A DNA stretch of 48,846 nt from Candidatus Zixiibacteriota bacterium (GCA_014730175.1 WJIR01000223.1:1-48846), one strand, 5' to 3'. Shown: positions 1 through 48,846, counted from the first letter of the stretch. Made by a program: numbers and translations. Notes: generated by a model not told the origin, from the letters alone.

Positions 1-1
1 T

Positions 2-1051
2 AAATCAAGAGTTGCCTGTGAGACGTTTATCACTGTAGGTCTGGTAATAGTTGGCGGTGAGATCACCACCAGTGGTTATGCGGATGTTGCCGGAATAGCC
101 CGGAAAGTTGTTAGGGAAATCGGCTATACGGATTCGAAATACGGTTTCAATTACGAAACCTGCGCAGTTTTAAATGCTATCGGCGAGCAATCACTGGATA
201 TCTCGCGCGGCGTTGACACTGGCGGTGCAGGTGATCAGGGGATAATGTTCGGACATGCGTGCAATGATTCTGAGGAGCTGATGCCTCTTCCGATAGCTTT
301 GGCGCACAAGTTGACAATGAACTTATCGGTATGCCGTAAGGACAAAACGGTGCCTTATCTGGGACCCGATGGTAAATCTCAAGTCAGCATTGTCTACGAA
401 GAAGGTAAAGCTCGTCATATTGAATCGGTTGTTCTATCCACTCAACATACCGAAAGAGCGCTTAATAGCGACAAAAGCAAAATTAGAGAAGATGCCAGGC
501 AGGAGATTATAGACAAGGTTATTAAGCCGATTTTACCTCCTGACCTCGTTAACGAGAAGACCAGATATTATATAAATCCTACCGGTATATTCCTGATCGG
601 TGGTCCGCAGTCTGATACCGGAATGACCGGACGTAAGATAATCGTGGATACTTATGGCGGCTGGGCGCCTCACGGCGGCGGTGCGTTTTCAGGCAAGGAT
701 CCGACGAAAGTTGACAGATCTGCCAGTTATATGGCTCGTTATATAGCTAAGAATATAGTGGCCGCGGGATTGGCGGAGACCTGCACTATCCAATTAGCTT
801 ATGCAATCGGCGTGGAGCAGCCGGTTTCTATCGCTATCGATACTGAAGACTCCGGCCAGCTTGACGATCAGCGCCTGGAGGAACTGGTAAGGTTGAATTT
901 CGACCTCACCCCTCGCGGGATCATCAACACGCTGGATTTACTCAGGCCTATCTATAAGAAGACTGCAGCTTACGGTCATTTCGGTCGTAATGAACCGGAA
1001 TTCACCTGGGAGAATACCGACCGAGCTGATGAGATGAAATCCTGGTCGTAG
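2..1051 (+). CDS. metK: S-adenosylmethionine synthetase, 5'-truncated by window edge
   Basis: Frame is open from base 2 ([29 protein letters not shown]...) through the listed ORF. MetK-type motifs: [72 protein letters not shown]. Confidence 0.97.
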
Positions 1052-1085
1052 ATTATTTAAATTTTTAAATTAAAGGAGTTAGTAG

Positions 1086-2345
<1,260 letters not shown>

Positions 2346-2366
2346 GCGATCTGCACTCAGGATTCA

Positions 2367-2401
2367 CCCGATCACGATTGCGTGATCGGGTTTTCTATTT
2401 T
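2367..2401 (+). terminator. Rho-independent terminator after ahcY
   Basis: Perfect 10-bp stem cccgatcacg-attg-cgtgatcggg followed by ttttctatttt. Confidence 0.9.
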
Positions 2402-2424
2402 ATGAACGAAATCGATTTACCGAT

Positions 2425-2608
2425 TGTCCCGGATAATTCACAAAAAGTATTAATCGGTAGCCGAAGGCTTGTTCTTCGGAGATTTAATAGAAGTAGAGCA
2501 TTTACGGTCTGGACTTGAAGATCTCAAAGGAACACCGTAAGCGCAAGTACGCCAGCGGCGCATAAAGCTTCCGCGTTCGATGATGAGATTCGTGAACAAT
2601 ACCGGTTT
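2425..2608. repeat. MITE-like intergenic element, copy A
   Basis: Left end gtcccggataattcacaaaa, core atcggtagccgaaggcttgttcttcgg, right end ttcgtgaacaataccggttt; shared with 16057-16220 and 30100-30256. Confidence 0.65.
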
Positions 2609-2662
2609 GAGGGGAGAAAAATATTCTTGCTATCCGGAATGAGCGATTATTATAATATTATC

Positions 2663-2751
2663 GGAGAGATGTCCGAGTTGGTCTAAGGAGCGCGCCTGGA
2701 GAGCGCGTAGGGGCCACAAGCTCCTCCTGGGTTCGAATCCCAGTCTCTCCG
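2663..2751 (+). tRNA. tRNA-Ser (anticodon GGA)
   Basis: Acceptor ggagaga/tctctcc, anticodon stem-loop cgcgc-ctGGAga-gcgcg, long class II variable arm, T-arm ctgggTTCGAATcccag; 89 nt. Confidence 0.95.
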
Positions 2752-2915
2752 TTTTCAAGCTTGCCGTGACCTGCGTACTGCACTCGATTTGCGGTTGAAC
2801 AAAGTTTAATATAGATACGTTTAATAAATGTTATAGTTATCGGAGGTACAGCTAATAATGTTGTACATCATATTCGGGCTCATAAAAATAGAGCCGAGAA
2901 TGAAGGATAGAAAAT

Positions 2916-4754
2916 ATGGCTAAAGAATCTACGCTCGATTTTGTTTTACGGGAGTTTACAGTAGTTCCGACAAAATCGTCATACAACCTTGACACGCTAA
3001 AAGCAATCGCTGGTAAATTCCTTGACAGAATGCGCACCGCGGGAGGACTATCTGCCGCTCGCGAGAGGCTGTACAGGCTTATCAGTATCCATCAATTTGA
3101 TACCTTTGCCGGTAGCGAGGAACTGCAGGAACACCAAACTTTCAGAATACGTGACTGTGCTACTGCGTTGAAATTCATGTTAAAGGAGAATTCCGACAGA
3201 TTAGCCGGTTTCAGCGTAGCTAAGGCGCTCTATGATATCGCTCGAGATGTCCCGCGTCCCGATCTACAGCCCGGCTTTTATGCTGAGATGATTCATATAT
3301 TCTTAGGTTTGCAGGGCGTTGTTTCCGATATGGTGTTCGAAAACACCTACCTCGATAAAGAACTGGAGGGGCGTGAAGCGGCTATCGCGCGCTCGGAGCT
3401 CCTGGATAGATACTGGGAGGAAAAAATCGAGACGCGGATCAACAAGTATCGGCACGGTTTGGAAGATGATGTTAGAGAGGTGCGGATCAAGAACCGTAAG
3501 AGAATACTCTCAGTATTAGGAGGGACCGAAGAGGATTGGTTTGATTGGAGGTGGCAGTTAAGGAATATAATACGGGATGCGAATAGCCTTGCTAAATTGG
3601 TTAATATCACAGAGGATGACTACCAAGCCATTACCCAAGCCAAGAAGAACAGAATACCGTTTGGAATAACTCCATATTATGTGTCGCTGATGGATGAGAC
3701 CGCAAATAGGAATGATACGGCGGTGAGAGCTCAGGTTATACCGTCTCTCGAATATGTAAAAGCTATGTCCGAGGCCAAAAACGAGAATATATGTTCCTTC
3801 GATTTCATGTTAGAAAAAGATACCTCGCCTATAGATTTAATAACCAGGCGATATCCGTCTATCGTTATCCTCAAACCATATAACACCTGTCCCCAGATAT
3901 GCGTCTATTGTCAGAGAAATTGGGAGATAGATGACGTGCTGGCTAAAGGCGCTATGGCAACTAAAGAATCTATCGACGACGCAATAGAATGGATAAAAGA
4001 ACATCCCGCCATCCATGATGCATTGGTGACCGGCGGCGATCCGCTCGCTCTCAACGAAAATGTATTGAAAAGGATACTGAATAAACTCTCCGAAGTACCG
4101 AGTATCGAACGGATACGGATAGGATCGCGTACGCCGGTTACTATGCCAATGCGGATTAATCCGGAACTGGTGGAGTTACTCAGTTCTTATCGGATTCCGA
4201 TGAAGAGGGAAATTACAGTGGTAACTCATGTCGAACACCCGTATGAGATTACCGAGGAGATGTTTAACGCTGTGGAACTCTTAAGGAAGAATGCTATCAG
4301 CGTTTATAATCAAAATGTGTATACCTTTCACGTTTCACGTAGGTTTGAAGGCGTTCTACTCAGAAGGCTGCTCAAAAGAGTCGGCATTGAACCTTATTAC
4401 ACGTTCAATACCAAAGGTAAGGAGGAAACGGCGGAATTTCGCGTACCGATTGCCAGATTGCTGCAGGAGCAAAAGGAAGAAGCGAGGTTGCTGCCCGGAT
4501 TGAGCCGCACCGACGAAGCAGTATATAACGTGCCCGGTCTTGGTAAGAATTACCTGAGAGCATTTCAACACAGGGACATCCTGTCTATCTTACCTGATGG
4601 TTCGAGAGTCTATAACTTTCATCCGTGGGAAAAGAATATCAGCATCCAGAAGACCTACGTCGGAACCGATGTGCCGATCCTGGAATACCTTAGTCGGTTG
4701 GAATCAAACGGCGAGGATATTGCAGATTATGAAACTATCTGGTATTATTTCTAA
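2916..4754 (+). CDS. KamA-family radical SAM protein (lysine/glutamate 2,3-aminomutase-like) with a long N-terminal extension
   Basis: Radical SAM CxxxCxxC motif in PYNTCPQICVYCQRNW, followed by DALVTGGDPLALNENVLKRIL and VTHVEHPYEITEEMFNAVELL. About 330 aa precede the Cys motif. Confidence 0.85.
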   Translation: MAKESTLDFVLREFTVVPTKSSYNLDTLKAIAGKFLDRMRTAGGLSAARERLYRLISIHQFDTFAGSEELQEHQTFRIRDCATALKFMLKENSDRLAGFSVAKALYDIARDVPRPDLQPGFYAEMIHIFLGLQGVVSDMVFENTYLDKELEGREAAIARSELLDRYWEEKIETRINKYRHGLEDDVREVRIKNRKRILSVLGGTEEDWFDWRWQLRNIIRDANSLAKLVNITEDDYQAITQAKKNRIPFGITPYYVSLMDETANRNDTAVRAQVIPSLEYVKAMSEAKNENICSFDFMLEKDTSPIDLITRRYPSIVILKPYNTCPQICVYCQRNWEIDDVLAKGAMATKESIDDAIEWIKEHPAIHDALVTGGDPLALNENVLKRILNKLSEVPSIERIRIGSRTPVTMPMRINPELVELLSSYRIPMKREITVVTHVEHPYEITEEMFNAVELLRKNAISVYNQNVYTFHVSRRFEGVLLRRLLKRVGIEPYYTFNTKGKEETAEFRVPIARLLQEQKEEARLLPGLSRTDEAVYNVPGLGKNYLRAFQHRDILSILPDGSRVYNFHPWEKNISIQKTYVGTDVPILEYLSRLESNGEDIADYETIWYYF

Positions 4755-4799
4755 TAACCCGACAATGTTAACGGAAGAGACTGCTGCCCGAGGTCTGCA

Positions 4800-5726
4800 A
4801 TGAGAAAGTACCTGCTTAAGATAGCCATTTGCATTCTGATTACTCTACTGACTTCGGGGTACATAATAGCTGGAGATGTTACGGGGGATGAACTCAAGAT
4901 TAACATCCGCGAATATAGATTCATGTTGAAGCCTGCAAAGTTCGAAAACCGCAGAAAGGCTGCGCGGCAACTCTGGCAAATGGTGAGAAGCTATGCGGCA
5001 ATCAACGGTGTTTCTGTTTTCCAAAAGGACCGAATGTTGTTTGAGAAACAACAGGAACTGGTTTTCCTGGACACGGAGAACCGCGACATTTATCGAAAAG
5101 GCTATCTGCTTTACAAAATTACGGACGCAGCACGGGGAAGGAAGAAAAACCGATACGATTTGATTCTTCAACGCGGATATACCGATTTACAAGCAGCGTG
5201 GAATGCTGATTTCCGAGACAATGTTAGTCCAAAAGCACAAATCATACTTCAAGAAGAGCTTCGTCCCGACTCCGTATACACAAACAATTTTCGACCGTTT
5301 TATTTAATGAAGAATGTCGCCGAGGATTTAACGACAAGTATAGGGAAGAAATTGGGAGATTATGCCAAAATATTTCCAGTCCTCTCGGAGTTGAATATTC
5401 CGGCCGATAGTGAACTCAAACCTGTTAATGATTTGGTTTATATGGAATTGGTATATTCGCCCGGAGTGTTTAATTTCGGCGATGGAATTAAATCCGAACT
5501 GAATATCAGCGTCATGTATGAGTGGGACAAACGGGGAGCGATTGTTGGCGAGTTATTTTTCAGGCGCGAAATAACTGATTACGATAACGTCGCTGCCGAT
5601 GCGTATAAATGCAATGAATTTTTCGGGAAGCTCGCCGGTGAATTGCAGGACTGGATATTGTATGGTTTTTCCAAGGCGGAGTTTACTTATGAGCATTCCT
5701 CCAGCGAAAGTCCCGCTCAAAAATAG
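4800..5726 (+). CDS. Hypothetical exported protein
   Basis: N-terminal signal-like segment MRKYLLKIAICILITLLTSGYIIAG; 46 bp downstream of the KamA-like gene on the same strand; no family recognised. Confidence 0.65.
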   Translation: MRKYLLKIAICILITLLTSGYIIAGDVTGDELKINIREYRFMLKPAKFENRRKAARQLWQMVRSYAAINGVSVFQKDRMLFEKQQELVFLDTENRDIYRKGYLLYKITDAARGRKKNRYDLILQRGYTDLQAAWNADFRDNVSPKAQIILQEELRPDSVYTNNFRPFYLMKNVAEDLTTSIGKKLGDYAKIFPVLSELNIPADSELKPVNDLVYMELVYSPGVFNFGDGIKSELNISVMYEWDKRGAIVGELFFRREITDYDNVAADAYKCNEFFGKLAGELQDWILYGFSKAEFTYEHSSSESPAQK

Positions 5727-5767
5727 TCTATTATCGTCCATTCAGGGCAAGCCACCTTTATCTATCT

Positions 5768-6682
5768 TCAACTGACAACTTCAATACAAGGGGAGGAAAG
5801 TTCATTCAGAGGGAGTTCACCCAGCAGAAGGACCATATCTCCGCCACCGGCGCCGGTCGGTTTGGCGTAGCCGCCGTTGTCCACCGCCCATCGCTTGAGC
5901 TCATCATGCACCGGCATGCGATAAGAAATACCTGCATTCGAACAGCACTCCATAACCAGGGAGGTATACTCATCCAGGATATCGTACAGCTCCGATGGAG
6001 GCGCCTTGAACCATTGTTCAACTAATTCATCACTCTTAGCAATCATATTTTTGAGAATCTGCTTGTCATCTCTGCCTGAGATTTTTACCCATTGATTGAA
6101 TTTCGTAACGAACTCGCGAGTGTCCGCCGACTTCCCGGTCCAGACCAGGTTTATCGGTATCCTATAATCCGGACTTTGAGTTTTTAATACCTTTATGGAT
6201 ATACCGCCTTCACTGCGTTTAAAAATAATCGGTTCGCCATAGGCGGAGACTGCTACATCAGCTCCACTTCCCCGACCTCCCTGAGCGATTGTATGAGAAT
6301 CGATAGCGTACTTAGCGACCAGGCGCTTGTTCCTATCCCACGATAAACCGGCGCGTTCGAATCTAAGCGCAATTACTCCAACTGCTTCAGCGGCGGAGGA
6401 ACCGATCCCCAACTTAACCTCAACGGCTCTGCCATCGCTAAAGTAAAAATCCGACCTGTCAACATTAACGCCCCGTAATGGATAATTATGCTCGCAATCA
6501 AGTAGTTCAGGGATAGGGTATTGCATAGCGTTCTTCACAATCGGATTCTCGTTTTCCGGTGTTGGTGAATCCGACTCTGCCACCTTAAGATAGCGGGGAA
6601 CGGGAGATAACACTGCGCTTCCACCATACAGCACTGCGTATTCCCCCGATAACATCACTTTTCCGGGTACCGCTACAGTCAT
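5768..6682 (-). CDS. Phosphomevalonate kinase-like GHMP kinase
   Basis: GHMP motifs VPGKVMLSGEYAVLYGG, KLGIGSSAAEAVGV, GRGSGADVAVSAYG, KPTGAGGGD. Last gene of the mevalonate operon; TAATG overlap with mvaD. Confidence 0.85.
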   Translation of the reverse strand: MTVAVPGKVMLSGEYAVLYGGSAVLSPVPRYLKVAESDSPTPENENPIVKNAMQYPIPELLDCEHNYPLRGVNVDRSDFYFSDGRAVEVKLGIGSSAAEAVGVIALRFERAGLSWDRNKRLVAKYAIDSHTIAQGGRGSGADVAVSAYGEPIIFKRSEGGISIKVLKTQSPDYRIPINLVWTGKSADTREFVTKFNQWVKISGRDDKQILKNMIAKSDELVEQWFKAPPSELYDILDEYTSLVMECCSNAGISYRMPVHDELKRWAVDNGGYAKPTGAGGGDMVLLLGELPLNELSSPCIEVVS

Positions 6683-7656
6683 TATTCTACCGAAATTATT
6701 TCAGCACCTCCAGCCGGTTTACAGGATATATAGCGCAACTCGCCGATTTGATGCAGTATATTCTTAATAACCTCTTTAGAATCTCCTTGTTTGCACAAAA
6801 CAATAACATTGGAACCTGCATCGACCGTGAAATAAGCTTGTATGCCCTTCATTTCACGAATGGTTCGAATTGCCCTAATAATTCTAAAGGTTGACTCATT
6901 CCAGTACAAAAGCGGGGGACGCGATGCCATCATACAGCAATGCATAGCAAGCGCATTTTCTTCCATTATGCCGCCGATTGCTGCAAAATCATCTTCTTTA
7001 ATTGCGGACAGCATCTTCCCGTAATCCTCGCGGGCTTGCTTCACCCAACTCGAATAATAAGGCGAAGTCTCCGCGCAGTGATGCATACCGAACGATGAGG
7101 GCGTGTCCTTTTCCTCGGAATGAGCCAGTAATACTATCATGCTCCACGGAACATCTTGCGGCGTTTTCAGCAGTTTCGCAGCCGGATCTTTGCTGAGCGG
7201 GAAAGCCGATAAACCTCCGGTAATAGAACGCGCCGCCGAACCGCTCCCCTGACGAGCCAATCTTGATAACTCCCTGTTGGAAAGCTTTCTTTCTGAAAAC
7301 CCGCTAAGAGCCTTAGCAAGCGCTGCGAAACCGGATGCGCTCGATGCCAGACCGGATGCGGTTGGAAAGCCGTTCTTCGATTCCACCAGATAACTGCCAG
7401 TGACTAATCCTCTTTCCCGCCAGAGATCAAGATATCTCACCAATCGATAATTCACATCGCCGGAAGTTTCAACATCATTAAGAATGAAGCGATCGCAGGA
7501 TTCTTCGGTGCGCGTTATTGCTGTTTCCGTGGTAAGTTTATTCAGAGCGAGTGAGATAGAGGGAGTGGCGGGAATATTTCCCGCCGTTTCTCGTTTTCCC
7601 CAATATTTTACTAAAGCGATATTAGAATATGCCCGGGCGATCACCCGCCGTATCAC
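6682..7656 (-). CDS. mvaD: Diphosphomevalonate decarboxylase
   Basis: ARAYSNIALVKYWGKRETAGNIPATPSISLAL, TASGLASSASGFAALAKAL, QGSGSAARSITGG, FTVDAGSNVIVL motifs. GTG start overlaps the upstream stop. Confidence 0.95.
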   Translation of the reverse strand: MIRRVIARAYSNIALVKYWGKRETAGNIPATPSISLALNKLTTETAITRTEESCDRFILNDVETSGDVNYRLVRYLDLWRERGLVTGSYLVESKNGFPTASGLASSASGFAALAKALSGFSERKLSNRELSRLARQGSGSAARSITGGLSAFPLSKDPAAKLLKTPQDVPWSMIVLLAHSEEKDTPSSFGMHHCAETSPYYSSWVKQAREDYGKMLSAIKEDDFAAIGGIMEENALAMHCCMMASRPPLLYWNESTFRIIRAIRTIREMKGIQAYFTVDAGSNVIVLCKQGDSKEVIKNILHQIGELRYISCKPAGGAEIISVE

Positions 7657-9959
7657 CGCAGCGCTCCCAGCGTAAACGGAAGAACCATCGGGAAATCATG
7701 GGATAGAGATTCCATCAGATCGAACTGACTGCCGGGTTCGACCAGACCGATGACGGCGCCGCCGCCGCCGCTGCCGGTTATCTTGGCGCCAATTGCGCCG
7801 TTATCCAACAACAACTCTACAGCCCTATCCAATGCCGGAGTTGAGACACCTAATTTCGCTAACAGCTCATGATTTCGGAACATCAGTTTACCGATTTCGT
7901 AGGTATCCCCGGTTCCCAGCGCTATTCCGGCGTCGACAGTAAGATTCCCGATATCCTCCAGAATACCGTTTACGTACTTCGGCTTTTGCTCGCGGAAATT
8001 CGCAACTTTTTTCACCAGTTCGATGGTTCTGGCTCCCGGCTCCACCAGGCAGATTACGCCGCTAATCGGAGTGGGAACCTGAATCGGCAGGAATTCCCGG
8101 GGAGGTCCCTTGCGGAACCAGAGGACTCCCTCGGAAAGAATAGTAGCAGCGTCCATCCCGCTTGGATGACCATGGAATATCGCCTCCAGGCTTTGCACTT
8201 CATCGAAGAAATCGCTATCCCATCTTTTTGAGCGTTTTAGATGCTTATATTGCCGCAAAGCTGAGCAGAGAGCGGTTGAGAACGCTGCCGATGAACCTAA
8301 ACCCATGCCGGGAACCAACTCAGACTCGATCTGAATGGCGATAGGTTCATTTCTCAGGTCATATATTCCTAATGCGACGTCCACCGCATTCGAAAACAAC
8401 TGGATATCCTGATCCGATTTGGGAACGGAAAACACTTTTTTGAAATGCGGATGCAAAAACCGAGGACCGTCAGGATCCCTGGTAACTTTTAGCTTAACGC
8501 CTATATTGATTGCAGCGGCGATCCCGGGGTAGTTGTAAACGGTGGCATGCTCGCCAAACAGTACGATCTTACCGGGTGCGAAAGTCTCTACTGGCAATTC
8601 ATCCTCTTCTTCTACTTGTTTGGGTCGCTTCTGCAGCCTGCGATAGATATCCTCTGCAACCGTAACTTTAACTTCTCCTCGCCTGATCATCTCCTGTGTA
8701 ACTTCTTCCACGGCATTAGGCGGTACGCCGACGCTGACAGCCACACTGCGCGCATGCAGCGCCATGTGCCCCTTCTGAATGCCAACTGTGCTTAAGGCTA
8801 ACAGCGCGGCGAAATTCTGCCCCAAACCCACAGCGCTTAACAGCCCGGCCAATTGACGAGCATTTTCCACGCCGCTTATTGCGCGTAGAATCTGCACTCC
8901 CGGATGAGCCTTAACCGCGCCGCCGACGCTGCCCGTTTGCAGCGGCAGCTCGATTTCGCCATGTAGACAACCGCTGGAAATCTTGTAGGTAGTGAGTCCT
9001 CGATATCGGCCGTCGCGAGCGGCATACGCATGCCCGCCGGCTTCGATTGCTCGCCAGTCCTGACCCAATGCCAGGGCAGCCGCGCACAGTCCGTTGAAAA
9101 TACCTTTGTTATGTGTCGTAGCCCGATAGGGATCGACATGCGCCAACCTATCCGCCTCAACCAAACGATGCGCAACTTCTTCACCGGTGAATTCCTTCGT
9201 GGTAAGATGTTCAAAGGGCAATGTGAATTCCGCCCGAGCGATACGTTTGTCGGCAAGGTTGGAGAGTATACGAAGATTTACTCGTCCTCCGGTCACTTTT
9301 TCAATCAGTGAACCGACCGCTTCACATGCATAGTTGACCGCATTAGCGCCCATCGCTTCGCAAACATTGAACAGCAGATGAACCACCAGCATTTCACCAA
9401 CGTCTTCCCCGCCATCCAAAACTCTGGTTTCGATATCAAAAACGCCGCCGCCCCGCTGCACCATTCTGGGATTTGCCAGATTCGCTTGAGCGATTATTTC
9501 TTCCTTATAATTCTTAATCTGTTCGACAGCTTTCTGAGGTTTTTTCAAGTCGAGTACCTGCACCTGTCCGATCATCACCGGATCATTGATTCGGGTGCGG
9601 AATCCTCCGCCTTTGCGAATTATCAGCGCCGCTTTTGATGCCGCCGCAATTATCGATGCTTCCTCGATAGCCATAGGAACCAAATACTCTCTGCCATCGA
9701 CCAGGAAGTTCAATCCCAGTCCGAGGGGTAAACCGAAAACTCCCACAGCATTCTCCACCATGTTAACGGCATGCTTCATTCGCAAAGCGTTACCATTGCG
9801 GAGTTGCGAAACCTGTTCATCATCTAAATTAAAACTTCGCGCCAGAAACGCGAGACGCTGTTCGACCGACAACCGGTAAAATCCCGGTATCCGCGAAGTT
9901 CTGAATTCGGTTCCTCCGATAGGAGGTTTCTTAATGAATCGAAATCTATCCATTATCAA
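7653..9959 (-). CDS. Fused hydroxymethylglutaryl-CoA reductase (class II-like) :: mevalonate kinase
   Basis: One 768-aa ORF. N-terminal part: PGFYRLSVEQRLAFL, ENAVGVFGLPLGLGLNF, EAMGANAVN, ATTHNKGIFNG. C-terminal part from about aa 440: FAPGKIVLFGEHATVYNYPGIAAAI, VPGMGLGSSAAFSTAL, HGHPSGMDAAT, AKITGSGGGGAVIG. The start may be ATG at 9953 rather than TTG at 9959. Confidence 0.95.
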   Translation of the reverse strand: MIMDRFRFIKKPPIGGTEFRTSRIPGFYRLSVEQRLAFLARSFNLDDEQVSQLRNGNALRMKHAVNMVENAVGVFGLPLGLGLNFLVDGREYLVPMAIEEASIIAAASKAALIIRKGGGFRTRINDPVMIGQVQVLDLKKPQKAVEQIKNYKEEIIAQANLANPRMVQRGGGVFDIETRVLDGGEDVGEMLVVHLLFNVCEAMGANAVNYACEAVGSLIEKVTGGRVNLRILSNLADKRIARAEFTLPFEHLTTKEFTGEEVAHRLVEADRLAHVDPYRATTHNKGIFNGLCAAALALGQDWRAIEAGGHAYAARDGRYRGLTTYKISSGCLHGEIELPLQTGSVGGAVKAHPGVQILRAISGVENARQLAGLLSAVGLGQNFAALLALSTVGIQKGHMALHARSVAVSVGVPPNAVEEVTQEMIRRGEVKVTVAEDIYRRLQKRPKQVEEEDELPVETFAPGKIVLFGEHATVYNYPGIAAAINIGVKLKVTRDPDGPRFLHPHFKKVFSVPKSDQDIQLFSNAVDVALGIYDLRNEPIAIQIESELVPGMGLGSSAAFSTALCSALRQYKHLKRSKRWDSDFFDEVQSLEAIFHGHPSGMDAATILSEGVLWFRKGPPREFLPIQVPTPISGVICLVEPGARTIELVKKVANFREQKPKYVNGILEDIGNLTVDAGIALGTGDTYEIGKLMFRNHELLAKLGVSTPALDRAVELLLDNGAIGAKITGSGGGGAVIGLVEPGSQFDLMESLSHDFPMVLPFTLGALR

Positions 9960-11029
9960 ATTCCTTGTTTATTGAGCCATCCGAAGTTCAAAAGCCACTC
10001 TCTCAGCTCACCGGTGTATATCCTGGGAACCTGCTTAAGTTTGGATAAATCGGCGGCGCCTGTCAAAAGCATAGCTGCCTTTAGCTCATGTATCATTTGC
10101 TCCATAAATTCGGTAGCTCCTTCTTTGCCTCTATCAAGAAAACTAAGTAATATAGGGCGGGCGAATCCGGCGATATCCGCCCCCACAGCGATAGCTCGCG
10201 CTGCATCCAGACCGTTTTCAATTCCACCTGAGGCTACTACACAGGTATTCTCGTTTTGAATTCTGTGTGCTGCAATAAGACTGAATGCGGTCGGTATTCC
10301 CCAATCCGAAAAGGTTTTACCGGTCTTTCTGAGGAGTTTGTCCGCCGCCCGGTACATCTCCACTTTGGTCCACGATGTTCCGCCGGCGCCGGATACATCT
10401 ACATATTTAATCCCTATCTTTGATAATTTCTTCAAACTCTCAGGATCTATCCCTGCCCCTGTTTCCTTAACCAGCACCTTGCCGTTTATTTTGTCATTTA
10501 ATGCAGCCAATGCATCGAGCAAGCCGCGAAAATCCCTGTGACCTTCATCCTGAATCAATTCCTGTGCCACGTTCAGATGAACGCAGATTCCATCAGCTTC
10601 GATATCATTCATTAATCCAATTATAGAATCTAATGGATACTCACGCAACTCACCTGCGCCGATGTTTCCAAGCAGGACGCCGTCGGGTATCCGTTTGCGA
10701 ACTGCGAAATCATCTTTCATCTCCGGGTGGCGAAATATCACTCGCTGACTGCCCACACCGAATGCGATACCGAACTCCGACGCGGTCTCCGCCAGTCCGC
10801 GGTTCATCTCCCCGGCGAACTCCGCTCCGCCCGTCATGCCAGTGATCATCAGCGGATAACTCAGCTTTTTTCCGAAGAATTCAACCTCGGTATCGATATC
10901 GTTGATATCCAACTCCGGAAGGGCGCAATGCAGCAGAAAGATATCGTCCAGCATGGTGCTCCCGCGGTGCTTTACTTCTTCCTCGGCGACAATTCGTAAA
11001 TGCTCCGATTTCCGCTTGGATATGGTCAC
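9956..11029 (-). CDS. fni: Type II (FMN-dependent) isopentenyl-diphosphate delta-isomerase
   Basis: YPLMITGMTGGAEFAGEMNRGLAETASEFGIAFGVGSQR, LGNIGAGEL, VHLNVAQELIQDEGHRDFRG, VKETGAGI, DVSGAGGTSWTKVE. Starts with GTG. Confidence 0.95.
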   Translation of the reverse strand: MTISKRKSEHLRIVAEEEVKHRGSTMLDDIFLLHCALPELDINDIDTEVEFFGKKLSYPLMITGMTGGAEFAGEMNRGLAETASEFGIAFGVGSQRVIFRHPEMKDDFAVRKRIPDGVLLGNIGAGELREYPLDSIIGLMNDIEADGICVHLNVAQELIQDEGHRDFRGLLDALAALNDKINGKVLVKETGAGIDPESLKKLSKIGIKYVDVSGAGGTSWTKVEMYRAADKLLRKTGKTFSDWGIPTAFSLIAAHRIQNENTCVVASGGIENGLDAARAIAVGADIAGFARPILLSFLDRGKEGATEFMEQMIHELKAAMLLTGAADLSKLKQVPRIYTGELREWLLNFGWLNKQGI

Positions 11030-11319
11030 ATCATTTTCCGTTATTTGAGTTATGGGTTACCCTCCGATTATTGTCCTGGTAACTTGGGAATTAGTACAAA
11101 AGACCTTTCTTTGGAACTGACCTTTTACGGACTAACAACTAAAACGACTACACGTTCCAAATATTTTTTATTTCATTCGGAAACTCTAATCAAATATTAA
11201 CCGGCAATAATAGTCTTAAAAGCTTCTCAAAGTCAATAAATTTTATAAAAAAACAACTCACTTATTTTATTAGAAAATGCGGTATTTTTACCGGCTTTTT
11301 ATCCTGACTTTTTATGGAG

Positions 11320-12300
11320 CTACCTGTACAATGTTCCCTTCTCTTTGCGTTCCTGGAGATGCTCTAACATATCCTTAGTCATGGCATCCAAATCCCATTG
11401 CGGCTTCCATCCCCATTCTTCCCGCGCGGCGCTGTCATCAATGGAATTAGGCCAGGAATCGGCAATCTCCTGACGGTAATCCGGTTCGTAAGAAACTTCG
11501 AAATCCGGGATATATTTCTTGATGGATGCAGCCAACTCGCCAGCGGTGAAACTCATAGCGGCGTGGTTGAAGTCACTATGGTGCTTTAACTTGGAAAAAT
11601 CAGCTTCGGCTAACTGGATCGTACCCTCGATTGCGTCAGGCATGTACATCATCGGTAGCTTGGTATCCTCTCTGACGAAGCATGTATATTTCCCTTTGTC
11701 GACAGCTTCATAATAAATCGCCACCGCATAGTCGGTGGTTCCGCCACCAGGCAATGTTTCGTAAGAGATAATTCCCGGATAACGCAACCCGCGGATATCG
11801 AGGCCGAAGCGTTTCACGTAATAATCGCACAGAAGTTCTCCGCACACTTTAGTTACTCCATACATTGTGGTCGGCTTAAGCACCGTTTCCTGAGGCGTGT
11901 TATCCAGCGGGATACCGGAACCGAAAACCGCTATGGAGCTGGGGATAATCACCCTCGTCATTTCGTATTTCAGTCCTAATTCGAGGATATTGATGGTGCC
12001 GTTCATGTTGACATCCCAGCAAAGCTGAGGATTCTTTTCCCCAACAGCCGAAAGTATGGCAGCCATGTGATAAACCGTGTCAATGTCGTATTTCTGAATC
12101 ATTTCTTCGACTGTTTCAATCTTGTTGACATCGATAAAATGAAATGGCCCCGAATTCCTGAGTTCTTCTGAGGGCTGTGTTTTCCTCCCTGTAGCGATAA
12201 CGTTTTCCGCGCCATATCTTTTGCGCAACTCCATTGTCAATTCCGAACCGATTTGCCCGACAGCGCCGGTTACCAGTATCTTCTTCATCTCTTTTGTCAT
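11320..12300 (-). CDS. NAD-dependent epimerase/SDR, L-threonine 3-dehydrogenase-like
   Basis: ILVTGAVGQIGSELTMELRKRYG Rossmann motif, MYGVTKVCGELL (YxxxK), GLRYPGIISYETLPGGGTTDYAVAIYYEA, resembling SDR-type threonine dehydrogenases. Confidence 0.85.
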   Translation of the reverse strand: MTKEMKKILVTGAVGQIGSELTMELRKRYGAENVIATGRKTQPSEELRNSGPFHFIDVNKIETVEEMIQKYDIDTVYHMAAILSAVGEKNPQLCWDVNMNGTINILELGLKYEMTRVIIPSSIAVFGSGIPLDNTPQETVLKPTTMYGVTKVCGELLCDYYVKRFGLDIRGLRYPGIISYETLPGGGTTDYAVAIYYEAVDKGKYTCFVREDTKLPMMYMPDAIEGTIQLAEADFSKLKHHSDFNHAAMSFTAGELAASIKKYIPDFEVSYEPDYRQEIADSWPNSIDDSAAREEWGWKPQWDLDAMTKDMLEHLQERKEKGTLYR

Positions 12301-12439
12301 AGTTTCTCTCTTTTGGTTTTAAACACTCAATTTTCAAGTTACAAAATTCACAATTAATGTTTTCAGGCTAAAAATGCAAGAAAATTAGCTCAACTTCATA
12401 ACATAGATTATTCGCATCCTTTTGAATCCCACATTCCAA

Positions 12440-12540
12440 GCTGTCCACCGTCTATAGTAATTTAATCCCCGAAGGACAAGAACGCCAGGGGCACATAAAC
12501 CTTCGGCTATAAATTAATGTTTTCTATGATTATCCGGGTT
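12440..12540. repeat. MITE-like intergenic element, degenerate copy B
   Basis: ccccgaaggacaag...aaaccttcggctat...ctatgattatccgggtt; the left half is not well preserved. Confidence 0.5.
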
Positions 12541-12726
12541 ACCTTGCATTTTCCAAGAGCGAGCTGATTATAGTTGACAACTTTAAGCATATATTATATA
12601 TTAATCAGGTTCAGGTAGTGAACTAAGTCCGTTCCGAAACGAAGATGAGATTTATCTTCTTATGAGATTTATTCCTTTTTAATGTTTAATTACACTATAT
12701 AACCCTCACACTCAAGGAGTAGTAGT

Positions 12727-15700
12727 ATGAAACGTTTTTCAATGCCCGCAAGTTTGGTTTTGTTGGCAATCCTCTTGCTCAGTTTGAATTCGACCGGATT
12801 CACAATGCAAGCAGACACAAAAGGGGAAGCGCTTTACGAGCTGAAAGTAAATTACCCCGGAGTTTCTACCTATCAAACCGGAAAACGTATCTCCAGCTTA
12901 TGGGGAATCACTTTCGGTTACGGCGCTAATCCGCAGGCAACTGCTGAAAATTTCCGAATGAATTATTCCGAAATCTTTGGCGTGGCGCCATCAGAATTGA
13001 AACCCCATAGTCTTCTCCCCGACCAACGCCACACCCAACCTGTGATGTATAATCGGGATAATGACTCTTACAAATTCACCTTGGTATATTATAGCCAGTA
13101 TAAAGAAGATGTACCGGTATTCCGATCCGAACTCAGATTGTTGGTTCGTAACGACGCCAATTATCCTCTGGTGCTGGCACGTTCGGCATTGAAAGATTTA
13201 AAGGATTTCCGGATGCCCTCCGGAGTAACTTTAAACAAAGGATTAGCCGAAACCGCCGCGAAGTCTTTCAATCCTAATCTGGATTACTTTGAAGAACCTA
13301 GCCTGGTTGTTTGGGCTGGAACTAATGAGGAAGTTGCTGAACCGAGATTGGCAATGGAGATTATAGGTGACAACAGCATGCCTGCTACTGACGATTATGA
13401 AAAGTGGTTGCTTCTTGTTGATGCTTTAACCGGTGAGATACTGTATTCCGAAGACATGATTTTGAATGTCGATGTTGATGGTAACGTCAGCGGCAGAGCT
13501 ACCGATAATTTCGCGGCAGAGATCTGCGACGATGAGGTTTCCTTCGGCATGCCATATTCTCGTGTTTACATCGATGGCGGGAACACCGCTTATGCCGATG
13601 AATTCGGTGATTTCACCATACCGAATGGCGGTTCGTCCCCGGTTGACGTATATTCTCACATGCGCGGTGATTGGTTCCGGGTTTATAACGACGCCGGCGC
13701 CGAAGTTGAGCTGGATACCACCGTTACCCCTCCGGGTCCGGCGAATTTCCTGCATAATTCCTCCAACAGCAGCGAGTATGTACGGGCTCAGGTCAATGGA
13801 TATCTGCATGCCAACGTGGTGCGCGATTTTACCTTGACCTATAATCCATCATATCCCGGATTGCAGCAGTCCGAGTTCCCTGTGAATGTGAATATCAACA
13901 GCAGTTGTAATGCATATTACGATTATCAGTCCATCAACTTCTACCGCTCCGGCGGCGGATGCCCTAACACGGCGTTTGGAACCGTGGTTCATCACGAGTA
14001 TGGTCATCACCTGGTTGCCATGGCTGGAAGCGGACAGGGGCAATACGGCGAAGGTATGAGCGACTGCATGGGTGTGATGATCACCGATGATCCCGGACTC
14101 GCTTATGGTTTCTTCGGAAACTGTAATGAACCGTTGAGGAATGCTGACAACACCAAGCAATACCCCTGCAGCGGTGGAATACACGACTGTGGTCAGCTCC
14201 TTTCCGGATGCCTTTGGGATACGCGCAATGCATTGATGACTAACTATCCCAATACTTACATGGATATTCTTGCGAACCTCGCTGTTAACGCCATACTGAT
14301 GCACACCGGCGATCTTATCACTCCACAGATCACCATCGACTATCTTACTCTCGATGATGATAACGGTAACATCTATGATGGAACTCCTCATTATAATGAG
14401 ATATGCTCCGGATTCGGCGCTCATAGTATGGATTGCCCCGATCTGCAGTTAATCGCTTTCGATTATCCCAACGGACGGCCGGATCTGTTTGATCCCGACG
14501 GCGGAACCACAATTCGCGTGGAAGTTTCCGGCATCACCGGTTCACCGGAGCCCGGTACGGGAATGATGTACTACAACGATGGCACCGGATGGGAACAGCA
14601 GTCGATGGATGTTGTCTCTCCTAATGTATATGATGCTGTCTTCCCGCCGTTTGAGTGCGGATTGGTAATCGAATATTACTTTAGCGCAGAAACCACCGAC
14701 GGTTTCGTGGTCTATGATCCCTCGGGCGCTCCCGGAACCACTTACTCCGGTGTCGCCGCCCACGGTATGATCACGGTCTTCGAGGATGATTTCTCGACTG
14801 ACCAGGGCTGGACAGGTTTGGGAGGCCAGGGCGAATGGACGATCGGACAGTGCATGGGCGGTAATGGCGACGACTATTACGGCGGTCCCGATCCTTCCGA
14901 AGATCATTCACCGACATCCGATGACAGAGCGCTCGGTAACGACATGACTGCCGGCGATGGTGATTATGAGAATTATCTTGGCACCACCTATTGGGTAACT
15001 TCCCCCAATATCGATTGCTCCGGAGTATATGCCTTGCAACTAAGCTTCTGGCAATGGCTTGGAGTGGAACGGGACTGGTATGATGAAGCTTACTTTCAGG
15101 CATACAACGGTTCCTCCTGGATCACTCTTTGGGAAAATGGCGACGAGACTATCGACGAAGCTTCATGGAGCGAACAGAATTATGATCTCACCGGTATAGC
15201 CGATGACAATCCTAATTTCAAGATTAGATTTGGAATCGGGCCTACCGATGGATCCTGGCAATATTGCGGTTGGAATATCGATGATGTGCAGATAGTGGCT
15301 TACACCTGCGAACCGTCAGCCGATATCACTGTGGATATGATCCCCGATAATCCGCCGATTGAAGTCCAACCGGGCGGATATTTCACTTACACCGGCGTCC
15401 TAAACAACAACACCGGTGATCCGCAGAGTTCGGACGTGTGGGTTATGCTTGATGTACCGGGATACGGTAGTTACGGACCGGTTCAGCAGTTTAATAATGT
15501 ACCTCTTGGTCCGAACCAGACCTTAACTTATGAAGGCGCGCGGCAGAATATACCGGGATTCGCACCTCTGGGCGAATATGATTACATCGCCTACTGTGGC
15601 GACTACCCTGACTCGCCCGTTGATTCGGCATCCTTCACATTCACCGTCGTTCAGGGCATCGGCGGAGATGCTGACGGGTGGACATTGAACGGATGGTTCA

Positions 15701-15987
15701 ATGACGATGTGGAAACTCTGCCCTCAAGGACGGAACTAATGGGTAACTTCCCGAATCCGTTTAATCCGACCACAACCTTCAGCTATGCCCTGGCCGATGA
15801 CGCTAATGTGACTTTGGAGGTCTACAACCTTATGGGGCGCAAGGTCGCAACGGTATTCGAAGGTCATCAGGAAGCCGGTTACAGGACGGTTCAGTGGAAC
15901 GCTGGAAATTATTCCTCAGGCGTTTACTTCTACAAACTGACCGTTGACGGACAGGTCTTCACCAAGCGTATGACCTTGCTGAAGTAA
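12727..15987 (+). CDS. Secreted metallopeptidase (M36/fungalysin-like) with C-terminal T9SS-type sorting domain
   Basis: Signal peptide; FTP-like N-terminal region; zinc motif VVHHEYGHHL with downstream GEGMSD; C-terminal GNFPNPFNPTTTFSYALADDANVTLEVYNLMGRKVATVFEGHQEAGYRTVQWNAGNYSSGVYFYKLTVDGQVFTKRMTLLK. Confidence 0.88.
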   Translation: MKRFSMPASLVLLAILLLSLNSTGFTMQADTKGEALYELKVNYPGVSTYQTGKRISSLWGITFGYGANPQATAENFRMNYSEIFGVAPSELKPHSLLPDQRHTQPVMYNRDNDSYKFTLVYYSQYKEDVPVFRSELRLLVRNDANYPLVLARSALKDLKDFRMPSGVTLNKGLAETAAKSFNPNLDYFEEPSLVVWAGTNEEVAEPRLAMEIIGDNSMPATDDYEKWLLLVDALTGEILYSEDMILNVDVDGNVSGRATDNFAAEICDDEVSFGMPYSRVYIDGGNTAYADEFGDFTIPNGGSSPVDVYSHMRGDWFRVYNDAGAEVELDTTVTPPGPANFLHNSSNSSEYVRAQVNGYLHANVVRDFTLTYNPSYPGLQQSEFPVNVNINSSCNAYYDYQSINFYRSGGGCPNTAFGTVVHHEYGHHLVAMAGSGQGQYGEGMSDCMGVMITDDPGLAYGFFGNCNEPLRNADNTKQYPCSGGIHDCGQLLSGCLWDTRNALMTNYPNTYMDILANLAVNAILMHTGDLITPQITIDYLTLDDDNGNIYDGTPHYNEICSGFGAHSMDCPDLQLIAFDYPNGRPDLFDPDGGTTIRVEVSGITGSPEPGTGMMYYNDGTGWEQQSMDVVSPNVYDAVFPPFECGLVIEYYFSAETTDGFVVYDPSGAPGTTYSGVAAHGMITVFEDDFSTDQGWTGLGGQGEWTIGQCMGGNGDDYYGGPDPSEDHSPTSDDRALGNDMTAGDGDYENYLGTTYWVTSPNIDCSGVYALQLSFWQWLGVERDWYDEAYFQAYNGSSWITLWENGDETIDEASWSEQNYDLTGIADDNPNFKIRFGIGPTDGSWQYCGWNIDDVQIVAYTCEPSADITVDMIPDNPPIEVQPGGYFTYTGVLNNNTGDPQSSDVWVMLDVPGYGSYGPVQQFNNVPLGPNQTLTYEGARQNIPGFAPLGEYDYIAYCGDYPDSPVDSASFTFTVVQGIGGDADGWTLNGWFNDDVETLPSRTELMGNFPNPFNPTTTFSYALADDANVTLEVYNLMGRKVATVFEGHQEAGYRTVQWNAGNYSSGVYFYKLTVDGQVFTKRMTLLK

Positions 15988-16019
15988 GTAGCCATTCAAC
16001 AGGAGTATCAAACTTCGGA

Positions 16020-16050
16020 GGGGCGAGTTTTGCACTCGCCCCTTTTCTTG
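16020..16050 (+). terminator. Rho-independent terminator after the M36-like gene
   Basis: ggggcgag-ttttgca-ctcgcccc followed by ttttctt. Confidence 0.85.
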
Positions 16051-16056
16051 TATGGA

Positions 16057-16220
16057 CCAATCCCGATAATTCATAAAAACCACGAATCCGTAGCCGAAGG
16101 CTTGTCTTTCGTGGATTTAAAACTAACAGACCATTGACAGATTGGAATTGCGGATTCAGAGAAACGCCGGAAGCGCAAGGCTTCCACTACCGATAGTAAA
16201 ATTTATGATTAATACAGGTT
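16057..16220. repeat. MITE-like intergenic element, copy C
   Basis: ccaatcccgataattcataaaa...tccgtagccgaaggcttgtctttcg...ggaagcgcaaggcttccactaccgat...tttatgattaatacaggtt. Confidence 0.65.
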
Positions 16221-16267
16221 AGAACCATAAATATGGGGAGTTGGGTTTCAAAATCGACCGATTAACC

Positions 16268-16300
16268 AAAAAGGCTGTCCGAGTTTGGACAGCCTTTTTT
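16268..16300 (-). terminator. Terminator for groEL (possibly bidirectional)
   Basis: aaaaaggctgtcc-gagttt-ggacagcctttttt, 31 bp beyond the groEL stop; T-tracts on both strands. Confidence 0.85.
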
Positions 16301-16330
16301 CCAATAAGTATGTATTTATTTCCGGAGGAA

Positions 16331-17974
<1,644 letters not shown>

Positions 17975-17991
17975 TTATCTCCTCCCCAATA

Positions 17992-18279
17992 TTATTCAAT
18001 GATTGCTAAAATGTCAGATTCGCGCATTATCAGGTACTCGGTGTCATCAACCGTAACTTCGCTACCGGAATACTTACCATACAGCACCTTGTTGCCGGAT
18101 TTCACCTGCATCTCCACCAGTTTCCCGTCGTCGGAAACCCGACCCGGTCCAACCGCCACGATTTCGCCTTCCTGAGGCCTTTCTTTGGCGGTGTCGGGAA
18201 TGATTATTGATCCCTTTTTAGTTTCTTTTTCCTCTAAAGGTCTGATTAATACCCTATCAGCAAGAGGTTTTACGTTCAT
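17992..18279 (-). CDS. groES: Co-chaperonin GroES
   Basis: [47 protein letters not shown]...[11 protein letters not shown]; immediately upstream of groEL. Confidence 0.99.
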
Positions 18280-18346
18280 ACCTTCCTCCTTATTTGGTTA
18301 CTCATTTCTTGTATGTTGTTTATATTTAATAGCTTACGAAGCTCGC

Positions 18347-18373
18347 TTAGCACTCGTTAAGATAGAGTGCTAA
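18347..18373. promoter_or_regulatory. CIRCE operator (HrcA-binding inverted repeat) upstream of groESL
   Basis: Exact match to TTAGCACTC-N9-GAGTGCTAA (ttagcactc gttaagata gagtgctaa), 67 bp upstream of the groES start. Confidence 0.96.
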
Positions 18374-18474
18374 CATTTGAACGCAGAAATTAATTGGGAG
18401 TTCCAGATTTGTCAAGAAATTTTTTGATTTTTAGCATTTTAATGTGTTTAATAGACTTAAAACGGAGGAAGCTT

Positions 18475-18987
18475 ATGAAATTCGGAAAGATAGCATTGTA
18501 CTTTGGTTTATTGATAACAGCTTGTATGCTTACCAGTTCATGCTGTATATTAGGTGGTGTATGTAAAACACCGAAACCCGACGGAAACAGTACTGATACA
18601 GGCTCGGAGATTCTACGGGCTTTGGACGTGCGAATATTAAGCCGTTCAATGGGTTATGCGCTGGGATCCCCGTTTGATATGAAGATGCGGATTACGAACA
18701 AATCGGATGAAGAAATCGAATTGGAATTTCCGGAAGGCTATGTTTTTGATTTCTACATTTATCAAAAAAATGAGTTGGTGTATCGATATTCCGAGGACGA
18801 ACGGTATCCCACTGGCTTGAAGGAAATTGCGCTTGCGCCGGGTGAGTCCAGGGATTTTGGGGGGATTTGGCTCTGTAAAGATAACGATGGCGTCTGGGTA
18901 AGGGGAGGGCGTTATGAGATGATAGGAATCATTAACACCGATCCACCGGTTTTGTCCAATATACTGCAATTTGGATTGGCGGATTAG
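18475..18987 (+). CDS. Putative lipoprotein with a BsuPI-like (proteinase inhibitor-like) domain
   Basis: Start ATG at 18475 follows an SD (ggagg). Cys-containing signal segment LLITACMLTSSC. SPFDMKMRITNKSDEEIELEFPEGYVFDFYIYQKNELVYRYSEDERYPTGLKEIALAPGES resembles BsuPI. Confidence 0.65.
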   Translation: MKFGKIALYFGLLITACMLTSSCCILGGVCKTPKPDGNSTDTGSEILRALDVRILSRSMGYALGSPFDMKMRITNKSDEEIELEFPEGYVFDFYIYQKNELVYRYSEDERYPTGLKEIALAPGESRDFGGIWLCKDNDGVWVRGGRYEMIGIINTDPPVLSNILQFGLAD

Positions 18988-19144
18988 AATATACCAGGTT
19001 GAATGTGGGGCTTGATGTAAGGTCCTGGAAGGATGCGCTTTGTCGTGTCCCTTGGTCACGCCGGAGCGTGCCCCCTCCAGGCTCATGTCTACGGCTGGGG
19101 GTGGCATGTTTAGTCCCGCCGAAGGCGGGGATAAGCATGCTGAT

Positions 19145-19328
19145 GGATACAAAACATGCTTATCTCTCCGCCTGCGGCTTCGAGCTAAGCATGCCACCCT
19201 TGTGGGAGCTTCAAACACACCCCGTCTTAGCCCCGCGTACCGCGGGACGAATCCACCCTCTCGAGAGGGGAATAAATGTCGGACAGGAATAAGCCTGAGG
19301 CTTACAAGTGTCCGACCTCCCGATGTCT
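19145..19328. repeat. Dispersed GC-rich intergenic repeat, copy 1
   Basis: gatacaaaacatgcttatctc...gcctgcggcttcgag...acacaccccgtctt...ccgcggga...gaggggaat...caggaataa...cttacaagt.tccgacctc matches 44304-44512 in the same motif order. Confidence 0.75.
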
Positions 19329-19561
19329 TTCGGAGGGTGAGTGTTTGGCTCCGTCGGCGCCGGAGCGCCGACCGGCGGAGCAATCCGCCGGGTGGGGGCA
19401 CACTACAGCTCGGAATCGAGGGCACCGACGGCACTTTTAAGCGGCATTGGAGGACGAATGCCTTGCACGGACACAGGGGCAACATGGGCCAGGATTTTGA
19501 CTAGACCATGTCGCCCTCGTTAATCCAACTCATCTAATGTTTAGAGATGAACAACCAATTA

Positions 19562-21205
19562 CTACTTCAGCAAATGCATTTTCTTTGCTATAATCTGATC
19601 GCCAGCCTGGAGCCGGTAGAAATATACGCCGCTCGAATGATGAGAAGCATCCCAGGAAACGGTATGCTGTCCGGCTGCGAGGTTGCTATTAACCAGTGTC
19701 GCGACCCTCTGTCCTAACAGATTATGAATCTCAAGCTTGACATTTTTAGTATCGGAAAGGTTGAATGTGATATTCGTTTGGGCATTGAACGGATTGGGGT
19801 AATTGCCCAGAAGTTCAAATCCCGCAGGATTGCCCTCAACCGAATTCCATCCGCCTTCCACATTCCATACGTTACCGGAACTTTCTGACCGGTCGCGTCC
19901 GGCAACAACTGTGAACTGGAAAGAATCGGCAGCATATATATTATCGGGGTAGTCACCGGCATTCGAGATATAATCGTAGGCTCCTGTTGGCGCAAAATTA
20001 GGCACGATTTGATTAAAGTGCGCATTTATAATCTGACCTGAGTTAAGATAGATATCCTGAAAAGTCCGCAATGGTCCATATTCGCCGTAGCCAGGAACGA
20101 TCAACATGAGCCAAACATCGGTCGTTATCGGATCGGCTCCGCCATTAGTAAGAAATCCCGTTAATCCGAATTGACCTCCCGGCGGTACTTCGATCGGATA
20201 ATCATCCGGAATCATCGAGATCTCAATATCGGGTGAAGATTCCTCGAACCAGCTCGATAAAACCTCATTAGTCCAGCATTGTATACGCCCCCACTGCTGA
20301 GGCGTTAAATCAGTCCAGCATGGGCTTCCGCCCAGAGTACCGTAACTCATGTAGTTTTCAGGCGAAGTGTCACCCCAGGGAACACCGCTGCAGGGATCTG
20401 TACCGCCCGGATCGTAGCAGTAATAATTGATAGGTGTTGGCGGCGTATCCGAACAGAGATCGCCTGTAATGTCAGCATCCTGACCATCCGCCTGCTCCCA
20501 GCACTCCCCGCATTGCGGTACTTCGCTGACTCCGTGGTGCGTGTGCCACAATCCGATATTGTGTCCAATTTCATGAACCAAAACATTGTCATGGAATGGT
20601 GTAGGGTAAACATGTCCCTCGCTTAAGACAACACCACCCTGATCGGAAAGAGGAAGACGGTAATCATCCCAGGGGAATGTACCGAAAGATCCACCGGATG
20701 TGCCGGTAATATATATATTCATTTGAGATTCCGGATTAAGAGCATAAGCTCTCTTCATCTCTTCCGCATCGGTATAGTAACGGAACTGGGTAGAATTTAC
20801 GAATCTATAATCATAGACAAATTGAATTCTAACCTGCAAGTATTCCTCATTGAGATGATTTACCATATCTTCCAGCGTAGCTTCATCAGTAGCGCAATTA
20901 CTTCCATCGTTCTCGCAGAAGATATGAAAATACAGGCGGATATAAGTAATCGGGTCCTCGGGATCAGGTATTGCCGCATCGCGAACATCGGGTTCATCGC
21001 AGGAACCATTATAGCAATCGTGATACAACATCCCGTATTTCTCTATCTGTCCTTTCTTATAGATTTCCCAAGTTTCGCAGAACCCGTCCACATCAGCAAA
21101 TGCGGTTGATGAAGCGAGGGATATTGCGAAAAGCAGGAATGCCGCAAATGTCAGCATCACTGCATTACTGGAGATTAGAGTTTTCTCTCTTGGATTGAGC
21201 TTCAT
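19562..21205 (-). CDS. Secreted metzincin metallopeptidase (M43/pappalysin-like) with C-terminal T9SS-type sorting domain
   Basis: VLVHEIGHNIGLWHTHHG (HExxHxxGxxH), Met-turn-like PENYMSYG, C-terminal LLGNYPNPFNAQTNITFNLSDTKNVKLEIHNLLGQRVATLV...GVYFYRLQAGDQIIAKKMHLLK. Confidence 0.88.
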   Translation of the reverse strand: MKLNPREKTLISSNAVMLTFAAFLLFAISLASSTAFADVDGFCETWEIYKKGQIEKYGMLYHDCYNGSCDEPDVRDAAIPDPEDPITYIRLYFHIFCENDGSNCATDEATLEDMVNHLNEEYLQVRIQFVYDYRFVNSTQFRYYTDAEEMKRAYALNPESQMNIYITGTSGGSFGTFPWDDYRLPLSDQGGVVLSEGHVYPTPFHDNVLVHEIGHNIGLWHTHHGVSEVPQCGECWEQADGQDADITGDLCSDTPPTPINYYCYDPGGTDPCSGVPWGDTSPENYMSYGTLGGSPCWTDLTPQQWGRIQCWTNEVLSSWFEESSPDIEISMIPDDYPIEVPPGGQFGLTGFLTNGGADPITTDVWLMLIVPGYGEYGPLRTFQDIYLNSGQIINAHFNQIVPNFAPTGAYDYISNAGDYPDNIYAADSFQFTVVAGRDRSESSGNVWNVEGGWNSVEGNPAGFELLGNYPNPFNAQTNITFNLSDTKNVKLEIHNLLGQRVATLVNSNLAAGQHTVSWDASHHSSGVYFYRLQAGDQIIAKKMHLLK

Positions 21206-22079
21206 GTTTTTTTTCCTCCCGGAATTGAGTTTTAATTTAGGCTGTTATGCAATTTTTCTGTTAGTCGATTTTAAGATACCTTTGCTTGGTTCAGTTGGAA
21301 GCATAATCTATATTTATGAACTACCCATAATAATGGACGAACTCGGGTAGCGAGTAGCGATTTAGGATAGTTTATTAAGCGTATGTTTTAATGTTAACTA
21401 AAACCGTAAGGCATAACCTGCGGTTCCCATCTTTTAGCGTAGAAATTGAATGTTCAGGGACGATCTCCGAGGGCGTTTTGAACTCAAATTCCGGTTCATT
21501 GCAACGCCAGAATACAATATAATTAGAAACAATGAAATTCCAAGTAATTTAATGAACAACCCTACTGAGCAAGATATCGTAAAAAGGAAGGATTTCTCAA
21601 TCAATATTTATCGATATGAATGATAAAAATACTGTTGTGCCTTTAGCATGAGATGGGTTTGTCCTGAGGGCATAACACGGAAATTTAATTCCTCATATTC
21701 AATAATCACTTATAGACAGAGGATCAGCTAAGCGAGCTTTCCGAAGCTGAAAAGCGGTTTGCAAACCTTAGATGGTTAATCAGCAGGCATTTGTCGATTA
21801 GTCGGAAGGCATAACTCGCCAATAAGTAACAGCTTACAAAAATATTATAGTTGTTTTAATTACGTAGAATCATATACGCATTCAATAGGTTTTTTACTCG
21901 TATTGACAAAATTTAAAACCATCGTATATAAGCTTATCCGGTTTAAAGTACACACCGATGGAATAATGATGCTAAGCTGTTAGATATCAGGTGTAATTGT
22001 CACCATTTGATAGAATCTTGAAACTCATCTGAACCGGAAGAAAAACTTAATGTAATAATTTTAAAAATGGAGGATGGAA

Positions 22080-22382
22080 ATGAACTTTAACACTCAAAAA
22101 ATCTTAGGTTTCACTTTGAAGGTTGGGGTGATAACGTTAACTGTCGCTATAATTGCCTGGTTTGGACTCTCCATTGGCAACCAGGACAGATCCCATACCG
22201 ACCTGAAACAGTATCCGATAGTGATACTAACTTTGGAAGATGATCCTGATTGCCCGTACGATTATGAACCGCGCCGTTATTTCAGCGGCGATGAATACCT
22301 GAGAGTGGAAGTGGGAGATACGGTTTACAGCCCGCAAGGATATGCTCATGTAGTGCTGGAGAAGACCGTGCTTTATGAGTAG
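22080..22382 (+). CDS. Small hypothetical protein with one predicted TM/signal segment
   Basis: ATG at 22080 preceded by ggagg. KILGFTLKVGVITLTVAIIAWFGLSIG hydrophobic segment; followed by a terminator. Confidence 0.55.
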   Translation: MNFNTQKILGFTLKVGVITLTVAIIAWFGLSIGNQDRSHTDLKQYPIVILTLEDDPDCPYDYEPRRYFSGDEYLRVEVGDTVYSPQGYAHVVLEKTVLYE

Positions 22383-22445
22383 CACGATACTTGCTTGTGA
22401 TGACGGTTTTGGGAAAAATCAACATTTCTCTACGGAACGCTATCA

Positions 22446-22483
22446 CAAAAGACTGCCGGAGTTGTATCTCCGGCAGTTTTTCT
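22446..22483. terminator. Bidirectional terminator between convergent genes
   Basis: aaaagactgccggag-ttgtat-ctccggcagttttt; lies between a + ORF ending at 22382 and a - ORF ending at 22506. Confidence 0.85.
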
Positions 22484-22505
22484 TAAGCCCCAAAAAATGC
22501 AATTA

Positions 22506-24485
22506 CTACTTTAGTAATGTCATCCGTTTGGTGAGAGCTTTGCCTCCTGCGGTTAGCTTGTAGAAGTAGATACCGGATGACTGACTTGAAGCGTCCCAGA
22601 CTACGCTATGCTGTCCGGCATCCATGTTACCGTCAACCAATGTTGCCACTTTCTGCCCCATGATGTTGTAAACCTCAAGGGCAACGTTACCGGCTTCCGG
22701 TAACTCGTAGGTTATGGTCGTGGTAGCGTTAAACGGATTAGGGAAGCTACCGATCAAAGCATATTCGCCTGGCACCTCAGCGGAATCAAAGCCACCCTCA
22801 AGCATCCATTCATTAGCGCCATCAGCGGTACGAACGCCGGTTACGGTGAACGGAAAGCAGAAGGAATCATCCTTCACGCTCGGGCGATCACCGCAATAGC
22901 AACAGTACTGATACGTGCCTTGAGGCGCATAGCCCGGCACATTTTGCCACATGTGGGCGCTTATATGCTGTCCCGGATTAATTGGACGATTGGCGAAGCT
23001 AAATTGTTGATAAAAATTCCCGAATCCCCAAACGCCGCCCCAGATATCGGTAACAATGGTCTCGTTACACGGATTCTCGATATGTCCGGTTACGCCGAAT
23101 CTGCCGCCCGGCGGCACAACAACCGGATCATCGTCAGGAACCATCCATATATTGCAGACGCATTCTCCGGCATCGGCGTATAACCGGAATTCATGATATG
23201 CATCCGATTCCGTATCGAAAACGAAGTAGTTAAAGAACTCCTGATCGACCATGTATTGGATTGAGAACCGCATATCATACTCGGTAAAAGCCTCGATTCC
23301 AGGACCGGTGGAATACCACCTTACACCTCCCAGAGGACGAGGATTACCCCGAGGATCATAATAGACGAATTCAGAATACCACGGTCCCGTTCCCGTGGGA
23401 GCGTCAAGTTCCGGAGGTATTCCGGGATCTACTTCAACTTCCTCAGGGAATATAATCAGTTCCGTTAAATTAATAACATCATCGGGACCCTGATCATAAT
23501 TTCCGATGAAGGAAACCATGGGACCTTTGCCGAGTCCGAATTCGATCTCGCCATCATCACAATTGCTCCAGGTATATTCCTGTCCGCCAAATTCCTCCTC
23601 CTGCTCCGGCTCATTATATTCGAAATCATCGATAACGAAGAAATCCCCGGAGTTGTGGTAAATGACATAAGCGATACCATCAGCATTTACCTCAATGTAG
23701 TCGGAATATGTGTAGTTACTCGGCCCCTGTGCACTTGCAATTAAGGTGCCACCAGCATCGTAGGCTTCCAGATAGAAATCGTAGTACGAAGTGTACCACA
23801 ATCCTACATGATCGGTAGGATTGTCGAAGTTCACCTGCACAAAGGACTCATCGATGGAAGCAAGGACCTGATGGCCTGAGTGCGGAGGATAACCGGTATC
23901 GTTATATCCATAGACCAGGTTTTCGAGAATAACCGCCGCAGGTCCGAAATACAGTCCCGGATAAAATCCATCTAAGTTCTGGTTACCGCCGAAATACCAA
24001 TATTCCTCCGGTACGTCTTCAAAATCAAGAATGACAAGACCGTCTGAATTGCCCTTCGCCGTTCGCTGTAAGACGACCACCTCCCAATCCGGCTGCGGGT
24101 CTAACACGAATGTGACTATTAATGAGTCATTCGAAGGACGGTTATTAATCACACCTCCAATAAGAGCCGATTGCGATGCTCCCCCGTTATAATATCCTTT
24201 ACCGTCAATTGCGGTCATGCGCCAGGCATTAGGATGATTCCAGGTGAATGTTACACCCTTCGTGTTGTAGGATACATAATAATTCGTACTTGAATACCAC
24301 ACAGTATCGCCCATGGCAAGACTGACAGGACCGGGAGCTTGCCAGGGAGCATTCGGAGGCTGAGTATTGCCCGGGTCAGTTGTTGCCATATAGTCCGGCG
24401 CCCAGGCTTGTGCGCTACTGAATCCCCAAAATACCATGGTAATTAATCCAAGTAATATCATTAAATATTTATTTGTGTACATCAC
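22506..24485 (-). CDS. Secreted protein with T9SS-type C-terminal sorting domain
   Basis: Signal peptide YLMILLGLITMVFWGFSSAQA; C-terminal LIGSFPNPFNATTTITYELPEAGNVALEVYNIMGQKVATLVDGNMDAGQHSVVWDASSQSSGIYFYKLTAGGKALTKRMTLLK. Confidence 0.85.
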   Translation of the reverse strand: MMYTNKYLMILLGLITMVFWGFSSAQAWAPDYMATTDPGNTQPPNAPWQAPGPVSLAMGDTVWYSSTNYYVSYNTKGVTFTWNHPNAWRMTAIDGKGYYNGGASQSALIGGVINNRPSNDSLIVTFVLDPQPDWEVVVLQRTAKGNSDGLVILDFEDVPEEYWYFGGNQNLDGFYPGLYFGPAAVILENLVYGYNDTGYPPHSGHQVLASIDESFVQVNFDNPTDHVGLWYTSYYDFYLEAYDAGGTLIASAQGPSNYTYSDYIEVNADGIAYVIYHNSGDFFVIDDFEYNEPEQEEEFGGQEYTWSNCDDGEIEFGLGKGPMVSFIGNYDQGPDDVINLTELIIFPEEVEVDPGIPPELDAPTGTGPWYSEFVYYDPRGNPRPLGGVRWYSTGPGIEAFTEYDMRFSIQYMVDQEFFNYFVFDTESDAYHEFRLYADAGECVCNIWMVPDDDPVVVPPGGRFGVTGHIENPCNETIVTDIWGGVWGFGNFYQQFSFANRPINPGQHISAHMWQNVPGYAPQGTYQYCCYCGDRPSVKDDSFCFPFTVTGVRTADGANEWMLEGGFDSAEVPGEYALIGSFPNPFNATTTITYELPEAGNVALEVYNIMGQKVATLVDGNMDAGQHSVVWDASSQSSGIYFYKLTAGGKALTKRMTLLK

Positions 24486-24877
24486 TATCTCCTAAGATTA
24501 TTTTTATATATTTACAAATACTATATTCTTTCCTTTTAAACTTCAAAGATTAGGTCTCGGGGGGCCGCGCAGACGAATAATGCGAGGGATAAAAAATGAT
24601 ATGTGTAAATATAGGCTCATTGCTTTTGAATGCCTTATCGATACATTCTTCTGCTTTTTAAAGACTTACAACTATTCTGAGGATTTCTGGTGAATGATCG
24701 TGGGATTGAGTACATCCTCAATGGTAAGACTAATTTAATTCAATATTGTTCCTTATTTAATTCAACATTCTATAGTTATTAAAGGACTCAATATATAATC
24801 CTGATAAATTAATAAACCTTACAACTATTATATATTAATTATGAATTACAGTATTAACATAAGAGGGATTTAAAGAA

Positions 24878-24902
24878 TCGGGCTGGAATTAATCCAGCCC
24901 GA
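24878..24902 (-). terminator. Putative terminator downstream of the 24963-27173 gene
   Basis: cgggctgg-aattaa-tccagcccg hairpin; a modest T-rich tail (attctttaaat) on the minus strand. Confidence 0.5.
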
Positions 24903-24962
24903 AGTTTGAATGCTCGTGGAATCAATAATTTGCGGCTTCACATTCGCTGGGTTATCGATTTC

Positions 24963-27173
24963 TTACTTAAGTAATGTCATTCGCTTCGTAGCAATCTCTC
25001 CTCCTGCTTCTAATTTATAGAGATATATTCCGGAGGAATACTTAGATCCATCCCAGGTTATCTGGTGGCAACCCGCAGATTTACTTTCATTTACTAACGT
25101 AGCCACTTTCTGTCCCAGTAAATTGAAGACTTCGAGATTCACAAAGTTTGCATCAGGTAATTCATAAGTAATGACGGTGGTAGCGTTAAATGGATTGGGA
25201 TATGCATCCATCAGCATGAATGAGGATGGAATCTCCGCATCGCTGAAACCGCCTTCGAATACCCATTCATCAGCGCCACCTTCAATACGAGCCCCCGCGA
25301 CAGTGAACGGGAAACAGCATTCATACTCAATAAGGTCGGGATAGTCACCGCTGTAGGCGCAATAATCGTATGTTCCGGTAGGAACATAACCGGGGATTCT
25401 CTGCCAGAAATGTCCGGAAATAGTGTCCCCTGGATTCAACGTGAGATTCAGGAAGCGGAATTGCGTATAGAAATTACCCTGATATAGAACGCCTACCCAA
25501 ACATCTGTTGTCTTTTGTTGGCCGGATAAATTGGTAAGATAACCGGTACCACCAAATCTTCCGCCGGGCGGGACTATAACCGGGTCATCATCCGGAATCA
25601 TCCAGATCTCGCCGGTGCAATTAGATGAATGCAAACAGAATGCGAAATCATACGCCTCGCCATAGAGAAGCTCTTCAATGGGTTTCCATTCCCCATCCCA
25701 ATTATAATAGGCCTGCGAACCGGTTATTGGAAGAGTGGTTCCCGAATAGCTGTAACCGAAGGAAACCTGACTGACAGGACGCATACCAATCCAGTAGGTG
25801 CCGGCAGGTAAAGAAATGTCTAAACCCCTTATGTAATAGACGAATTGATTGAAATTCCAAAGATCCTCTCCAACATCAAATCTAAAATTAGGAACATCAA
25901 ACATTTCCACAATCGTGTCTCCCGGAGCGCCGTTGTTATCTGCTAATATTATTATATCATCGGTATTGCGGAAATCGAAGGCATCATCTGTAATGGCCCA
26001 CCAGGACATGCCGGAGATAGTCGTCTCTTCACTAAGAACGAAATCGTCGACCACCCAGGCTTCACTTTCAGTACCGTAATATCTACAGCAGCCTACGGCA
26101 TAATCCCATGTAGGTTCGCCGTTGTGCCAGACAGTCACCCCCTCCGGGCATGGTTCCGGATATGGCGGAGGTTCTATAATCTCATGGTCGAATATTTGAG
26201 TCATTATGCTGGCGCAATCACCCGGCTGTAATTTCTGCACGAGATAATGACCATATATATGTCCACCAATATAAGCTCCGTAGGTAATCACATCACAAGA
26301 CCATGACATCCCCGGCTCAAGTGCAACGACATCCGTCAATAGCGTATCGAACGGAAAGACGCTATCGATAGGAATTTCATCAAAGCTGGGACGGAACCTA
26401 AAATCGAGTAGTTCGATAGTTCCAGTTGTATCATCATTCTGGAAAGTAACGCGATGGCGATAATAATCATCACCGATATGCTTGGGCCAGTCGACCGTCC
26501 ATCCGAGATTAGGAGCTGCTTTTATGCTCTTGGCGCCTTCCCAATCGATATCCGCTGTTCTCAGAGTGTTCCATCCAGTCAACCACAGGCAGGCATAGAC
26601 ATCAACCTGACCACCTCGTGGGATAACTCCGTCCGTACAATGTACTCTAACCGCATGCTGGCCGTTATCGCCGTTACTGTGATACGGTTCAGGTTGATTG
26701 GTGCGCTCCGAGGTGACCTCGTAGAAGCCATCCGGTGGAGGAGATACGCAAACCATCCAACCATTTACATCGATCCCATCCTCCTTCTGCCATAGAGTGA
26801 AATTTAATTCATAAGCCAGGTTTACTTCATCATTACAGAACGTTAAATGTGATTCAACCAAAACTCCCTCCTGAGTACCTCCGGTAGTCACCACATAATT
26901 ATCCGGGCAGTCATCGCAAATCGATTCGATTAGTCCTCCTGCCGGAATATCAATACCTCCTTTCTTTGATTGGTGTGAAATCCTCTCGTAATCACCTAAC
27001 TTGATTACAGGGTTTTGATTAGCGCTTGCCGAAATTGTACCAACTAACGCTAAAAGCGTCACCATTAATAGATTGATTGTGATGCGGTACATGATTGCAC
27101 CTCCTGATTCTAAAGATTTAAAGTTAGTAGCTTCCGCCGATGCCGTGGACAGTTTCCATTCGGCATACTGCAT
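24963..27173 (-). CDS. Secreted protein with T9SS-type C-terminal sorting domain
   Basis: Probable start at internal MYRITINLLMVTLLALVGTISASA (signal peptide). C-terminal LMDAYPNPFNATTVITYELPDANFVNLEVFNLLGQKVATLVNESKSAGCHQITWDGSKYSSGIYLYKLEAGGEIATKRMTLLK. Confidence 0.85.
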   Translation of the reverse strand: MQYAEWKLSTASAEATNFKSLESGGAIMYRITINLLMVTLLALVGTISASANQNPVIKLGDYERISHQSKKGGIDIPAGGLIESICDDCPDNYVVTTGGTQEGVLVESHLTFCNDEVNLAYELNFTLWQKEDGIDVNGWMVCVSPPPDGFYEVTSERTNQPEPYHSNGDNGQHAVRVHCTDGVIPRGGQVDVYACLWLTGWNTLRTADIDWEGAKSIKAAPNLGWTVDWPKHIGDDYYRHRVTFQNDDTTGTIELLDFRFRPSFDEIPIDSVFPFDTLLTDVVALEPGMSWSCDVITYGAYIGGHIYGHYLVQKLQPGDCASIMTQIFDHEIIEPPPYPEPCPEGVTVWHNGEPTWDYAVGCCRYYGTESEAWVVDDFVLSEETTISGMSWWAITDDAFDFRNTDDIIILADNNGAPGDTIVEMFDVPNFRFDVGEDLWNFNQFVYYIRGLDISLPAGTYWIGMRPVSQVSFGYSYSGTTLPITGSQAYYNWDGEWKPIEELLYGEAYDFAFCLHSSNCTGEIWMIPDDDPVIVPPGGRFGGTGYLTNLSGQQKTTDVWVGVLYQGNFYTQFRFLNLTLNPGDTISGHFWQRIPGYVPTGTYDYCAYSGDYPDLIEYECCFPFTVAGARIEGGADEWVFEGGFSDAEIPSSFMLMDAYPNPFNATTVITYELPDANFVNLEVFNLLGQKVATLVNESKSAGCHQITWDGSKYSSGIYLYKLEAGGEIATKRMTLLK

Positions 27174-27451
27174 AGCGTTACATTAGATTTATTTGATTTT
27201 CACAATTTCCTTATTTCAGGTCTGCATTCAACATTGCATCAATTTCAGCTTTATCAGCCGCTATTGATATATCCCGTAAAATTTTAATATCTTACATTGA
27301 TGGTGATAATGCTAAGATGGCTTAGTTATATAAGGTTTGCTAAGATTCGAGAGTAATTAGAACGGGCTGCCAGTTGCAGCCCGTAAGTAATCCGGATGGT
27401 AGATTCAGTTGAATTGATCGGCAATCTAATTATATGCCGATTGAGAGCGAT

Positions 27452-29926
27452 TTATTTCATAAATGTCACTCGCTTAACTACTACATTGTCCTCAACCTGC
27501 AATCTGTAGAAATAAATTCCCGAAGGTACATTAGAAGCCTGCCAGATGACACTGTGATATCCGGCTTGCTTATATTGATTTACCAAGGTCCCGACATGCT
27601 GGCCACGGATATTGTAAACCGCCAGGGATACCTCACCCGCTTCCGGAATACTGAATTTGATACTGGTTTCATTGTTGAAGGGATTCGGATAAGCATCATA
27701 TAGAATTATGTTTCTCGGTAAGACGTCATTGCCGAGTTCGTTAGTGTCTTTAAGGAATCCGCCTTCGAAGGACCAATCCTCATATCCGCCATGGAGACGC
27801 GGAGCGATCACGGTGAATGGGAAATATGACGAATCACAAGGATTATCGGGACGGTCTCCGCTGTAGGCGATATAGGTATAGGTTCCAAGAGGAGCGAATC
27901 CCGGCACATTCTGCCACCCGTGGGCGGTTAAGGTCTGTCCCGGAGCTAACGGTATATTATTGTAAGCAAACTGCTGATAGAAGGAGCCCATATACTTAAC
28001 CCCACCCCAGACATCGGTTACCATGGGATCGGCAAGGGGATTTGAAATAATCCCGGTGAATCCGAATCTGTCCCCGGGCGGTACCATCACAGGGGGATCA
28101 TCCGGAATCATGTCAACATCGGAGCAGAGGTTTTCGCGCCCGACTATGTAAAAGGATACGTCGAACTGATATCCGAAAACCACTTCGCAGGGCGTCCATT
28201 CATCATATCCGAAAAATTCAGACCTGAAATAGCTCTGTTCCATCGTTAACGGCAGATGAGTTACCCAAAAATTACGTCCGATTTCATATCTGTCCGCAAC
28301 GATCGTCCCGTTATCCCGATTGACGGGACGAAAACCAAACCAATATGTCCCGGGATCAAGGACTATAGTTGTATCGATAGTGTGGATGCAATAGGCGAAC
28401 AGACTATCATTTCCGACGCCTCCTGTATAAGTGCGTGTATTGGGAACATCCTTGAGATAATATAAAGTATCAGCAGGCATATTACCGACGCTACTCAGAA
28501 TAATAATATCATCAACATCCTGAAATACGTAGTTCGAGTCGGTTTTCGCCCACCATTTCATACCGGTGATATTCACTCTTTTGTTGAATGTGACATCATC
28601 CACTACCCAGGCATCCAGTGTGTCGATTTGAGCATTATTTAGAGGTGTGGCTCCTGAGGGTGGATTTTCGGGAACTATGTGACGGTCGCAAATCAGGAAA
28701 TCTTCATAGGTAGGTCCGCCGTTGTTCCAGATTATGCTATCCTGAGGATTCCAGCAGTAATCACACCAAAAACCGGTAGATAAATCATAGGGGAGGGGAA
28801 CCATATTTCCGATAGGATCCTCCTGGAACGCAAACCCATCGCCCTCGAACGAATTCCCCCATAGAAAGGCGCATCCGTCGCCATATTCGCTGGTACTCTG
28901 GATCGATATCCACCCCTCGTTCAGCTCAACGTGTGGTATGAAGACGATATCCCATTCGATCAACTCATAGATTCCACCGTATAATATACCGGTAGCGGTC
29001 CTGTACGGTAACAGATCGAAATAACTCTCTAACAGAGCGCCAGGTACTCCTCCGGCATCTTCATAAAATTCAACCAGGAATTGGATGGGATATTCATCGC
29101 ATTCAGTCCAGCCTCCATCATAATGGGCATCAATACCCCAGAACTGCATACTGCTAATGAAATCAAGAGTAGGACAATAAAAATTCTCAAATACTTTGTA
29201 CGGACCGACTTCCACGTCACTTGTTGTGAAAGTCCAGTTACCTTCCGGGGATGTCACTTCTTGCTGGCAACCCGGTAACGGTACAAATGAGTCGTTAACA
29301 TCTATGGTGTAATTTCCTTCAGCGCCATTGAAACCATCAACCACAATGAAATAAATGTTACCCCCAATGACCTCGAGCTCAGTTATTTCCGAGACGTAGC
29401 CGGGACAAGCATCATCATTGCAGATAATCAGGTTTGCAGGGGCGTTCTCATAGACGTAGAGCTTCGTATCGAAATCGGAGTTAGCGCATAGCGTGATATC
29501 GATTACCCGATCATGCGTTGGTTCGTAGGAATACACCACATCCGGCGAACCGACATCAGTATATGGACACGCTTCTACATAATCATCATTATAACCCACC
29601 GTCGTCCCTAAATCAGTGAAAGGAATCTGGGGTATTGGATAGGCATCAGTAGTAGTATCTCCTCCCTGACTGATAACGCCGGGATCCGGTTCAGACATTG
29701 TTTTCACGGTGGCGAATTTCTTATCGGTAGAAATTCCTTTATCTGTCTGCTGGAATCCTATCTCATTTTGTGAGATAGCAGGCTCTCCCATTGCGATTCC
29801 AAAGCTAATTAGTAGCACAGGGATAATTGTGCTTAATATCATTTTATTCATAGTTCTCTCCCTCGGAAGAATTTTATGAGGTATACATTTATCGAAATAA
29901 AATATCACTTTTCTGCAAAGCTGCAA
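27452..29926 (-). CDS. Secreted protein with PPC-like N-terminal domain and T9SS-type C-terminal sorting domain
   Basis: Probable start at internal MNKMILSTIIPVLLISFGIAMG. PDVVYSYEPTHDRVIDITLCANSDFDTKLYVYENAP...NYTIDVND resembles prepeptidase C-terminal domains. C-terminal LYDAYPNPFNNETSIKFSIPEAGEVSLAVYNIRGQHVGTLV...GIYFYRLQVEDNVVVKRVTFMK. Confidence 0.85.
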   Translation of the reverse strand: MQLCRKVIFYFDKCIPHKILPRERTMNKMILSTIIPVLLISFGIAMGEPAISQNEIGFQQTDKGISTDKKFATVKTMSEPDPGVISQGGDTTTDAYPIPQIPFTDLGTTVGYNDDYVEACPYTDVGSPDVVYSYEPTHDRVIDITLCANSDFDTKLYVYENAPANLIICNDDACPGYVSEITELEVIGGNIYFIVVDGFNGAEGNYTIDVNDSFVPLPGCQQEVTSPEGNWTFTTSDVEVGPYKVFENFYCPTLDFISSMQFWGIDAHYDGGWTECDEYPIQFLVEFYEDAGGVPGALLESYFDLLPYRTATGILYGGIYELIEWDIVFIPHVELNEGWISIQSTSEYGDGCAFLWGNSFEGDGFAFQEDPIGNMVPLPYDLSTGFWCDYCWNPQDSIIWNNGGPTYEDFLICDRHIVPENPPSGATPLNNAQIDTLDAWVVDDVTFNKRVNITGMKWWAKTDSNYVFQDVDDIIILSSVGNMPADTLYYLKDVPNTRTYTGGVGNDSLFAYCIHTIDTTIVLDPGTYWFGFRPVNRDNGTIVADRYEIGRNFWVTHLPLTMEQSYFRSEFFGYDEWTPCEVVFGYQFDVSFYIVGRENLCSDVDMIPDDPPVMVPPGDRFGFTGIISNPLADPMVTDVWGGVKYMGSFYQQFAYNNIPLAPGQTLTAHGWQNVPGFAPLGTYTYIAYSGDRPDNPCDSSYFPFTVIAPRLHGGYEDWSFEGGFLKDTNELGNDVLPRNIILYDAYPNPFNNETSIKFSIPEAGEVSLAVYNIRGQHVGTLVNQYKQAGYHSVIWQASNVPSGIYFYRLQVEDNVVVKRVTFMK

Positions 29927-30099
29927 ATCAAGCTAATTTCCAGCCTTCAGTCACTTGAATAAAAATATACAACATTTTTATCAATTTGTCACGGTATTAT
30001 TCTCAATTCCCTTGCTTTCATAAAGAAATCCCGCAGGATGTTAATTTAGTACAATAATAAATCCGTAGAAATCGATGTATCTTACAATATATTCAACTT

Positions 30100-30256
30100 T
30101 GATTATTCATAAATTTCATAATCGGTAGCGGAAGCCTTGCGCTTCCGGTGTTTCATTGTAATCTTCAATTCCGCTCCGTAAATGTTCTACGTCTATTGAG
30201 CTCCCGAAGGACAAGCCTTCGGCTACCGATTCATGTCTTTTGTGAGTTATCCGGGT
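30100..30256. repeat. MITE-like intergenic element, copy D
   Basis: attattcataaatttcataatcggtagcggaagccttgcgcttccgg...ctcccgaaggacaagccttcggctaccgattcatg...gagttatccgggtt. Confidence 0.65.
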
Positions 30257-30288
30257 TAGCAATATATCAAAATCGATGCGGCGAAAAG

Positions 30289-30816
30289 CTATCGGAGCAT
30301 ACTTCGTCTTCGCTTCTTCTTTTTAGGTTTCTTCTCTTTTGGCGGAGGTTCGGGAGGCGGTACAGGCTCATCAACCACATGCGTATCGGCAAGCCGATCC
30401 TGTACTGGTGTATCATTAAACTTGTAATAACGGTAAACGCTGTAACCACATTGCAAACCGGAGACTATCAAACCGAATGCTCTCTTGATGGAAGTACCCA
30501 GAGTAATCTTTTTAGCGCCATGGGATTTTACTCTAATTTTTATAATATTTTTCCCGATAGTTTGGCCGTTCCAGAAGAAATTAGTCAGAACGGAATAAAG
30601 GAAGAAAGCAGCCACAAAAATCAAAAGATAACCATACCATCCCCCCGGATAATATGTTTCTACCTCGTATGTTAGAGTTCCCCCGCCTCTGAAATACCAT
30701 TCTACTATTCCAATAATAGCCAGTAGTATATATAGCACAATGAGATTGAGAACGGCATCGATAGCAAAGGCTGTAGCTCGTTGTTTGAAACTGGCAGGTT
30801 TTTCCGTATCATTCAT
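30289..30816 (-). CDS. RDD family membrane protein
   Basis: KPASFKQRATAFAIDAVLNLIVLYILLAIIG, then FFWNGQTIGKNIIKIRVKSHGAKKITLGTSIKRAFG; typical RDD layout with a basic C-terminal tail. Confidence 0.82.
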   Translation of the reverse strand: MNDTEKPASFKQRATAFAIDAVLNLIVLYILLAIIGIVEWYFRGGGTLTYEVETYYPGGWYGYLLIFVAAFFLYSVLTNFFWNGQTIGKNIIKIRVKSHGAKKITLGTSIKRAFGLIVSGLQCGYSVYRYYKFNDTPVQDRLADTHVVDEPVPPPEPPPKEKKPKKKKRRRSMLR

Positions 30817-32171
30817 TGTGTTAGCAGCGCTTTCTTAACTGTGTCTATTAATTCCTGTGCTTCACTTTTTCCGGGCGCCTCTGCTATGACGCGTGATATC
30901 GGTTCAGTGTTCGACGCCCTTATGTGTATCCATTTATCTTTATATTCAAACTTAAACCCATCATCCGAGTTCAATTTCGCATCGGTAAAAGCCGATATTA
31001 GCCTCCTTTTCTTTTTCTCGATATCCTCTTTTGTAATATCAACCTTTCCCTTTATCATCACATAAGAAGGAATCCCCGCGACAGCCTCCGATACCGTCTT
31101 TTTAGTTGTAGCAAGATATGATAATATCAGCGCTATACCGACTGCACCGTCTCTTCCGTACAGCAAATTGGGATAAATAACACCGCCATTCCCTTCTCCA
31201 CCAATTACACCTTTTGCGGACTTGAGCTTTAGGGATACATTGATCTCCCCGACTTTAGTCCTGTGAACCTTAACGCCATAACGGGAGGCGATATCGTCGA
31301 TCATGCGCGATGTTGATAGATTTGCGGCAACTGCTCCTTTCTGGTGCGAAAGGATGTAATCTACCGCGAAAGCGAGTGTATATTCTTCTCCGATCGCTTT
31401 ACCGTTTTCGTCAACAATTGCCAGACGGTCTGCGTCGGGATCGTGCGCGAAGCCGATATCGCATCCATTGTCTTTAACAGCCGTTGATAATTTCCGCAGG
31501 TTAGTCGGAACCGGTTCAGGCCCTCGCCCGAATTTCCCGGTCGGCTCACAATTCAAGCAGATCACACGACATCCCAGTTTCTTCAACAATTTCGGGGATA
31601 GTAAAGCTCCGGCGCCGTTTACACAATCCAGAGCGACTTTGAACTTCCGGTTCTGTACAGCACGTGTTCTGACTGCGTCCAATTTCATTATCTTATCGAT
31701 ATGAAATTGTATGAACTCCTCTTTATAAATCCTACCCAGCCGATTGTGCGGCTTGTATGCAAATTCCGCGCTTTTAAAGATTTCCAGCAGTTTCTCACCC
31801 TCTGTGGAACTCAGAAACATCCCTTTGGAATTAAGCAGTTTTAACGCATTCCATTCCGGAGGATTATGAGATGCGGTGATGATTATTCCCCCTGCGGCTT
31901 TCATTTTTTTAACCGCCAATTCGACAGTAGGGGTGGGGCAGATCCCCAAATCGATGATATCTCTGCCGCAGCCGATCAAACCGGCGCAAACAGCGGGAAT
32001 AATCATCCTTCGGGACGGACGTGTATCCGAGCCAATTATGATTTTACCGCTTTTACAGAAGGTGCCAAAGGCAGCCCCAAACCGTACCGCTGTTTCGGGA
32101 GTCAAGCCGTCTTCTGCTCCGACCACGCCGCGGATTCCCGACACTGAGATTAGAAGTTTTTTTGAATTCAT
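30813..32171 (-). CDS. Phosphoglucosamine/phosphomannomutase family protein (GlmM-like)
   Basis: SGIRGVVG, GSDTRPSRRMI, GIIITASHNPPEWNALKLLN, DPDADRLAIVDENG, GGEGNGGVIYP, RASNTEPISRVIAEA. Confidence 0.9.
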   Translation of the reverse strand: MNSKKLLISVSGIRGVVGAEDGLTPETAVRFGAAFGTFCKSGKIIIGSDTRPSRRMIIPAVCAGLIGCGRDIIDLGICPTPTVELAVKKMKAAGGIIITASHNPPEWNALKLLNSKGMFLSSTEGEKLLEIFKSAEFAYKPHNRLGRIYKEEFIQFHIDKIMKLDAVRTRAVQNRKFKVALDCVNGAGALLSPKLLKKLGCRVICLNCEPTGKFGRGPEPVPTNLRKLSTAVKDNGCDIGFAHDPDADRLAIVDENGKAIGEEYTLAFAVDYILSHQKGAVAANLSTSRMIDDIASRYGVKVHRTKVGEINVSLKLKSAKGVIGGEGNGGVIYPNLLYGRDGAVGIALILSYLATTKKTVSEAVAGIPSYVMIKGKVDITKEDIEKKKRRLISAFTDAKLNSDDGFKFEYKDKWIHIRASNTEPISRVIAEAPGKSEAQELIDTVKKALLTQ

Positions 32172-32317
32172 TGTTATAGCCCTTATTCAATATTCTCAGG
32201 TAAATATAGCCTTTAAACCCGATCTTTGCAATTTTTTATCAATTAAGTGGATTCTGAAGAAAGTATCTTGTATTTTCCCATCGATTTAAATATCCAAGCA
32301 AAATGAAGGAGTTTATC

Positions 32318-33301
32318 ATGGCGATTTTGTTGAGTAAGAAAGATGTTGCTGATGTTTTAACCATGCCGGATACGATAGATATTCTGGAGAAAGCGTTCAT
32401 CGATCATAAGAACGGGCAAGTAGTGATGCCGGTAAGGCTAAACATACCTGAACCGGATCACTCCGGTATTTCTCTGTTTATGCCCTGTTATCTAAAAGGT
32501 CTGGAAGCGCTGGGAATAAAGACGGTGACAGTGTATAAAGATAATCCCGCCAAATATAATATGCCGACAGTTTTGGGTACGATAACCCTGCTGGACAACA
32601 AGACCGGAAATACACTGGCGGTGATGGATGCCGGCTATCTCACCGGTATGCGCACCGGTGCGGTTGCCGGTCTGGCAACCAAGTACCTCGCTCGGCCTAA
32701 TTCCAAAGTTATGGGGCTGCTGGGGGCGGGTGTCATGGCAAAATTCCAGCTTATGGCTGTCACCGCAGTAATTAAACTGGATAAGGTGAAGGTATTTTCC
32801 ATTGACAAACCGGAGAAACAGAAACAATTCAAGGAACTGATGGAACCGGCTGTCGGTACCAGCATCGAATTCGTAGATTCGGCGCAAAAGGCTGTAGCAG
32901 ATAGCGATATCGTCACACTGATCACTTCGGCTAAGGACCCGATAATCGATGGTGATTGGATCTCGCCCGGAACACATATCAACGGAGTAGGGTCACACGC
33001 GCCGACATTCCGCGAACCTGATACCAAAACCATTAAAAGGTCGAAAGTTGTTTGTGATTCTATCGAAGCCTGCAAAGCTGAGGCAGGGGATTTTATCATC
33101 CCGATCCATGACGGAGAGTTGGATGATTCGTTGTTCAAAGCCGAGCTGGGCGACGTGGTTACCGGTACGAAAGTAAGGACAGCCGATGATGATGTCACAT
33201 TCTTTAAGTCCGTCGGTTTGGCGTTACAGGATATATCGGTTGCCCATCACATTTACAGGAAAGCAGTGGAAGCCGGCAAAGGAATGCAATTTGAATTTTA
33301 A
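32318..33301 (+). CDS. Ornithine cyclodeaminase / mu-crystallin / alanine dehydrogenase family protein
   Basis: VTVYKDNPAKYNMPTVLGTITLLDNKTGNTLAVMDAGYLTGMRTGAVAGLATKYLARPNSKVMGLLGAGVMAKFQL, GTHINGVGSHAP. ATG 32318 has SD aaggag. Confidence 0.88.
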   Translation: MAILLSKKDVADVLTMPDTIDILEKAFIDHKNGQVVMPVRLNIPEPDHSGISLFMPCYLKGLEALGIKTVTVYKDNPAKYNMPTVLGTITLLDNKTGNTLAVMDAGYLTGMRTGAVAGLATKYLARPNSKVMGLLGAGVMAKFQLMAVTAVIKLDKVKVFSIDKPEKQKQFKELMEPAVGTSIEFVDSAQKAVADSDIVTLITSAKDPIIDGDWISPGTHINGVGSHAPTFREPDTKTIKRSKVVCDSIEACKAEAGDFIIPIHDGELDDSLFKAELGDVVTGTKVRTADDDVTFFKSVGLALQDISVAHHIYRKAVEAGKGMQFEF

Positions 33302-33403
33302 TGCACAAATGTGGTTGCAGGCGGGAACAAATGTAAAATATGCCGGTTAATTTTTGGAATTTGATAATTTAATTAATGCTAATTAACAAAAAAAGGAGCT
33401 TTC

Positions 33404-34285
33404 ATGAGAAAGATTGCGATTGTATTGATGTTTGTGCTGGCGCCGTCAATTGTCTTAGCGCAAGGAGAATGGAAACTGTCAGGGGATTTATCTCTGAATG
33501 TAACCCAAAATGCATACAGTGATAGCTGGACCGGGGGAGAAGCCGGTACGGTTTCCTGGGTATCGATAGCTAATATGATTGCCGAAAAGCAATTATCGCC
33601 GAAATACCATTGGCGGAACACCGGGAAATTTTCGTTCGGACAAATCCACAATCAGGATCCCGAGACCAACGATTGGGAAAAACCGGAGAAATCTACCGAT
33701 AAGATCGATATCGAATCGGTTTTGAAAATGACGTTGGGTGCGGTGGTGGATCCGTATGTTGCTTTCAGATTGGAAAGCCAGTTCCTGGATAATTCCGTAC
33801 CGGAGGTTAAGAGGTTGATTAATCCGATTCTTTTGACCGAGTCTGCAGGCGCAAGCCGTACATTGTATAAAGAAGAAGAAAGAGGGGAAGTGATTACCCG
33901 CTTGGGTTTGGCAATAAGACAGCGCATCGATAGGACGGTGGTATCTATAGAACCCGAAGAAACCAGCACCGAGACTACTACGGACGGCGGTTTGGAATGG
34001 GTCACCGATGTTAATTATGTAATCACGCCGGAGAAGTTGAGATACGAAAGTAAACTTTCCGTTTTTCAGGCTTTCTTTAACTCCGAATCGGACGAACTCG
34101 AGGGCCAGCCGAATGAAGATTATTGGAAGTCACCAGATCTAAACTGGGAAAACATAATCACCGCCAGTATCAATCAGTATGTACAGGTTTCCCTTTATAC
34201 CCAGTTATTATATGATAAGGAAATCGATAAGAGAGGAAGGTTTAAAGAGACTTTGGCTCTGGGCGTAACATATAAATTATTCTAA
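33404..34285 (+). CDS. DUF3078-like outer-membrane/exported protein
   Basis: Signal peptide MRKIAIVLMFVLAPSIVLAQ, then WKLSGDLSLNVTQNAYSDSWTGGEAGTVSWVSIANMIAEKQLSPKYHWRNTGKFSFGQIH. Confidence 0.7.
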   Translation: MRKIAIVLMFVLAPSIVLAQGEWKLSGDLSLNVTQNAYSDSWTGGEAGTVSWVSIANMIAEKQLSPKYHWRNTGKFSFGQIHNQDPETNDWEKPEKSTDKIDIESVLKMTLGAVVDPYVAFRLESQFLDNSVPEVKRLINPILLTESAGASRTLYKEEERGEVITRLGLAIRQRIDRTVVSIEPEETSTETTTDGGLEWVTDVNYVITPEKLRYESKLSVFQAFFNSESDELEGQPNEDYWKSPDLNWENIITASINQYVQVSLYTQLLYDKEIDKRGRFKETLALGVTYKLF

Positions 34286-34299
34286 TTTTTGGGTAGCAT

Positions 34300-35050
34300 T
34301 CCGCAGACAAGAATGTCGGCTCTACTTTCGTCAGGAGGTCGGACATTCTTGTCCGACATAACAAATCCATAGCCGAAGGTTTACGTGCCTATGGCGTGCT
34401 TGTCCTTCGGTGAACATCGGGAGGCGGGACATACATGTCCCACGATGGGCGGCATACTCAAACCTGTCTGGGCATACCCTTATTGTTGTGCCGTCGGGCG
34501 CCCTCACCCGACAGCAATTGAATTCCCTTCTTCAGAGGGGTGGATTCGCCCCGCGAAGCGCGGGAGGAAATCGGGGTGTGTTATATTATCGTGTTGTCCT
34601 CGGATTTCGTGTGCGGCAATCTGGCGCCACGATAGACTCCCTCATTCCCTAACCCCTTCTCCCACTGAATGGGAGAAGGGGAACTGAGTGGAGATCTAAC
34701 AATTCTTAAAATCATTTTTATCCGTCTTTAGTTCCATCTCCCTGAGGAGGGAGAGGGTGTCCCGCGAAGCGCGGGACGGGTGAGGGAGTTTTCCTTCTTT
34801 CCTTCTCCTTGACGAGTGAGAGGGTGGATTCGCCCCGCGTTTCGCGGGGCTAAGACGGGTGAGGGTGTCCCCGCGCGGTAGGTCATTACAATGCCGTCGG
34901 ATGGGGGCACCCGACAGCACGACATACATCAGCGCTGGAGCGCTGATCGGCGGAATTAGCATAACCCTCGGGCTTCACCCCGCGTTCCGCGGGACGAAAC
35001 GATCCGTCTCCAGAGGGGAATAAATCTCGGCAGCAAGCAGCCTACCTACC
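34300..35050. repeat. Hairpin-dense intergenic repeat block
   Basis: Multiple inverted repeats, e.g. ccccttctccca-ctgaa-tgggagaagggg (34653-34681), and the cassette ggattcgccccgcg..cgcgggg in two copies, reverse-complementary to 19219-19262. Confidence 0.7.
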
Positions 35051-35148
35051 AGCGGAATCCATGTCAGGGCGTTGTTAACCCTGAGCTATGCGCTTTACGC
35101 GCCTGATGGGCTTGCAAGCTATAACAGTTTAAAATGTTGGAATTTATT

Positions 35149-37050
35149 TTAATCTTGTAATGCGGAGAGTTTCTCCCGTATTAATTTGCCGGGGATAGCG
35201 CCGCGGAGTCGTCGCATGGCTTCCCCCATCAGAAAACGCTCCCTCTTTTCGGGATCTCTCAGTTGATTCTCTATAGTAATAATTTCGCTGAGGATTGAAT
35301 CGAGTTGCTCTTCGCTGACTGCAGGGACTATTTCATCTATTGCTTCCTGAGGGTCGTAATCTTTCACGCAAATAGCCTTCAGTATATCCAGCGTACTTTC
35401 GCGATGGAATATACCGTCACCGAAAAGTTGCGCTAAAATGAGCAACCTATCGTCAGACAGGTTAATGGCGCCAAAATCCCTGCGATGTAGATAAGTAAAA
35501 TATTCCACAATAACCTGAGCAGCCCACTTTGGATTTCCACTTATCCCGGCCATACGTAGGAAAATCCTGTATCTGGGATTGGTTACGAGATGGTCGATAA
35601 GATAATCAGGCAAACCCATCTCCTTCATGGTAACCCGCCGATCCCAGGGGAGATCCGGCACTATCTCCCTTAAGCTTTCGACTCGTTCTATGTCTATCTC
35701 TATGGGAGGATGATCGGTGTCGGGATACATTCTATCGGGTCCGGGGAGGAGGCGTTCGAAATCGGAATAACGTTCGTTGAGAGCCATATTGCGAGTTTCG
35801 GGCGGGACTCCATGGATGGCTTCCCGACAGCGGATCGCTATTTCTTCTAATGCAGTGTTCACATCTTGACGGGGACCCCAGGTAATAATAGTGGCATCAC
35901 CATCCTCTGCATCGAGGGAGCGACGTATGTCTTCCCATTCTTTATCCGGTATTCCCAATGACATTCTGTTCATGCGATGAGCGATATTGGGCATTTTATC
36001 CAAACATGCTATCACCCGAACACGTCCGGCGATCTCATCTGCAAAAATCCTCTCAGGGAATATATATTTCTCCATCAATCCCCGGAAGCCTTTGATCACA
36101 ATAGCGCTAACCACTCCGCCTTGCTCCACCGCTTGATTGCCGACGAATTCAGGTGAGCGTGCGAGATTTGCTGTCGCATCCGTTGTGGAATACGCGTAAT
36201 TACTGTCGCTGATACCACGCTCCTTTATTTCATCACGCAGATTCAGCAACGCTTTTTGCCTGAGGGCTTCAAAATGCGTTAATGCGGGGATGTGACTAAT
36301 CTTATCCACTCCTTTAATTTCAACACGCGATCCTCCCGCAATGGAAACATTAACATCCTGACGTGCTGCACCGATCCCCCGCCTGACCAACCCGGAGATT
36401 CGATTGGTTTCCGCCAAAAGCCAGGTAACCTCAAAAGCCTCCTGAGGAGAATATAATTCCGCATCGGTTATGACCTCAACTAAAGGGATCGACAATCTGT
36501 CTGTCCGAAAAATAACGTTATGGCCGACGTTATCAACTTCGCGGCAGGAATCCTCCTCGATATTCACCTGCGGGATTTTGATCCTACGGTACTTATATGG
36601 AATCCAGCCATCAGTTCCGATAACCGTAGTGCGTTGAAAACCGGTGGGGATGGAACCATCAAGGTATTGCTTGCGGGATATATGAGCTTCGTCAACAATG
36701 TTGCACTGAAAAAGCAGGGCGAGTCTTATCCCTATCTCAACAGCCTGCTGATTTATTGGAAACGGCGGAGAATCATCGAGCTCATAGGTGCATACACGGT
36801 TGTTCAGGATTTCGTATATTATCTCTTTGCGGGTTTTCTTCTCCATCAGGGCAGTGGGATCGTATTCTCCCATCTCCGAGAGCGTGGGGCGCATGTGGCG
36901 CAGCACCCGTGCATCGGGAGGATCATCGACCAGCCCCACCGGACAATGACAGAATAGTTTTTGTTTAGTATCGAGCTGCTGATGAATCTCAATACCACAA
37001 CGGAATCCGATTCCGGCATAATCGATGTCGTTGGTTTTCCACAAACTCAT
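35149..37050 (-). CDS. gatE: Glutamyl-tRNA(Gln) amidotransferase subunit E (archaeal-type)
   Basis: FRCGIEIHQQLDTKQKLFCHCP, HISRKQYLDGSIPTGFQRT, VNIEEDSCREV, RQDVNVSIAGGSRVEIKGV, an inserted GAD-like segment (FADEIAGRVRVIACLDKMPNIAHRM) and a YqeY/GatB-like C-terminus. Confidence 0.95.
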   Translation of the reverse strand: MSLWKTNDIDYAGIGFRCGIEIHQQLDTKQKLFCHCPVGLVDDPPDARVLRHMRPTLSEMGEYDPTALMEKKTRKEIIYEILNNRVCTYELDDSPPFPINQQAVEIGIRLALLFQCNIVDEAHISRKQYLDGSIPTGFQRTTVIGTDGWIPYKYRRIKIPQVNIEEDSCREVDNVGHNVIFRTDRLSIPLVEVITDAELYSPQEAFEVTWLLAETNRISGLVRRGIGAARQDVNVSIAGGSRVEIKGVDKISHIPALTHFEALRQKALLNLRDEIKERGISDSNYAYSTTDATANLARSPEFVGNQAVEQGGVVSAIVIKGFRGLMEKYIFPERIFADEIAGRVRVIACLDKMPNIAHRMNRMSLGIPDKEWEDIRRSLDAEDGDATIITWGPRQDVNTALEEIAIRCREAIHGVPPETRNMALNERYSDFERLLPGPDRMYPDTDHPPIEIDIERVESLREIVPDLPWDRRVTMKEMGLPDYLIDHLVTNPRYRIFLRMAGISGNPKWAAQVIVEYFTYLHRRDFGAINLSDDRLLILAQLFGDGIFHRESTLDILKAICVKDYDPQEAIDEIVPAVSEEQLDSILSEIITIENQLRDPEKRERFLMGEAMRRLRGAIPGKLIREKLSALQD

Positions 37051-38441
37051 AGCATATAATCCAATAAGAAATCTTTAACTTCTGGTAATCCCCCTTGTAG
37101 CACCAGATAACTGTCGGGTCTTTCTCTTTCCGTTATCTCGCCATTAATAGGAGTCAACATCAGCTTCTTAACCTCTTCTCTGTCTCTGGTCTGCCCCAAT
37201 GCCCAGGCGAGTTTCATATAAGCAGTCTCCGGCAGCATATTGGCTAAAGGTACGATTCCACAGTCCATGAGATAACGACCATTATCATAAACAAACATCT
37301 GCACAAATCCCCAGAGAGTTTGAACCGTCATATATATGTGTACACCTTTACCGATAGCCCAGCGGATAACATTATAGAGGGGGCGATTGATATGACCAAG
37401 TCCGGTGCCTGCGATCACGATACCTTCGTAACCGGCTTCAACTATGGAGCGGATAAGGTTTTCCTGCATGTTGGGGTAGTAATAAAGTATCATAACTTTA
37501 TCGCTGAATGTGGGGATTATTTTGAATTCCTCGTTTGGCGTCGACCGGGGACGATAGTCGCTTCTTAGAGGATTTACTCCCTTCTGAACATCAACAGTTG
37601 CTAACGGTATATCACCGAGCGTACGAAAAGTACTGCGGTACGATGAATGCATTTTACGCACACGTGTCCCACGATGCAGGAGTCCGTACTGGTCTGAAGT
37701 CGGTCCAAACATGCAAACCATAACCTCGGCGATCGGACCGGTGGCGGCTATGGCGGCGTTTATGAGATTGCGGGCGGCATCGGATGAAGGACGATCGCTG
37801 GAACGCTGTGAACCGGCTAATACGATCGGTACCGGAGGATTCTGAATCATGAATGTTAATATCGAAGCTGTGTGATGCATTGTGTCGGTACCATGACCGA
37901 TAATAATGCCATCCGCGCCGTTGTTTATTTCTTTGTAGATGTTTTCGGCGAGTGTTATATATTGCTCCGGTCCCATATCCTCGGAAAAAATCCCGAAGAG
38001 CTTTTTAGTTTTCAAGTTACAAATATCAGCTAATTCGGGAACGGCGCCGAAAAGTTCGCCGGGGGAGAAGGCCGGTATGACCGCTCCGGTGGAATAGTCC
38101 AGACGCGACGCAATGGTACCGCCGGTGCCGAACAGAAATATGTTCGGTTTACTTTCATCGTACGGAAATTCCTGCTCGCGTATTCCGTAATGACCCTCCT
38201 GCCGACCGAGGTATTCTATGGATTTGATACGTGCGGCTTTTACTCCGATATTGTAACCGCTGTCGAGTTTGATAACAATATGCAGCGAATCCGCCATACT
38301 ATTGCGGGGTAATAAAACGCCTTCATAATCGCCGGATTCCGATTCGACCTTGATTCTATCCCAGACGCCGATATTGAATTTAGTTAAGAGTTCCAAGCTA
38401 ACACCACGATAACCGGTCGTGGATTTTTCGCCCGTAGTCAA
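37047..38441 (-). CDS. gatD: Glutamyl-tRNA(Gln) amidotransferase subunit D (asparaginase-like)
   Basis: IFLFGTGGTIASRLDYSTGAVIPAFSPGEL, GIIIGHGTDTMHHTASILTFMI, IVLAGSQRSSDRPSSDAARNLINAA plus an N-terminal extension. TTG start; 4-bp overlap with gatE. Confidence 0.95.
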   Translation of the reverse strand: MTTGEKSTTGYRGVSLELLTKFNIGVWDRIKVESESGDYEGVLLPRNSMADSLHIVIKLDSGYNIGVKAARIKSIEYLGRQEGHYGIREQEFPYDESKPNIFLFGTGGTIASRLDYSTGAVIPAFSPGELFGAVPELADICNLKTKKLFGIFSEDMGPEQYITLAENIYKEINNGADGIIIGHGTDTMHHTASILTFMIQNPPVPIVLAGSQRSSDRPSSDAARNLINAAIAATGPIAEVMVCMFGPTSDQYGLLHRGTRVRKMHSSYRSTFRTLGDIPLATVDVQKGVNPLRSDYRPRSTPNEEFKIIPTFSDKVMILYYYPNMQENLIRSIVEAGYEGIVIAGTGLGHINRPLYNVIRWAIGKGVHIYMTVQTLWGFVQMFVYDNGRYLMDCGIVPLANMLPETAYMKLAWALGQTRDREEVKKLMLTPINGEITERERPDSYLVLQGGLPEVKDFLLDYML

Positions 38442-38544
38442 TTGTACACCTGCTCGTTTAACACTATATAATGAGGGTGGTATATCAGAAATACCACCCT
38501 TCCAATCAAAATTCGAAAATGTTAATAAATTACCCGATTACGGT

Positions 38545-39675
38545 CTACTGGAGTACGTAGATCTTTTTCTCAGCGCACATATCTCTGAGAATTTTGGGCC
38601 ATACGGTGACGCTGCACTCACCGAGATGGGCTTTCCTTAATAGATACATATATGTACGCGATTGTCCGATTCCGCCGCCAACCGAAAGTGGAATATCGTT
38701 ATTCATTATCGCCTTATGGTACGGGAAGTCCAGAAAATCGAGCTGTCCGGTTATCTCAAGCTGCTGCTTTAGAGTTTCCGGAGTTACCCTGATCCCCATT
38801 GATGTCAACTCATGACGTCTTCTGGTGACGGGATTCCAGACCAGGATGTCGCCGTTAAGCCCATGCATCAGGCGGCCGTTTTTCTCTATGGTTTCGGTTA
38901 CCCAATCGTCATAGTCCGCGGCGCGCATTTCATGCGGGTATCCATCTTCCAAGACCCAGCCGATACCGATTATGAATACTGCCGGATATTTCTGCAGGAT
39001 TTCGGTCTCCCTCTGCTTACGCGGTAAATCCGGGAACATTTCCAAAATCTCTTCTGCATGCAGGAAAGTGAGTTCCTCGGGGATGTCGGGATACTTGTCG
39101 GTTTTCAGTTTCGGGAAGTTTTCCTGGGCATGAATACCGGCTCCCCGGATAACTTTCCATATCTTCTGTACGATATCCTTCAGGAAATCAAGGTTACGGT
39201 CCTCTTTGACCATTACTTTTTCCCAATCCCACTGGTCAACATAGGAGCTGTGATCGTGGTCAAGGAAATAGTCTTTGCGGACAGCTCTCATGTCCGTATA
39301 AAGCCCTTCGCCGGTCTCCATCCCGAACTGCTTGAGTGCCATCCGTTTCCATTTAGTAGCTGCTTGAACCACCTGTGCATCTATCGGATGTTTATCATGG
39401 TCATTGGAAATATGGAATTCGATAGGAGTTCTGGAACCGTCGCGATCCAGATAATCGTTCACTCCGCTTTCGCGGTCAACGATCAATGGACATTCGACGC
39501 GAATAAGGTTCAGCTCCTTGCACAGATTGTCCTCAATGTAATCCTTAACGCACTTAATAGCTTCTTGCGTTTCCTTGGGATTGAGCAGCGGTTCGTAGTC
39601 AGTCGGTAATATCTTCTCGATATCCTCGTAATTACCTATGCCGGGACCGGCAAGATCAGCTTTTTTATCTGCCAT
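38545..39675 (-). CDS. asnA: Aspartate--ammonia ligase (asparagine synthetase A)
   Basis: [105 protein letters not shown]. Confidence 0.95.
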
Positions 39676-39734
39676 GTTTTACCTCATTTAAAGACCGAGC
39701 TTCTTGTTTACGCTATATGTATGAATAATAAAAA

Positions 39735-40700
39735 TCACAATTTTTCTGTCAAAATCGGTAATATCTCCAGAGCGTTACCGACTATTCCCCAGGTGGCAAC
39801 CTTGAAAATCGGCGCATCCGGATCCTTATTAATCGCTACGATATACTTGGAAGACTGCATCCCTGCCAGATGCTGGATTGCGCCGGAAATACCGCAAGCG
39901 ATATACAGCTTAGGATTAACAGTTTTTCCGGTCTGCCCGACCTGACGTTTGTACGGTACCCATTCCGCATCCACAATGGCGCGGGATGCGCCGGCAGCCG
40001 CTCCCAGCTTTTTAGCCAGATCCTCAACCAATTTGTAGTTATCGGCTTCCTTCAGTCCCCTTCCGCCGGAAACGATTATATCCGCTTCGGTTAAAGGAAC
40101 CTCCCCTCCTCCTTCCGAAACCTTCTCAACCACCTTCGCCTTGCTTTCGTACTTGGAGGAATCAAAGGCGAAATCGGCAGCCTCGGCTTCACGGGACAGT
40201 CCCTCTTCCGGAACGAATGCTTTGGGTCTTAGTGTAATAATCTTCACGTTTTCAGTATTGAAGCCGAATTTGAGGATAGCATTTCCACCGTAACCGGGGT
40301 GTTCGACTACGATCTTGTCGCCGTCAAAATTAATTGCGGTGGCATCGGGAATCAGGGCGCCATTGCTGAGCGCAGCCAATCTGCCAAAAAGGGCTTTGCC
40401 GTAGAAAGTTGCGCTTCCGATGACGTGATTAATTGACTCCTGAGATATCATATCGGCGAGAACAGCGCCATATATTTCATCATTATAATGCTTAAGCACG
40501 CTATCCTGGCAGACTAACACTCGATCCGCGCCGCCTTTGCCGCATTCGGAAGCCAGCGCCGAAACGGCATCGCCAAGCAACGCTGCAATTACCTTGGAAC
40601 CGTACTCATCGGCTATTCTACGAGCCTCGGAAAGACATTCGAAACTAAGAGGCGAGAGTTGCCCCTCTTTTACCTCACAAAATACTAATACGTTAGACAC
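39735..40700 (-). CDS. etfA: Electron transfer flavoprotein alpha subunit
   Basis: [92 protein letters not shown]. Confidence 0.96.
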
Positions 40701-40939
40701 GATATATTCTCCATTCTTTTCAATTCAAAAAGCGAAATAAAATACTATATGATAATGAAGTCAAACGGTTTTCACCTATTTTTGGTCAAATTGTGAAAAA
40801 ATTCTCGTGATAATTTGCACAAAGCGCAAAAACTATCTGTTAAATTTCGATGTTGAAGAAATATGGACTTGTCAACAAGCGGAATATGGTCTAAAATTGG
40901 ATAGCATTATGGTGGAAAATTACTTGCTGGAGATATCTC

Positions 40940-42019
40940 TTGGAAATTTTTAATTCTATTTTTGAGGTGATCAAGCCGCTGATACCAAGCAGCGCGGTTA
41001 TCCTCGGTTTCATATTACTACTGATAATAATCCGGTTTATTGGAGAGCGAAAGTACGCAAGTATAGAAGGATACAAAATAAAGCGACAGATTATTGTACT
41101 CCTACTATCATTTGCAGGATTACTGGCAATAATCATCGCGCTGCCTATTGGAGATTCAATCCGCGGACAATTGCTAAGTCTGATAGGGATTCTTCTCAGC
41201 GCCGCAATTGCGCTTTCCGCAACCACATTTATAGGCAACGTTATGGCCGGGATAATGTTACGGGCTGTAAGAAGCTTTAAGCCAGGCGATTTTATTCGGA
41301 TTGGGGAGCATTTTGGTCGAGTTTCGGATCAAGGATTATTGCATGTGGAAATCCAAACCGAAGAACGAGATCTTACCACTATGCCAAACCTATATCTCGT
41401 CACCAATCCGGTCAAGGTGGTGCATTCTTCCGGTACTTTTATAACCGCTACAGTTTCTTTAGGTTATGATATCCCGCGAAGGAAGGTGCAGGAGCTGCTT
41501 GCTAAAGCCGCAGAAGAAGCGGAACTCGGCGAACCATTTGTAACTATCGTGGATTTGGGCGATTTTTCGGTGACCTATAAGGTAGCAGGATTGCTGGAAG
41601 ATGTTAAGCATTTTATTACGGCAAGGTCTAAATTAAGGGAGAAAATACTGGATGTGCTTCATGAGAATGGAATAGAAATAGTCTCACCTACCTTTATGAA
41701 TACCAGGAGTTTTACCGAACAAAAGAAATTCATACCACATATTGAACGAACGATTTCCGCAGAAGATAAAGAGGAAGTCGAAAGCGAGATAGAAAAACTC
41801 GTTTTTGATAAAGCGGATGAAGCCGCTTCCATGGAGGAGCTTAAATCAAAGCAAAAAGCTGTAACGGATGAAATAGAAAAAATAAAAGAGAAGTTAAAAC
41901 AGGAGAAGGACAAACAGCGGCAGGAGAGACTTAATTCGATGAAAGAGGAGCTGGAAAGAAAACAGGAATGGCTTGGTAAATTAATCAAACATAAGGAAGA
42001 AAACAGCAAGGAATCTTAA
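40940..42019 (+). CDS. MscS-family mechanosensitive channel with C-terminal coiled coil
   Basis: GILLSAAIALSATTFIGNVMAGIMLRAVRSFKPGDFIRIGEHFGRVSDQGLLHVEIQTEERDLTTMPNLYLVTNPV; Glu/Lys-rich C-terminal coiled coil. Confidence 0.88.
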   Translation: MEIFNSIFEVIKPLIPSSAVILGFILLLIIIRFIGERKYASIEGYKIKRQIIVLLLSFAGLLAIIIALPIGDSIRGQLLSLIGILLSAAIALSATTFIGNVMAGIMLRAVRSFKPGDFIRIGEHFGRVSDQGLLHVEIQTEERDLTTMPNLYLVTNPVKVVHSSGTFITATVSLGYDIPRRKVQELLAKAAEEAELGEPFVTIVDLGDFSVTYKVAGLLEDVKHFITARSKLREKILDVLHENGIEIVSPTFMNTRSFTEQKKFIPHIERTISAEDKEEVESEIEKLVFDKADEAASMEELKSKQKAVTDEIEKIKEKLKQEKDKQRQERLNSMKEELERKQEWLGKLIKHKEENSKES

Positions 42020-42064
42020 TTTAATCTGATAGCTATCTACGATGTAGAAAACGGAGTACAAAAA

Positions 42065-43147
42065 ATGAATCGATTTTCCAAACAAGGCTCTGAGAAGGTT
42101 GGTTTAAAGCCGGGCGAGATTGTTTATGTTGGTAGAGAAAGAGATGCTAAGACTTTTATAAAAGTAATGGATTATGATGCTACGAACCTGCGGGAGATAG
42201 AATTAACTTCAATCGAAGATTGCTTTGCTTACAGAGACACCGAAAGTGTTAGCTGGATAGATATAAATGGAATCCATGAAGTTGACGTAATAGAAAAACT
42301 CGGCTCGCATTTTGATATCCATCCTTTGATTCTGGAGGATATCGTGAATACCAATCAGCGCCCGAAAATGGAAGAATCGGATGGGATCATATTCGTTGTT
42401 TTGAAAATGCTGCATTCAGAAGAAAAGACGACGACTTTAAGCTCTGAACAGGTAAGTATATTATTCGGTAAGAACCTGGTTATAACACTGCAGGAGCAGG
42501 AAGGCGATGTCTTCGACTATATACGTGAAAGGATCAGAAAAACGATTCCGCGGGTGCGCTTTTTAGGTTCGGATTACCTGGCATACGCAATAGTCGATGC
42601 AATAGTGGATCATTATTTCCTGGTTCTGGAAAACCTCGGCGAACAGATTGAATCGCTGGAGGACAGACTGATTAATCAGCCGGAGAAATCAGACCTTGAT
42701 ATAATTCATGCTTTGAAAAGGGAATTGCTGTTTATGAGGAAAAGCGTCTGGCCCCTGCGGGAGTTAGTGGCAGGATTGGAAAGGTCGGAATCGGATTTAA
42801 TTCATGACTATACTCGTCCCTATATCAGGGATTTATATGAGCATATTATTCAGGTAATCGATAGTATCGAAACCTTCCGCGATATGGTTTCAGGATTACT
42901 GGACCTTTACTTGACAAGCGTCAGCAATCGAATGAACGAAGTAATGAAAGTTCTCACCATCATCGCAACCATCTTCATACCGCTTGGGTTCTTGGCGGGA
43001 GTCTACGGTATGAATTTCAATACCTCTATTAGCCCCTGGAACTTACCCGAGCTGGATTTCAGATTCGGTTATCCCTTGTTTTGGACTATCGTCTTGTTGG
43101 TAGCAGGAGGATTGTTCTGGCTATTTAAAAGAAAAAAATGGTTATAA
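42065..43147 (+). CDS. corA: CorA-family divalent cation transporter
   Basis: SWIDINGIHEVDVIEKLGSHFDIHPLILEDIVNTNQRPKMEE and IFIPLGFLAGVYGMNF (GMN signature). Confidence 0.95.
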   Translation: MNRFSKQGSEKVGLKPGEIVYVGRERDAKTFIKVMDYDATNLREIELTSIEDCFAYRDTESVSWIDINGIHEVDVIEKLGSHFDIHPLILEDIVNTNQRPKMEESDGIIFVVLKMLHSEEKTTTLSSEQVSILFGKNLVITLQEQEGDVFDYIRERIRKTIPRVRFLGSDYLAYAIVDAIVDHYFLVLENLGEQIESLEDRLINQPEKSDLDIIHALKRELLFMRKSVWPLRELVAGLERSESDLIHDYTRPYIRDLYEHIIQVIDSIETFRDMVSGLLDLYLTSVSNRMNEVMKVLTIIATIFIPLGFLAGVYGMNFNTSISPWNLPELDFRFGYPLFWTIVLLVAGGLFWLFKRKKWL

Positions 43148-43251
43148 ATATCTATGCTATCCTACAACTGATTTAACTGATCCGGACTTAAACCGATAAA
43201 TATATAAGTATTTAGCTGCAAACCGCTAATCAGATCTCGGGGCATACCGCT

Positions 43252-44019
43252 ATGAATAATAATCGATTTGAATACTATAATGTCCACTCCATCGGCAAAC
43301 TGATAAGGAATATCGCCCACTCCTACAACAACTTAATAACCGGAATTATCGGATATTCCGATCTGCTGGAGGATAACGACGAATCCGGCATTGCAAAGTC
43401 CGTAATGAAGGCGGCTGAGAAAGCTCAGAGTTTGACCACCGAATTATCCTGTTTGGGCAGGAAATTGACCGATTGTCCCCACCGCGCCAATCTGAATGAA
43501 AGCCTTAAGAACAGAGAGGATTTTTTCAAAAAAATAGTAGGGGAATCATTGACTGTTAATTTCGTTTTGAAGGAAGGTCAAGAGATATCTATTAACTGCG
43601 ACCAGGAGCTTTTCTACGACGTCTTATTTCGTTTCCTGTTATCAATCAAGGATATATGCAAATCCGGGTGCGAGGTTCGTATCAGTACTGACAAATCCCA
43701 AACGCAAAAGACTGAAGGAGAACTGGCTATCGCGCTACCCGAATCCGAATATGGCGTGATCTCATTTATCGGCCAAAGCGATTTATCGGAAGACGAGCTT
43801 AAGAAAAAATGCGCCATAAGATGTGATCTTCTTTCGGGTGAGAGTATCAATGACCTTAGTTTCCGCTCAACTCTGGGATTGCTGAAATATCTCAATGCCT
43901 GTTACGATTACACACTTAGAGATAAAAACGAAATTCTACTCGTGCTTTACTTTCCCCTGTTTCCCGTTGAAAAAGAGATTAAGCCAGACCCTATTGAGCC
44001 GGTAGCATCAAACGAATGA
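43252..44019 (+). CDS. Degenerate histidine-kinase-like protein
   Basis: IGKLIRNIAHSYNNLITGIIGYSDLLEDNDESGIAKSVMKAAEKAQSLTTEL resembles a DHp helix (H-x-x-N-N-L-L-T-G-I-I-G-Y-x-D-L-L). No clear ATP-binding G-box. Confidence 0.6.
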   Translation: MNNNRFEYYNVHSIGKLIRNIAHSYNNLITGIIGYSDLLEDNDESGIAKSVMKAAEKAQSLTTELSCLGRKLTDCPHRANLNESLKNREDFFKKIVGESLTVNFVLKEGQEISINCDQELFYDVLFRFLLSIKDICKSGCEVRISTDKSQTQKTEGELAIALPESEYGVISFIGQSDLSEDELKKKCAIRCDLLSGESINDLSFRSTLGLLKYLNACYDYTLRDKNEILLVLYFPLFPVEKEIKPDPIEPVASNE

Positions 44020-44042
44020 TTGCGCCTATGCGAGGACGGTGC

Positions 44043-44246
44043 GTAGGGTGGGTCGATGCAATTATCATAGCAGTTCCGAAGTTCGTTCCTGATAAGTATC
44101 ATTCGCGCTGAGGTATATATAGTTTAACCCACCATTTCAATTGATACAAAGAAGGTGGGTCAAATAGTGCGCGCAGCAGATGCATGACCAAGGATGTATT
44201 TGAAATCACCATTGCAGATCTCTCCAATTAAGGCGACCCACCCTAC
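44043..44246. repeat. MITE-like inverted-repeat element
   Basis: 13-bp perfect inverted ends gtagggtgggtcg (44043-44055) / cgacccaccctac (44234-44246), with an internal acccacc (44127-44133) / ggtgggt (44154-44160) pair. Confidence 0.65.
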
Positions 44247-44303
44247 CGGACACACCTTGCAAGGGCCTCGGGTGGAGACACCCGACCTCACGTTTATGCT
44301 GAA

Positions 44304-44512
44304 GGATACCAAACATGCTTATCTCCTCGCCTGCGGCTTCGAGCCAGGCATGCCTCCCTTGTGGAAACAGAAACACACCCCGTCTTCGCCTCGCGTTCCG
44401 CGGGATGAAGCAAACCCTCCCAGAGGGGAATTTATGTTGGCGGCTTCGGCTGCGGATATATCATGTAAGTCAGGAATAAACCAGAGGTTTACAAGTTCCG
44501 ACCTCGTCGTCT
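44304..44512. repeat. Dispersed GC-rich intergenic repeat, copy 2
   Basis: Colinear with 19145-19328: gataccaaacatgcttatctcctcgcctgcggcttcgag...acacaccccgtcttcgcctcgcgttccgcggga...caggaataaaccagaggtttacaagttccgacctc. Confidence 0.75.
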
Positions 44513-44614
44513 CATGAATTGACTTGTCTATTTAATCTGACCATATTAAATTTTAATAATTTGGCGGATATTGGGAATTCCGATTTGATTTTTGCGTATA
44601 AGATTGTTGGAAAT

Positions 44615-46609
44615 ATGAGTTCTTTTAAATTAAATAGCATTTATACTCCAAAAGGTGATCAGCCACAGGCGATACAGGAACTAAGCGATGGTTTAAAAAG
44701 GGGTGATAAGTTCCAGACACTTCTGGGAGTTACCGGTTCGGGTAAAACTTTCACCATGGCGAATGTAATCGCTAATTATGGAAAGCCGACCCTGGTTATA
44801 TCCCACAACAAGACGCTGGCAGCGCAGCTTTTCGGGGAATTAAAAGCTTATTTCCCGGACAATGCTGTGGAATTTTTCATCAGTTATTACGATTATTACC
44901 AGCCGGAAGCTTATGTTCCTACCACTGACGTCTATATTGAAAAGGATACTTCGATCAACGAAGATATTGATAGGTTAAGACTGCGTGCAACTTCATCCCT
45001 GCTGGAGCGAGAGGATGTTATCATCGTCGCTTCGGTTTCCTGTATCTACGGATTGGGTTCACCGGAGGACTGGCAGGAGATGATGGTTTTCGTTGAAGTC
45101 GGGCAGGAGATGGAGCGGAATAAGTTCCTTCGGCAATTGGTGGATATTCATTATGCCAGGAACGATATCGAATTCGGGCGCGGTACTTTTCGAGTGCGGG
45201 GCGATGTGGTCGAGATACATCCGGCTTACGAGGAAGACGCAATCAGAATAGAGTTTTTCGGCGATGAAATTGATAAAATATCGACCGTTAATATCCTAAC
45301 CGGGGAAATCACCGCGGAGAAGCAAAAGGTTGGTATTTTCCCCGCCAAACATTTTGTTACCACCCGTCCGAAGCTGGAAAGGGCGATTAATCAAATTCAG
45401 GCGGAATTGGATGAGAGGCTGGAGTATTTCCGAAGCGAAAACAAGCTGCTGGAAGCCCAGCGCCTTGCTATGCGAACCAAATATGATATCGAGATGATGC
45501 TGGAGATTGGCTATTGCAGCGGCATCGAGAATTACAGCCGGCACCTCTCCGGAAGAAAAAAGGGGGAGCGCCCATATACACTGATAGATTTCTTTCCGGA
45601 TGAGTTCCTGACAATAATCGATGAATCTCATCAGACCGTTCCTCAGATCAGGGGAATGTTCAACGGGGATCGTTCAAGAAAGGAAACGCTGGTTGAATAT
45701 GGATTCCGTCTACCATCGGCGCTGGATAACAGACCTCTTTACTTTGAGGAATTCGAATCGCTTCAGAACCAGGTTATCTTCGTATCCGCCACGCCCGGGG
45801 ATTTTGAAATAAAAAGATCGGACGGGGTGATTGTGGAGCAAATTATCCGCCCTACCGGACTGCTCGATCCTGCTATTGTTATCAAACCGGCGAGTAATCA
45901 GGTTGATGACCTGGTTGAGCAGATTAAAACACGAGTGACGAACAAAGAGAGAGTCCTGGTTACTACGTTGACCAAACGGATGGCTGAGGATTTGAGCGAC
46001 TACCTTGCCAAGCTGAATGTGCGCGTTAAATATCTTCATTCGGAGATAGATGCTATCGACCGGGTGGAGATTCTGCGGGATCTAAGGTTAGCGGAATTCG
46101 ATGTGCTTGTGGGGATCAACCTCCTTAGAGAGGGATTGGATTTACCCGAAGTATCCCTGGTTGCTATCCTCGATGCAGATAAGGAAGGATTCCTGCGTTC
46201 GGAAAGGTCGCTGATACAGACGGCGGGAAGGGCGGCGAGAAACCGTGCCGGCGAGGTGATCCTTTACGCGGATAGGGTAACAGATTCAATTCGCAAAACA
46301 GTTGAAGAAACCGAACGCCGACGGAAATTGCAGGAGGAATTCAATACCGAGCACGGAATCGAGCCGCAGACTATCTTTAAATCCAGACAGGAGATATTGC
46401 AATCTACCACATTTGCGGATTCAAAAACGGTGCGCGAGAAGGAATGGGTCAATTTAAGAGAATATGAAACCTACGCTCCAAGCGAACGTGTTATTATAAT
46501 AAAGGAAGAGATGGAGAAAGCTGCCGACAACCTTGAGTTTGAAAAAGCAGCAGCGTTGCGGGATGAATTGATGAGGTTAAGAGAAGAATTGAGGGAGAAA
46601 ATGAAATGA
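44615..46609 (+). CDS. uvrB: Excinuclease ABC subunit B
   Basis: From [116 protein letters not shown]-terminal UVR motif. The listed ORF's extra N-terminus looks artefactual. Confidence 0.98.
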
Positions 46610-47472
46610 AGAAGTTGATTGCATTGTTTTTAATGTCTGCCGCTATCTATGTAGCATGCGGTGATAGTCCAACGTACGAACCATACGATGATGAAGAAGC
46701 TTTGATTGATATCGTAACCAAGGATTATCCCACGCTTTTTGAGACTAATCTCATCAACACCGGCATCCCTGATACCACTGAGCTTGCCAGACTGGATGAC
46801 CTCCGTATTCTTCATTATTGGAGAGATGTAACCGGCAATAATCCACATTATGACATAAACGCCAATTACCCGGAATCCCTCGGAACAACACCATACGCGA
46901 TAGTGACCGTAACCGACAGCATTGAAATGGATATCCATGTCATAGCGGAGGACACAACTGCTGATTCCCTGGTGCGTATTACTAAACCGGTATACGAGAA
47001 AATCCAGGTTAAGGGAAGGATGGAGCAATGGGGAACTCAGTATGACTCACGCAACGGCTGGATAATGCAGGATATTTCCAATGCTAAGGGATCGTCCGGC
47101 TCGGCGTATAATGCAATTTCAAGTGTAAACCTCTACTCCCTGTCCACCGGTGATATCACTATCTATGAAAGCCAGATGACCTCCTTAACTCCGATAACAT
47201 CAATAATAAACACCACTAAAAATCAGGAGGTAACGATAACGGTTCAGGGCGTCAGTTTCAATGATACAATCAGTTTTCATGTGGGTAGGGATGAATATGA
47301 AGTGTTTATCCCGGAGTATATCGGGGACAACACCTACCAGGGAGTAATCACCACCCCGGATTATTCCGGATATTTTCATATAACAGTTGATGTAATACGG
47401 AAGAATACGCTTGCTATTGAGTCGACCCATCAATTTTGCAGATGGTCGATATTATTGTTTATACCGAGTTAA
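46606..47472 (+). CDS. Putative lipoprotein, unknown function
   Basis: [22 protein letters not shown] lipoprotein-like signal; ATGA overlap with the uvrB stop. The C-terminus may be frameshifted (see findings). Confidence 0.7.
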
Positions 47473-47704
47473 TTCCGTATTATCGGAAGCCGGCTTATAA
47501 TCCATTGACAAGGCTAAATATTTTGGAACAATAGCTGTGGACTGCGTGTATAAATATTGAACCGGCGATGATATACCCGCCATCGTTGGTTTAAAGGCGA
47601 ACACGGGAAACCCCCGTAGGTTCGGGTCCAGAGAATCGCCGCGTAAAGCGGCGGTTCTTAAAAACACTAAACTAATTGCCTTTTTCATTTTTGCCTCCTA
47701 CTGA

Positions 47705-47738
47705 AAGGACCGGATATTTTCCGGTCCTTCTTTTTTTA
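47705..47738 (+). terminator. Rho-independent terminator
   Basis: aaggaccgga-tatttt-ccggtcctt followed by cttttttt. Confidence 0.85.
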
Positions 47739-48444
47739 TGCAATACATGGCAGTACGATTTCTTCGTAGCCGAAGGTTTGCCCTTCGTTGGTGTAATAGG
47801 AATGTAGGTCAGCAGATTGCTGCGGATATTATATTCCCCTCCGGAGGAGGCAATTTCATCCCGCATTCTGTGCGATGAAATTAGGCTGCGTAAAATCATC
47901 ACTCTCAAAATCCCCATCGAAAAAAAATTAAAAAATTTGTTAGATATCGGGGCTGAATGTCACTCAATAATAAAGACCGAAACCAAAAAGGAGTTTCCCA
48001 AAATGGAGATTAAAGTAATCTTGTTAATAATTCTTGGATTGCAGATACCGGTTGGTTGTATGATAGGCGCTGCCATGAGGTACAGGGGGCAGTAGTAGGA
48101 AGGGGGGTGCGTTCAGTAATATGTTCGCCTGCCTGTTTGCGATAATCTCGGGGGCGAGTATGTTAATGAAAAACAGTCGCTGTCGGGTACGAGCTGTCCG
48201 ACAGCGAGGATTTAGGCTGGCGGTTTTTCCGCCTTCGGCGGGCTTGTCCCTGACCTGGGTCCAAGGGCAGGCTGGGGACTCGCCCCCGTTATTGATTCCG
48301 AAGTCGAAAGGAGGTGACGACGGTACGAACATAGGTTAATCCTCTCTTTTGCGGACCTATACAACAAAGGAAATTAACAATACGAGGCAGTCCTACAATC
48401 AATGGGAGAAACTTACATAACAATAAACATAAATTATAATACTA

Positions 48445-48624
48445 ATGACCATCGTCGCTTTGATGGCGCTCGTCATCTCGGTAATTTGCTTTGCTGAGGA
48501 GATTAAATAGCCGCAACATTTTATAGTAACCAACTTCGTACCTACAAGACCCGCAGTTGCTGATTTAGATGGAGATAGTGATAATGATATCCTGTATGCC
48601 GACTGGGAGCATGATACACGATGA
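48445..48624 (+). pseudogene. Remnant of an exported FG-GAP/VCBS-type protein
   Basis: MTIVALMALVISVICFAEEIK* (signal-like, TAG at 48508-48510), then PQHFIVTNFVPTRPAVADLDGDSDNDILYADWEHDTR* in the same frame; the DLDGDSDNDILYA segment is FG-GAP-like. Confidence 0.55.
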
Positions 48625-48712
48625 TTGTTCGCGCTGGAGGATCGTTTTTTATACCGGATCAATGGACAAGCTCAAAGCGCTTATCTGTTGATCACCAATA
48701 GGTTATAAAATA

Positions 48713-48786
48713 AGCGGGAGACGGGATTCGAACCCGCGACCAACAGCTTGGAAGGCTGTGACTCTAGCCAGCTGAGTTACTCCCGC
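48713..48786 (-). tRNA. tRNA-Gly (anticodon TCC)
   Basis: Reverse complement gcgggagtaactcagctggctagagtcacagcctTCCaagctgttggtcgcgggttcgaatcccgtctcccgct folds as a cloverleaf; 74 nt. Confidence 0.95.
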
Positions 48787-48846
48787 GAACATTCTACAAT
48801 AATAATCCTTTTTTTAAACAGGTCAAGAGAATTTCTTATCAAAATA

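Follow-up and report, generated by a model that had tools for sequence, protein, structure and literature searches.

A GatDE-family locus in a Zixibacterial genome that also encodes glutaminyl-tRNA synthetase, and a distinct bacterial clade of GatE

The asnA–gatD–gatE locus

The window analysed here is the whole of a contig of 48,846 nucleotides (C171) from a draft genome of a Candidatus Zixiibacteriota bacterium, the host, which comprises 3.59 Mb in 328 contigs and is estimated to be 94% complete with 3.5% contamination. Three genes on its minus strand are transcribed in the order asnA, gatD, gatE (Table 1), as an earlier note on this DNA had described; all three are full-length, and the product of each lies above the curated NCBIfam cut-off against which it was judged (3/3). 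In the family-model search GatE scores 449 bits with TIGR00134 (cut-off 319.6) and 508 bits with NF003107 (cut-off 456), the latter match spanning residues 7–629 of 633, GatD scores 482 bits with TIGR02153 (cut-off 324), and AsnA reaches 300 bits with TIGR00669, barely above the cut-off of 292.8. The 4-bp overlap reported between gatD and gatE is confirmed, the stop of the one and the start of the other sharing ATGA.

Table 1. Features at and beside the locus, with positions counted from the first letter of the window.
Feature	Position	Strand	Remarks
gatE, Glu-tRNA(Gln) amidotransferase subunit E	35149-37050	-	633 aa; ATG start; full-length open frame
gatD, subunit D, asparaginase-like glutaminase with GatD_N	37047-38441	-	464 aa; TTG start
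10-bp perfect hairpin between asnA and gatD	38474-38500	-	from folding centroid; terminator-like, without a clear T run
asnA, aspartate--ammonia ligase	38545-39675	-	376 aa; ATG start; TIGR00669
etfA-like gene, electron transfer flavoprotein alpha	39735-40700	-	PF00766/PF01012

GatD possesses the GatD_N domain (PF18195), which is missing from plain asparaginases, and its catalytic residues T109, T185, D186 and K263 are present and, in the alignment, invariant across bacteria and archaea. GatE is made up of GatB_N, GAD and GatB_Yqey domains. Its AlphaFold2 model has a mean pLDDT of 86, C-terminal domain included, and the best matches of this model in the PDB are 1ZQ1 and 2D6F, both archaeal GatE structures, followed by GatB. 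Every sequence test made assigns the GatD and GatE of this locus to the GatDE family of enzymes, and the proposal that a bacterium carries GatDE of the archaeal type holds good.

The position of asnA is a different matter. The hairpin in the 103-bp gap between asnA and gatD is absent from the terminator-scan output, but its presence makes co-transcription of the two genes doubtful, and asnA may lie outside the gatD–gatE transcript. Next to gatE, asnA was found at none of about 100 other gatE-bearing loci, and its adjacency to gatD is confined to the host genome, so that a conserved module joining asnA to gatDE is rejected and the presence of asnA here reflects a local insertion or arrangement. 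What is conserved is gatD–gatE and, within the family, etfA–gatD–gatE: three genomes of the same family (G001, G002 and G003) have etfA upstream of gatD and lack asnA at this place. The self-contained asnA–gatD–gatE unit envisaged earlier is therefore not borne out.

The contig is bacterial, as had been argued from its gene content, and belongs to the Zixibacteria. It could be supposed that archaeal DNA has found its way into a bacterial bin, since the genome is a metagenome draft with many contigs and some contamination. However, groEL, uvrB and several type IX secretion tails share the contig with gatDE, the conservation of etfA–gatD–gatE in relatives indicates a resident bacterial locus that has not been mis-binned, and bacterial GatE forms a clade of its own which is found in whole-chromosome assemblies too; an artefact of assembly or binning is exceedingly improbable.

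Routes to amide aminoacyl-tRNAs in the host genome

A survey of the host genome found one gatE, one gatD and neither GatA nor GatB in an assembly 94% complete; on the evidence of these two subunits, the survey supports the loss of GatCAB that had been predicted. The prediction of a concomitant loss of GlnRS is refuted. GlnRS is encoded on contig C53 as a product of 354 aa running into the contig end, which scores 534 bits with TIGR00440 (cut-off 425.8) and is 83% identical to the GlnRS of G002. Three class II matches are, from their size and score order, AspRS, LysRS and AsnRS, the last of these having been anticipated, and a single GluRS of bacterial type lies on contig C219. Thus the survey upheld the earlier picture as regards gatA, gatB and asnS and overturned it as regards glnS. 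An archaeal-type GluRS as the companion of GatDE was considered and rejected for the family, in which GluRS is of the bacterial type.

Distribution and co-occurrence of bacterial GatDE

Among 39 genomes of the class, GatD exceeds its cut-off in 19 and GatE was detected in 16; both are present in 16 and GatD only in three, a pairing of 16/19 for genomes with gatD. The three routes to Gln-tRNA(Gln) combine in many ways. GlnRS accompanies GatDE in six genomes (G000, G012, G017, G019, G028 and G032), GatCAB accompanies it in two (G001 and G020), all three occur together in others, for example G002, G007 and G009, and GatDE is the only route detected in G003 alone. In G019, a single-contig genome, GlnRS is found with two GluRS, and gatD and gatE are unlinked. 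Counts over the 34 best class genomes, which are related to one another and in which GatD served as the marker of GatDE, place GlnRS in 14/17 genomes with GatDE versus 8/17 without (Fisher p 0.07) and GatCAB in 10/22 genomes with GlnRS versus 10/12 without (p 0.07), neither association being significant. In this class GatDE does not look like a substitute for GlnRS.

A scan with the GatE alignment, taking one genome per species, returned at least 588 matching stretches, and 573 among the matches listed were confirmed as relatives. Of the best 80 of these 573, all but one carry bacterial labels, and the record titles, which can be wrong for metagenome bins, name 21 bacterial phyla; GatDE is present in about 20 bacterial phyla. 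Four of the best 80 are whole-chromosome assemblies (CP070718, CP054675, CP070631 and CP070707), and in two of them, CP054675 and CP070707, GatDE coexists with GlnRS, so the two routes are not mutually exclusive. In 19 genomes from the scan other than G003, GlnRS was found in 14 (as the best match), four clearly lack GlnRS and all four have GatB, and the remaining genome, G054, has GatB and a third match. Altogether 37 of the 38 GatDE genomes examined also have GlnRS and/or GatCAB, which indicates that GatDE in bacteria is usually an added route.

Reviews of 2021–2022 place GatDE only in archaea, a statement that a widespread bacterial clade contradicts. No account of bacterial GatDE turned up in searches of the openly available literature, and it may have been noticed before in subscription papers or database annotations. 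The earlier description of GatDE as an archaeal enzyme is correct as to type, whilst a restriction to archaea, or to this bacterium as an exception, does not stand. The bacterial data make it possible to test whether GatDE dates back to LUCA or was spread by transfer, and they raise a concrete question, namely why two glutaminyl-tRNA routes are kept in one cell.

Phylogeny and divergence of GatE

A tree of GatE with GatB as outgroup, comprising 39 rows in the bacterial clade (one from a Thermoplasmata bin) and 14 archaeal rows, separates the bacterial sequences (support 98/95) from the archaeal ones (100/98), and a quick tree with more rows gives the same two clades. On these trees bacterial GatE is a well-supported clade whose sister group is the archaeal GatE sampled here. 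Since most of the archaeal rows come from one phylum, supplemented by two solved structures, bacterial GatE could still nest within unsampled archaea. A tree of GatD, the other subunit for which a phylogeny had been suggested, is concordant; it contains numerous long branches, and no conclusion here depends on it. The GatE tree lends no support to recent transfer from any of the archaeal lineages sampled. A single acquisition of GatE in Zixibacteria is rejected (AU test, p 2e-9), and the Zixibacterial sequences do not form one clade but require five label changes, a pattern suggesting that gatE has passed between bacterial phyla more than once.

The two parts of GatE have diverged differently. 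Bacterial sequences are the more conserved in the catalytic part (mean pairwise identity 64%, versus 55% among archaeal ones) and the less conserved in the C-terminal helical and tail part (21% versus 32%). In the published structure of the archaeal complex it is presumably the C-terminal part that touches the elbow of the tRNA, and the faster divergence of this part in bacteria suggests that tRNA recognition may differ.

Glutamine tRNAs and gene neighbourhoods

The class has two kinds of tRNA-Gln, with anticodons CUG and UUG. tRNA-Gln(CUG) has U1–A72, mostly a GTCC/GGAC D stem (U11–A24) and a four-base variable loop; all 25 of 25 genes have U11–A24 or U11–G24 and lack nucleotide 47. The published list of GluRS determinants includes both U11–A24 and a missing nucleotide 47 (PMC9976931). 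tRNA-Gln(UUG) has a five-base variable loop in most cases, and A11–U24 occurs in this tRNA in 9/15 genomes with GlnRS and 0/7 without. The host tRNA-Gln(UUG) gene runs off a contig end. Both kinds are found in relatives with GatCAB only and with GlnRS only, and consequently are not a signature of GatDE; both are ancestral in the class, and the simple scheme in which a special tRNA-Gln occurs only alongside GatDE is rejected.

Comparison of gatE loci revealed no recurrent neighbour across phyla besides gatD, which lies inside the compared stretch at 63/80 loci from other genomes (the best 80 of the 573 confirmed relatives). G012 and G019 each have gatE, then gltX, then tRNA-Gln(CUG) on a single strand inside about 7 kb; in G027 glnS and gltX adjoin gatDE, and in a Thermoplasmata bin (L133) tRNA-Gln(CUG) lies ~30 bp after gatE. 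The adjacency of gltX and tRNA-Gln(CUG) is also seen in genomes without GatDE, and the link is thus not specific to GatDE.

Relationship to known systems

The host locus shares with archaeal GatDE (Methanothermobacter thermautotrophicus, 2D6F; Pyrococcus abyssi, 1ZQ1) the same subunits, domains, catalytic residues and fold, as well as the placing of gatD before gatE found in archaeal loci that hold both; most bacteria, by contrast, have gatE before gatD (56/80 loci, again the best 80 of 573). Bacterial GatE is 29–38% identical to archaeal GatE, whereas identity among bacteria is 40% or more. The host system departs from the archaeal one in three features: its genome encodes GlnRS, its tRNA-Gln(CUG) has U1–A72 where A1–U72 is the archaeal form, and its GatE, with a diverged C-terminal part, falls outside the archaeal clade. 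With bacterial GatCAB there is a more distant kinship, in that GatB and GatE share the catalytic fold and the reaction class; unlike GatB, GatE has the GAD insertion and partners GatD, not GatA and GatC, and the two are 21–26% identical.

To our knowledge, GatDE is known for glutamine only. Bdellovibrio, Deinococcus and Thermus combine GlnRS and AsnRS with GatCAB (PMC4206432), and resemble the host in having a direct route and an amidotransferase together; their amidotransferase is linked to asparagine supply, whereas the host has AsnA and AsnRS. In the two-GluRS systems of Helicobacter pylori (PMC7373986) and Acidithiobacillus ferrooxidans (PMC9976931), different enzymes likewise serve different tRNAs, and the tRNAs charged by GluRS1 of A. 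ferrooxidans have an augmented D stem and lack nucleotide 47 (PMC9976931), like tRNA-Gln(CUG) here. Those systems pair two GluRS with an amidotransferase, in contrast to the one GluRS, GlnRS and GatDE of the host.

Possible roles of GatDE in bacteria

The bacterial GatDE branch is probably a Glu-tRNA(Gln) amidotransferase, serving in the host as a second or clean-up route beside GlnRS. GatD would free ammonia from glutamine (or asparagine), the bacterial-type GluRS would place Glu on tRNA-Gln to give the mischarged substrate, and GatE would activate the Glu side chain and amidate it to yield Gln-tRNA(Gln). The Glu-charged tRNA-Gln that GatDE would clear in the host is most plausibly tRNA-Gln(CUG), a tRNA that retains identity features for GluRS. 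We infer the activity, its substrate, the mischarging by GluRS and the use of two routes from the observed genes, domains, residues, fold, distribution, phylogeny and co-occurrence. Family-model scores far above the cut-offs, the retention of fold and catalytic residues and the joint occurrence of GatD and GatE argue for this role, as do the GluRS-read features of tRNA-Gln(CUG), the neighbourhoods of G012, G019 and G027, and the coexistence with GlnRS in two whole chromosomes. Against it count the faster divergence of the GatE C-terminal part, the linkage of gltX to tRNA-Gln(CUG) where GatDE is missing, and the U1–A72 pair of the host tRNA-Gln(CUG), given that archaeal GatDE reads A1–U72 of tRNA-Gln (PMC9499178). 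Relatives with GlnRS only also live without any amidotransferase, and the GluRS-like form of tRNA-Gln(CUG) persists in one of the three such genomes in which this tRNA could be read (G024).

The original proposal, that GatDE replaced GlnRS and GatCAB and that asnA–gatD–gatE is a self-contained amide supply, gains something from the lack of GatA and GatB in the host and from G003, where neither GlnRS nor GatCAB was detected. It is nevertheless very improbable, as the host has GlnRS, asnA is not kept at the locus, and GatDE is the sole detected route in just one of 38 GatDE genomes, G003, which is 94% complete. For the host it could survive only if contig C53 were foreign, and the GlnRS there closely matches that of G002 (83% identity). 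A rather unlikely alternative is back-up or regulatory redundancy, in which GatDE and GlnRS would make the same product on the same tRNAs, GatDE being retained for conditions such as scarce free glutamine or for quality control of Glu-tRNA(Gln). The varied combination of routes in the class and the lack of a negative association between GatDE and GlnRS suit this explanation; the strong constraint on GatD and on the catalytic part of GatE points instead to use that is steady, not occasional, and no regulatory signal was detected. A change of substrate to another mischarged tRNA or a non-tRNA target, with only the fold in common, seems less probable still. Such a change would accord with the fast-diverging tRNA-binding tail and with the near-constant redundancy of GatDE with GlnRS or GatCAB, but the catalytic residues and fold are kept, the equivalog matches are full-length, the meaningful neighbours of gatE are gltX, glnS or tRNA-Gln, and the presence of AsnRS leaves no obvious alternative tRNA.

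Under the favoured amidotransferase role, a division of labour between the two tRNAs is conceivable, albeit doubtful: in bacteria with GlnRS and GatDE, GlnRS would charge tRNA-Gln(UUG), and tRNA-Gln(CUG) would be served by GluRS and then GatDE. The limitation of A11–U24 in tRNA-Gln(UUG) to GlnRS genomes is consistent with such a split, as is the GluRS-like, gltX-linked character of tRNA-Gln(CUG), close to which gatE lies in one family. The split is opposed by the occurrence of both tRNA kinds in GatCAB-only and GlnRS-only relatives and by the family f4, which breaks the pattern: its GatDE genomes G015 and G021 have A1–U72 in the UUG form together with an altered CUG form. The GlnRS-only members G006 and G033 have U1–A72 in the UUG form, and G006 has the same altered CUG form; the A1–U72 change in f4 is a single evolutionary event.

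tRNA-Gln pairs and possible dependence on GatDE

The first acceptor-stem pair (1-72) of tRNA-Gln(UUG) is A1-U72 in two GatDE-bearing genomes of family f4 (G015:C106, stretch L383; G021:C145, stretch L384), and U1-A72 in relatives of the same family without GatDE. A1-U72 is the tRNA-Gln pair read by archaeal GatDE (PMC9499178). In G003, a same-family relative of the window's genome that is 94% complete, neither GlnRS nor GatCAB was found, and no tRNA-Gln(UUG) was recovered by pattern search. If these absences are real, G003 would be the sole bacterium here dependent on GatDE alone.

Three genomes each carry a gatD scoring over the cut-off (G016:C276, L376; G034:C134, L079; G022:C254, L375), with no gatE detected in any of them, whether because the assemblies have gaps or because GatD occurs on its own. 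The single-contig genome G019 has two gltX copies (C1:1515395 and C1:2816626), each adjoined by its own tRNA-Gln(CUG).

Bacterial-clade GatE and GatD are also encoded by the Thermoplasmata archaeon Hel238.bin54 (G043, stretch L133). This bin has a tRNA-Gln(CUG) with A1-U72, some 30 bp 3' of gatE, and a GlnRS-like gene with 67% identity to Zixibacterial GlnRS. Archaea are generally described as lacking GlnRS. The bacterial-type GatDE and GlnRS-like gene could have arrived by transfer, or the bin could be mixed.

Other genes in the window

The window also holds a cluster of mevalonate-pathway genes, in which the FMN_dh-family protein is possibly an isopentenyl diphosphate isomerase of type 2, and a stretch of about 17 kb encoding five large proteins that carry C-terminal sorting domains for type IX secretion.

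Further features of the window
Feature	Position	Strand
Mevalonate cluster	6682-11029	-
Diphosphomevalonate decarboxylase	within 6682-11029	-
HMG-CoA reductase + GHMP kinase fusion, 768 aa	within 6682-11029	-
FMN_dh-family protein	within 6682-11029	-
Type IX sorting-domain proteins	12727-29926
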